A stretch of 64,000 bases of DNA from Marchantia polymorpha subsp. ruderalis (Eukaryota > Streptophyta > Marchantiopsida > Marchantiales > Marchantiaceae): assembly GCA_037833965.1 (NCBI GenBank), contig AP031354.1:12068001-12132000 (forward strand), read 5' to 3'. Shown in pieces: positions 1 through 64,000 of this stretch. A program made the position numbers and the translations under genes. Below the pieces are notes generated by a model that did not search any database, was not told where the DNA came from, and saw only the letters and a list, made by a program, of their open reading frames with translations. Each line of letters begins with the position of its first letter. The first letter of the stretch is position 1.

Positions 1-3000
1 TTAGTTTGTTAGTTCAACTGCACCGGCAACAGTACCCGTTCCCAAATGTTTTATTTTTTTACTACTGGAAGCCACTGCTCGGCGGAGTCGGCACTTCATT
101 GAGGTGACCTGGTCGTGCTTTTCCATGCGTGACAGTACGGGATTATTCCCGTTATCCTGATATTTCGCCAAAGACGTTGGCTCTTGAATATCCACCTCGC
201 TTGTGTTTTGTCATGAGTATTCGGTAGAAGATGATTCTCCAGTAGATTACAGATCAGGAGTTTGGATCCCGAAGATTCGGAACTCATCAGCACTGGGAGT
301 GAATGTCAGATCTCACAAATGCATATTGACGTGTCTAGTTCATATCATTGGCCGATGCCAAAAGATGTCGAGAGGTCGCAGATGAGATCTACAACCAAAG
401 ACATGAAAGTGGAATGTCATGTAATGCGCATTTTCGTCCTTTCCAACTCAGGAGTAGGGAGAATTCAGACTCGACCGAGCAGTCTCCCCAGGCCAGGACC
501 TATGAAGCGCTCAGATTCGTCTTCCATGCATACGACATGGGCCCTCAGCAGGGTATCAACTTGAATGTGGATATGACACTGTTTCGCTTTCTTTCAACTT
601 TCCACAGATTTAACATGGATTCCCCTGGTCCAAATGGTACGTGCTTTTTATTGGATACTCTCTAGAGTCTCACAGCTGGTCTCCATTCCTCTTATCATTT
701 ACTGTATGGCTCGGGAGATTTTAATCGCAGCCGAACATCGCTCCACGAGTGTAAATACAGGAATAACGTGAAGTGTTTCCACTTTCCACCGTTTCCACAG
801 CTTCCCTTGCCCTTTGTCCCCGGTAATAACTTCTTCTGCACCTGCAACCCAAAAGCACTGCACGATACAGTAGCAAGCTCAAGGAAGATCTTCCTTCCCA
901 GCTACGAAACGCTCACACATTGCTGGAATTGACGACCAAATCGCGTCAGCTTCAAAGACTGAGGGCCATCATCTCTGACTGGCGTACCGGGGTTTGACAT
1001 TGGATTTGACAACTTCCATTTCTCTTGATGGGATTCGGTCGTGAATATGTTCAGAACTGTACAGCTAGTTAAAAGCCTTCTCCTACTTATTCTACTCACG
1101 TTGACGGCAAGAATTTTGTCACCTGGGCAGGTTGAGACCCAACCACTCAGCATATTACCAGATTCAGCTCACATGATGTCAAGAAATACATCACTTTTAG
1201 CTATTTGCTCCACCTAATCTGTTAATATAGTCCTTCCTTCATGTTCGTCATCTGTTCAGTGGAGGATCCTTTTCTGGTCACTTGTTTGTTGATGTGAGAT
1301 TTTGTCATCTGAACAGAAGCACTGACGGTAAAGATTTTGCCACTCGGATGGATCATTAATTTTAGCTCCAACCCTCTGGTTTATAGGAGATTTTGTACTG
1401 TTGATATCTTCTTTTCTTCACGTTCGTCAGGTGTACACTGGGAGATCCTTCAACTTCTGGTGTTGACGTCAATTTGTTTGTCATCTGAAAAGAATCCTTA
1501 ACAATGCAATTTCGAAGATGTTCCCTACTTGAATAGCCCACTGATATCGACTTCAACCCTTTCTCTTGCAGTTTGTATCGTTGCTGGGGGTTGCTAAAAA
1601 TTCCTCAGGAGATCTCAAGTGAAACCATACTCTCGTCATCTTGCTTGAGAGCAACTGCACATGCCAATATTATCTCTTTTGGGGATTTGCCTGATCATGC
1701 TTCCGATCCGTTATTCTATGTTGACAAACCATCATAAAGCTATTACGTGGGGAGACTTTACAGAGATCCCACTTCCCGGAAATGTGGCTTCCATTTGTTT
1801 GTTTAGCTATTGTGAACCACACAGATGTACACATACCGATCCATAATTCCTCTAAAAGCCCCAAATTTCCACCTTAGGTAATGTGCATCAAGAAGTTTAT
1901 GAGTTTTTCTCCTCTCAGATTCTTTCTCTCATCACTCACGCCTCTCTTGTCTCCCGCAACTTCCACAACCTCAACCCTCCATTCGTTTACTCTGCCTGTC
2001 CCTCGGTGACAATTTACAGACAGGAAACAAGTCACCAACCAAAAGCAAGGCCAATTTCTAGGAAGTCAAAGTAAGAATATCTTGTTCATCTGGTACCCCA
2101 GCTTTGACGGAAGCAGTAGATATTTAACAATTCCACTGGTTGGGAAATGTGTTCTTTGATACCTCACACCAGAAGTGAGTCGTAAGTAGATTGCGTCAAG
2201 TGGCGTGGTGTAATGAGTGATGATTCAAGACTCATCATTTGCCCAAACCATCTCGAACCTAAAGAAAGAGTATTTTGACCTTTTTCTACTTTGCGTGAGA
2301 TAACACAACACCATCGTGTAACGCGCATGCCAACATGGATACTCCACACCTGCAAGGCCGTGAGTGCCAAATCAATGCCTACATTTATTTGCCACACATG
2401 TCCTCTAGGCTCTAAGTTCAGTGCTCCCTCAGAGTCGTTATTTCTCAAATGTGGAGTAGGTTTCATTCGGTGAGTCATATGGGATTTATAAAGCTTGTTA
2501 TGAAGAGATATTCTATCACGATTTCCTGCAGCAGATTTTGATGGTGAGGACATTTTGAAAATATATGTTTCGAATCTAACGTCGAGTACTTGCACTCAGC
2601 ATTCACTTATCATCAATTCGTTTTTAATATCATTTATTATGCTCATTAGTGAATCCGCAATATATGTAAGTAATATAATTCTAATACTACTGTTTACGAG
2701 TCGCATGTCTTACATCCCACATTCTTCTGTCATATACATTGTATCTGATCAGGACCGGTGAATATAACCTGTCAGAATAACACTTGAACGAAATTCTATG
2801 GTGGACGATCATCCTTGAATGCACTTACGTATATAATAGTTCTGGAGGGAGTGTCATAACTTACGAGTTAACCTCTTGGAAACGAGTAAAATGTTATATG
2901 AGTAACAAGAAACAGTCACGAGATCTTGAATCGACTCATAGTAGATATTATGAACTGTTTTTTAAGAACTGAAGACATTTACTTTTTTTTTCGAACGAAG

Positions 3001-3100
3001 AAAAACTCCTACATTTCCGTATATCATTTCTTTGGGTTTTTTGGAAACTCCTTATCACAGACACGTGAGGCATATTTTTACAGTCCAAGAACTTTGAGAT
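1..3100. other. Mixed-composition region without a confident gene
   Basis: This stretch is clearly less AT-rich than the DNA after it and has many short open frames on both strands, none with a recognisable domain. A weak, diverged internal repetition is visible. The phrase beginning with TGACGG and running into AATTTTGTCACC near 1,100 recurs in altered form near 1,325. A block around CGTTCGTC and GGAGATCCTT near 1,230-1,330 recurs near 1,410-1,500. It may be a gene edge, a decayed element, or exons separated by introns that I cannot join. Confidence 0.3.
339..665 (+). CDS. Exon-like open frame, unidentified protein
   Basis: An open frame of about 108 codons has protein-like composition, for example YEALRFVFHAYDMGPQQG followed by a hydrophobic/aromatic stretch. 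It begins just after a stop and lacks an ATG at its start. A GT that could act as a splice donor (CCAAATG/GTACGTGC) lies near 636. I recognise no family. It is best treated as a possible internal exon on the plus strand, and an overlapping frame from 262 is equally long. Confidence is low because no neighbouring exon could be joined to it. Confidence 0.2.
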   Translation, partial: FISLADAKRCREVADEIYNQRHESGMSCNAHFRPFQLRSRENSDSTEQSPQARTYEALRFVFHAYDMGPQQGINLNVDMTLFRFLSTFHRFNMDSPGPNGTCFLLDTL

Positions 3101-6100
3101 GTAGTCTGATCTGGAAAAAAGTCAATCTTGATATGTTCTCGAGGTAGACATTCCTAAGTTGATTTCTTCCCACGTATAAGCTTTAAGATGCTGAACGAGG
3201 TCCTAGATTGCACATTGTACTAGCTGCATATCATAAAACTTCGATATATTCCAACGAAGTTATGTTGCTTACCGATTCGGCTCTTGGCCGTAGTGATATA
3301 ATTTTGAAATTTTGTACCCTTGATAAGCGTGTTTTTAGATTGTAACATCTCACGGATAGATAAGTTGGTCAAACCACCAAGGGTATTCACATATACTAAT
3401 ATTTATTTACCAAAATATATGTGAAGTGTACTTTGATCATAATATATTATTTTTCAAAACTAGATTTTTTTTTGGTGAACTGAATGCTTAAAAGTGAAAA
3501 TATTGATGATGTGACAATGAATCAGGTAAAATGATCTCTATTCTTCTATCTAACACTGTCTCATGTCTCTATAGGATCAAAAACTTGTAAGACCTGTTCC
3601 AATCTAAATACATGGTTAAAGGAGAATTGCAAATTATTTCACGAATTTGAATGTAAAATTTCTGAGAAGTTTAATTCGTTTTGTTCTGCACTACTTCTGC
3701 TGATGTTCCTAGAACATTCACGAATCTTTAATTTTTATTTATTTTTTTAGCAACACATTATCTTAAACAAAAATTCATGTAAAATTTTGAACAAAAAATA
3801 TAAACATCAGTAAAAATTAAATTCAAAAAAAAAGGTTTTTTCTATGAAAAAATTTAATTTCAATATTTATTCATGATCATTCATATGCATTGAAAAAAAA
3901 ATTGTCAAATTTTCATTTATCTTCATATGTAAAAAAAATCAGTGCTCAGAAATATTCCAATGAGAAGGGATGTAATGAACATCAACACTTTAAATGTGTT
4001 CACATTTGATTTCTCCGTGCATAAAAAATCAAATAAAAAAATGAAAAAATTTAAGGCTTGTTTTTTACTTTCAACTCATTTAATAACTTTGTTAATTAAT
4101 AGTTAATCAATATAACATTACTTTCGGACCTAGCCTTAGTTCTCCATTTGGTTTGTTACATTGTTTCCATTTGAATTTTTCCTTCTACTGTTTTTAATAT
4201 CAATGTGCATCTTCTGATATGCAATCAAAATAAGATTGTGATGTTATGATATTGATTAATCATCTTTGTGAATTGGCAACAAATGAAAGGAAAAGATCCA
4301 AGAGTTTTAAGGCATGATGATGTGCCCATATGTCCAATTTTTTTTGAATTGGTGGCTTTAAAATTTTAGAAAAACTATTCTTGATTGTAAAAATAAATAT
4401 TTTTAATTAAGACAAAATATGAACAATGAATTTAACACTTTTTTGTTTTAATCATTTTGTGTCAATTTTTCTGTGAATATGATAATTGATGAATATGTAC
4501 AAAAACAAGCATATCTGTAACTTTTTAGTGCTAAAAAAAGTGTAAATTGATTGAAATAAATATAAGGATATCATTTTTTTCACCTTTCAGTGGCATAAAT
4601 ACATATCATTGAGTAAGATAATTAGTGGCTCCGTTCATACTTTGACCCCAATTGTTATTACTTGGTAATTTTCTTTCATCCGTTTTTACTATTTTACAAA
4701 CCTTGCATTGCATTGTTATAAAAAATTTAAGATTATTGTATTGTGAATGTTTTGGTATTATCAATATGTCATACATATGTTGATGTCTTTCATCGAGTAA
4801 TTCATCGCTTCATTCACTTCAAAATGTGATGCATTTTGACCTGTACAAAGAAAATTGACAACATTCTATCAAAATCTATTCCAATCGTTTTTATTTCAAC
4901 AACAAAATTATTATTTTTTACATTCGTTTGATATTCTATGTAAGTTTTGAATTTGAGGTTTAAATTTCTGCAAAGTAGAATTTTCACTTATGCCTCCCTC
5001 TTCAAATATAATTACATATCTGATAGTAGATTTATTCTTGTTTGGCCCTGTACATAGTGAACATCACCTTAATCTTACAAAAATGTGGTATTGTCTTGTC
5101 TTGCCCATAGCTAAAGCAGTTTGAGTTCTGTTGCACATCATCAAATATGTGAGGCTTTGTACTGACTTATAGAAATTATCTACAGAATTACTCTTTTTCC
5201 AGTTTCATCAATAAAACATTGAGCTCAAAATGTGCTGCGAAAGGAATTCCAACTTTTCAAATCTTTGCCTTGTTAAACCTATTTATCATATATTTTGACT
5301 AAGCTTTAGTTTACTTTTCAAATACTTATGACCATTCATACCTAAAATAATCTGGACTTATAAGAATCTCTTTTTCTTTGAATGCAAATTTTAGTTCATT
5401 CCTGAATTATCAATGACCGAATGCTTGGTTCTCCAAACAAACATAATTGGGGATAAAGCATAAAGTAGTGAAATAATGAGGCTAAAGGTTTCATTCTTCA
5501 TCCTTTTTTTTTTAACATATAGATCACACATAGTGTGCAATTTTTTCAAAATTTTCAGAAACTTTTGTAATCTTGAATTTCACGTTTTAGAAGCTTACAT
5601 CAATTCATATAAAGAATTGAACAATCTACAAACCAACTTTATTAAGAATCTTGTTTTGAAATAAAATCTTTGTGTAGATTTTTTTGGGCTAAAAATCTTA
5701 TTAAATAAATCGGTAAAAAACTTCCTCTGATCAATAATTATATCCAAATATTGCAGTAAATGCATGAACTAATCAAATTATAGCATATTTTTCTACAACT
5801 GAAATTTTTTCCGAAATAATCCACAACTTATTTTTAAGTAAAGCATTAATAACCAACCAGGTTTGAAAAGTAATATATTCTATAAGTTTTCACATACTTT
5901 GCATATCTAAAATCTAATTAGATGTAGTTAAAATTTTTGGCTTAATTATTTAGTAATTAGTTGCATAATCTTATATTTTTTAAAATTTATTTGCCTTTTT
6001 TTTGCACCTCATTATGTTTTGAATTTTTTGTGTGAATTTCCTTTTTTGCTTTATTTATTTAATTTTTTATGGTTTAATACACTAATTTTATGTTTCATTA

Positions 6101-6367
6101 TTTATTTATATCACAAAACCACATATATAAACCCGTGTACAATATGCATTTCAAATTCCAATTTTTTATATCAATCTACATTAAAACTCCATTTTCATCA
6201 TAGAGTGATGTGCAAATTTTTTGCACAAGGTTCATATCAAATCTCAGTTTATTGCTTCAACTATTCTCAAACTTCAAAAAAATATGCATTCACTACCAAA
6301 AAAAACATTTTTTAGCAAGATTGAATTGCTTTAGACAAACTATTAGTTACAGGAAAGATTTCAACGA
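3101..6367. other. AT-rich intergenic DNA
   Basis: Long runs of A and T dominate, and open frames are short and of low-complexity composition (for example 5,476-5,664 and 6,019-6,315, rich in Phe, Leu, Ile and Asn). I see no gene, RNA or identifiable element here. Confidence 0.6.
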
Positions 6368-6439
6368 GCGTTTGTAGTCCAACGGTTAGGATAATTGCCT
6401 TCCAAGCAATAGACCCGGGTTCGACTCCCGGCAGACGCA
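6368..6439 (+). tRNA. tRNA-Gly (anticodon UCC)
   Basis: The 72-nt sequence folds as a standard cloverleaf. The 7-bp acceptor GCGTTTG pairs with CAGACGC with one G-T wobble, and A is the discriminator. The anticodon loop centres on TTCC inside the stem TTGC/GCAA, giving UCC. The T arm carries the B-box GGTTCGACTCC, and the A-box region reads TAGTCCAACGG. From memory it matches plant tRNA-Gly(UCC) almost base for base. No intron is present. The nearest downstream T-run that could stop RNA polymerase III is about 100 nt away, which is unusual and leaves open whether this copy is efficiently expressed. Confidence 0.88.
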
Positions 6440-6493
6440 CGGCTGTGAGGACATGCTGCGGGACCCGTTCCAGGGTTCCCAACTACAAGTTCT

Positions 6494-6657
6494 TGAGAGA
6501 ATGTGCACACTTCTGAGCCGAGTATTTAGTCTTCTGTCTTTCGTTTTGCAATAGCCAAAACTACTTCAAAGTGAGAGAATGAGCACACTTCTGAGCCGAG
6601 TTATTAGTCTACTATACGTCGGTTTTTTGTTTTGCAATAGACAAAACTACTTCAAAT
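6494..6657. repeat. Tandem duplication, about 78-bp unit, two copies
   Basis: A unit beginning TGAGAGAATG and containing CACACTTCTGAGCCGAG, then GTTTTGCAATAG and AAAACTACTTCAAA, occurs at 6,494 and again at 6,572 with small differences. It lies 55 bp downstream of the tRNA-Gly gene in a locally GC-richer patch, so the tRNA and the repeat may have arrived together. Confidence 0.8.
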
Positions 6658-6870
6658 TTCATGCAATTAGATAAAAACCTAAACTAGGCATAATATGTTT
6701 GTTAAAATTTTTCTTTGAGTGACACAGATTAATCATGATTGATTTATGTCGTTATCACAATGATCCAAATTGCTTTGTTTAACAAGTCTTGCGACTACAT
6801 CTTTATGTCAACTTTGAGCTTCCAGTTTCATCTCAAAATTAATGCAATTATTTTAAAGTTAAGCTTTGAA

Positions 6871-6922
6871 GTAATCCTAATGTTGACTTTAACTTTAAAG
6901 TTAAAGTCTACATTAGGATCAC
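6871..6922. repeat. 52-bp near-perfect palindrome
   Basis: Two 26-bp arms, starting GTAATCCTAATG on the left and ending CATTAGGATCAC on the right, are reverse complements with only two mismatches and no spacer. The centre is AACTTTAAAGTT. Such a foldback is compatible with the core of a small MITE-like element or a cruciform-forming palindrome. No target duplication was identified. Confidence 0.8.
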
Positions 6923-8914
6923 ATTGTAAGTTTTGTTCTACTTAATTTGAATTGATCAAAAATCTTGTGACATAATTGTAATTGTCCAAAAAATACTTCT
7001 AATTAAAGTATTTATTCGTAACTTTGATACAACTATAACTTATTCAAAACCAATCTACTGCATTCAAAAAGTCAGATAAGCATAATACGCATGTTACTCT
7101 TGATATAAATTTTGGGATATTTTTGTAGTTGCCCAAAACAAACTTTCAAATGAAGACTTCACTCTCAACTTTGTATCAAAATTCAAATTGCTTTTATTGA
7201 TGAACTTTTTTTACAATATCAACATCTATTTTTGCAAGTATATATGTTTTTTTGAGAGCACTTGGATGTCAAAAAATGGAAGTATTTCTTAAGATCTTAA
7301 TATCAATATTTTTTTAACTTGTTTTTATAATTAGGATTTTTGCTTGATTGCATTGTTTCATAATAAATTAATTTTTTAATTACTCATTTGTATCTCAAAA
7401 TGATACACATATCCAAGTGCACAAGATAGGAAACAACTTCAATTTATTATTTCATCAAATCTCAGATTTCACATCATTATATCATCAAATTCAAAGATTT
7501 GATCTAAAATTTTCAATGAAACACATTTTATGTAAATTTCATCAAAATTTTTTTTATCAATTTTTTGTTTTTTAAATTTTCTTCAAACCTAATTCAATCA
7601 ATTCTAAATATGATATAAAAATAAGCGCACTGTTTGAATTTATTTTTTATTTAATCGTATTTTTTAAATACCTTGTGACTTTTTTGTTCTTGCAAAAAAT
7701 ACAAATCTTAATCTATATCTTTAAATTAATATTTTAATTTCATGAAACTGCCAAATCTCTCTAAAATTTATCCGATGAATTCAAAATCTGAAACTCACTT
7801 AGCTCATGTTGTAGGTTTTCTTCCTTCTGATTGAGATGGATTTGTTAAGACAGATGAAACGTTTTTGCAATTGTAAACAAACATAAACTTCAATCTCACT
7901 TTTGAATTTATATTTATTGATAATATTTTCACAACACTCACTCAAATTCAGGTCAATTTTCTATTTTTTTAATTGTTAGAATATTTATTTCAAAGTTATT
8001 TTTTACGGTTTTTGAATCATTTTCTTCTTTGTCTTGTGTCACTTACCTTCTTCACCACTAACAATTATATTTGCTTCAACCATCCTTTACTACTTTTCTT
8101 TCCATTTCATTGCAATCTTGTCATCTCATACTTTTGGAAGTCATCATCTCATGCTTCTATCATCTCATATTCTTGCCAACTCATCACTTTTGTCACTTCA
8201 TGCTTTGATAGCTTCTTACTATATGCACATCTCAATACAAGTTTTGCTAATTATGAATACCATCTTTGGAGCAGAAGTTTCTTACTAACAAATACATATT
8301 TTGAGCACTTCTTTTTGACCAATTTAATGCTATTCATTATGCAGTAGTCTAACTACTTGATTGATTTTCTTTTCTTGTGTTACTCTCTTTCACCTAATTA
8401 TCATGTTACGATATAAGAACTTTCATGAAAATATCTTGTCTTGTCAAAATTTCTTGATCTATCTCTAAAAATCTTTCTCATTTTTTACTTAAAAAATCCT
8501 TGATGATAAGTCTATTTTTCTAAATTCTTATGTTCATCCTATTTTTCTATCACTAGACTTCGTCATCTTTCTTTCATCAAACATTACGTATGGCCTTTAT
8601 TTTTCACTTTTTGCTTTTTTTTATACTCATGTTTCTAATATTTGCTACTATTGTATAAATCACAATATTTACTGACAGACGTTCAATTTTTTTTCTATTT
8701 TAAAATTTCATGACTTCTATTTCTTTTTATTTTGCCTCCGTGGATAGGTTAGTTTAAGTTCTTTAAATTTAAAATTTGACACTTTTTCTTACTTATTCTT
8801 GTTCAAATTTGAACCATCACGCTATAATTTTTTTTTATTTTTTTTTTAATAAAATCACCACTTTGAGATTATGTAAAATAGCGCTCTATTACAATTTTGA
8901 AGTTATTTGGAGTA

Positions 8915-9480
8915 AAATGTTTTCACAAGTTTCATCATCTTTATAGAAGTTTTTTTTCACTAGTATGAGCATCTTTGTAATAGTAATTTTTTCACCAAAT
9001 ATGTGCATCTTTGTATCAGTCTTTTCTCACTTATCTTACCGTCTTTATAGCATGATCTTTTTATTAGTCTCATCCGATTTTCTCATCAGTCTAATCCGAT
9101 TTATTATAGTGCTTTTTCATTACTGTGATCATCTTTATAGCTATCATTTTTCATCACTTTTTGACTTTTTAAACCATTTGTTTGTCATAAATTAGAGCAT
9201 GTTTCTAGCAATATTTGTTTTATGATAGTATTTTTTAACTATCTTCATAGCTATACAATACCATCTATATAAAAATCCATAATAACAAATCTTAGCATAT
9301 TTGTAGTAGTAATCTACTGGGAATATATTTATGCTAGGAAATTATCATCTCTTTGAGTCTAATTGTAGTAGTTTATTCATCACTTTAGGCTTTTTGTGTA
9401 AGTAGAATCTCATATGTTTGGACATATTTGTAGAAAAAAATATTATCATTTTAGGTTTACTTGTATCAACATGAGTCCAA
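8915..9480. repeat. Degenerate minisatellite, unit about 40-45 bp
   Basis: A phrase approximating CATCACT, then GAGCATCTTTGTAGTAG and a T-run recurs many times with substitutions and length changes. Examples are GAGCATCTTTGTAATAGT, GTGCATCTTTGTATCAGT and GATCATCTTTATAGCTAT. The repeat is old, and unit boundaries and copy number cannot be fixed by eye. Confidence 0.55.
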
Positions 9481-9829
9481 CATTTTGTTTTCTTCATATT
9501 TCACTTCTTTAGCAATTTCAGCTAGTTGTTGTGTCACTACACAACAACATAATCAAAACATTGGATTAAGAAGAGAAAAGTTCGTCTGAAGATTATACAC
9601 AAACTTAAAGATTAAATAAATTTTTTCAATTTTTCATATACATCATTTTAATAAATACAAGGAGATTAGATTTCATTTCATCATTCTATCTATTTTTTAT
9701 GGATTGATGATATGATAGATATGTCTGACAATCACAAACATTGATGATATGTTTGTCTCACATAACACAAATAATGATTATTTAAAAGGCACAAGAATTA
9801 ATAATGTATTTTTTTTAAAAAATAAACTC

Positions 9830-10045
9830 AATTTTTATATTAGAAAATACACACAAATTGTTGACATGTTGTTTCAAACTTATACATTAATTGAGACATT
9901 CAATTTTCTATTAACAAGCACATTTATTGCTAACACGTCGTTCCCAACAAACACACTCGATCTTTTTTAAACAAACACATGGGATGCTAATTGTTTTCAA
10001 CTAACACATTTAATTCTTATCTACCAAACACATGTTTTTCTAACT
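9830..10045. repeat. Degenerate short-unit repeat
   Basis: Variants of AACAAACACA, then GATGCTAATTGTTTTCAAC recur roughly every 35 bp (TATTGCTAACACGTCGTT, GATGCTAATTGTTTT, GTTTTTCTAACTT). This is a decayed minisatellite adjoining the preceding one but with a different unit. Confidence 0.45.
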
Positions 10046-11992
10046 TGACAATCATAAATAATCTAGTTTATATTATTTCTATGTTCATCTTCAAATAATT
10101 CTACTTTAATTATAAATAGTTAAAATTGGTACAAGATATCACCATATACTCTCGAATATTGTTCAATAAGCAAATAAAAAATAGCCATGTGTTGCAATAA
10201 AAAATCGTAATAAGATGACAAATAATCTTCTACTTTTTGAAATAACTTTTAAATTGCTAAAGAATTTACTTTTAAACATAGTTTGTATTTAGATGTTTCA
10301 CGAATGTCAGGTTTTGTTTTTGAACTTGAAATGTTATATGATTAAAAGATTGAAAAAAATTAGACATACATCTTAATAACAAAATTTATTCAAATTTAGA
10401 GGAACAATTCTTAAATAATGCATGGTGAATTTTTTCAAATTATGAATTTTAGAATTAAGAATTGCATGTTAATTTTAGAAACTAATGTAGTAATTACATT
10501 GATATAAAAACCTACAAATATTTGCAACGAATTGACTTATTTAAATTAATTTGAAATGCTTCACAACAACAAAATTAAATATATAATAAAACAAGTTGAT
10601 ATAATAATATCGATATGAAATGATAATAAAAGGATAAACTACAATTATACAAAGTAATAATGCTAAGAATACTATACAGGTATAATATAATTTTAAAATA
10701 AATTTTGATGCAAAGTGATAAAATTTATTGATAAAGATATTGTTCATTTTTTTACAAGAACTCACTCAAAAAATTATAATTTTTTTATGGTAATAAATTT
10801 TGATAAAAAAGCAATAAAATAATCATACAAAACATGCAAAAAAAGAAAAAAATATCGAAATAACTTTAATTTAAAGTTTTTTGCGAAATGTAAAAACATA
10901 TATGTATAAGAATTTGAGTCAAATTTAATTCTGCAGTTTTTTTTATTTGAAAACTCTGAATTAATATAAATTTTGATCAATCAAGATAAATTATGATTAT
11001 TTTAATATGTATATTTGTAAAATTCAAAAAATTAATCAATCAGTCTGTTTTACTTAATAAGTTTTACATCATTTACATACTTAAATATCACATTCATGAA
11101 AAAAATGATATATTCAAAATTTTATATATATCATTGAAAAATTTATCAAATTAATTTGTCAAAGATAGTCAAAATGAAAGTTAGGTGTTTTCTTAACTTA
11201 AAAATTTTGCCCAATTTATATTCAATCATCTTACCCATTTCATAAAAAATCAATTCATGTTTAAACAAAATGCCTCAACAACTTTTTCAAAACTTGTTTT
11301 ATTTCATAACTACTTGAATTCAAAAATGAAACACTTGCAAAGCTAATCATATTTGAAGAAATTTTTTTCATAAGTATGCATCTATTCAGAATACTTCGTT
11401 GCTAAATGGCTAAAATATGCTGACGTTAACAATATTACATGTGTAGTCATGCTTTATAACTTTCAAGCATTTATCCTCAAAAACATAACAACGATTATAA
11501 TGTTTTGCATTTTTTTTGTAAATAAGATTTTAATTTTACTAAGGAATAATTAAATCCAATAATTTATAAAAATTTTAAATTTTATAAAATTTTTTATTTT
11601 TTAAATTATAAAAAAATTATCACAAAAATTGTGTGTTATGATGTGATTGAATTGTACAATCTCAATTTAACTTCACAAAAAACTTGGATTAAGCATTATC
11701 ATAGATTTCAAAAAATGATTTCAACCTTTCATTTAACAAGCTTATTTCAATAATTCAAAAATCATAAGATGTTATATAGCTCATTGTGTAAAAAAATTAT
11801 TGCATTTTAAAAATTTTTATTAACTATTATTTTTAAATTTTTAAATAAATTTTATTTTTTATTTTACAGATAATTCAAGTATTAAACTAAATATTTGACA
11901 TTTATTGCAAAATAATTATATTTGTTACTTTATTAATTTTTAATTTCTTTAAATTACTAGAACTTTAAAAATAAAATCTTTAAATTATATTT

Positions 11993-12312
11993 TGATGATT
12001 AATTCTACCTTAGATTAAATCAAGTTAGCGATAATCATGATTAGAAAAGTCAATTGTGATAAGGTTAGCTAAGATGTGCATCTTATCTCTTCTAGTATAG
12101 AGGAGAGTAGTATACTTTTACTACAGATAGTTGAGAGTTCCACTTTGAGAGTGAGAAAGTACAAGAGCTTGGCTATGGAGGTTGTGTATACACTAGTGCT
12201 TCAGTGAAGTTTCTACTCTTGTCCATGAATCTACACTGTGGAAGATGAACCACGCTATCTTGGTGTTTTGACTGTCGTGTGTGCCGATCGATCTTCATGG
12301 TTGGACCTTTCA
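11993..12312 (+). repeat. 5' LTR of the copia element
   Basis: It starts TGATGATTAATTC and ends GGACCTTTCA. It aligns along its length with 17,361-17,667, sharing blocks such as GGTTAGCTAA, TGTGCATCTTATCTCTTCT, GTGTATACAC and GTGAAGTTTCTACTCTTG. The TG...CA ends fit an LTR. Confidence 0.9.
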
Positions 12313-12314
12313 AT

Positions 12315-12330
12315 TGCTATCAGAACTAGC
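12315..12330 (+). other. Primer-binding site, initiator-tRNA-Met type
   Basis: TGCTATCAGAACTAGC starts two bases after the 5' LTR. It resembles the usual TGGTATCAGAGC complement of the plant initiator tRNA-Met 3' end, with substitutions expected in an old copy. Confidence 0.75.
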
Positions 12331-13338
12331 TCAATGTATGCAGATTTTTGATTTTCACAATAATCTTGGAGACCATGGAGCGCGGAAGTGATGTAAAAAT
12401 TTCTACTCACAATTTGAAGTAATTGTTGGCTGAATCTCCATAGAACAGTATACAGAGTCACTGATTACAAATTAATGAAAGAAGTGGATAGTTTCATTCA
12501 ATGATTAGAGAGATTTTTGAAATTTAAAACGAAGATATCTTTTACATCCTAATATCAGAGAAACTGCTATGATTTTTTAAATTTTGTATTTTTCATCATT
12601 GTATTTCAGATTTTTTACACATAGGCTTGATCTACACTTTGAAACAATAATTTTAATCTAAATTTTGTTGAATTTTGTTGAGAGATCGTGAAGTTATGGG
12701 TGTTTGAAGATTGGGATCAAATTCGACCATTGAAGATTCGGTCAAATTCAAGGTAGATTACCTCACAAGTGCGCAAATTCATAGTGACGAATCGTGGATT
12801 TAGGGTTTGAGTAATTTCGAGCGAGGCTTTGGGATAACTTGGGTCGGAAGGAAAAAAAAGAGGTCCATATAAACATTACATGGTAAAACGCCCCCTGAGA
12901 AGAATCTTAGCAAAAAGGAATCAAACAAAGAGTGTGGGTTTTAGCAATTTTTGTGGATTAGATCAAGCAAACTATGTACGTTTAAGCTCAAATTTTGCAA
13001 GGTGATTTTCAAGCGGGTTGAGCTCGCTATACAAAAGACAATTTTGGAAATAGAATTAATAGAATTTTTTGATTGTAAAAATTTACTTGGGGTTTCATAT
13101 TCAAGTTTTTGACTCCTTTAACTTTGAGATTAATAATTTTTACTCAAAGTTTATTTTGACAAACCGTTTTCACATTCCAATAAATTTACTTCTGGACTAT
13201 GCGTGGATGGTCTCTGATCTCAATTCTAAGAACTTTCATTGTTCAACAATTTTTGAGGCTAAATGTTAAAAGCTGTTAACAATGTGAGCTTTCGATGACT
13301 GTACCAACTGTCTCCTATATGAACGGCAAGTCAAGAAT

Positions 13339-16300
13339 GTGATCAAAACAATGAGCTTGGAGAAGGTTCTCAAACCAAAATCCTTGAATGTTGATGATGA
13401 GGATTCGAATGAAATTCAAGATCAAGCTGTGAGTATTGTTACTTTCTATTTGAAGCCAAATGTGTTGAAACAAGTCAAGAAATTGGAAACTGTAACAGCT
13501 ATGTTTCAAGCGCTTCAAACAAAATATCACATGAAAGAGTTGTCAAATCAGCTTTTCACATCGTTGAAACTAATGATCTTCAAAATGATTGAAGTTACAA
13601 AGATCTAGGACCACATTGATGCTTTTAATTATTTATCGATGAATCTTTGAACTCGGATGAGAATTTGAGTGATGAAAAAAAGACATTGTAGCTTTTGAGC
13701 TTCTAACCAGCCTCATATCACACTCTATCTCATGTGTTGCTTCATCGAGACAAAGAGAACATTACTTACAACAAAGTAGTAATATTTTTGTTGACGGACG
13801 ACATCCAACAAAATCTAGTTTCTTCTTCAACATCTTGTTCTTCTTTTACTGACCTCTACGTCAATTGTGGAAGATTATAGAAGCGATTCACTAGCGTGAA
13901 CAAGTCGCAAAATCAAATTTAAGTGAAGGAAAGGTAACAAGAAGGAAATGAAGTGTTGGAAGTATGGCAAGTATGGCCATATGAAAAAGTATTGTCGTAG
14001 TAAATTGCAGGAAAAGAGAGAAATATGTTGGTCTCTTTGCAAATGTTGTGATCAACAATGATGAAGGCTATGACTTGTGAACATCTTTCCTCACTAAGAG
14101 AGATGAATGGATTTTTGAACTCCGTTTGCTCTTAGCACGTGTGTTTTATGAGATAATTTTTTATTACTTATGCATCATCTCAAGGTTTAGTCTTATTGAA
14201 AAATGATCACTCTTGTAACATTGATGATATTGGATCCATTCGGATTCAAATGTTTGATGTATAATTACTAACATTGATTTCACTTGGGGAGGTTAACATA
14301 AGAGGCTTTCATTGATGTCACTATTGAAAATGTTCTAACGTGATAATGAAAGCTTACAAGCGGAAAAATCTCTACATCTTGGAGGGATCTACAATTTTTG
14401 ATGAGGTCTATGCTACGACACCATTGAAGGATGAGACCTGATTATGACATGCTTGTCTTGGCCACATGAGTGAAAAAGGTATGAACATTTGACACAAACA
14501 AAATTTATTATGCAGCTTGAGGTTTTGCAAGCTTGGTATCTGTGAGTATTGTGTATTTGGAAAGCACAAGGGACGTGCTTTTGGAATTAATGTTCATAAT
14601 TACAAGAAAGTTCTTGAGTATGTTCATTTTGTATGTGGGTTTCTTCTTCTATTGCCTCACATTTTGAAAAGAAGTACTATATTACGTTAATTGATGACTA
14701 CTCAAGGTATATGTGGATCTACTTTCTTCCACGCAAGTGTGATGTCTTTTTCACTTTTAAGAAGGGAAAAGCCTAAGTTGAGACTCAAACATGAAAGAAG
14801 ATGAACTTTTTGCAATTGGATAAGGGCGGGGAGTAAGTGTCTTATGAGTTTTGCGTGTTTTGTTAAAAAGAGAGGGTTACCCGTCATTTCACCAATGTTT
14901 ATACTCCACAACAATATGACGTGTAAGAGAAGCTCAATCGAAGGCTGTTGGATAGATCACGGAGTATGTTGAGCAATGTTGGTTTAGCACATATTTTCTG
15001 GGCCAAAGCCATCTGTTTGAAATGTGGCATAAACGGAATGCTGATTACTCTTATCTTAGAGTGTTTGGATGTGATGCTTATGCACATGTTTTGGACTTCA
15101 AGTACTAAGCGCGATCCCAAGGCTACAAAATGTATTTTTCTTGGTTATCAGCGTGATGCCAAATTATACCGGCTTTGGAATTCAGTAAGTTGTAAACTTG
15201 TTGTTATTAGAGATTTTTCTTTTGATGAGTCCAAATCATCAAAAGAGGGAGAGATTGTTGATAATGTTACTAACAAAGGCCAATTATCATACCCAAACAT
15301 CATTGAAAGTGAGATTTTTCATGAAATTTTTTATGATGGGCCGCAAGGAGGCGCTCCAGAAGTAAAAGGCAAGACAAAAGAGCAAGAGTTTGATCCTGAA
15401 GAGATCCATGAGAAGCAACACATTGCTGTTGAGCCATCATCTGAACCAACATACAGGGATCAACCAAAGTCTTTAACTGCAAGACCAACACGTGTTTATC
15501 GTGTGCCCGAAAGATACGATACTTGATTTCCTATTGAACGGACTATTAGGGACAAGAACCTACTTGTTGCTAACTCAAGAGAAGCGCTTATTACAAAGAA
15601 TGGGAGTGCGTAGTTTCATACTGAATTTCAATCAATCTTGGAGAAGATTGATTGGGATGTAGCAATGCAAAAGCGAATGAAATCACTTCATGACAACAAG
15701 ACTTGGAAACTCGTGGAGTTGTCCAATGATAAACGAGCTATAGATTGCAAGTGGATCTACACGATGAAGGATGGATCTACTGTACAGCTGAAAAAATCTT
15801 CAAGGCAAGGTTGGTGGCCAATGGCTTTGAATTGCAATAGAGCATCAACAACACTAAGGTTTTTTCACACGTTGCTAAGTTTTCAATTATATGCTTATTG
15901 TGTGCACTTGTCACATTATTTGATCTACTTGTCAACAAGATCGATGTTGTTATAGTCTTTTTGCATGGAGCGTTGGACGAAATGATTTACATAAGACAAC
16001 CGGAGGGTTTTTTGAAGAGAGAAAAGGAACGTCTGGTTTGTCGGTTTTTTAAATCTTTATATGGGCTTAAGCAAAGTTCATGACTATGGAACAAATATTT
16101 TGATGAGTTCATGCAACGCAAGGCTTCATAAAAGTTCATATGACACTTGTGTGTACATGAAGCGTGTTACTAATAGGTTTTGGCTTCATATTACTTGTGC
16201 TGTATGTAAATGTCATGCTTATTATCGCTTATGATAGGTATGAGATTATTAAACTCAAAGTCCAACTAAGATCCGAGTTTAATATTAACAATCTAGGTGC

Positions 16301-17176
16301 TACTAAGCGTATTCTATGCAACGAAGGAACGGATCATCAAGAAAACTTTGGTTGACATAGACGCGGTATGTAGAGAAAGCACTTGCTAGGTTTAACATGT
16401 CAAATGCTAAAGTTGTAAGTACTCAATTAGTTGCATACTTTAAGATTTTGGCAGCTTTATGTCCAACTGATGCAATTGAAAAAAGATTGATATCTTCTAT
16501 TTCTTATGAAATTGCACTTGGCAGCATTATGTATCTAATGGTACGCACTAGACCTAATATATCATATGCAGTTGAGAAGGTGAATAGACACATGTCAAAT
16601 TCCGGATAAGAGCATTGGAAACTTGTGAAGTGAATAATGAGGTATATCAAGGGTTCTCTTGATATTGGATTATTGTTTTGACGCACGATCAAACAATGCA
16701 AATTTGCTCTAGGGGTATGTTGATGCTAATTATGGATGAATGATACATAAACGAAGATCAACAACTAGATATGTTTAAACTCTTGCTGGTGGATGCATAA
16801 GTTGGAGATCCACACTTCAAAAATGCATTTTCAGTCGTTCACATACGCTGAATACGTTGCGGCAGCTGAAGAAGAGAAAGCTTGTTCAATCTAGTTGACA
16901 AGTTGGTCACTGAAATGATGATGCCACACATAATGTGAATCTTTATTGTGGCAACCAGAGTGCATTTCATCTAGCATCAAACATTGTGATGGATGGTAGG
17001 ATAAAGCACATTGACATCCTATATCATTATATTAGACATGCGGCGTCCGATAATGCGCTTAAGCTCATTAAAATTGATAGTAAGCTCAATCCTCCCAACG
17101 CATTGACCAAAGTGATTTCATTAAAAAGTTTTTTCAAGAATTGTGCAAAGTTGCAAATTTTTCATAGAAATGGTTA
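13339..17176 (+). pseudogene. Copia gag-pol polyprotein, multiply disrupted
   Basis: The interior encodes fragments of one polyprotein. A gag segment occupies 13,339-13,608. A zinc knuckle near 13,948-13,998 has its second Cys changed to Tyr (CWKYGKYGHMKKYC). A pre-integrase segment near 14,445-14,600 contains LGHMSEKGM and CEYCVFGKHKG. Integrase covers about 14,600-15,150 and reverse transcriptase about 15,630-16,360. RNase H ends at 17,176 with the YCGNQSAFHLASN and KHIDILYHYIR motifs. The reverse-transcriptase catalytic box, normally YVDD, reads YVNV at about 16,206-16,217, and the RNase H CDN motif reads CGN. Stops and frameshifts separate every segment. It cannot encode active enzymes. 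Confidence 0.9.
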
Positions 17177-17348
17177 ATCTTGTAACTTTTGTACATGTAT
17201 TTTCCATCCATTTTTTACCGGTTGCTGTTTAGTTCCAATTAACTCTCGACTTTAAAGAAAAAGCGTGATTTAGCTTTACTTTCCATAACCTCCAGCAGAT
17301 ATTCATGTGGATTGCGTTAGTTAGCATTGCATCTCTCCAAGACTTTAG

Positions 17349-17359
17349 TAAATGGGTAT
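17349..17359 (+). other. Polypurine tract remnant of the copia element
   Basis: TAAATGGGTAT lies directly before the 3' LTR. In copia elements a purine run ending in GGGAGATTG usually occupies this place, so this is read as an eroded plus-strand primer site. Confidence 0.5.
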
Positions 17360-17360
17360 T

Positions 17361-17667
17361 TTTTAGGTTAATTTTATCTTGGATTAATTATCTAGTTAGT
17401 TTTAATCCTGATTAGCAAAGTTAATCGTGGTTAGGTTAGCTAAAGTGTGCATCTTATCTCTTCTTGTATAGAAGAGAGAAAATTTCATTCACTACATACA
17501 ATTTAGAGTTGCACTTTGAAAGTGAGTAGGATGAAGTATAACTTGGTTATGAAGGCCGTGTATACACATGTGTTTTAGTGAAGTTTCTACTCTTGGAAAA
17601 TGAACCACATTATCTCGTTGTTGTGATTGTCTTGAGTGCTAATCAATCTTTGTGGTTGGACTTTTCA
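17361..17667 (+). repeat. 3' LTR of the copia element
   Basis: It begins TTTTAGGTTAATTT (from an ancestral TGTTAGG by inference) and ends GGACTTTTCA, immediately followed by TATTT. It aligns with the 5' LTR but carries a deletion of roughly a dozen bases near 17,600 and many substitutions. Confidence 0.9.
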
Positions 17668-20600
17668 TATTTAACAATTGTTTAAATCACTTTATATCCA
17701 TCATTTGATCAATATCTTTAGCATTATATATTTATTGTCTTTCAAAATCAATATCATCATTTTTATGTCACTTTTATCATTTGTATTAGATATTAGTATT
17801 ATTATTTTTCATAAAGTGTGCATTTAGTCATTGACATTTCTATTTTTTGATTTATTTAGACATTATTTGTGTTATACAAAAATATTTGTTACTTTAGCTG
17901 ATTTGCTTTGATTTCTGAGCTTTGATTTTATTAAATAGTATTTATTATTACACAAACAAGTACATTTGTGTTAGCAATTGGCAGCATTAAATTTTAAATA
18001 TAAGCATATAAATTGTCATTTTAATCTATCTCAAATTTTCAAACAATTGAACAAACAAAAATAAAACTTTGCTCATATAATGTTCATTCATGCGTTGATG
18101 AGCATTTCATACATGTTCAATAGATTTGTATTAAATATATACCAATTTTTGAATTTGAATCATTGCTAGAACACCTTATAATGAATTTCACAAACTCCAT
18201 CAGTTTGTGAATTCATTATAAGGTGTTCTAGCAACAACATGCTTGATCTAAAGAACTAGAATAGCTTCAATGATTAAACACCTCATTAGAAAATCAAAAT
18301 TGCTATTAAAGGTACTTTTGAAAGTAATTTTGAATTTGAATTGATAAAAAAAATTTTGTGGCAACAATATGAGTCGAGTATTGTGTATGTATATCATTTT
18401 TGTTGCTAGCTTATATTTATTTAAGTTGCTTGTGAAAGACAAAGATGAATCAAACACATCATTTTATTCTTGATACAAAGATGTTCAAATTACCTTGTTG
18501 ATAGATGTAGCAATCGCAAAACTAAATTAACAAGATAACAATGGTTGATGTAATTTTTTCATGAGTTTAACAAACTACTTCAAAAAATTCATTGTTGCAT
18601 TGGCAAAATCTTTAATTAAAAAAAGTGAGTTTCTACATTGGAAACTTTTGGACAAATATTTCAATGTAGATATCCACATTCTTTAATTGTAAAGTTAAAA
18701 AAATAATTGCATTGCGTATTGCAGCAATTAATTATAATTATTTTTTGAATTTTTCATCCATGAATGTTAAACAATGCAAGTTATATTTGAATGACAATTG
18801 CTATTAATATTCAAGATAAACATACTAGCATAAATTATAGATTTTGGTGTCAAATATTCATCATCTTGTGAGAACAAATTCACATTTAAAATTTTTTGAA
18901 AATAAAATTGTGATTTCATGCTAATTTATTTGTCTCTAGTTAATTGAAACTAAAGTAGAGATTATTTTAGATGAAAATATAGTTTCATCATAATGAACTA
19001 TCTAAAATTGTCACGTCAATAATATGTATGCTTGATAGATAGGAAATAAATATGTTAACTGTCAACCATACGCAAACAACACGTGTGCTTTTTAGTGTTA
19101 TGCACCATGCTATCAATCCACCATAAGTATAATACATGACAGGATGAAATCTAATTCCTTTTCTGAATCTAAAATGATTCCTTGTAAAGAAAATCATTTT
19201 AGATTTATATCATCTTAAGAGTTTGTGTTTTATGTTTGAATAAATTATTCACTTGTACTTAGTGTCATATCTATAATCATTAATTTAAAATTAGATACAT
19301 CCATACAAATAAAAATTGTACAGTTCAAAATATTCAAATAACATTAAATTATTAATTTATTTTGATTGAACATCATAATTTTGAAAATATGAAATTTAAA
19401 ATTGGCAAATATTCTCTAGCAAAAACAAAATATTGCACAATTTTTAAACATCAACAAAGTCCAAAAAAACTTGTTTATTAAACAGATAAATATTTTTCTT
19501 GATTTAAAAACCAAAAAATAATCTTTTGCTAAAAATTCAAATGTTCTTGCAAAATTTTATGTCAACATATGTTTAAATGAATAAGTGAAAATATTTTAAA
19601 TGAATCAAGAACATATCAACAATAAAAAAACAAAACAAGTGATTCTATATTGATTTGATATTTTCTTTTCAATTTAAAGAGTGAAAAAACTTATTAAAAA
19701 TCCAAGGATTATAATTAAAAATATTTTGATGAATTTGATGTATGTCAATTGCTTTAAAGCCACTTGTTATCAAAAGTTTTTGTGATTCAAATGAAGTTAT
19801 GGTCATGCAGTCTAGTATCTGATGATGGTGATAATGTAAGACTGCATGTTGGCAAAATTCATGTGTCAACAGAGCTGATGCCACCACAAAGAGTTTCGAC
19901 TTGAATACTTTGCAGGATGAGGTCTAAAATTTAGTTAAAATATATTATATATTTTATAATTTAATCAAAAACTGTAATGATTTATTATTTGAATAATTAT
20001 CAAAAAATAAATGTAAAATATTTTACTTCAATTGATGTTTTATTCGATTGATATAAGCTAAAATTTAAATTTGGTCTTAGTTTGATATTTATTTCTTATC
20101 AAATCCAAACTAGCACATTATTTTTTATATTTTCTTTGAAAAATTAAACACTTCTAAAGATTAAATTTTTTATCAATAAATAGATAAAAATCCAATATTT
20201 TAAATAATTTAATGATATTTTAAAGTGCATTCATTTATTAAAAATTATTCATATTCATTGATATTAGATCTGACAAGATGTAATTACATCATGAAAGAAA
20301 ATTTACTACAATCTATTTCTTAATATTATGATAAATATTTTTTTAAAACAAATATGTTTGAATAACTTTGAATCCTAGTATACAAAATTTTAAAAGAACT
20401 TTTCTATAAAAACTTAGTTTCAATAAAATATTAAAATAAAATTAATATTAATTTTTTATCACTGTATGTTATAACTAGGTACTTTTTGTTTGATATTCAA
20501 AATATGAATAACTAATCCTATCAACTTGTAATAAATTATAAATTAATTTTAAAATATTTATTCATATGTTCATAGTTATAAGTCATGTTGTGAGTCCATG

Positions 20601-22586
20601 AAATTTTTTAAGTGATGAAGATTAAATTTCTAAATATATTTATATATAATCATTTTATCAGAAATATAATGTTATTATCAACTTTTCTTTTGTTTATTTA
20701 ATTTTATCATATATTTTTAAAAATTTTGTGTTTTTAATGTGAATTGACAAGACAATAATGTCTCATTTTCAAATTTTGCATGGTGTATAAAGTCATGAAG
20801 ATGATTGATTCGCTTGTAAAATGATAAGTAGAAATTATTTTCGGATTCCAATTATGCATATAAATGAAACAAATTAATATATATGACACATTAATGACAA
20901 CTCTATTGAAGTATACTCTTCATCAGAAGTGCTGTCTATAAACAAAGAAGTAACTGTTTAATAACTTAAAGTAAGAAGTAACAAAGAAATAACTTGAAAA
21001 TTTTACTATGAAAATATAATGTATAACCGAAAAATACCAGTAAAATAAACTTATATAATACAGAAAGAAAAAAAAAATTACATTATTAAAAATCTTTGGA
21101 TTTGATTTTACTAAAAAATTTAGTTTTTTAATTTTAAATTCCAAATTATTTCCAAGCTTAATGCCTTGATTAATTCAAGTATGAAGTTGGTATTTTGCAA
21201 ATCTTTTGAGCATTAAATTTTTTCATTGGCAACAATTAAGTTAAGATCTTAAAATATGGCTATTCATCAATAATTATATAAATCATATTTTAATTTTAAA
21301 TATCAATTCAATAATTGATTGAAGAATTTTTGATTAAAAACTTCATGATATTTATTTGCAATTGGCCAACAATATTTATTATTCACCCAATTTTACACTA
21401 TTGATCATTTAAGCAATTTATTTTTTAACTATGTTTGAAAAACTTTGAACATGAAAAATATATATGCATTATCATAAATATCATTATTTACATGTACAAA
21501 TAAAACTTATTAGTCATCTACTTTTCAAATATAAAATTCTTATGCAAATAATAAAAGAATTAGAGTTTATGACACATGGTGTTGTTATGCATGCAGATAA
21601 TAAATCACATATACAGATTTTGTCAAGTTAGATCATAATCAGAGAATATAATATATATTTGAACAAATTTTCAACAAAATGAACAAAATAAATAAATATT
21701 TGTAACATAACAAAATTTAAAAGAAAATTTTCATCAATCAAACTAAAAATAATTTGAGATTAAATAAATATTTTTAAAAATTCATGTAAGTAAAAAAAGA
21801 GAAGTCAATTGATTCTTACTACAAACATCTTTCTTGAATAACAAATTTTTTGGGTGAATGAACATGTCCAATCTTTTGGATACATTTGAGTTGGAAAGAG
21901 TATGAATCACTCTAAGACGGCCAAAGATTTTGTAAACCAACAAGCTCAACAAAAGCTAGGATTGCAAAATCAATGCTTCCTTTGATGCTACTTTTTACAA
22001 AGTTGGGATTTTTTCATCAAGTTGATTTTTCAAGCCTAGCTCAAATGCTGCTTTTTACTTCATATATAATCAAATATTTAAGATGTAAGTACTTCTTGTC
22101 ATTAAACGTCCAAAAATTTGTGTACAAACAAAATGCCATAAATTTACACAAAAAATTTACTGTGCGTGAACAAAAAGCAAGAAAAATGTCCTTGTACTCT
22201 TAGCCAAGTAACTTTTCACATCTACCCATTGATGTGACAACTCAAGTAGTAAGTTTATCCATATAATCCAGACTAAGAGTTTTTTTGATACATATTATAT
22301 ACGAGGACAAGATGTAGCTCACTCGAAACATTGTTTTAAACTTTTTCAATTAAACATTATGTCCGTGAACGTAGTCAAAGTCAAATCTACATGCATGTTT
22401 GAATGTGAAGATTTTTCTTACGCATTTAATGTAACAATTGATACCAGCGTCACAAAGTTTAGATTTTGAATGAGATTTCAATACACTAGATTCTCTTTGA
22501 ACGACAGTTGTAGAAAATCCTAAAAACAAAACAAAATTCATAAATTATTGACGGACATTCATTGTGAGAAAGAATTAAGACAAGGC
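17668..22586. other. AT-rich intergenic DNA
   Basis: No supported gene. The translations at 18,988-19,197 and 21,973-22,203 have no domain I recognise and no plausible exon context. One foldback (18,163-18,234) stands out and is listed separately. Confidence 0.55.
18163..18234. repeat. Strong 72-nt inverted repeat (foldback)
   Basis: Arms of about 33-34 nt, beginning TTGCTAGAACACC and ending GGTGTTCTAGCAA, are perfect reverse complements except for one extra T in the left arm. They are separated by a loop of about 5 nt (CCATC). The stem is far longer than chance would give even in AT-rich DNA. It could be a short MITE, a palindromic duplication, or the hairpin of a small-RNA precursor. The sequence alone does not decide. 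Confidence 0.85.
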
Positions 22587-23339
22587 TGTAATATCAATTG
22601 TTGAATGTGTGAAGTAATGTTAGAAGTGCCCAAGATGTCAATCATGATTAGTTTAGGTATAACTAAGTCTAGCTAGTTATAATTATATTTAGTTATGATA
22701 TCTATCCTTGACAAAATAAGTATGTAAATTCAAGAAAATTTAAGTGAGCACTACCATTTAGCCTTCTATCAAAGTCTAAATTCCAAATAGTGAAGACTTT
22801 GATTTCATGTTATATCTGATTGATTTGATTAAGTCAAGTTAATTGCATTGATTAGATTCAGTCTTAAGTTGATTTGATGACAAGTGGAGGTTTTAGAAAT
22901 TTGAAAGTCTCCAATGGCATATCGTCATCTCAATCTAGAAACAAGAAAAATTCTAGAATGTCTAGGTTTATCAATGGCATGTTGTCACATATTGAGTATT
23001 GATCAAATATAGCGTAATTTTATATGTAAAAGTTAGATGATGATTATCATTTGTTTTTATGGTAAATTCTTAAGTATTATAAGTAGAGAGTTAGAGAAGA
23101 AACTTTCAATCAAATTTGAAAAGTTCATTGTGTGGAAATTGTTTCATCAATATAAGTTTGAATTACATTATTACTTTTGTAGTATCGATGAGTGTTTGCA
23201 ATTGAATGATCGAATGAAAAGTAAGTGTGAAAAGATGTTTGTAATACAGACAAATTGATGATTCCTTCTCTTTTGGAACCATGATAAGCTACCCATAAGC
23301 AATCTTAGGAAATCTTGAGTGAGAATCATCCAAATATCA
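22587..23339 (+). repeat. Degenerate LTR, same family as the 53-kb solo LTR
   Basis: It starts TGTAATATC and ends CAAATATCA, and it co-aligns with the LTR at 52,911-53,770. Shared blocks include CAATGGCAT...TCGTCA/CGCCA, CAATGGCATGTTG, a TATAAG box followed by AGAGAG (23,078 onward; TATAAATAG in the other copy), GGAACCATGAT and CTTGAGTGAGA. It is more AT-rich than the other copy, consistent with long-term C-to-T loss. Length is 753 bp. Confidence 0.78.
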
Positions 23340-25800
23340 TATTTTTGTTTTGTTTTTAGAACCTCAACCAAAATTTTTTTTGAATTGTTTTGGATTCAGT
23401 TTCTTGCTCAAGAATTAATGAGTCTGTGAGAGCATATGAGCCTTACATTGAAAAATAAGGAAGCATAAGAGATTTTTTAGGGTAAAATATACTTTTTTTA
23501 TCAAATAGTTTAAAATGATACAATATAAGTAATCTTGTACAATTTGTTCACCTACACACATCATTTTGAGAAGAAAAATGAATTTGGAGATGAAAAATTT
23601 TGTTTGAAAGTATTTTTCAAAAAATTTTAGTGATTGGAAAGTGAAAGATGAGATGTGTTTCAGTTTGTATTTCAGATCCAGATCTTATTTTAGAGCAAGC
23701 CAAAGATTGAGTGTCACAACTTTAGGGGCTTTTGACGGATTCCAAAGATGAGTTCTTGAAAAAGTGTGTACAGAATTGAATATTTTCTCTCTCATTCTTA
23801 GAAACTTATGAAACTTTGCACAATTGTAAATTGAAAGCTAAGCTACGTGATGGTTAAAATTTAATTTAGAGATCACTTTGAAGCAGTAAGTTATGATCTT
23901 TTAAGTTAAGGGGACAAAAGAAAAAGAGTTAAGCGCAAAACTCTCTGCTTTGGTTATTTGCGGTTTTTGATAACTAAGAGAACGTTTTGAAAAAAACCTT
24001 TTGAGTGTTTTTCACCTTATAGAAAAATGAGTGAAAAAATGAGTTAAAAGTATAGATAATTTAAAGAACTTGAAGCCTTGTATGTTATAGTCTACTTAGA
24101 CTCCAACACAAGGAAATTCAAAGTAGAATTGAAGAGAGAGTATTAAGTCAATCTTCAAGAGTGAAACACACAACATGCTTTTATTGTGAAGAGAAGAAAC
24201 ACAAAATTGTTAGTTGCTCTTTTTGCAACAAAGATCAAAAAGTGAATAATCAAAGAAATTTGGAAGAATTGAAACTTCATGTGAGACAATTTTCTTCACT
24301 TGATTTCTAAATTGCGACTCATGATGATAATTGTAAAGTGATTGGACTACCATCCACAACACAAATGCAGCGGAGTAAAGTCACTCATTGAATCATTTGT
24401 GAAAGGTCTGGATAACAAACATAGTGAGAAGAAGGAGAGGTAGATCTCACATGACTCAAGTTCTAATTGAAGATGGAGATCATCATTTGGATTATTGAAA
24501 AGATGTTGATGAGAGTAAGATTCAATGTGTGTTTATGAGAAGAAAAAACTTGGCTATCTTTGAGCAATTAATTACTTTTGTGTTGTTATTGATGAACTAC
24601 TCAAAAAAAAATTTAGTGTTGTTTGTGTTATAATAAAAACTTCCATATAAATTTCCAAAAGGAACAAAATGATGGGAATTGGAAAAGCTTTTGATGTTTT
24701 ATGGGAAAAACATGAAGATTTAAAATCTTTTGTTATGAACTTCAAACAGTTTTGCATAGAAAATAATGAAAGAAAGAAGGACGAGTGGGTTATGCTTTTG
24801 CCGGATTTTTTGGAGTATATAGCCTCAAGTGCTAAAATGAATACAAGAAGAAGCAAGTGGAAACATTGACGAAGAATCTCATATAAGGTTTTTCCGTCAA
24901 TGAAAGTTACAAAAAACTGCTGTGTGAAGTCATCTTCTTGAAGCAAGAGGTCAATGAGAAGGTGAGATCCTATGTTGAGAGAATCAAGAAGCTAGAATCA
25001 AGATTTTGCATGGTGGTAAAGAAAAATAGAAATGAAGTTTATTTTATAATGATGGAGATAAGCGCGATGCTCACATAGAATTTTGTTGGAGGTTTGAAAC
25101 TTGAAATTAAAGAATAGAATAGATATAAAATGTTCTATTTTTAAAGTGAATTCATTCAAATTGCTATTAGAATAGGGGATGTTTAGAAGATAGTGATTTT
25201 AGCTTGGTGGCTAGAGAAGTAGATCCATATAATGTAAAAAGATCAAATGTCTCAATCTTGCTAGTTCATTCATCTTGCTAGTTCATTCATGAATACTACT
25301 TATGTAGATTTGCAACATGAGTTGAAATCTATCATGGAAATCTTAGTTAATATCAAAATCAAAGTAACATAATCCTAGAAGAAGAAAAACCAGAATGTAT
25401 GGGGATTATCCAAGAGATATGAAAATTATACTCTAAGAGTAAATACATCTGCAGAAACTTTGCAGTTTCTTGCTTTACTTATGAGTACTCATTTTCAGTG
25501 AAATTTTCCTTACCAAAAACAACATGATGGAGTTCAGCTCAACCACACAACGAGCCAATGATAAAGTGATAACATCTATTGATGTATTACCTCATTATTG
25601 CACATTTAAGAAGAGATAAAACTACACTAAGTTCAAGATGAACATTCTTGATCATGAGAAGAAGCGTGCAAGATTTGAGAAATAGTACATCTCCCTAGAA
25701 TACATGTTGAGTTGAAGTACACGATCAAAGGGAGTGAACCAACCAAAAATACCAAGAAAAAAGTTAGAAATGGATGGTTGTTCCATTTCGTACTCTCAAG
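23340..25800 (+). pseudogene. Decayed retrotransposon interior with gag fragments
   Basis: Directly downstream of the degenerate LTR are pieces of a gag-like protein. A zinc knuckle of the form CX2CX4HX4C (CFYCEEKKHKIVSC) lies near 24,172-24,213. A segment reading SLIESFVKGLDNKHSEKKE lies near 24,380-24,445. A 66-codon frame runs from 24,669 to 24,869. The phrase FVGGLKLEIKE, typical of gag, lies near 25,082-25,115. Stops and frameshifts are frequent. No reverse transcriptase and no 3' LTR were found, so the element is truncated or has decayed beyond recognition. An 18-bp tandem duplication (TCTTGCTAGTTCATTCA) sits near 25,257. Confidence 0.6.
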
Positions 25801-27296
25801 CTAAATATGATGTAAAGAAAAATGTAAATCCAAAAGCTTTACATGGTCACAGTTTACACCATGCACTTTCTTTTACTCCATTTATCCTCTAAGAACTACA
25901 AGCAATAATAGTGCTTCTACATGTCACATCAAAAATTTTAAAATCAAGTTTCAAAGATTTGTTTTTGGACTCATGAAGTAGCTACAATGACTCTACATGT
26001 CACGTCAATGAATTGAAATCAATTCTCAACAAACTGTGCATTATATTGTCATTTTCAGTTATTTTTACAACTACAAGAGAATTGTTGATCTTGCGTTATT
26101 CAAGATTGAATTTTCAACTTTTTATATTCCAATATTGCTTAGCTCTTTAATTTTTTATGTATTTTATTTTTAAAATTTGCTTTATGTTCATGACTAAATA
26201 AAAATAAAAATATTAAAAATGTTTTAAAATCATTTTAAATAAAAGATTTCATAATAATGTAATTCTTGGTATTTTAGATTAATTTTTTTGAATATTATTG
26301 ATAAAATAGCTTATTATAATCTTATAAACATGAAATATTACATCTTTTGCAAAATATATACTTGTAAAAACTGCAAAATAAGGGTAAGTTTTACAGTTAA
26401 AATACTTAATGATATGAACAAAACAAAAAAAACGTAATAAAAATCTCATTTTTGATACGATTTTTTTCTACTAAATGATAAAAAATAAGAGTATAGTACT
26501 AATGTTAAAAAATTTGCTACTTTATTTTTTTAATCTCGATTAAACATGTTAGCATAATTTAGTAAATGAGTTTTTAATAAATAGTGAAGACAAGATCTAA
26601 TTGTAGTTTTTGTATGTTCATAAACATGACATAGAATTAATAAATATCTGAAGTAATTTGCTTCATTCTCTCTAGATTCAATTTTTGTGAATCATTAACT
26701 AGAATAAAAATTACGTAAATTTTAAACAAAAAATTATTTCATAATAAAAATAAGAATGGTTAATGATATATTACATTTAAACTGATGATCAAATGGGAAA
26801 GAAATGAAATACAAATTATTCATATTACAAGCATGTATGTTATCTTAATAACAAAAAACGTTTTTTTCATTTGCAGATAATGTTTTTATGAACACAACAG
26901 AAATATGTGTTTTTTAATCCTATGACTAATGTTAATGTTTTAGTTCAATTGCACATGATTTTTATTTTTAAAAACAGAAAAAATATCAATCAAAATACAT
27001 TTAAGAAGCATGAAGTGCATATACAGAAAAGATTGCAATAAGCAAAAGCCTCATTGATTGCTCAAAATTGAAAAAAAAAACTATCCACATGTTCATCAAA
27101 GATAGTTGAATTTTTAGATATAAAACTACATCCAAATATTTAAAAATGATTTATTTCTTATAAGATATCAAATTTGTATTGATTCAAGAGATTAATTCTT
27201 TATTGATTTGTATATGTTTGATGTGAAATATGTTGATGAAGTTAATTACTTGTATGATATTAGAATTTTTATTGATTCAAGAAATCTATGCTTCAA
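25801..27296. other. AT-rich intergenic DNA
   Basis: No gene, RNA or repeat could be supported in this stretch. Confidence 0.5.
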
Positions 27297-27324
27297 CTAT
27301 GTGTGAAACATGTTTCACACATAG
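27297..27324. repeat. Perfect 28-bp palindrome at the edge of the satellite array
   Basis: CTATGTGTGAAACA is followed immediately by its exact reverse complement. It sits just before the first recognisable repeat unit of the following array, so it may mark an insertion or recombination boundary. Confidence 0.85.
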
Positions 27325-29430
27325 CTTGGACTTGGACAAGACGCACAAACAGGCAAAATTTCAGACAGAATGCAATTCTGAACACGAACTTCATACATTT
27401 TTTAGTTTTGAGTTTTTGAGAGAGGAGAGCCAAATTTTGCAAGACCTTATATTTGAGCTCGAGTATAAACGTCAGCTAAGTTTTGTAAATGCATGAAGTT
27501 AGTCACAGCGCAAAAGCTTGCAAATTTTCAGGTTTAACAAAATTCTAAGGACCGAGTGCATTGATTATTGAGTTTTCAATTTATAGCTTTGAGTTTCAAG
27601 ATTTGAGGAGAGAGAGTTGATTCTTACGGGAGCTATTTCTTCAAGCTCAAATGTGCACAGGTGTTGAAACTTTGTGGAAGTTTTGACTTGGGTATGGCAC
27701 ACAAGATTGCAAAATTTCAAACTAAACATCTTCTCAATGACTAAATTAAGACATTTTTGAGTTTTGAGTTTTGAGTTTTTGAGATTGGAGGTTCAAGTCT
27801 TGCAATGATATTATCTTTGGGCTGGAATGTGAACGGGGTGTGAAATTTTGTAGAAGCGTGTACTTAGGAAGGACGCAATACCTTGAAAATTTTAAAGTTT
27901 GACGGATTTCAAGTTCTGGAGATAGAGTGCATTAATTTTTATATTTTGAACTTTGAGTTTCAAGATTTGAGTAGAGGAGAGTCAATTCTTACGGGAGCTG
28001 TTTCTTCAAACTTGGATGTGCATTGGAACTAAAACTTTATAGAAGCTTAGAATTGGCCAAGTCGTACAAGCATGCAAAATTTCAGACTAAACACAATTCC
28101 AAGGACAAAATTCAAACATTTTTGAGTTTTGAGTTTTTGAGAGGAAAGTGTGAAATATTGCATGAGCCGTGTTCTTGGGCTAAAGTGTGAACGGGGTCTT
28201 AAATTTTGTAAAAGCGTGTAAATAGCCAAGGCGCATTGGGCTACAAATTTTTAGTTTCTACAAAATTCTAGAGATAGAGTGTGTTGATTTTTGAGATTTG
28301 AGCTATATGTTTCAAGATTTGAGGTGAGTAGACTCGATTCTTACGGAAGCTGTTTCTTCCAACTCAGATGTGCACTAGACCTTAAATTTTGTGAAATATT
28401 TGATTTGGAGCAAGGTTCACATGTCTGCAAGATTTGAGACCGAATTCAATTCCATGTACACACTTCAGACATTTTTGAGTTTTGAGTCTTGCAAGGACCT
28501 TATCTTTGGGCTACAATGTGAATAGAGTCTAAATTTCTGTAAGAGCGTGGACTTAGACAGAGCGCATTAGCTTGCAAATTTTCAAGTTCAATAGAAATCT
28601 GAAAATAGAGTGCATTGATTTTTGGATTTTGACCTTTGAGTTCCAAGATTTGAGAAGAGTAGAGTTGACACGTACGCGAGCTGTTTCTTTTAACTTGATT
28701 GTGCACTTGACCTAAAATTTTGTAATATCTAAGACTTGAGCAGAACTCACATGCTTGCAAAATTTCATACTGAACGCAATGCCGAGTACAAATTTCAAAC
28801 ATTTTTTGGTTTTGAGTTTTCGAGAGGCGAGAGCCAAATCTTGCAAGTACCATATCTTTGGGTTGGAATGTGAACAAGGTCTGAAATTTTGTAGAAGTGT
28901 GACAATTTTGACAAGACGCATTAGCTTGCAAATTTTCAAGTTCAACGGAGTTTTAGTGACAACGTGCATTGATTTTTGAGTTTTAAGTTTTGAGTTTCAA
29001 GATTTGAAGAAGGGAGAGTTAATTCTTACATGAGTTGTTTCTTCAAGCTCGGATGTGCACTAGATCTGCAACTTTGTAGTAGCTTAAAATTTATCAGGGT
29101 GTACAAGATTGTAAAATATCAGACTAAACACAATTCAGAGGATGAACTTCAAACATTTTTGAGTTTTGAGCTTTTGAGTGGGGAAGATCCAATCTTGCAA
29201 GGGCCGTATCTGCGGATTGAAGTGTGAACGTGATCTAACATTTAATTCCAGTGTGGAATTAATCAAGACGCGGTAGCTTACAAATTTTCAGATTCTACGG
29301 AGTTCTAGAAACAGAGTGCATTGATTTTTGAGTTTTGAGTTTTAAAATTTGAGGGGAGAGAATTGATTCTTACGGAAGCTGTTTTTTCAAGCTTGGATTT
29401 GCACTAGACCTAAAACTTCAAAAGTGCTTA
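27325..29430. repeat. Satellite-like tandem array, about 352-bp dimeric unit, six copies
   Basis: The landmark GAGTGCATTGATTTTTGAG recurs at 27,554, 27,925, 28,277, 28,608, about 28,962 and 29,314, giving spacings of 371, 352, 331, 354 and 352 bp. Each unit has two related halves of about 176-180 bp. One half reads CTTGCAAATTTTCAAGTT ... CTTACGGGAGCTGTTTCTTC. The other reads CTTGCAAAATTTCAGACT ... CTTGCAAGGACCTTATCTT. Both continue into a shared AATGTG...TTTTGTAGAAGCG-type ending. The copies have diverged from one another. Short open frames inside (for example 28,500-28,931) are by-products of the repeat. Confidence 0.88.
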
Positions 29431-29454
29431 GAGTTGAACTTGACTTCACACTAC

Positions 29455-29765
29455 TATGAAATTTCATTTCCCGTTCACACTCCTTCCGAAGATATGGCCT
29501 TGCAAGATTTGACCCTCCTCTTTCAATTACTCAAAACTCAAAAATGTTTCATCTTAGTCTTCAAAATTACGTTCAGTCTGAAATTATGCAGGATCAGTGA
29601 AGTCTGCTCAAGTTCAAGCTCCTACAAAGTTTTAGGTCTAGTGTACATCCGAGCTCAAAGAAACAGCTCCAGTAAGAATCAATTCTCTTCACTCAAATCT
29701 TGAAACTTAAAAATCAATGCATTTTGTCTGAAAAATTTCGTTGAACCTGAAAATTTGCAGGCTAC
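29455..29765. repeat. Inverted copy of the satellite unit
   Basis: This segment reads as the reverse complement of one dimeric unit. It contains GATATGGCCTTGCAAGA, CAAAACTCAAAAATG, CAGTCTGAAATTATGCAGG, GAAACAGCTCCAGTAAGAAT and GAACCTGAAAATTTGCAGG in that order. The array therefore ends in a head-to-head (inverted) arrangement. Confidence 0.82.
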
Positions 29766-30030
29766 TGCGCCGAGCCAAACTATTTGCTATGTTAGGTGCC
29801 AAAGTATGGTTAGCGAATATGATAACTTGGTCTTTGAGGTGGAATGTGACAAAACGAGATTGGGACCATCAACCTATGGCACTCCGTAAACGTCTAAAGT
29901 AGAAGTTTTTGAACATTATTCATAGCAAGCGCAACACCAAGATGCAGATTTATGAACTTCATGTGAATCGTATGTTTGTTTATTATGAACAGGAAAATCT
30001 ACTTGCAGTAATCTCTGTCATATTATTGCT

Positions 30031-30240
30031 ATGTATAAAACTGGATCTCAAAGGCTTGGAATTGAAAAAATATGTTGGTTTAATATTGATAAAACTGGAT
30101 CTCAAAAGCTTGGAATTGAAAAAATATGTTGGTTTAATATTGATAAGAGAGAAAGTATTTGTAAATTATGTAACGGTGTTTACATTGAGGATGAAGAGAA
30201 TATATCTGTTACTTGTTATAGGTACGAAGACATAATATAG
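30031..30240 (+). pseudogene. Fragment resembling the zinc-binding tail of a LINE reverse transcriptase
   Basis: A 69-codon frame ends with SICKLCNGVYIEDEENI, then CYRYEDI. The pattern CX2C, then an acidic stretch and a later C before YEDI resembles the C-terminal zinc-binding region of plant non-LTR retrotransposon reverse transcriptases (ICxLC...EDExH...C). The upstream part contains an internal 54-bp (18-codon) tandem duplication. No reverse-transcriptase core is visible upstream. The identity is an inference from a short motif. Confidence 0.4.
30037..30144. repeat. 54-bp tandem duplication inside the LINE-like fragment
   Basis: The unit beginning AAAACTGGATCTCAAA at 30,037 is repeated at 30,091 with a single visible difference (GGCTTGG versus AGCTTGG). 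Because 54 is a multiple of three, the reading frame repeats TGSQ(R/K)LGIEKICWFNID twice. The high identity implies that the duplication is recent. Confidence 0.88.
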
Positions 30241-30543
30241 ATGTGGAGAATTTCTATTTTTTATTACAATTAGTTGTTTTTTATTTAAGTTGTTATATTA
30301 GGAACATTATTAGTTACCGGTCTAGTGCTCTTAGCACTAGCTAGGAATTGACATTTGGGATCTTTTTCCCAAAGCTCAATTTGTATGGTTTTTGTTTGTA
30401 TTATGCTTTTCAGCCTTTTGATTCTTTGGATCCATCTTGGTTTTTTTTACCGTTTATATATGTGAAACATGTTGACAAGATGTATAATGTATTCCATGTA
30501 TAAAGGTTGGTAAAAAATATGTACAATGATTAAAAAAAAAAAC

Positions 30544-30628
30544 ATATCATTATGTTTTCTTATTACCAATTTGCTAGCTAATCATATATCATTATGTTTT
30601 CTTATTACCAATTTGCTAGCTAATCATA
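30544..30628. repeat. 42-bp tandem duplication
   Basis: The unit starting ATATCATTATGTTTTC and ending in GCTAGCTAATCAT occurs twice in succession (30,544 and 30,586) without visible differences. It is a second recent small duplication within 500 bp of the 54-bp one. Confidence 0.9.
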
Positions 30629-31852
30629 AGATTTTTGAGTTTTATAAAATATTCACCAAAAGAAAATTTTAAATCATACTTATTCGTTAGGAAAATAAAT
30701 GTTGATGAATAATACTTAAGAATTAGTTTTCAACATGAAGGTTATAAAACAATAATACTTACTTATAGTTGATTACTTATATAAGTCAACAAGTTCTCTG
30801 TTGATTTTTTAGAAACTATTATGAATTACACAATATGTGTTTCTTTTACATGACGAAATAACAATGGTCATTATAACCGATGTGATCTTTGTGTTCGTTA
30901 AGTTATGATGTAAGCTTCTCGAACGAGATTTACACCATTCTCATATTCTTTATACGATGATATTTAATACATATTATATCTGTGACTTATACAATAATGC
31001 GCATGTTAAATGATGACTAAAAGTATGAAGTAGACTTACAACTTTGTGTCCATAACAATATGTCGCATTATTGCACTAAAAACTTAGTAAGATAAAATTA
31101 TTATTTTTGTTTTGTCTAAATATTTATGTAATAAGTAAAATTTCATCAAGATATTTTTCATAGGAACTGTAATATCATATTCACACTGATCTCTCATTCA
31201 ATATGGCCTTCACAATGTCAACTGGTAGTTCAGATATCGTAGAGTAAATTTGTCTAAATCCTTCAATTCATTTATCCACGTAGGCCATTTCCGTGGATCT
31301 GCCCACACCTTAAATTTTCGCGTTAATTCTCTTCGTCGGATCAAGAATGTACAAACCATGAACTAACTCTTTACGATTATGATCAATACAAATTGATGTA
31401 ATCAATACTGTCGAAATTAAAACTCACCTTCAATCTTCGTAGTGGTCAATTCAAATACCGTCTACACACACAAAACTTAGTTCAGACACAAGCTCAGCCT
31501 TGTTAGAATTTCTGTGGGTACACTACACTTTGAGAGCGAAAGCTTGATTCACGCATGTCCTCAGTCTACTGTATACATTGGTCTGTCCCGACTTCAGGTA
31601 TTCGAAAGTTAAACTTGACGTTCCGTTATTGAGCCCAATCTAACTGCACTTAAATCAATATGTTTAAGAAAGGTAAAAGATGCTAAAACAGAAAATATTT
31701 TGAAAATCTACATGCTAAAATGTATAGTTGATGTGCCCATAATAAAATACACAGTTACTCGACCAAAGTCTGTTGTTGTAGGTGAACGTGATAGTAAGTG
31801 AAGTCGTAGTTTCTAGATATTTCCGATTTTCCCTGCAAGAGTACGCATTGCA
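30629..31852. other. Intergenic DNA, composition changing from AT-rich to moderate GC
   Basis: No gene is supported here. Base composition becomes less AT-rich from about 31,200, marking the start of the gene island. Confidence 0.5.
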
Positions 31853-33197
31853 CTATGACTTCACAGTATACAAAAGGTTCATACTCGTAAGATCTATGAT
31901 ATAAACTCGCTCAGCTTCAAACGATGACACAAAATGAGTCACGCCATGAGAGGAATCCAATCTACTCGCAGAGTTTTCCGAAAAGGTTGCGGTCCCAATA
32001 AAAGCCTGTGATGTATATGCTGTAATTACTGTCATTCCATCATGCACTCCAAACAACATTTACGTATCATTCAACTGAAAAATTATCGCCTCCGCATACA
32101 CGTGCATCCATCTCTACTCTTTACTTTTGGACCAATCTTTTCTTCGACGATAAGTGACTCTTATCATTGGATGCGAAATAAGTGACAAAAACCTAGTGAT
32201 GTGAAAGATAGAAATTATTCTGTGTTAAGCAGAAAATACCCCGACCATCTACCAAGTACATAGGATGCAGGTCATAAACTCAAGCTTAATATGCTCGTAT
32301 TTTCCAATCTCTGCAACGTTATCCAAATTAAGAGCTTGTTCCAACTGGCCGAGTCTGAACTTCCAAGTTGTGATCAATTTGATGCCACCTTATGTGAGAT
32401 TTCAAATCAAGTATATCATAGGTAGCCATAAATCTCCTGGTAGGATTGTCAAAAACAATTATGTCAATATACACATTACACAGACTTTGAAAACAAATTA
32501 GCTTACAGTCAGCTTTAGGAAATACCAGTCGCGGAACTCGATGTCATACAGGCGCAGTTCATAAAAATGACCAAAATAATCTCTATGAAAAAAACGCACA
32601 ACAAACACATCTACCTCCGATAAGCCTAAGAAGTCATGCCATATTCCTGCTAATCATTATCACAACGGATGAACACGGAATCCCCCAAACTTTGGCGATT
32701 TATAGCCGCTTGAAACCACGAAAAAAAACACATGAATTAGAGTCTCGAAGACTGCTCAAATACTGTCTACTTGCATAATCCAAATTTGAAATTGACTATA
32801 CTAGACCTGAAACTCTCCAAACTTTACTTTGGATTACTTGTAACTACAAATACCAAAAGTACTAACGGCTTACCCACATCAGCAGATAACCTCTGCCACT
32901 CACACACTGTCCCAGGTGATCCTATATCCATGAGCCTATTTATCCTCGTGAGCTCGATATACTTTGATATCAATTCAAGGTGAAGGACCTCAAAATCGCG
33001 AGCTACAACTATATGGAAACTTAGTGCGATCTCACAAGTGAAGTTCACAGCGTAAGAGAACGAGATACTGTTTAAGGGCTGCATACTAATAAAAATACTA
33101 ACAAACCACAAAACGGTGACATCGCATCACAGTTTGGGAAAAGATACAAACCTGTCTTCAGATAGATAAGGATTCAAGGATTTCATCACTGTACAAT
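31853..33197 (-). CDS. Coding-like segments of an unidentified intron-split gene
   Basis: On the minus strand several separate segments read like real exons. One is MKSLNPYLSEDR (from 33,197, followed by a GT). A second, within 33,111-32,824, contains FEVLHLELISKYIELTRI. A third, 32,646-32,507, has an AG before it and GTAAGC after it and contains SEVDVFVVRFFHRDYFG, then YDIEFRDWYFLKLT. A fourth, near 32,490-32,300, contains NPTRRFMATYDILDLKSH. The last, 32,059-31,853, ends in LTSMNLLYTVKS and a stop. The phases I tried do not join all segments, so the model is incomplete or the gene is decayed. I do not recognise the family. The mixture of hydrophobic beta-like segments is compatible with an F-box-associated or kelch-type protein, which is a guess. 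Confidence 0.4.
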
Positions 33198-33437
33198 CCT
33201 ATTTAATCAACTAGTTCTTGTTAACCACTTGTGAAAGACACATGCATGAACTCTAGAGATCACATGACAGTAGCGTGGAAGACTTACATGGAATGGCCGA
33301 TTTTGAAGCTCGTGTATGATTGTAATGATCACATCAGGAAGCAACAATCACGTCACCGGTGAAGGTGTAGCTAGCTTGAAAGACTCCACGTCCGTTGCAA
33401 GTAATGATGCACAATAAGTTAAACTCTCATCTTTCCT

Positions 33438-36400
33438 TCAGCTCGAATTATATCCGTCTTTAAAGTCTCTCATGAAGTCAGTATCCACAAATCCTGCTTG
33501 ACAAAAATTTATGATCCCCTCTCCCATACGTGGACTTCCCGAACCAGAGTAACAATCCAAAGCACTCGAGTTTGTCCAGCTATTCTGTCGGGGGCTTCCG
33601 GAACCAGAGGCAACATCCCAAGCACTTGTACTAGACCAATTATTGTGACGTGGACTACCTGAAGTGGAACCGGAACCGGGAGAGACATCTCCAGCACTCA
33701 TGTTCGACCAACTGTTGACGTCGCCCTGAAGACTTCCACCAAGTCCTACCTCATGAGAAGTCTCAGACGAGGACCACTTGTCCTTGCCAATTCCAATATC
33801 CCCATTGAAACCAAATCCCATATCCCTATGTCTTCCACTACCGAAACTGTAATCTCCACTTAATTGGTGTATTGAGCTGATTCCTGGGTTGTGATAATCC
33901 TGGGTAGACAGGTTGATGGGACCTTGGAAACCATTGATATTGTTTCGACCACTGGAAAATGAATCAAGCCTACCACTAGTTTGGGGGCTGTCCGAGTATC
34001 TGGATACAGCGTCTGTGGTCCTCTCCGAGCTGGTTATGTAGTCAACGACTTCATGTTCAACAGTAAGATCTGCTGCTGATGTAGAAGGCGTATTAGCCCA
34101 AAAGTCCTCTTTAGTGAAGCTCGTATCAGGCTTGAATGCGGCATTCTTCTTTGCAGGCTTCTGCTCGACAGGGGGGGCCTCGACGTGTCTATTCTTACTG
34201 TCCCCAATGAGTTCTTTCTTTAGCTCGGCCTTTTCTGCGTCGACAACTTGTGCACCGGACAATCTAGTCTTCATGGGTGTCTCCTTCTGTTTCGTCACGC
34301 TCTTTCTTAATCCTCCCAAACTATCAGCAAAATTAGACTTCCTACTTTCATCGGATGCAATGCTCTTCCTTTTAGCGACGGGAGCACCAATATCTGTACT
34401 CGTCAGTTTGTTTGTTGCTCCAGCTAGCCTTCTCGTGGACTCCCTGGAAATTTTTCCTTCAAGAGCTTTCTGAGATTTCACAGTCTGAGTCATTGCGGTA
34501 ACTAAAAGCTGTAGTTGCTTTGCTTGAGACGCCTGCAAACAGTCAAGGCAGCAAACAACTGCTGTAAGAGAGCATCAAAATGTACAATATAGAACAAAAT
34601 GTGAAGACTCCATACAAGCGTCGGGTTAGACGAATCCTGCACCTAAAACTGTAAAATACTACTGACAACGAGAATCAGTATTTCCCATCTCCCAAAAAAA
34701 AAAACTATCCGGTTGTGATATCAAAATACAGATGCAGACGAAAGGTTCAATAAGGCACTAAATGAATTAGGTAAGCGTTCGTCAGGTCAACATACAAGAA
34801 GGTTTCCAAAGTTAGAACGAACAAAAGTTTAACTCTTATCGAACTTCTAAACTGTCACGTTATATCACTCGTGTTGCTGAGGTCTCATACATCTGCAGCG
34901 CATGTGCTCGGACTAAAACAACAATTGTCCACTGCGTGTCGTACAGCGATCCGAACGAAAAGGAATTCCTATGGACCGTTCAAATGGCCTTAGAAACAGT
35001 GTTTCAGACTTCCTCCTTGAATACATGTGTTAAGAGGGAGCGTTCAGCGGGTGGAGGATATTCCGGAAAAAAACATTTCTGTCCACGCTAAATCTAGATG
35101 GATGTGTCAAACCAGCTTCATGTGCCTGGGTGAGGTTCATTGCTCTTATCTCTCTGTGCAAAAGATGAAATCAAATTGTTCTTTTCGAGAGCGATTGTTT
35201 ACAAAAAAAAAGGACCGGAAGTGAGAGTTACGCGAAATCGAACCTGCATGGAAACGAGAATCTCCTGAGTTTCACGAAGCTCTTTTCGAGTTTCACGAAG
35301 CTCAGCCTCAAGCATATCCTCCCGTGATGCTAACGCACTGACAACTTCCGACGTCTTCAAAGCTAGCATGGCAGTCTGTCTCCAAGGAAAACAAAAAATT
35401 TTTAAAAGTTTTACTCCAAACACAGAAACTTGAGGGCGAACATCTCCACCGATGCCTGAGGCAATAAACGAGTACATTTGAGTGCGTTTCTTAGAAATCT
35501 TTGATAGGTAACATACAGTAGTCAAGTATAACATTACCTCTTGTATTGGGTCTCGTAATGTCCTTCTAGTCACCCGAAATCGCACACCGAGCTTCTCTAA
35601 GTGCCGTGATAACATGCGTGCAATTGCTGCCACACTCTGAACATCATCCTCCAGTTTTCCAATCCTTTGGTCCACTGTAAAGTCTTTGATACTCTTCTCC
35701 TCCCACTTTATCTGGGGTCTGTCCGATGATGATGACCGCATTTGCATGGATCTCAAAAACGCATTGATCACGAGTGCAGCCCACAAGGCAGGAACTTGCC
35801 ATGATGAAAGGTCTCCAAACTTTGAAAAAAACCGATGAACGGCGGGTGATGATGCAACCTGAATTCAAATTGAAATCCGCAAACTCAGGGGTTTCTTCCC
35901 CACTCGTCATCAAATGAAGCTTATTCAACAGATACAACCTGAAGAGTAAAATTTAAGTTTGGAGAAACATAAGGATAAGGTAGATTTCATCTATATCTGG
36001 AGCCAACTCACAATTGCTGTCTGTTGGCTTTTTTGTATGACAGAGGCCGTATACGAAGCACCAGCAACCACAATACACACTCCCTCTGTAACAGCAAGGA
36101 ACTTGGTGCCATCTCCAATTTTATTTTTTCTACTCTGAATGATGCCAGTCTCACTTGTCGTTCCTACTAGACCTGTACAGAACAAGCAGCACAAAACACT
36201 TCCTGTTCAAACATTCAAATAGAAGATTCTAAGATTCCCATGCCCCAATCCCTTTGATGCACCAAGACATCCTTGGCAATGCCCGCAAAAGATCGCACGG
36301 AATTCAGAATCAATTTATTTCAAAAAAACACCAATTGAAACTGGTTCCAACGGGTGCAATTGTTCCGACTGCAAACGTACACTAACATACCTTCTTTCTC

Positions 36401-36631
36401 TTGCCGCTGTTGACAATCCACAATGTGTGACAGGCAAATCTTCGGGCGTTCAACACTCGGACCGGGAAGTAGGGCTTCAGGACGCAAATGGCCGACAAAT
36501 ATCAGTGCCTGCTTCGATCCCAATGACAGCTGCGAAGAGACAAGAGGGCAAGAGGGCCGCGACAGAGACGGTTGTGGAGCGATTTTGGAGGGACAGCACC
36601 AAACTGCTGTCCCCGCAATCGACCTCGCCAT
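33438..36631 (-). CDS. Five-exon gene, 649-residue coiled-coil protein with hydrophobic segments, unknown function
   Basis: Exons by consensus splice sites are 36631-36391, 36172-36012, 35858-35538, 35375-35244 and 34532-33438. All junction phases agree, giving 1,950 coding bases (649 residues). Residues 1-80 are Ser/Pro/Arg-rich, like an organellar targeting peptide. Exon 2 holds a hydrophobic stretch (FLAVTEGVCIVVAGASY, about residues 104-120). Exon 3 holds another (WQVPALWAALVINAFL, about 154-169). Residues about 240-300 are a charged, heptad-like coiled coil (EAELRETRKELRETQE). The C-terminal half is low-complexity Ser/Gly/Asn-rich with repeated GSGSPR-type motifs. A putative membrane-anchored organellar protein is an inference from these features. 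I do not recognise the family. The start is the ATG in GCTCATGGCGAGG, and the gene is divergent from the isocitrate dehydrogenase gene. Confidence 0.75.
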
Positions 36632-38162
36632 GAGCTACACCGGGAAACACAACCCCGACCCCGCCCCGACCTCAAACCCCCAACCCTATTCAATCCACTC
36701 TGCCGCTTCTCCACGGTGCTGCCTTCTGTGAGACTACAACCAGCCTCTCCACAGGTCCTGGCGCTTCTAGTCAGCTCGCCCGATCGATCGGTGAATCGGG
36801 CCCGAGGCCTGGATAATCTTGAGCTTCTCCTCCAGCATGTCTTCGATCTACCGCAGAGTGCAGCGATCTGCCGACCAATGCGCCTGCTCTCTTCCTTCCC
36901 CACGCACTTTTAGCCCAGCCGGGTAACGCAGATTCCCCCGTCAACCATTCCGGCAGTCCGTCATCGGAGTACCGCAAGGACCAAACTCCCACGTTCCCAA
37001 TCCGGTTTCCACAACCCTGTACTTTGAAATCCGCCCGATTAACGAAACCGGCTAGTGGTTTTCTCGGTTTCGTTCCAAACTTGCCGCTTCATGCACACAA
37101 AGTGCCTTCCGGGTCCCATCCGAGGCGGCGCGGGTGCGGGTTCAGCTGACCAACCACGGTTGCAAGAAACCCGCGAGTCGCACTCGATTATGACGGCGCA
37201 GCGACAGACAGGGCATTCCAAGACCGGGTCAAAAGAGCAACCGCAACCGCCCGGCCGGTGAAGTCAGAAGGGGCCTCCGCCTCGTGACGATACCGACGGT
37301 CCGCCTTTCCATCCTGACGGGACAGCGACAGCCCGCGACAGACAACCCCCGGAAAACCCGACCTTTCCGAATTGTTTGCCAGAAAAAGAAACGACTCCTG
37401 CTCTAGTGCCCCCTATATTTGACCTACGGAATGGGGGAAAATCTACTCAAATGAACTTTCTCGTGACAGAGCAGCAAAGCAGATTATTACGTGGGAGGAA
37501 ATAATCGACGACGAGTACGCGCGGTCAGATTCTCACGCGTGTGCAGCATGGAACAACGTTCGTGGATTTCCGACAGACCTAACTCGGGTTGGGCGACCGG
37601 GTTAGCGGGGCGAGAGGGCAACTACGTCGCAGGCGACGGGCCGCAGTTGTTGAGCCGAGTCTAGATTCTAGAAGCTGACACAGTCGAGCCCCCACCCCAG
37701 CGCAGGGCAGGCCCCCCGAAGTAGGTATGGCGTAGACAACTGTACGTCACGTAGGCGACCTCGTACCCACTGTTTAGATTCATTCGAGGGGAATATGTGC
37801 GGCTCTGCAAATGATGGCCTTACCCGTCTGCTTGAGGCACCTGATCTCCTGCGGGGGAATGATGGAAAGGTGGACGGGAAGGACAGCTGGTGGAAAGAGG
37901 CGAGGAATGAAGGAAAGGAAGCAAGGATGGAAGGATGGAAGGATGGAAAGAAGATCCAGGGGTCAGAACACACGTCAGGTCAGATCGCGAGGAAGTGCGA
38001 GCTCAGAGTCTGGAAAAGAGTGTGGCCCCTCGGGAAACTGAAGAGTGTGACCTGAACCATTTTGGACGCCCAGAGGGAGAGGGAGGCGGAGGTCTAGAAG
38101 GTCACTAACAATAATCTTAAAGCCGGACCCAAGTTTACAGCTCCGGTATCATTGCCAGGAGA
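36632..38162. promoter_or_regulatory. GC-rich divergent intergenic region between two genes
   Basis: This 1.5-kb gap separates the start of the minus-strand five-exon gene from the start of the plus-strand isocitrate dehydrogenase. It is CpG-rich, with many overlapping short open frames on both strands that are typical of GC-rich non-coding DNA. It must contain the 5' untranslated regions and promoters of both genes. No TATA box could be assigned with confidence. Confidence 0.5.
37924..37949. repeat. Short tandem repeat (ATGGAAGG-type) in the IDH 5' region
   Basis: GGATGGAA repeats about three times within a longer G/A-rich purine tract (37,860-37,960), some 200 bp upstream of the isocitrate dehydrogenase start codon. 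It probably lies in the 5' untranslated region or core promoter. Confidence 0.7.
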
Positions 38163-39722
38163 ATGAAGCTGTCGGCCTCGTCGCTTCTTCTCCAAAGTTG
38201 CAAGGTCTGTTGGGGTCGTGCCGCCTGGTCCGCTGCAGGAGCTTCGTCTCTTGGTTCCGGGCCGAGGACTCTCGTCTTCTCCGCGTCATCTTGTGCAGGA
38301 GCTGCGAGGATAAGTGGAGTTTCGGCCGCTCTTGGAGAGCATTCGCGGTATCCGACTTCTAGTGGCAGTCGTCCCCGCAGAGCTTCTGCCAAATCCGCGA
38401 GTTCTCTGCACCTCTTCTCCTCGGCCCGTCTGCGCACCTCGGCGGCCTGCTGCGGCTCCAGTCGCGCTCTCTCGTCCGCGATCATGGCTTTCGAGAAGAT
38501 CAAAGTCGAGAACCCCATCGTGGAGATGGACGGCGACGAGATGACCAGAATCATCTGGCAGATGATCAAGGACAAGCTGATCTTCCCCTTTCTGGACATC
38601 GACCTGAAGTACTTCGATCTCAGCATCGAGCACCGCGATGCCACCGACGACCAGGTGACCGTCGACAGCGCCGAAGCCACTCTCAAGTACAACGTCGCCG
38701 TCAAGTGCGCCACCATCACCCCCGACGAGGGTCGCGTCAAGGAGTTCGGGCTCAAGGCTATGTGGAAGAGTCCCAATGGAACCATTCGAAACATTTTGAA
38801 TGGAACTGTTTTCCGCGAGCCAATTGTGTGCAAGAACATCCCCCGCTTGGTCTCCGGCTGGAACACCCCGATCTGCATTGGAAGGCACGCTTTTGGGGAT
38901 CAGTACCGCGCCACGGATACCGTGATCAAGGGACCCGGAAAGCTGAAATTGGTTTTCGTTCCCGAAGGGGGCGCCTCGCCGACCGAGCTAGATGTCTATG
39001 ATTTCGAGGGTGAGGGTGGTGTGGCTATCGCCATGTACAACACCGATGAGTCGATCCGCGCCTTCGCCAAGTCTTCGATGACCATGGCTCTCTCCAAGGG
39101 CTGGCCTTTGTACCTCAGCACCAAGAACACAATTTTGAAGAAGTACGATGGCAGATTCAAGGACATTTTCCAAGAAGTCTTTGAGGCCGAGTACGAGAGT
39201 AAGTTCAAGGAAGCCGGCATCTGGTACGAGCACCGCCTCATCGATGATATGGTGGCGTACGCCATTAAGAGCGACGGTGGATACGTGTGGGCTTGCAAGA
39301 ACTACGACGGAGATGTCCAGAGCGACATGCTCGCCCAAGGATTCGGATCACTGGGTCTGATGACGTCCGTGCTCATGGCTCCCGACGGTAAAACCATCGA
39401 GTCCGAGGCCGCCCACGGAACTGTCACCCGACACTACAGGGTTCACCAGAAGGGTGGGGAGACCAGCACCAACAGCATTGCGTCCATCTTCGCGTGGACC
39501 CGGGGTCTTGCGCACCGGGCTGTCCTCGACGACAACGCAAAATTGGGAGAGTTTGCCGAGAAGCTGGAACATGCTTGCGTCGGCGTCGTGGAGGCGGGAA
39601 AGTTCACCAAGGATCTTGCGATCCTTGTCCACGGACCGAAGACCACGAGGGAGCAGTACTTGAACACGGAAGAGTTCATCGATGCAGTTGCGGACGATTT
39701 GAAGACCAGACTCTCTGCATAA
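38163..39722 (+). CDS. ICDH: NADP-dependent isocitrate dehydrogenase, intronless, with long targeting extension
   Basis: The 519-residue protein converts isocitrate and NADP+ to 2-oxoglutarate, CO2 and NADPH. Residues 108-519 (from [20 protein letters not shown]) form a complete eukaryotic NADP-IDH of the usual length (412). The substrate-binding segment contains [28 protein letters not shown] and [13 protein letters not shown]. The family signature [20 protein letters not shown] and the later HGTVTRHY and [16 protein letters not shown] segments follow. Residues 1-107 are rich in Ser, Ala and Arg with few acidic residues, as in a mitochondrial or plastid transit peptide. The in-frame ATG at 38,484 could give a cytosolic form. 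There are no introns, although plant IDH genes normally have many, so a retrocopy origin is plausible. Third codon positions are strongly C/G-biased, unlike the flanks. Confidence 0.95.
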
Positions 39723-42352
39723 GGCCCACGCGGCGGGGAAGGAGATGATCGTTTGCCTTCCATTTGGCTTCATCTTTCAGGCCATCTCAGACCTGTATGG
39801 ATTGGGGGCTTTGCTGTCAGATTCGTCGCACTTGGTGGGTGGCGGATCGTTCAAAGCCGTGAAATTCATAGAGGTCGTCCTCTTTTGCAGCTCAAACCAG
39901 TTGGAGCATCCTTCGAAATTGTTTCTGCTTGATGGCGGTCGGTGATTCGTAACTCGCTGCTTGACTTGTAGTAGGTCAGGAGTTTTGTGTGTCTAAAACA
40001 TGTAGGCTCCTTCTTGGTCCGAGGGGCAAATTGCATTCATGCACTCTTACAGAAGTTGTAAGTGAATTATGGGCCTGGAACCGTTATTTGACCCGATTCA
40101 GGGAGTGTCAAATTGGATTCGCGAAGAAACAAAATTCTACTCTGGCTCTGAACTGTGCACAGTTCCGTGTTCCTGACAACTGGAAGCTGCAGGGCGATCC
40201 TGACTGGATTGCCTTAAGCCAAATGTCGGGGAATTCATCTCTCCCATCAGCTTTTACCGTCGGTGAAGAGCACAGAGGAGTTGACCCGAACGTCCTGATC
40301 GCTACTATTGCTCACGAATCGATGTAAAATTTCAGCAATATAAACTTTGGGGAACTTCAGCAGTTTAAGCGGCGCTCAGCTTTAGCATGTCGTGCTGCTA
40401 ATGATTGCTTCTAATTTGAATTAGGGCACTCCAAAATTTGACGTTAAATCCTCCTGGCTTTGTTCTGGCTGACCACAGCAGGCAGCGCTGCGCATACGGC
40501 CGATCAGAGAATAGTAAATAGTAGTGATTGTAGGGAGGATCAAATGTACTTCGACATTAATTTTTTATAAGATAGACACGATCGGAGGCATCGGCGTTTA
40601 ATGCTATCATGTCATGTTATTTCACATGTCCCATTGTACGTCACGAGCACATATTTTACTTTATGGAAAGTCTGATATTAGTTTGCGAGCTCGCATTGGT
40701 TAGCCTTCAAATATGTCAGATACTATCTCAATGTCGAAATCCTTCTTTGGTGGTGGAGAATCTTCACATCATTATGAACGGATAAAGCAGCAATCTTACT
40801 TACAGTGTATTTCGGGTGAAATTTGAACCTATGCCGTTAAAGCAAGTCCTCTCACGAGTGAATGAAACGCTTCGACGGAATTATCCAATCTTCTTGTAAG
40901 AACGGCTGTATGAAACTCAGCATGAAGCGTCTAATAAAAGAAGAAACCGTCTCGATGTCGCCGACATAATCGCAAAAGTCTTTCAGCATTTCTCTTCGTG
41001 TGGTATGGAGAGCACTTGAGTTGACTTTGGTGAAGGAAAAAAGAGTTATCATTCCTCTACATGTAACTCTCCATAGGAATCTTCACATGCAATGACAGAA
41101 ACTATTCAAATTGTCAACAAGTGTAAAGTTCTTGCGTTTATATTTCGTATAATCTGTTCACAATTCCTTCTGACTGCAAGATCAGAAAATCATGGTATAG
41201 CGCAAATATTATATTTAAGGTGAGAAACTTCGCATTAGACATGACCATGATGTTGTGAGCAGTTGACTTCGTATGACAGTGCAGAGCTCAGAACAACGAT
41301 TATTTGACCGCAGGTATGCAAGTCAGATCCCCCTTTGAGAGAGACAATGGTTCTCTCATGCCTGTGTCATCGATTTACCGATGAAGTGTCCTAGTTTGCC
41401 ACTGCAGCACGAACATAGCCACGTCTTTGCCGTGTGACAGTGCACCTGCTCTACCTCGACACAGCAGTACTCGTGTACCCGAGGTTTAGGGTGGTGTTTC
41501 ATCTAGACCTGCCAGATGAGTCGACATTATTTTATTGAATATCGATACGGCATGCCTCCCTTGACAATCCGTTTCCCCGCAGGCCTTTACACCCAAAAAA
41601 TATATTGGATTCTGACTATATTTAGATGATGCTGTTTCGGTCAATACTCCACGCCCATGTGTTGTTATAGCCTCTTTTGAGTCACGCAGCTGGATTCTAT
41701 GGTCTTTCCCTAGTAAAAACGTCTCGTCTTTATGATCGTGAGCTCAAGTTTATTTTGGTGTAGGTAGGATGACGGAATCATCTGACTTGTCATCCACCTG
41801 ACGTGCTCCGAAGAGGACAGAGGACGTTCCTCATGTCTACACAGTGCAGATTCTATTCACGTGCCCTCGCTACAGCACTCCTCGGTGAGATGAGTTTTCA
41901 GAACGACTTTTACTCCCCAGTCAGAACGGCCGCCTGTCTTCATTCAAAAGAATTGGTTAGATATGATTGATTAGTATCTCGTTTCTTTGAGATTGCTCTT
42001 CCTCTCTTCTTCGCTATCCCGGACAAATCTGAAACATGGCTATAATCAACTATGCAGACCTTTGCCAAATAATTCGTCGTGTAGACATCGGGGTTCTGCT
42101 CTAGATTGTCTGATTTGCTGAGGTGCGCTTCGAGATCGAAATCCTGCACACATCAACCTGATTTGAACGCGACCCTTATTGACCAACGCGTGTGCGTAAG
42201 AAGTTTTTTGGACATTACCACGTGCATGAGGTGTTCTAATCAACCAGAAGATGCAAGCACTTTGTGCGAAGACTTGATATTGATCAGGTCTACTTAGAAT
42301 ATACAAGCACTTTGTGCAGACAATGACTATTCATCAATATGAAATCTGGCAA
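39723..42352. other. Convergent 3' intergenic region
   Basis: This DNA lies between the 3' ends of the isocitrate dehydrogenase (plus) and CTF4 (minus) genes and should contain both 3' untranslated regions. A 112-codon frame at 39,989-40,327 has no ATG at its start and no domain, so I take it as untranslated-region sequence. A near-repeat of ACAAGCACTTTGTGC occurs around 42,250 and 42,304. Nothing else could be supported. Confidence 0.5.
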
Positions 42353-45300
42353 CTAGGTAGCTTTGGGTATCTTCCTAGGTTTCTTATCAGACCGTTTTTC
42401 CTTTACGGCAGTGTTCTTTCTTTTCCCGCCACCTTGTACCTGCAAATTCTTTATGGCAGTCAACGTTGAGAGTCCATCCCCCAAGGAACTGCCTTCTGCT
42501 TGCTTGGGTTTGGCAAATGGGTTGACAGGTTTGGCTAATGGGCTGGAAGACGGAACCTCAGGACATCTCCCGTCGTCACTCGCTCCCGGTGTTTGCTGCG
42601 AGTTGCTCCTTTCCACTTCCTTAGCTTTCGTGTGGACAGAGACTACCTTTTGTGCCGAACTGTCATCGCTGGATCTTACGGAAGCTTCAGGTACGGTTCT
42701 GGAGTTCTCCAAAAAAGGTTCGGTTGTAGGGAGAGTTTGTTTGGCGGGCAATGCTGGAGATGATAACTTATGTACTTGGGGCCCACTTAGAGGTCCATCT
42801 AGCCGCAGAAGGGAAGATCTCGGAAATACTGGTTCTCTAGTTGGCGGAGGGCCAGCAGCAGCTTTCTCGACCTTTCTTCGTTCCTGCGAAGAGATTTAGC
42901 ACGAGAAAGTTTAATCAACCATGTCCACGTTATGTCTAGCAATTGATGAAAAGGTCAGCCTGTTAATCGCTTACAGTTGAAAGGATGGAGCATGGTTTCT
43001 GTGGCCGTACCTCAAGCAATGTGTTCATGCGCTCTGCTAATGTCGGCAAGCGCATGGCCGTCACCAGTTTGATTGCACCCTCCAAGGACTTGTGTAATGA
43101 GAGCATGCTTGCAAGTTCCAAAGCTCTCGCCAGTTTGTCACCTGTGGGTGGTGTAAGTGATGAGACCTTGTTCATAACGGCAATCGAAAAATTGATCTGC
43201 TCAAGGCGTTTAAGCTAGTTCAGAATGATACCATGACAGCAAGCAGCTATCAAACGCAGCAGGCATCGGTCTTGTTCAGCTTCTGTTCTCAAGATTTTTT
43301 CTTCGTCGTCGTCGTCATCTTTTTCTCCTCTATCAGCTGCTTCGTCCGCTCGTAGCCTCGTCTGAAGCAGCCGTCCCTAGTCAGCTCGCTTACCAACAAA
43401 TATCGAAATTTTGCACCAATTCAGAGTAAAACAACAGCTTCCAACCTAAAAATCCAAGGCCGTCCTACCTCTTCAAGGAGGAATGACTTGCACAAAAGGT
43501 CGTTTTCCAATTCCGTCGCTCCAAGATCGGAATGTGCGAGAGGCAGCATGGGGCTTAAAATACTCAGAACAGGTTTCGGATGGACCTGCAAAATGGAAAC
43601 GAAATGGAGAAAGCAAGTAAGGTTCATGTTCCATGCCTGGTGTACAGCATGGTTTTTATTTCGGCATGAACTTCTTGCTCAAAGAGAGCACATTGAAGGA
43701 ACAAATTGAAGTCCAACGCAGGAGATTCTAAAAAAGACTTACTTGAGGTTGAAGTTCAGGTACTTTGCATTTGATGCAAAAAATTTGTGTTTCATTTAGT
43801 CCGACCATCCAAGTTGTGTCACCATTGCTCTGTTGCTCTGCAGGAACACTTTATGAACGGTCCCCGTAGACAGCCGTAGTACGAAGAGAATTAATATCGC
43901 CCGAAACAAGCAGACTTAGTTCACATTCGCCTCAAATCGCGAAATTCAAGTCCCCACTTTGACGCATGTGTTTCTTAGTGTTGATTAAGACGTATCAGAT
44001 GCCTTTTCAAAAGTAAAGCACTTCGGACATTACCTATAGATAGGAACCCAGCACCCACCAAAGGTCCTACTCAAAATCCGCAGTACGCCCTGCATGAAAA
44101 AAGAATCGATATCAATTACCCTTCAGAGAATACTGACCACACAGGAAGAATTACGAACAAATCAAATCAACTTCTGATAAGGCGTGTTCTCACCTTTGAG
44201 TCGAAGGAGCTGAGAGATCCACTCTCACTGAACCCCAACCACGTTAGAGTAGCTCCAGGTGTGATAGCAAGAGGGCCAGTCAGCAATTGCTGATTGGTGC
44301 GCAAGTCTAGTACGATGTATTTCATCACCTACGTGAATGGATACAGTAAAAGTTATTACGTGTGCCCAGTCTGAAGTATATAGACGTCATGCGGTTTTGA
44401 TATTTCTGGTGAGTTCTATGACATCATTTATCTCCTATCAACCAGCATAGAGCATGTGAGCCACATATCCTGGATAGGAAGATACCTGCTGACCTGACTC
44501 CATAGGATCTGATGCATGAGTTACAACCGCAAGATGCTGTTGATAACTTGTCATAGCCACGACTGGACCTGTCAAAGAGAACAGGTGTTTCTGCAAAGTC
44601 CATGTAAGAGCATACACAATTGGAAAAAGCAAGACAAAGAAACATGGTGATGCGTAAGAGTCATGAGGAAAAAGCTTGAAAAGGCTTGTTGTAATTTTGA
44701 TGATATGCTGGCTATTATAGACCCTACCACGGAGCAAACTGCTCGACAGTTAAGGTCAGTACCTGTCGACCAGATTCAGTATATATCCGAAGATAATCCA
44801 AGCTTGTCGCGGCGGCAACCCATCCATCCCCGACGGCTACAGCCTTAACTTCTTCGGCTGGGGTAAAGCGCATTGACCACTGGTATGTTCAAGACAACCG
44901 AGAGAAACCTTTCTTCGTCAAAAGTGGTAATCAGATGTTCGAGCGACCATCTCCAGACGTATGCTGAATTACTTCGGATCCTTCCAATACAACAACTCTA
45001 TTGTCTTTCAAAGTCAGAAGCAAACCTCGCTGTTGCTCGCCCAGCTGGCAAAGGGGCGATAGATAAGAGTACTCGGTGTCTTGTCTCTCTGCGGGTTGGC
45101 AAGGACGCTTCCCTTTTCACCAAGGGCTGCCATAGTAAACCCGAAATAATCCGCCAGAGGCGCAATTCGATGACCTCGACTAGTATCATGAAATTCAACC
45201 TGGTGTATTGAGCAATAATTAGACCAAATAAACAATAGATCCATTGCCAGAGTGTAAAATTGAACTGTGGGTACATGTGGTCGAGTCTTTATGGGATTTA

Positions 45301-48300
45301 TTTGGAAGCTACTCGACAAGTATTCCTGAAGAGAAGAGATACAAATCACGACTATGTACTCAAACGTTCGACTGCACATGTGAGGTAAAAGTAGAGACAT
45401 TAGAACTAGGAATTTGGCGAAAATCTTGGGATTCGGATCCGGAGTCACCATATCCGTCAAGAGTAAGGCAATACTCCTTCCTGACTGAGGGTAAGTGAAA
45501 TTATTGGGATAGATTGTGCACAGGGCCAAGTGCCAAGTAAGAAGACAGAACTCTACTAGCATTACGCGATAGCAAAATGCCTACTGAAGGGTGAGTTGTT
45601 CATGGTTAGAAGTTAACACTGTGCACTGCTGTCTACAGCCAAATTTTCTCGGAACCAACACCAACAGTTGAATAAACTGCTGATAGCTAAACTGGTGAAA
45701 AAGAGACCATGTTAGATATGCCAAAGCTGAACTTTGGCGGAACTACAGACGCTCACTACAGGTGACAGTTCCCGAAAAAAATGGGAAACTCAACCTCATC
45801 GACTCTCGCTAAACGACAGCTAAACAAAAGGAATCCACATGATTGCGATTTGGTTCTTCAGGTTAATGTTCGCGGACTAGAAGTTGATAAAATTCAGCAA
45901 ACCCAGTTGTGATCCTACAGTGGATCGAACTGGGTCGCTATTACAACTATCAGGTACCATCCGATAGGCAAGATTCTCTCGCGAAAGTCTCTGTGAGGGA
46001 TTGAATAGCGCCTTACACCCATCCTTCGTGATTGACAACTTCGACAACAAGAAAGAGGAGTGAACATAAATAACTCTCATCCTCGCACAATACAAGGGGG
46101 GTGTCAATTCCAGGAGACATGGATCACCCCATCCGACGATGCTGGCAAAATGGGGAGGACCTTCTTCAAACTCTCTCATCCTCGCACAATACCACCAGGG
46201 GGGTGTCAATTCCAGGAGATATGGATCACTCCATTCGACGATGCTGGCAAAATGATGACATCCTGCTTCAAAGTTTCACGATAACGCCGATCACGGGGGA
46301 TTCGAACAATACCACCAGGGGGTGTCAATTCCAGGAGATATGGATCACTCCATCCGACGATGCTGGCAAAATGGTGATATCCTGCTTCAGAGTTTCACAA
46401 TAACGCCGATCACGGGGGGATTCGAACCCCCGACCTTCAGATCCGAAGTCTGACGCGCTAATCCGCTGCGCTACGCGACCCATGTTGTTCACGACAATGC
46501 TGAAGTAATAGTGAGCTTCCGACTTTACGGTAATGGCAACTGCTCCATGCTTGGACAACCACGCACACGTTCCTCGACATGGAAATACTACCTAGAGATG
46601 AACAAAGGCGGGCGCTACAGAAAGGCAAGGGACTCAGCCAAGAATTATGTCCCGCGCACGGGCGCCAAATGAACGTCCTTCATTACTAGAGGAAGCCCTC
46701 GTGAACCATCCACTGCGGGGAAAAGGAAAGAAGGAATCCTGTATTTAGAAAATACAATAGAGAAAGAGACTTTTTGGACAGAAAGCACGATGCGAACCCC
46801 GATCAGGCATTCAAATGCAGAAAGGACAGGTGAAGGACAGGGAGGGCACAATTTTCGCAACGGAATTGTACCCTTCCGGGTGATTTAAGTGAACCCGAAA
46901 TCTGTAGCCAGGACTTACACCCGGGTTACTCGGGTGAGAGCCAACTATCCTAGCCAACTAGACCGACGAATCAAGCATGAAAACAGAGTTGTACAGAATC
47001 AGAAATGAGAATTCCAGTTGTCTGGTTCTCAGGCAAGCGATGGGTGCATTTGAGACTGACTCGAGGCGAAAGTGGGCGCCGTAAGTCTAAAACTGCGATC
47101 GAATATTAGATAAGTCAAGGTGTATGAGGCATAACTAAGTAATACCTCTAAGTTGCTGGGTGAAAAAAAGGGTCTGCAGCCTCTTCTATATCAAATGTAA
47201 TTGCGATTTATAGAGCAAAGAAGTTGAAGTCGGAATTTACTAGCCGAACAGGCAATGCATAAAATACACGTCGAAGATAGGTCACTAAATTAAAACTGAC
47301 GAGGGTGTGAGCACACAGATGATGGAACAGTCCTCAAAGGCTGAAAACACAAGATAAGTCCAAACTTAATGAAAGGTACAACAGTGCGGGAAGAATTTAG
47401 CAATGTCACAATCGTCGACATCAAGAACGATGCTTAGACAAGCAGGACTGGAGAGGGGCCTAAATAATAGACGAAGGCTTCTAGCACGTGCCATACGCAA
47501 CAAATCATCATCGACTGATCATACCCAAGCTACTAATTCAGTTTCATGGAGACTTTCGTCACGTAACGTACAACAGAGGAACGAAGGCATGCTGGCTTAT
47601 CCAGTCCGAAAAGTGAACTAGTGACATTCCAATAGAAAGCAAGACCACCCACCTCAACGTGATTTACACCGTCACCCTCAGACGTGATGATGCAGCCCAG
47701 TAAGTTGTATGCCAAAAATCTTCTCGTCCCAACCGTCTGTTGAGTAACTCCAGGTTGAAAGGCAGGCTGCTTCTCCGGCATCGGTTTGTGGCTAGAATGC
47801 TGCCGAGGTACTGTGTCGTTAAGAGAATCAATCCTGCCCTCTTTCACCTTCACTGAAGCTGAATCCTTGCCCTGAGATACCTTACGAGTTAACCCGTTGG
47901 ATGCCTTTGAATCTCCAAATTCCTTTCTCAACATAGATTCTTCTTCATCGCTCTCGTCGTCCATCAGATCCACCTCAGCTCCAATAATCTCATCTTCACT
48001 GTCCGACGCACTTGCTTTCTCTTCGGCTTCATCATCACTGAAATGCAGGAGCTCTTGCCTAGTGACTAATGAACTCACCTGCTCTAAATCACACGGAGAA
48101 GCTAGATGACTTGGAATGGCATCGTTCCACACACCATACCTTCCTTCGACATCAATAAGTGCCAGAGAATTCCCTGTAGGCTTCCATGCTAAGGCACACA
48201 CCTGTGAGAGAACTTTCAGTCTATCCAGGTCTATCTTTTTCTCGGCGTCCCAGAGCATAACCTTCCTGTCTTCACCTGTGGTAGCGAGGTATTTCCCATT

Positions 48301-49282
48301 CGGAGACCAAGCCAGGAATCCGATAGACGTATTGTGACCACCCCTCATTCGAAAGTGCACTTCGGCTGTATCTCTGTCATACATGACGACGTCAAACTGA
48401 TGGCCCGGGACAGCCAGAACATCACCACTTGGATGCCATGCTATCTGATTCACGCACGGGTCTTCAAGATCCACGTCGGGGGCAGCATGCTTGAGTGTGT
48501 GAACTTTCGCCCCTGTGTCTAAAGACCAATATATGACCGTGCCATCTGTGTCAACAGATGCAAGAAATTCATTTTTCGGGTCGAATGCAAGACTAACAAC
48601 GGGCCCATCGTGCCCCTTCATCACCCGAACTATAGAATTGTCCACCGTACTGATGAGCTTAATACCATCATCGTCCCCTGCTGCTGCAAGCAGTCCGCCA
48701 GTGACGCTGAACGCAAGAGCACGAATTGGCAAGCTAAATCTTGTCACATTGTTCTGAAATGTGGCACCTGCCAAACGCCACGTGACAGTGTTAGTGAGAA
48801 TTTGCAGACTATCAATCGCACAGCTCACATACGATCATTTCATCCTTATGAACCAAACCTCGACGAGATGACAACGAGACCAGGTGAAGTGGGGTGGGGT
48901 GGGTTTGTTATAAAAGATGTGAAGTCCATCCTTTTCTTCTAATGCCATTCAATCCTGACTTGAATGCTCCCCGAATCATCAGTTTGGGAGCGGAAGCTAA
49001 ACACTGCTCTGTGTGCATACCTGGATATGAATAAAGCTTGACAGAGTGATCAAGCGAAGCTGATGCCAAAAGAAGGCCATTCGGAGACAATGCCAGGGAA
49101 GTGACGGCTTTTTGATGCAGAACGCTTGGAGTCAAGGATTCCCCGCCGGATTTATGAATAAGAAGTCGCGCATCAGCACCCGCAGTTATGATATCTTGAC
49201 CCTGATTATCCCACAGAATGCATGCTCGAGGCCCTTTCCCGTGCGCCTCCGTGAACTTCGGATGCTTCGCGGAGACAGACAT
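42353..49282 (-). CDS. CTF4: CTF4/WDHD1 (EOL1-type) replisome adaptor, 12 exons, 985 residues
   Basis: Exons read 49282-49021, 48767-47653, 45199-45026, 44879-44763, 44590-44486, 44328-44194, 44089-44034, 43827-43743, 43585-43469, 43361-43232, 43141-43011 and 42883-42353. Phases agree throughout, giving 2,958 coding bases; the exon 8 acceptor is the least certain junction. Residues 1-310 are WD40 repeats (e.g. LASASLDHSVKLYSYPG, YLATTGEDRKVMLWD). About 330-370 is an acidic linker. About 455-720 matches the SepB middle domain (VEFHDTSRGHRIAPL, PKPVLSILSPMLPLA). About 720-810 is a helical segment (RCLLRLIAACCHGDKLARA), and the tail is basic (KRKNTAVKEKRSDKKPRK). In this family the protein links the CMG helicase to DNA polymerase alpha, and in Arabidopsis the homologue EOL1 helps maintain chromatin marks. 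The HMG box of animal WDHD1 is absent, as in plants. Confidence 0.93.
46085..46406. repeat. Tandem repeat in CTF4 intron 2, incorporating part of a tRNA-Arg gene
   Basis: A unit with GTGTCAATTCCAGGAGA, GGATCACTCCATCCGACGA and TGCTGGCAAAATG occurs three times (landmark at 46,101, 46,203 and 46,322; spacing 102 and 119 bp). The second unit ends in CCGATCACGGGGGATTCGAAC (46,288-46,307), which is the 3' acceptor and T-arm of the adjacent tRNA-Arg gene broken off inside the T loop. It is joined directly to the next unit. The third unit runs into the complete tRNA gene. Duplication therefore spread from the tRNA outward. Confidence 0.85.
46407..46480 (-). tRNA. tRNA-Arg (anticodon UCG), nested in CTF4 intron 2
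   Basis: Read on the minus strand, the 74-nt sequence begins GGTCGCGTAGCGCAGCGGAT and ends CGTGATCG. The acceptor stem has seven pairs including two G-T wobbles. The anticodon stem TCAGA/TCTGA encloses CTTCGGA, giving UCG. The T arm is GGGGG-TTCGAAT-CCCCC. The A and B boxes are intact, and it closely resembles plant tRNA-Arg(UCG). It lies inside the 2,453-bp second intron of CTF4 on the same strand, so two polymerases would read the same DNA. The nearest downstream T4 is about 35 nt away. Confidence 0.9.
46899..46970 (-). pseudogene. Degenerate tRNA-Glu (anticodon CUC) copy
   Basis: On the minus strand the sequence TTCGTCGGTCTAGTTGGCTA, then GGCTCTCACCCGAG and CCCGGGTGTAAGTCCTGG closely follows plant tRNA-Glu(CUC). 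However, the acceptor stem no longer pairs, two anticodon-stem pairs are lost, and the B-box GGTTCAAGTCC has become GGTGTAAGTCC. It is likely a dead copy. It lies in the same CTF4 intron, about 420 bp from the tRNA-Arg gene. Confidence 0.7.
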
Positions 49283-50169
49283 CGCTCCGACGCCGTACGC
49301 CTCTGGACGAGCTCCAGATTTTTAAAAAATGAAACTTGAACTATGAATTCATCGCAAGGCGTACCCTCAGCCTCCAATTCCAGACGCAAAGAGACTACTT
49401 GCCACAAGCTTCTTCCAAATCTCGTGCAATTGTCTAAACCCTCGACCGGACTTCTGACCTTCGCAACCAAAGCGCCTCGCTCTCGCTGTGGTGACTGAGA
49501 AAATTTCGAAATCCGCGAGAAGCAAGAGAGAGAGGAGTTCGTCGACCGCGGAATTCGGGAGAAGTGACAGGCGGGAGAGTCCCGCCATTTTTTCCTTTCG
49601 CGCCAATCTGCTGCACTCACGGAGTCTTAGCCTTTTTCCGTATCTTCTTCATTCTCAGCTTTGACGCTGGCCCACGACCAACGACGTTGTCAAGTCTGTC
49701 CATCGGAAACCTGTTCCTAAATGCCTCAAAACCTCGTTTTGTATGTCCCCGCTAAACGCCGAACATCATACTACATCATAATATAGTATAGTATTCGATG
49801 TACTTAATTGCTCTTCGCTATATAGAACGCAGTTGAATGAATCTCCTCCCCTATTGTAACAACCGCGTTCACTCTTTCAATTTGAATATTTTATCTATGA
49901 TCTATTATGAGTTATCTATAAGGCCAACAACATGCATTGGAAAGATCATTGATATTATCCCAAAAGTCATCAAACTTCTTACTCCAATAACTCTCATGTC
50001 ATGTCATGTTTATGTGTCTTGTCATAAATTATTCTCCATTTTCACCCTTTTGTAACATATATGGAAAATAAATTCAAATAGACGTAATCCTTCTTCAAAT
50101 CTTTTAATTTTGGAAAAAAAAAATCTGTTTTGCTGTCAAAATTAGAAGACTTCAAAAGAAAACTGTTCA
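49283..50169. promoter_or_regulatory. CTF4 upstream region
   Basis: The first 350 bases are GC-richer, with several overlapping open frames on the minus strand (for example 49,186-49,620) that are out of frame with CTF4. They probably belong to the 5' untranslated region and promoter. From about 49,760 the sequence changes abruptly to AT-rich DNA, marking the edge of the gene island. Confidence 0.45.
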
Positions 50170-50436
50170 CTATATACCAAGACTTCCAAGAATTCTACTG
50201 AGATCACAAAAACCAATCCGGTCGGTGTGGTCATTGTCACTTGCTTTAAACATTCTAAACACTAAATCTGCTCCAAGCATTGTATGACACAGTGACGAAA
50301 TGTTTTCTAAAATATATTTAGAAACTTTCTCGTTGACCGTGCTTGGTGACGAAAGAAATTGAATGCTAGAGTATTCTCCATATTTCTTTTGCTTAACTTC
50401 TACATAGTTTTTACCGAAGTTAACAAATTGAAATTG
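50170..50436 (-). pseudogene. Coding-like fragment with an EF-hand-like end
   Basis: A minus-strand frame in AT-rich DNA reads protein-like for about 90 residues. It ends in MLGADLVFRMF, then KASDNDHTDRIGFCDLSRIL. The segment D-N-D-H-T-D-R-I-G-F-C-D fits a 12-residue EF-hand loop in positions 1, 3, 8 and 12, though position 6 (usually Gly) is Asp. Flanking helices would be FRMF and DLSRILGSLG. It could be a single exon or a relic of a calcium-binding protein. No neighbouring exon was found. The assignment is an inference from a short motif. Confidence 0.3.
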
Positions 50437-50881
50437 CCTCAGTGAGGAGGCTAGAAGAATTAATAGCAATTTGCATTTATTTTGATAATGATTGTAAATT
50501 TACCTCTTTAATATTTTCCTTTTTAAAATTTTTTCTTAACCACAAATTTTTAAATATTTCCAATTTTCTTTCCAATTTTAGCTTCCTACATGTTTGCAAC
50601 ATTTTAGACTTCGTTAATCATCACTTTATGATAAACATCAAAGTCCTCATATAAGTGAAGAGTAACTTTTCTAAATACTACAGTATGCTTTATATGTGCA
50701 TTTTTTATACATTTGAAATTTACAATTCATGTCGGACGAATATTTGAAATATGCATACAAAATTTCAACATTTTTACATGTATTATTATGTAAAAATATA
50801 TGTATCTTTCGTATTATATTTTGCACGACCATGTGAGATCTAGTGGGAGAGAATAAAGTCAAGCGTCCTTGAGCTCATCTT

Positions 50882-50908
50882 TGTTCGCGGTCTCAAAGAC
50901 CGCGAACA
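50882..50908. repeat. GC-rich 12-bp stem hairpin
   Basis: TGTTCGCGGTCT and AGACCGCGAACA are perfect reverse complements separated by CAA. It stands out as a very GC-rich hairpin in AT-rich DNA. It could be a terminator-like or element-end structure. No poly-T tract follows directly. Confidence 0.85.
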
Positions 50909-50983
50909 TGTTGCATTTCCGCAACCTCTTAAGACCGGAGGCTTGTGGCATATTATGTGAAATCCAAAGATCCTCTTAACCTC

Positions 50984-51007
50984 TATATATATATATATAT
51001 ATATATA
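50984..51007. repeat. (TA)n microsatellite
   Basis: An uninterrupted run of about twelve TA dinucleotides. Confidence 0.95.
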
Positions 51008-51518
51008 ACTTATTCTATTGACTCATGGCATCCGGATCCTTGGACTTGGTTGAACCTGATATTCGATATGTCCCTTCCCTTATCTGATTAGTCAAATGTT
51101 TTTAAAAGTAAAACCTTTTGCGTAGGAGAGTGTTACTGGCTATTTGACTTCCACCTTAGACCTGAAGTCAAATTCACCGTTGTTGCGCACAGTCCTTGGC
51201 AGTGCAAGGCCTTGGAATTACATTTTCATCAGAAGTAGATTTAAGAATTATGTCAAATTAATGATTACCAATTTTTTGTGTACTTTTTAATATTATACCA
51301 TAATAATATCTATAATAAAAAATAATACTCAAGAAAAAATATTCATTTTTTTATAGGTTACAATATTTTAAAATTGTAACATGAATGCTGGCAAAGAGTT
51401 TTTTTTATCGGTTTTGATTTTTCACATAGTGTTATTTATCATTTTCATATGACTTTCAAATCAAAATACATGATTATAGACATTCAAAACAAAACCAACA
51501 AGAAAATATGAAAATATG

Positions 51519-51620
51519 TCGGTATCGCTATACATCATACATCGCTGACATGCTCTACTCACAACTCACACATACATACATAAGGAACGAGAGTGTACAC
51601 TCACAAAGTTATCACAACTA
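51519..51620. repeat. Direct repeat A, copy 1
   Basis: The block beginning TCGGTATCGC and containing TGACATGCTCTACTCACA and ACGAGAGTGTACAC recurs at 51,897-51,996 with few changes. The two copies bracket repeat B, giving the order A-B-A at the left edge of the retrotransposon block. The AT-rich host sequence stops at about 51,515. Confidence 0.88.
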
Positions 51621-51621
51621 A

Positions 51622-51892
51622 AAAGATAATAATATAATCGTCGAAACACAAGGTACACGAGTCGAGCCAAACTCACTACACTAAAGTAGGATAAGAGTCG
51701 AAGCTAATGGGAAGAATCCTGACGCCTAAGGCTCAACTCGAAGAACTAACAGTTCTTCGAGCTCGCCTTCAATATAACCTGAAAAGTGTCGACTCAATTC
51801 TAACGTAACTCGCGTCTCAACGTTAGCCGATCCTACAACGTGCCTCCGACTCAAATCTAAATTCAACGTGCACACACGTGAAAGCTGTCGTG
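51622..51892. repeat. Direct repeat B, left copy (candidate LTR-derived)
   Basis: About 270 bp, co-linear and roughly 90% identical by eye with 62,902-63,172. Shared blocks include CGTCGAAACACAAGGTACAC, GAAGCTAATGGGAA and CCTACAACGTGCCTCCGACT. The two copies are in the same orientation at opposite edges of the GC-richer block, 11.28 kb apart, as expected for LTRs or LTR pieces of one insertion. However, the neighbouring A repeat has no partner on the right. Confidence 0.85.
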
Positions 51893-51896
51893 CAAC

Positions 51897-51996
51897 TCGG
51901 TATCGCCATTTATCATACATCGCTGACATGCTCTACTCACAACTCACACATACATACATAAGTAACGAGAGTGTACACACACAAAGGTATCACAAC
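51897..51996. repeat. Direct repeat A, copy 2
   Basis: Second copy of the block at 51,519-51,620 (offset 378 bp). It lies between repeat B and the 3' end of the gypsy coding region. The 378-bp offset means that A plus B behaves as a partial tandem duplication. Confidence 0.85.
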
Positions 51997-52154
51997 TTGC
52001 CTTCTAGCTAGCGGTCAGGTCCCTTTAACTCCCAGGTAGCCCTATCTACAACTACATGCTATGCACCTTAATGGGTGCGCGAACCAATAGGCCGGGTGCT
52101 ATGTAGCCCCATCATTAGTCGCCTATCTGCAATTCATAACATGTGAAGATCAAG
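51997..52154. other. 3' non-coding part of the gypsy element
   Basis: About 160 bp between repeat A and the stop codon of the PHD-finger frame. It would hold the 3' untranslated region and polypurine tract of the minus-strand element. No clear purine tract could be fixed. Confidence 0.35.
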
Positions 52155-52496
52155 TCATCTACCCTCTGAAGTACATCGAGGACAAACCCACCTTTCAGTA
52201 GGAACAACGTCGATAGGTGGAGTCAGGCACAATATGTGCCATCCCCTAGAACACCTATCACACACCAACATGTTGGCCGCCTGATTAGCTGACCCACATA
52301 ACATGCACCTCAAGCCGGCACGTACAATCGCCAGGCTTGAGTCCATAGTACCATCCACGTTTGGAAAGTGGCATGGTGCACAGTTGCGCACATGATCCTT
52401 CAAAACGACATCGTCACGACCCTTCAACATGAGCACTCCAAAAAGTAACACCTCTCGCACTAGCAAGATAATGCGTCCTGCCATCACATCCAACAT
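52155..52496 (-). pseudogene. PHD zinc finger at the C-terminus of the gypsy polyprotein
   Basis: The frame contains a complete C4HC3 pattern: CMLC, then CDRC, WHILC, and CPRC before the terminal TSEGR and a stop. The core reads MLVCDRCSRGWHILCL, then PTERWVCPRC, which is a canonical PHD finger. In other proteins PHD fingers bind histone H3 tails, often reporting K4 methylation state. It lies just downstream of the integrase C-terminal region, the place where chromoviruses carry a chromodomain, so a role in choosing integration sites is a reasonable inference. The finger itself has all zinc ligands and no internal stop. Confidence 0.88.
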
Positions 52497-52556
52497 AGTC
52501 GGTGCAGTCTGCTGTAAATAGACGTAATCTCTCGCACGGAACCTACGAATTGATGG

Positions 52557-52910
52557 TCAATGACCTCCTCCTCGAATAGTTGCATACCACAACGTACCCA
52601 TGTGCTGAGCAATCACAAGGTTCTTAAAGGCTGCAGGCATAACTTTTCGAAAGAGCACTGCACGTTGAGAACACACTCTCATCCACATATCTGGATCATC
52701 AAGGTTCACCACCTCGCTAGATTCACGACGAATCGCTGCAGGCAAGTCTGGATCTCGGCCGTACAATAGAAAATATGGTGAAAACGAAGCCAAGGATGCT
52801 TGACGACTGAATCGATATCCCATGGCCAACCATGGTAACTGAAAATCCTAGTCCCCAAGATGCCCCTTCTGTAGGTCATACTTGCGCAACGCTCTCTTCG
52901 CCGTCTGTAC
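52557..52910 (-). pseudogene. Integrase, C-terminal portion (downstream of the inserted solo LTR)
   Basis: The sequence resumes the integrase after the inserted LTR. TVQTAKRALRKYDLQKG begins immediately inside 52,910 in one frame, followed by LPWLAMGYRFSRQASL and SPYFLLYGRDPDLP. These are hallmarks of the gypsy integrase region after the catalytic core. One stop (between GHLGD and DFQLPW) interrupts it. The frame ends in a stop before the PHD-finger frame. Confidence 0.82.
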
Positions 52911-53770
52911 TGTAAGACCGGGTGTTGCACATATGTACTAGGTCTTAAAACTGGTCAAGTGATTAAGGATGATTAGCCAAGGCATAGCTAAGACTAGCTA
53001 GTTATGACTAAACTTATTAGTTATAACTAAATTTATCTAGTCATGACTAAGTTTAGCTACCATGTCTATAGTTGGCGGAATAATTAGCGGAGTTCTAGAA
53101 GAATGGAGTGAGCACTTCTATTTTGTCTTTTATAAGGAGTGAGCACTTCTATTTTGTCTTATACAAAAGTTCTAGATTCCAAAGGATTAGATATTTGACT
53201 AGAAGCTTGGATTTGATTGGTTTAACTAAATGTATGAAAGATGATTGGCTAGACTAAGTCTAATGTTGACTTAGTGGCTAGGAAGCTTGTAGAAGTTTAA
53301 AAGCTTCCAATGGCATGTCGCCACCTCAACCTTGGATTCCGGAAGCTTCTAGAAGTTTTAGGTAGGCCAATGGCATGTTGCCACATATAGGGGGTTAGTC
53401 AAACTTACCTAGGTAAAAGTAAGTTAGGAGAAATTACCACATGTTACTATGGTAACTTCTCAAGTAGTATAAATAGAGAGGTAGAGTAGCACCTCTCAAG
53501 CAAGTTTGGAGAGTCATGTGTGAGGACTTGTTTCAGGAATGAAGGAGTGAAGTTTTTGAGTATCTTGGAGTATCGACGTGTGTTTGCGTTTGTGTGAAGA
53601 GAGTGATGTGAGGAGAGTTTGTGTGTGAGTTGGAGTGATACATGGAGAGTTTGTGAGAGAAGGTGTTTGGGACATTAGTGTGAGGATGAATCCTAGTCTT
53701 CTAGAACCATGATGCGCTACCGCAAAGCCATCAGAGGTAAACCTGAGTGAGAGTCAGCCCGGAGGTTGCA
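52911..53770 (+). mobile_element. Solo LTR (860 bp) inserted in the gypsy integrase
   Basis: The segment starts TGTAAGACCGGG and ends GGAGGTTGCA. It interrupts an otherwise continuous integrase sequence (ADGLAER | TVQTAKRALRKY). The four bases GTAC flank both sides, consistent with a target duplication (one base short of the usual five). It contains a TATAAATAG box on the plus strand, so the LTR is oriented opposite to the host element. An internal duplication of GGAGTGAGCACTTCTATTTT occurs near 53,106 and 53,140. It is the same LTR family as 22,587-23,339 but much less decayed. No interior is present, so recombination between two LTRs is inferred. Confidence 0.85.
53468..53476 (+). promoter_or_regulatory. 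TATA box of the solo LTR
   Basis: TATAAATAG is followed by AGAGGTAGAG, about 300 bp before the LTR end. The aligned position of the older copy has TATAAGTAG followed by AGAGTTAGAG (23,078 onward). Conservation in two copies supports promoter function. Confidence 0.7.
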
Positions 53771-54510
53771 GTACAACCCGCTCAGCCAAACCATCAGCCA
53801 AACCATCCGCCTCTGGATGATCTCGGAAAGTAGTCTGGTGATCAATCAGCGTCTTGTCACACAAGACCAGAAACTCACCTTGGAACTCTGTCCCTTGATC
53901 GGTCAACACCTCAGCTGGTGCACCAAAGTGACTAAGCACCATGTCAAGAAAAGCATACGCTACTCCCTCACTCGCCTTGTCAGGTAATGCCACCAACTCA
54001 ATCCACTTGGAGAAATGCTTCACCATCATCACACATACCGATGATGTCGTATAATCAAAGGCAGTGGTCCAGCAAAGTCTAAACTCCAACGGTAACCCAA
54101 TCCCATGATAGATAAGGGATGTAACTATGGTGTCGGGGCATTCAACGATGTCCTCACTCGATCACAAACCATGCAACGTGATACCAACTGCTGTACCTGC
54201 GTATGCATATCACACCACCAATATTGACCAAGGAGTAAGTTGTACGTACGCTTCACTCCAAAATGTCCCAACTCCTCATGAGCATGCCTCACAATGCGTG
54301 CTCTGTGAGATGGATGGGGTACTACTCGTACCCTACCGTCCTCCCACACTCGGAGAACATGTGATCCCTCCAATCGGTATGTCTTCGCCCGCTGGAGAAC
54401 ACGATCTCGCTCCTTGGCACCCATTGTGTCTGGCACCATACTGGTCCGTAGGAACTCCAACACCAAGACATCATCCTGAACATCACGCTAATCCACACCA
54501 CCATCCTCAA
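53771..54510 (-). pseudogene. Integrase zinc domain and catalytic core of the gypsy element
   Basis: The zinc-binding region has the HHCC ligands (HAHEELGHFGVKRTYNLL, then CMVCDRVR) at about 54,235-54,150. The core follows with HFSKWIELVALPDKASEG, then the second and third catalytic positions in LTDQGTEF and HPEADGLAER. A frameshift and stops near 54,090 separate zinc domain and core, and a TAG lies at 54,490-54,488. The core is cut at its end by the solo LTR. Confidence 0.88.
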
Positions 54511-54526
54511 CCTCAGGATCCAAAGA

Positions 54527-55993
54527 CTAACTATCTACTCTCTGACTAGAGTAAGATGTTAAGTGGTCCTCACTTCTAGAGGCTTCACGTAACCAACACA
54601 TGAAATCAGATGCATGCCAACCGGGCACCATCTCCTCATCAACCTCACCATGCCACCTAGCTCTAGTGTCATCCTCTTGGCTAGTGCATGGGTTCCGACT
54701 CAAACCGTCAGCATCCAAGTTCGCAATTCCATGCCTATGCACCACCTTAAAGTCGTACTCCTTTGAGATTAGAGCCCACCGTGCAAGCTTCCATGTGAGC
54801 TTGTCGGACTCCATCAACCACTTGAGCGGCTGATGATCAGTAACAAGGGTGAACTCTGTACCAAACAAGTAACACCGGAAGTGTGCCACAGCCCACATCG
54901 CTGCCAAACACTCTCCCTCGTTCGAACTATACCGCGACTCTGCTACATTGTTCGAACGACTAGCGTACGCAACCACAAACTCCTTGCCCTCATCATCACA
55001 CTGCGTCAACACCGCTCCAAGTTCCAACATACTCCAATCAGTGTGCAACTAGTATGTACGACCTCTGACAGGTCTCCTCAAGATGGGAGCGGCCACCAAC
55101 TTGGCCTTGAGCTCAACAAAAGCTCTCACCTGCTCATCTCCCAATTGCCACTCCTGATCCGACTTCAGCAACTGGTTCAAAGGATTCGCTATAGCGCTCA
55201 ATCCCTTCATATACCTCCGTTAATAGTTCGCCAAACCCATGAATGCACGAACTCTACTCATATCCGCTGGACGAGGAATGCGCGCAATAGCATCCACCTT
55301 TGCTTGTTGAACTCCCAAACCACATGGGTAGATCACATGACCCAAGTACTCCACCTTGTCCTAGAAGAACCTACACTTCCCAGGATGTAACCGCAAACCA
55401 TGAGCCCTCAACCGCTCAAGCACAATCTGCAAATGTATATGGTGTTGCTTCACCGTGTCGCTAAACACCAAGATATCATCAATGTAACATCTAACGAAAT
55501 CTAGCCCCGCTAGAATTTTGTTCATCACTCTCTGGAACTCGGCAGGTGCATTCTTCAACCCAAAGGGTAAGAATCGCCACTAATACAAACAATCCTTACA
55601 GTGGGAATTGACACTCCAAAATGCTGTCTTGGCCTTGTCCTCCTCCCGATTCGGCAACTGATGGTATCCTGCCCAAAGATCCAAAGTACTAAACATCCTC
55701 GCATGTCCCACCACATCGAAGATCTCCTCAGATGTAGACATGACATACTTATCGGCCTTCGTCTGCCGATTGATAGGACGGTAGTTTCCACACATGCGCC
55801 TATCCGTGTAGTTGCCATGTACATCCTTCTTCGCCGGCATAATAGTGGCTGAAGCATACTCACCATGCGACAACTCCACTAACCCAGCCTCCAATAACTC
55901 CAACGTTCGACTCCGAATCAAATCCCTTTCCATATCACTATATCGACAGGGACGACGGAAGATTGCCGTATCACTAGCCAACTCTATCCGCAT
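54527..55993 (-). pseudogene. Reverse transcriptase and RNase H of the gypsy element
   Basis: Reverse transcriptase runs from about 55,993 to 55,200. Its motifs are KDVHGNYTDRRMCGNYRPIN, FSTLDLWAGYHQLPN, FLPFGLKNAPAEFQRVMN and the catalytic box CYIDDILVFSD, followed by HPGKCRFF. RNase H (55,048-54,620) shows LHTDWSMLELGAVL, YSSNEGECLAAMWAV and VTDHQPLKWLM. Stops occur at 55,580 (between Y and WRFLPFGL), 55,361 (CRFF/DKVEYLGH), 55,220 (ANY/RRYMKGL) and 55,049 (before LHTDW). The first, second and fourth are where a Gln codon is expected, so CAG-to-TAG is likely. Catalytic aspartates remain. Confidence 0.93.
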
Positions 55994-55999
55994 GCCGGG

Positions 56000-56419
56000 T
56001 CAAATCAAAGTACCCAACTCCTTCATACTGAAGGCAAAACAACTCCTATAGTCACGTAGGAATTGTGTCAACCGTCGTCTCTCTCCTCCGGTGATCTGAG
56101 AACCAATCAATGGCTCCCACTCCTCCTCCATGGACACACAAGAGTGAGGCGATACTGCCATTGGTTTCTATGCCACATCCTTCAAAGAAGGGCTCTCCGT
56201 ATCCTTCTTCGTAGCAAACTCCACGTGACCAACATCTCCAACTGCATGGGGGGCCACTCTAGCAAGTCCTCTCGTCATGTCCCATGAACTCCAAGGAAGA
56301 CGAATATCTCGCTTGTCGCTCCCAACCATTGCCACTACCGTCCCGATAGGCAATGAGCTAACAAGTGGTGTAACAACCACCAAATCAACGCACAAACGGC
56401 GTTGCTCGGTCAAGCCCAA
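56000..56419 (-). pseudogene. Gypsy polyprotein linker between methyltransferase and reverse transcriptase
   Basis: The frame continues past the methyltransferase to a stop at 56,168 and resumes with SITGGERRRLTQFLRDY-type sequence ending FAFSMKELGTLI just before the reverse transcriptase. The latter segment (RSCFAFSMKELG) is the usual lead-in of gypsy reverse transcriptases. A TGA lies between GTLI and PGMRIELA. No separate domain is recognised. Confidence 0.6.
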
Positions 56420-57375
56420 GCTCACAATCCATGTCAAGCAGTTCAGGTTCATAGCCTGAACCAAAACCTGACAACGCAAAGCCTCTGAAACTGAAGAAGC
56501 CGCGGTCACACTAGTTATAAATCCCATCGCACGCTCTCTCTCATCGGCTTTGGGCTCCACCAACTGATGTAGGGTACTGTTCCACAGTAGTCCAGGTTCA
56601 TCATCACGATATGCATGTGATGCCGGATAACTAACTAACGTAGGTAAAGCCATCCGATGCTGACCTACGCGGTTCATCGACGCCATAGGTGACATGTCAA
56701 CAACTCTTACCACCTGAGAGTATCGAGAGATATCCAAGATCTTGTCAACGGTGAGTGTAGGATCGCGATGCACAGAATCATACGCATGACGCAATATCTC
56801 TCGTGGCACATGGTTGGTCCACCATAAACGTGCACGATGAGCACGTGAACCAACCCTCGCAGCATCCAAACAACACTGCTACTCCAATTCATGCCCTGAC
56901 CGCATGGACACTCGCCATCAACTGAGCCCGAGTGTCATCCAACAATGGTACGTTCTCTATAATGTTTGCTGGAGAACGTATCTGCTGCTCCTGGAGATGA
57001 CGTAACACTCGTAACATCTCCCAAAACATCCGAGATCTGGGGTCATGCAACCCTTCTCCATGCCCAGCGTGTGTGTGCCCTTGACATGGTCATCCCGCAA
57101 TCACCAAATTGATATGTCCAACTCGATCAAGGTCTGGCGCCCCCAACAATGAAATGTCTGAAGGCAACGCATTCTGGTATCCTTGAATAGCTGATCGCGG
57201 CAACAACAAAGAAAAACGCTGCATCAACTGTGTGACATGTTGTGAAGAAACTCGAAGTGCAGTCTCGTCCTTCTCCACGTACAAGTATCTACGTACAAGA
57301 ATACCTGACTGCAACATTACAGCCAAACCCGTGCTGATCCCCCCAAAAAGATCCAGCAAACAAACAACCTCTTGG
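56420..57375 (-). pseudogene. C5-cytosine DNA methyltransferase domain inside the gypsy polyprotein
   Basis: The domain has the C5-MTase motifs in conventional order. Motif I is LLDLFGGISTGLAVMLQSG (about 57,368-57,306), the AdoMet-binding loop. Motif IV follows INLVIAG as PCQGH, with the catalytic Cys present. Motif VI is NIIENVPLLDD. Motif VIII is SRAHRARLWWTN. A recognition region leads to ERERAMGF, and motif X is QVLVQAMNLN. The residue before PCQ, normally Trp or Ser, is a TGA (57,092-57,090). A further frameshift and stop lie near 56,890-56,870, so this copy is inactive. The motif order (I before IV before X) argues against the rearranged plant DRM type and resembles DNMT3 or prokaryote-like enzymes. 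It sits between protease and reverse transcriptase in the same strand and polyprotein. Confidence 0.92.
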
Positions 57376-57757
57376 GAATACTCCCATACGATAGGTGTAG
57401 TAACTAATGGTGATAGCGTGCTAGGACCACATACTAGCCGACTACCTGAGACTTGCTTTGCCTCTGCTGGTAAAGAGGCCTCACTCCAGGCGTTCTTCAC
57501 CAACCGATCAGCCTCCTGCTGTAATGCGAGGCAAGAACTCCAAAGTGGTACATCCAACGGTGATGACACTGTCGCCGCAAGGCTCACAATCTCCTCCACC
57601 TCCTCATGGACTGGAGTATCATCGGCTGACCTGTTCCTCTCTAACAAGTCATCAGGCCGTGTAAGCACTCCACTCAAACCCGCAACGGAGGCTAAAACCG
57701 CAGGAGAAGATCTAAGAGGTCGATCTCGAGAAATAAATCTCACCGCCAGCTCACTCA

Positions 57758-58753
57758 TACGTCCATTGCCGGACTGCCGGCCAGGGCGATAAGCAACCGT
57801 CTCTGTTCAAAATCCATCCGAAATCCCATCAGATATAACACAGCTCCACCAACAAGCACATCATATGACTCTGCTGATGTAATTACCGCCTGAACTCCAA
57901 ATTGCGAGCTATCACAAGCATGATCATGCCTCAACTGCACTGATATGCACTCTCTGGTCATCATGTAAAACCTATCGCTGGTGCCACCGAGTGATGTCTG
58001 AATCTAGAACGGACAAGGCTTCAAATCGAACCTCCAAACTTCCAAACTAATGCAGGCTGTCTTGCCCAACATCAAGGGTTGTGCACTAGAATCCAACAAC
58101 ACTCTCGCTGGGACATACACCTGCTCTGTAGCACTCACCAAGCGAAATACACCACTCCAGTTGTCCACCATACACACACCAAGGACAACCCTCTCACGAT
58201 CAATGGCTGGTTGAGCTAGTAAGGACTCCATCTGCGCCGCTACCGCCTGCCATGTCGACTCATCGCTCAATGTCGTCGTAGAGGATAGCTCCTCAACAAT
58301 AGCCTCACCTATCTCGGCACTCGTAGCAGTGATACTCTCACATTCACACAACGTGGCTGCTGAACGAAATACACGGGCCAAGTCAAGCCCAGAGTCTATC
58401 AGCTCCGTAGCTGAAAATAATGGACATCTCATCATTGAAGCCGCCAACCGCATCACTGCACTAAATTGTGTGTCAATGTCCACAACACGTGACGTAGATG
58501 TCTCAGTCCTCCCAATAGGATCACTAGGTGGTGCAGGTCTCATGGACAACAACAAAAATGACTGAGGAAGTCTGGCATGTCGTCCACCCTCATCCCTCTG
58601 AGAGTCCAACTCCACGGTCGCCCCTAGTGGCTCTGAAGCGCGCGCAATACCTCTAGTCATTGCAACCGATGCCTTCACCTGCGCGGCACTCGCCAAATAG
58701 GAGAAATTTTCTTCCTCGTAAGAAGTGGAAGTGCTCGCCCTAGAAGTCGCCAT
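57758..58753 (-). pseudogene. Aspartic protease region of the gypsy element
   Basis: The frame 58,753-58,004 ends with VYVPARVLLDSSAQPLMLGK (about 58,125-58,065), which matches the retropepsin active-site region LLDSGAQPxMLGK with the Gly replaced by Ser. The continuation in the next frame contains SAESYDVLVGGAVLYLMGF (57,860 area), matching the later retropepsin segment YDVLIG. A stop after LKPCPF separates the two. The N-terminal 200 residues have no recognised domain and may be gag/protease linker. Confidence 0.75.
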
Positions 58754-58774
58754 AGCATCGAGACTCTACTCCAA

Positions 58775-60194
58775 CTACTCAATCCGGTCAGCCATCGCGC
58801 TCTCTGTGACCGAAGTAGCACTTGCTGCAATGCGTCCAACTACACCGGCACCTCGACCACCTCTACCACGGCCACATCGGCCTCGAGAAGCATCACCACC
58901 ACGACCTCTACCACTAGATGTCAACTCTAGATGAAGGTCAAAACACCGATCTCGAGTATGACTTGCTCGACCACAGTGGTCACACACCACCTGTGCTGAC
59001 TGGGGTCTGGCCTGTGAACTCCGATCTCCGGCCACCTAGGGACAATCTCTCTGCAGATGATCCCCTCCACAAGTCCAACATGCTAGTCCCTGCTGCTGAC
59101 CAGCAAACGACGGCACTGGTGCACGTGCTCCTATATCTTTAGCGGCCGTCTGATGTCGTGTCTGCGCTCCGCGACCCCCACCACTTTCACCACCAAAGTC
59201 TAGACTGTGCCGTGCTCTGCAAGACACGAGGGGTAGTGGTCGTGTCTCTAGCGAATGAAGATGTCACCACTCTCTCCTCCACTATGTGAAGCTCTATCTT
59301 CTCAGAAAGAGCAAACACATAGGCCAATGTCGGTGACATATCGCTCAAGAGGGTAGCATCCCGAACCCTCCGCCGTAGCTCTCTGTCCAGTATCATGTAC
59401 CAATACTGAACCGCCTATGCCTCAGTTACACCGTGAGTAACTGAGATCAACCGCCGCATACAAATGTATGCCTCCTGAAGACTCTCACCAGTCTTCTGCT
59501 CAAACTCCTAGAGACTCATCAACTTCTCCGTCCTCAGCCCTGATAGTTCTTCCTCAACCTCTTGAAGAACTCAAGAATAAGGCTGAATGAAGGTACGCCA
59601 GTAGTCTCTCCACTCATGATGGCAACGCTAACAGCACCGTTGGTGGTACCTGCTCCACTAGTACCATCGGTGATGCTACCACTCGCACCTCCACTAGTAT
59701 CAACACCACCCTGGGTGATCGACATATAGTTTGGAGACCAATGACGTCTCCATGCGTCAATCCTCCACAGCATACTCTCTCCCAAACTCATGATAGTCAT
59801 TCATGGGAGGCCCCTCTAGATGCTGAAACAACCCCTTCCATGCAAAGAAGGGTGTAAACAACGTGGGGTTACGCAAGAACTGCATATCGCACCACGTGTC
59901 AAACTCATGGATGAAATCATCCAACTCAATGGTGCCCACTGTACCAGAGTACCGCCGTGGGCCCTTCATGGCCCCGTACATACCGTCCATGTCCCCAATC
60001 CACGAATGTGAGACACCAGATGATATCACCATCAAAGATCCGCTATCTGCCACACCTCGTGCCTTTGCAACCACTGCTGCGCTAGGATGAGGTAGCCGAT
60101 ACCTCAACCCACTCCGCGTAAATCCTCCACGGTCCTCAACGGAACCACCAAACTCCTTCGTGATGACTAACTCACCAACTGGCAGCACTGCCAC
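58775..60194 (-). pseudogene. Gag of the gypsy element with two zinc knuckles
   Basis: Fragments in several frames encode a capsid-type region (MAVLPVGELVITKEFGG to FAWKGLFQHLEGPPMNDYHE, 60,194-59,757), then LILEFFKRLRKNYQG, and YMILDRELRRRVRDATLLS, then AYVFALSEKIELHIV (59,396-59,290). Two knuckles follow: CWTCGGDHLQRDC (spacing CX2CX3HX4C) and CDHCGRASHTRDRC (CX2CX4HX4C), then an RGRGG-rich stretch. Frames change at least four times, so the gene is dead. Confidence 0.85.
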
Positions 60195-60945
60195 AACTCC
60201 ACATGCCCTCGTCCATGCACTAACCTGCTGCTAGCCCTACTGACTATGGGTATGGGCAACCTAACCTTTCATCACCGCAAGAAGACTCTCATGGTCCACT
60301 GGTCATCACTCCAGTCTCACCATGAGAGAAACAAAGATAGGCGCCAGTGATCAAATCCAGCCGCACTATCGACATCACACTAGAGTAAAACTACTCCAGA
60401 AATCAACGTCAAACCAGACATGGGCGCACATCAAGAAGCCTGACTGGAGAGGATCCAAACACCAGCAAATAGCTAGCAACGACATTTCCAGCCAAAATGA
60501 AACACAGCACAGAACAACACAACACACGGAACATCGCCTCGCATCGCGACCCCGAGTCAAACTCCATCGCCTCCTATCATCCTTCGCCTACCGCGCCGGC
60601 AGCGCTATCTCGCTCATCCCGTTGCAAAGATGATATCGACCCTTCCGTCTCCAACACCTACAATGTCACCTCTTCCACTCAGTCGCCAAGAGACTCTACA
60701 CATCGAGGTGTCCAGTACTTCGCCTCATACATCCACTTCACACTACAAATAGGTGCAACACATATAACAAATAGGAAAAAACATGTCTACCCTAACTGTT
60801 CCCCATAGACAAAAGAGAGAGATATCAATAAAAAAAAATTCAATATTTTCACTACCAGAGAATCATAGTAAGTGAGACGAGTGCAAATTCTCAATCTCTT
60901 CAAAATATTTTTCTTCTCTTTTTTTTTTTCTTTTTTTCTTTTAAT
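60195..60945. other. Presumed 5' leader of the gypsy element
   Basis: About 750 bp upstream of gag on the minus strand without a supported gene. It ends in an AT- and pyrimidine-rich tract (60,900-60,955). A weak primer-binding-site-like TGGCGCC occurs on the minus strand near 60,346-60,331, but no LTR end could be matched to it. Confidence 0.4.
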
Positions 60946-61868
60946 TTAAGAAAGAGAATGATTCTTATACAAGAAAGTCTACATTCTACGCTCTCCAAAG
61001 CTGTGCAAAGTGGTTGACATCACTTCTCAAGTACCTATTTTACAACAACTATCCAACTGCGGGACATCAACTTTACAGTGGAAAACTCATGGCTTCAGCT
61101 GATCTATGTACAAATCTGGCTTCTGACATGAATGACTGTACAATGTCAGCAGTCTGTAAGTTCAACCAGGAACGTTCCTTCGAGATAGAAAACGCTTTTG
61201 ATCTCAACTGCTATTTAACACAGAAAAGCAGTGAGCAAGATCTCAACCCGGCAAACACATTCAACTTCAGTTATTCCAGTGCAAGGAAAAAAGGAACATT
61301 GTACAGCGAATATGTGGAGATGTTTTGGCATCCGCTTGCTCCCAGCAATACAACTAACTGATCTACAGAAAGAAAAACTTTACCCACAACCAGAAGAGTT
61401 GCTGCAAGATACATTCACCACGGATATGAACATAAGCTGAGAGACGCAAGCTTCTCTGCAGTCGATCGAAGAGAATATTGGTTCTATTTGGTACAATTAG
61501 AAATACAGCGCTGCAACTACTGGTCTCCAAAACAGTCCACAGTCTATTTGGTAAGTGTTGTGGCGAATCTTTGAGTTGTTTATCTGGCTTCAAGTGCAAC
61601 TTTCTTCCTTCACTCCACTCCAAAATGTGGTCCGATTTCAGACTTCAGTTCACCCGAAGATATACTGAAACCAGCAGTACCAATTTTCCTTCGGCCCGAA
61701 TTCAGATATCACTTTGATTCAGAAAAGCAGTCTTTTCTACCTTTCGAGCGTTTCTGGTGCTTCATTTCCCGGTTCAGTGATGTTCTACGCATGCATAGTA
61801 CAGACTCCCGAGTATCCTCAGTAATTAAACCCGACTTCCACGATATAGCAACCCATTCTGTCTAGCAG
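60946..61868 (+). pseudogene. Long plus-strand reading frame with two in-frame TGA codons, unidentified
   Basis: One frame stays open for about 300 codons from after the TAA near 60,945 to a TAG at about 61,864, except for TGA at 61,359 and near 61,572. Random DNA of this composition would give many more stops. The translation is protein-like, for example LRDASFSAVDRREYWFYLVQ and, near the end, VPIFLRPEFRYHFDSE, then SFLPFERFWCFISRFSDVLR. A GTAAGT donor (61,550) and several AG sites around the second TGA would allow it to be spliced out. It runs antisense to the gypsy element, in what would be its leader. No family is recognised. It may be a captured or host gene remnant. Confidence 0.45.
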
Positions 61869-62901
61869 TTTTAATTCGACTCAGATCTTGATCTGCTTAT
61901 ATGCTTGTGTCTTAGCTACGATGTTTACTGATTTGCTCTTCGCAAACTCATATCTTGAACCAAATGACATCAGCAACCACATGCCAAAATGATGGCCTTT
62001 CATTCGCATGTGTTTCCGAAGCTACAACGGACCGCCATCAAAGCGCTTCTGTCTGCACTATGCACTTTCTCAACGATGGTCCTCGAAAGTCTGAAAGTAG
62101 CTCAATACGCCAGCTACCAGTAACTTTCAGTGCTTGATCTTCCGGTTTTTAATGACAACGATTGACACTGTGAAGATGTAACAATTTTGAAGAGTTTAGA
62201 ACTGTCTACAATTCCAAATTGTGCCTACGATTCTTCAGATCTCCATACTTGCGGTTTCGCAGGATGAAGTGACCACATCCTCAACTCACGCACGAGCATG
62301 CACTTGAATGCTTCTTGGCCATCGGAGCACCGAACGACGTGCCTATGCCAGCGCTCGTGGATGAGAATGATCTCTGCCCGAAACTTGAGCCACCGCGCAC
62401 TTTCTATTTCAGACACTCCTGCTCCATATATACACGAGTCTGCAGCCTCTGTTCGCGTTTCAAGTCACCCTCGAAATACTCCAAGCAATGCTAACATCCT
62501 GAATCTGAGAGTGCACTTTTGATTCTTCTGGTGCTGTCCAAAGTTGTACTTATCAGCAACTCCTATTTGCCTGCTTTTTGATCCTTCTGGTGCTGTCCGA
62601 AGTTCCACTTGTCGACAACTCATATTCGCCTGCTCTTCCATGATATAGAGGATGTGAACCGATGCTTGTGTACTCAGGAACACAAGCACAGATTTCTCGT
62701 CACGCTTTCCCCCACATCACCATCGCACAAATCAACACCCACGACTGACACACTCAACGACGAAAAACTTCATGCAGAAATCTAATCCGCAAAAGCAAGA
62801 ACCAAAACCTGAATTATAAAATCTAACCAAAGTAAATGCAACTACAACCTAAACCTGAAACTCTCATTGTCAAATGCCACGAAGTGCAGTTCTTTGAGTA
62901 A
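61869..62901. other. Moderate-GC region with coding-like fragments on both strands
   Basis: On the minus strand 62,416-62,225 reads protein-like (SARWLKFRAEIILIHERWHR, then LVRELRMWSLHPAKP) to a stop. A frame-shifted upstream piece (YFEGDLKREQRLQTRVYMEQ) could belong with it. On the plus strand 61,955-62,137 and 62,298-62,522 are also open. Without splice evidence none can be called a gene. If the gypsy insertion extends to repeat B at 63.17 kb, this DNA is part of its interior. Confidence 0.35.
62521..62638. repeat. 59-bp tandem duplication
   Basis: GATTCTTCTGGTGCTGTCC at 62,521 recurs as GATCCTTCTGGTGCTGTCC at 62,580, each followed by related AAGTT...CTT...CAACTC...TTGCCTGCT text. The two copies have diverged moderately. 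Confidence 0.8.
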
Positions 62902-63172
62902 AATCATAATAACATAATCGTCGAAACACAAGGTACACGAGTCGAGCCAAACTCACTACACTGGAGTAGAATAAGAGTCGAAGCTAATGGGAAAAATCCC
63001 GACACCTAAGGCTCAACTCGAAGAACTGACAGTTCTTCAAGCTCGCATTCAACATAACCTGAAAAGTGTCAACTCAATTCTAACGTAACTCACGTCTCAA
63101 CATTAGCCGACCCTACAACGTGCCTCCGACTCAAATCTAAACTCAACGTGCACACACATGAGAATTACCGTG
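62902..63172. repeat. Direct repeat B, right copy (candidate LTR-derived)
   Basis: Partner of 51,622-51,892 in the same orientation. After it the sequence switches immediately to AT-rich DNA (from about 63,175), so it marks the right edge of the GC-richer block. Differences from the left copy are mostly transitions (for example CTCGCGTCTC versus CTCACGTCTC). Confidence 0.85.
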
Positions 63173-64000
63173 AAAAAATTATATTAACTGGACATGTTGC
63201 AAAATAATTATGATTTCATGAGGCCAGAAATATTTAATTAACATATTCTTGATGTTAATATTAACATTGAAAATTCAAAATTTGATTTTTGTTGAATATC
63301 ATGTTTATTTCATCTAAAATATCTATTATTTGAAATTTTCTTCAATATTAAAACGTAAGAGTTTTGAAGTTCAAAATTCTAAATAAAATTAAAAAAAATA
63401 TTCAAAAATAAACACAAATTAATTGTAAATTTTTGTCTTTTCAGATTTCAAAATTATATAATAACAATCATTATTGATAAGGATTATTATTGATAAATCA
63501 AAAGATTATAACTTGAAAGATAACAATATGCAAATTTTTTAAATTTTCATTTGTAAGATTGGCACATACGTGTTATATACATGTAATTAAATTTTGATTA
63601 AAAATTAAAAATTCAATTTTGATAATTGATTTTTTTATATGAAATAGGTTTAAATTGTAGTTTTATATGATGGTAAATACAATAATTTCAAATTTCATAA
63701 ATTTTGAGCATGATCAATTAGTTTTTAAAAGTTAAAATTGAATTAGTATTTATAGTTGAAATTGAATACACGAGTGACATTTTTTATATAAAAATTCTTG
63801 TAAGTTAATCATATAATGATCGCACAAATAGAGCAAAAATCAAATCAAATATCAACAGGACTAAATTTCAATTCTTACAGCAAATGTTTTATAGTTCTAA
63901 ATCAAGTGATGAATAATCAATCAAAACTAATAAAATCAAATGTCGATTTTTTATATATAATTCTATTAACAACACGAGTTAATTATTCAAATTTTATGAT
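63173..64000. other. AT-rich intergenic DNA
   Basis: Same character as the deserts on the left of the window. No gene, RNA or repeat could be supported. Confidence 0.6.

What the first reader, a model, noticed from the sequence alone, without database searches (positions are those of the whole stretch)
56420..57375. A Ty3/gypsy retrotransposon that carries its own cytosine DNA methyltransferase
Seen directly: C5-MTase motifs I (DLFGGISTGL), IV (PCQ), VI (ENV), VIII (RARLWWTN) and X (QVLVQAMNLN), in conventional order and in the same orientation, between the protease and reverse transcriptase of a gypsy polyprotein. From established knowledge, as I recall it, retrotransposon-borne methyltransferases have been reported in dinoflagellates and the charophyte Klebsormidium, so the principle is known but rare. 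I cannot tell whether this lineage has been described. Inference: the element methylated its own DNA, either to reduce harm to the host or to escape detection by the host.
Basis: partly seen in the sequence, partly recalled or inferred. Interest (0 to 1): 0.95.

Follow-up and report, generated by a model that had tools for sequence, protein, structure and literature searches.

The report
Liverwort retrotransposon carrying DNA methyltransferase gene
A jumping gene family that is common in the liverwort Marchantia carries its own DNA-methylating enzyme, apparently made along with its shell protein, and relatives in mosses and green algae suggest that this pairing is old and widespread.

Summary
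The minus strand (about 57401-56393) encodes a DNMT3-class cytosine methyltransferase between protease and reverse transcriptase of a Ty3/gypsy element; this copy is broken. It is a native domain, not an insertion: 119 copies were scored in the host genome (Marchantia polymorpha), 26 with an open first frame of at least 1348 aa. The principle is published (KnitGypsy-Dnmt3, Klebsormidium, de Mendoza 2018).

New here. (1) In 30 of 30 fetched copies a UAG with a tobacco-mosaic-type readthrough context separates Gag-protease-MTase from RT-RNaseH-integrase-PHD, so the MTase should be made at Gag level. (2) Sphagnum and Closterium relatives share this order; chlorophyte and many metagenome relatives carry the MTase between RNaseH and integrase. 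The 48 element MTases sampled form one clade apart from DNMT3, favouring one capture and one relocation. (3) Repeats run A1-internal-B1-A2-B2 with 4-bp target duplications (5 of 5), suggesting integration from a circle. (4) The 5' leader varies and in 2 of 5 copies holds spliced host mRNA. (5) A Chlamydomonas-containing clade keeps the domain without catalytic residues. MTase dN/dS between lineages is about 0.11. Methylation of its own cDNA is inferred, not shown.

The parts
62899..63163 (-). A1: 5' repeat of the element (holds the TATA box and inferred transcript start in open copies)
   Evidence: equivalent of A1 in five full copies. Flank TAAT at the 5' side against TATT at the 3' side, 3 of 4 bases alike, read by eye
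62887..62898 (-). Primer-binding site CTCAAAGAACTG (open copies CTCGAAGAACTG), complementary to a stretch inside A in 4 of 5 full copies: inferred Tf1-like self-priming
60728..62886 (-). Variable 5' leader; parts are found elsewhere in the host genome at 86-90%, origin not settled for this copy
58780..59990 (-). Gag with two CCHC knuckles (broken); limits read by eye
   Evidence: match to open copies; mapping
57750..58160 (-). Protease (DSG of open copies reads DSS here); limits and identity by eye and by relatives, no Pfam hit
56393..57401 (-). DNMT3-class C5-cytosine methyltransferase domain; broken by TGA at 57092-57090 and a frame change near 56900-56870
56168..56170 (-). In-frame TAG between Gag-PR-MTase and RT-INT-PHD (open copies TAG CAA YYA; here TAG AAA CCA)
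55180..56100 (-). Reverse transcriptase (broken); limits approximate
54527..55180 (-). RNase H
   Evidence: RT_RNaseH E=1.6e-30
53794..54487 (-). Integrase, H2C2 and first part of rve core
   Evidence: Integrase_H2C2 1e-15, rve 9.1e-9
52911..53793 (.). 883-bp stretch absent from three open copies, inside the integrase of this copy
   Evidence: the match to C2a, C8a and C6a is interrupted exactly here
52308..52910 (-). Rest of integrase
52173..52307 (-). PHD finger at the end of the polyprotein
   Evidence: PF00628 E=6.5e-11
51886..51997 (-). B1 repeat, directly after the polypurine tract
51620..51883 (-). A2 repeat
51517..51619 (-). B2 repeat, 3' end of the element (ends GACA)

Best explanation
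It is a decayed copy of a Ty3/gypsy retrotransposon family, abundant and with many open copies in Marchantia polymorpha, whose ancestor captured a DNMT3-class cytosine methyltransferase long ago. Gag, protease and MTase form one frame that ends at a UAG in a tobacco-mosaic-type readthrough context; occasional readthrough adds RT, RNaseH, integrase and a PHD finger. The MTase is therefore packed at Gag level into the particle. There it most likely methylates the element's newly made cDNA, so that new insertions arrive already methylated. Shown: domain identity, position, copy number, conserved stop context, purifying selection, repeat layout, target duplications. Inferred: readthrough itself, packaging, activity on cDNA, and the benefit.
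For: PF00145 in an existing open copy. Profile of 51 element MTases against PDB: DNMT3A 1.9e-17, DRM2 4.9e-6 (4onj, which I recall as tobacco DRM, 9.4e-9), HhaI 3.8e-4. Model of moderate quality; the 50 best PDB matches listed are all DNMT3 chains, TM-scores near 0.5-0.6. 119 scored copies of 630 candidates, 26 with a first frame of at least 1348 aa and no stop in the match. TAG in 30 of 30 fetched copies, CAA next in 30 of 30, YYA third in 28 of 30; these 30 are the best-scoring of the 119. dN/dS of the MTase 0.11-0.12 between L001 and L023/L030, RT 0.06-0.07, the 75-codon tail before the stop 0.83. Catalytic Cys kept in 143 of 154 aligned element MTases, Glu of ENV in 146 of 154. One MTase clade, 100/100, apart from two DNMT3 and five phage enzymes. 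Two SymbioDIRS-Dnmt3 enzymes methylate CG in yeast (PMC5890265, section 10).
Against: No methylation, expression or protein data for this family were seen. The closest published relative, KnitGypsy-Dnmt3, gave no activity in yeast; its authors call that inconclusive. Motif X is divergent and the C-terminal half of the model has low confidence. A clade including Chlamydomonas lost the catalytic residues yet keeps the domain, so the domain may have a non-catalytic role. A clade of four related elements lacks the MTase and persists. Pooled over pairs, pN/pS of the RT start is 0.50, higher than the MTase (0.21-0.28), at least partly because some rows such as L013 misalign there.
Confidence: 0.6

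Rival explanations
1. The MTase acts mainly without catalysis, as a DNA, RNA or chromatin binding part of the particle (as DNMT3L does beside DNMT3A), and methylation is secondary or lost.
For: Chlamydomonas reinhardtii P0246 and relatives P0252, P0257, P0265, P0266 keep a full-length domain without Cys of motif IV and without ENV; P0241 and P0245 look alike but their alignment there is unsure.
Against: 143 of 154 sequences keep Cys and 146 of 154 keep the ENV Glu; purifying selection on the Marchantia domain is strong.
Confidence: 0.2
2. The MTase methylates host DNA near insertions or the element's RNA, not its cDNA, serving silencing and tolerance by the host.
For: RNA targets are discussed for SymbioLINE-Dnmt in PMC5890265; a PHD finger on the integrase could place the complex on chromatin.
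Against: The sequence class is DNMT3, not DNMT2; no direct evidence either way.
Confidence: 0.2
3. MTase inserted later as a separate piece into one copy, or a chance resemblance.
For: None found beyond the missing hit of the broken pieces.
Against: Same place in the six long copies read, in the 30 fetched copies upstream of the same TAG, and in Sphagnum and Closterium relatives.
Confidence: 0.01
4. MTase captured twice from DNMT3-like host genes, once at each position (before RT; after RNaseH).
For: Two positions that track the RT tree; only two DNMT3 rows were used as comparison, both on long branches, which the program warned about.
Against: All 48 element MTases sampled form one clade, 100/100, with DNMT3 and phage enzymes outside, and type II nests among type I with modest support.
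Confidence: 0.12

Closest known systems
KnitGypsy-Dnmt3 of Klebsormidium nitens (de Mendoza et al. 2018, PMC5890265; abstract, sections 9-11 and find passages seen)
   Same: Gypsy domain set, DNMT3-class MTase inside the polyprotein, repeats described as DIRS-like, purifying selection on the MTase (Ka/Ks < 0.2 there, 0.11-0.12 here between lineages)
   Different: Other host group; readthrough stop after the MTase, PHD finger, 4-bp target duplications, captured leaders and chlorophyte relatives are not mentioned in what I saw ('PHD', 'split direct' and 'liverwort' occur 0 times in the main text). The K. nitens sequence itself was not compared.
SymbioDIRS-Dnmt3 and SymbioLINE-Dnmt of dinoflagellates (same paper)
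   Same: Retrotransposon-borne cytosine MTase
   Different: Unrelated element classes; DIRS uses a tyrosine recombinase (recalled); independent captures according to that paper
Tf1/sushi-type self-primed Ty3/gypsy elements (recalled)
   Same: Sequence after the 5' repeat complementary to the inferred 5' end of the transcript (4 of 5 copies)
   Different: No chromodomain found; split repeats; MTase
PAT/Ngaro group with split direct repeats (recalled)
   Same: A1-internal-B1-A2-B2 repeat order
   Different: Those use a tyrosine recombinase; here rve integrase and 4-bp target duplications
Host DNMT3-like gene of Marchantia (G000:C6:12459417-12460271)
   Same: DNMT3 class, usual motif order
   Different: Host gene in at least two open blocks, read as exons; element MTases form a separate clade

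Membership tests
KnitGypsy-Dnmt3 lineage | Ty3/gypsy pol domains (RT, RNaseH, rve integrase) | tested here: met
KnitGypsy-Dnmt3 lineage | DNMT3-class MTase inside the polyprotein | tested here: met
KnitGypsy-Dnmt3 lineage | DIRS-like repeat structure | tested here: met
   A1-int-B1-A2-B2 in 5 of 6 long copies examined; no such repeats found for C6b
KnitGypsy-Dnmt3 lineage | Purifying selection on the MTase | tested here: met
   0.11-0.12 between lineages; pooled pN/pS 0.21 for 19 stop-free copies, 0.28 for all 30
KnitGypsy-Dnmt3 lineage | Sequence relatedness to the K. nitens element itself | not tested
   no protein named as K. nitens was among the listed hits, whose lists are capped
C5 DNA methyltransferase, DNMT3 class | Motifs I, IV (Cys), VI (ENV), VIII (RxR) in usual order | tested here: met
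C5 DNA methyltransferase, DNMT3 class | De novo CG methylation | not testable with these tools
   needs an assay
Chromovirus (chromodomain Ty3/gypsy) | Chromodomain at the integrase end | tested here: not met
   PHD finger there, no chromodomain hit at E <= 0.1
DIRS/PAT/Ngaro | Tyrosine recombinase | tested here: not met
   rve integrase; no recombinase hit in either frame at E <= 0.1; 4-bp target duplications

The most novel reading that the evidence does not exclude
One capture of a DNMT3-type enzyme by a Ty3/gypsy ancestor founded a clade present in chlorophyte algae, charophytes, mosses and liverworts. The clade moved the enzyme once within its polyprotein, makes it at Gag level through a readthrough stop at least in Marchantia, lets its integrase act on a circular cDNA at the palindrome GACAGCTGTC, carries host mRNAs in its leader, and in one algal branch turned the enzyme into a catalytically dead DNMT3L-like part.
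Probability: 0.4. Interest if true: 0.85.

Novelty: new variant of a known kind. Interest (0 to 1): 0.72.

Why it matters
A retroelement that brings the very enzyme class hosts use to silence retroelements is a puzzle published for one charophyte and for dinoflagellates. Here many open copies are found in a genetically tractable land plant, so the question whether and why an element methylates its own DNA becomes directly testable. The wider clade gives natural comparisons: MTase before RT, MTase after RNaseH, catalytically dead MTase, and MTase lost. The repeat layout with integrase-type target duplications is an unusual replication problem in itself, and the captured host mRNAs make the family a natural source of shuffled genes.

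Tried and rejected
MTase as a late insertion: rejected by the copies. DRM origin: rejected, motif order is conventional and DNMT3 scores best. Ordinary pair of long terminal repeats: rejected, B1 and B2 flank A2 and the target duplications sit outside A1 and B2. RNA families in the element: none at gathering score. Viral contigs with relatives: one scan, three pattern matches, none confirmed. (dN/dS) is void, as reverse-strand loci had not been turned; one search replaces it.

Rows dropped before counts; 7 type I rows (Sphagnum not among them), 6 without MTase, 8 named type II rows and a random 45 of the others, of 122 type II candidates; no outgroup, so its root is a midpoint; short search. 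P0121-P0130 (Marchantia near-copies) left out, named type II plus a random 42; the Marchantia row is in twice under two names; a hand-picked 48 of 154 element MTases; 4 of its 19 type I labels (P0001, P0002, P0014, P0035) were set by me from similarity, as these short proteins do not show where RT lies; 5 of 6 phage loci fetched were used (L053, a split gene, left out); the program warned of two long DNMT3 branches that meet and of unlike letter make-up in several rows. P0191-P0302 were found with a type II query, so the excess of type II is partly by choice of query. Protein lists are capped: 120 of 133 hits, 70 hits with only 7992 candidates scored, 120 of 911. P0271, type II, is labelled a bacterial metagenome bin by its source; I take that for a binning error. 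C9a splice check: 7 of 10 gaps gave GT-AG by a simple search; the C3 source of C5a gave 0 of 3.

Full report
OBSERVATION. The copy is broken: a TGA stands before PCQ at 57092-57090, and the frame changes near 56900-56870. Its pieces alone do not reach PF00145; with X at the faults PF00145 gives E=2.6e-8. An existing open copy reaches it unaided (E=9.7e-9).

HOST AND COPIES. The window lies in a 241-Mb, 9-contig genome. The MTase of one open copy is 99.4% identical over 170 residues to a Marchantia polymorpha protein, and another is 100% identical over the searched region to Mp_4g09160, so the host is M. polymorpha or very near it. The genome search scored 119 of 630 candidates and lists 119 matches; I count 26 with a first open frame of at least 1348 aa and no stop in the match. 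The finding's stated refutation therefore fails.

ANATOMY. Six long copies were read as they stand. All six have a first frame of 1362-1365 codons (Gag, two CCHC knuckles, protease, MTase). After one TAG in the same frame, 4 of 6 have a second frame of 1045 codons (RT, RNaseH, H2C2 and rve integrase, PHD finger); in C6b it is 906 codons and in C9a it is interrupted (domains). Pfam names RT, RNaseH, integrase, PHD and MTase; gag and protease rest on eye and on relatives with a Pfam protease. The TAG is present in 30 of 30 fetched copies, followed by CAA in 30 of 30 and a YYA codon in 28 of 30; these are the best-scoring copies. UAG-CAR-YYA is, as I recall it, the tobacco mosaic virus readthrough consensus. 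The 75 codons before the stop evolve loosely (dN/dS 0.83 between lineages, pooled 0.57-0.60) while the stop context hardly changes. I infer programmed readthrough, with the MTase on the abundant Gag side.

REPEATS AND INTEGRATION. Five of six copies show A1 (251-297 bp), internal part, B1 (about 113 bp), A2, B2; none was detected for the sixth, C6b. All five have perfect 4-bp target duplications just outside A1 and B2, termini TGTC and GACA, and GACAGCTGTC at the B1/A2 joint. The polypurine tract lies before B1. The sequence after A1 (CTCGAAGAACTG) is complementary to a stretch inside A in 4 of 5 copies, each time 28 bases after TATATT; C6a has one mismatch. This points to Tf1-like self-priming. 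Taken together, reverse transcription should yield repeats of the form B-GC-A, while the integrated ends lie inside that repeat; the simplest route is a two-repeat circle opened by integrase at the palindrome. This is inference from geometry. The Klebsormidium element is also described as having DIRS-like repeats and gypsy domains (PMC5890265, section 9).

LEADER. Between the primer site and about 600-700 bp before gag the five copies and the window differ over most of their length; C2a and C8a share about the first 320 bp. Leaders are not unique to a copy: that of C8a recurs at 99-100% in two other places and that of C2a at 97-98% in two. In C9a the leader matches, block by block and colinearly, a host locus at C2:12864177-12868309 with 10 gaps missing, 7 of which show GT-AG by a simple search; its frame has the LZ3wCH domain, E=2e-18, as in MND1/HOP2 (recalled). 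In C5a a host locus at C4:17219302-17221775 lacks 3 of 3 GT-AG introns, and a further stretch matches C3:11796600-11797484 in pieces, 0 of 3 with clean GT-AG. In C6a 1.3 kb matches C9:6906466-6907778 at 98.6-99% as one block, with a sub-threshold nucleoside-transporter hit in antisense. C2a and C8a carry blocks also found elsewhere, whose origin was not settled. So 2 of 5 full copies carry spliced host mRNA. Template switching during reverse transcription is the likely cause; it is known in principle for LTR elements (recalled).

CLASS AND DESCENT OF THE MTASE. A profile of 51 element MTases finds DNMT3A at 1.9e-17, DRM2 at 4.9e-6 (4onj, recalled as tobacco DRM, 9.4e-9) and HhaI at 3.8e-4. The model (mean pLDDT 59.5, pTM 0.59) has DNMT3 chains as its 50 best listed matches, with TM-scores near 0.5-0.6 and rmsd of 7-8 A for most. 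The host's own DNMT3-like gene is separate. Of 182 longer proteins P0121-P0302 (two are fish DNMT3B), 123 have the MTase after RT and RNaseH (type II), 13 before RT or RNaseH (type I), 32 end after protease-MTase, 6 have no MTase, 8 are partial or MTase alone. Named type I hosts: Marchantia, Sphagnum, Closterium; named type II hosts: Haematococcus, Chlamydomonas, Tetrabaena, Monoraphidium. Calypogeia, Riccia and M. paleacea also carry MTase relatives, whose full order was not mapped. The RT-RNaseH tree, without an outgroup, splits 7 type I from the rest at 99. The MTase tree rooted on five phage enzymes puts 48 element MTases in one clade at 100/100, DNMT3 outside, type II as one clade at 100/100 within a type I grade of modest support; a tree without phage rows had both types as one side each, 88 and 82. 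One capture, probably before RT, and one move is the simplest reading. Only two DNMT3 rows were used, both on long branches.

SELECTION AND CATALYSIS. MTase dN/dS is 0.11-0.12 between L001 and the divergent L023 and L030, RT 0.06-0.07; pooled pN/pS of the MTase is 0.21 in 19 stop-free copies and 0.28 in all 30. Against a simple reading, the pooled value for the RT start is 0.50; at least L013 misaligns there. Cys of motif IV is kept in 143 of 154 and Glu of ENV in 146 of 154. The exceptions include P0246 of Chlamydomonas and P0252, P0257, P0265 and P0266, which have neither and invite comparison with DNMT3L. A clade of four MTase-free elements (P0222, P0230, P0253, P0288) nests inside type II, so loss also occurs.

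FUNCTION. I hold it most likely that the MTase, packed with Gag, methylates the fresh cDNA, so that the insertion looks like host DNA or is tamed at once. The yeast assays of others show CG activity for two dinoflagellate retroelement enzymes, and none, inconclusively, for the Klebsormidium one. Nothing here measures activity.

LITERATURE. Ten searches of the open-access library showed no title or abstract start that describes this element in Marchantia or the chlorophyte relatives; some lists were cut (15 of 26, 12 of 20, 15 of 1098), and subscription papers and preprints are not held. PMC5890265: abstract, sections 9-11 and find passages seen. PMC12344493: find passages only; it says DNMT3 members sit in retrotransposons of streptophytes and dinoflagellates, citing the 2018 paper. 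PMC10538959: find passages only. All other papers: search listing only.

Noticed in passing
L039:5802-7671 (-), L033:1420-3450, L031:1365-3600; window 60728-62886: The 5' leader varies between copies and holds host sequence; in two of five full copies it is spliced host mRNA (one with an LZ3wCH domain, as in MND1/HOP2).
   Followed up: partly
P0246, P0252, P0257, P0265, P0266 (P0241 and P0245 less surely): Elements of Chlamydomonas and metagenome relatives keep a full-length MTase-like domain without catalytic Cys and ENV: a possible DNMT3L-like pseudoenzyme in a retrotransposon.
   Followed up: partly
window 52173-52307 and relatives: A PHD finger ends the polyprotein where chromoviruses have a chromodomain; it is found in 109 of the 182 longer proteins examined.
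   Followed up: partly
window 52911-53793: 883-bp stretch within the integrase, absent from open copies, with short internal repeats at 53105-53166 and 53281-53384; identity unknown.
   Followed up: no
window 27323-29770: Cluster of direct and inverted repeat copies of up to several hundred bases, mostly 72-79% alike.
   Followed up: no
window 38121-39722 (+): Open 533-aa frame that looks like an NADP-isocitrate dehydrogenase without introns (by eye, not searched).
   Followed up: no
window 47533-49321 (-): Frames that look like a WD-repeat CTF4/WDHD1 gene (by eye, not searched).
   Followed up: no
window 14927-15526 (+): Frame that looks like a Ty1/copia pol remnant (by eye, not searched).
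   Followed up: no
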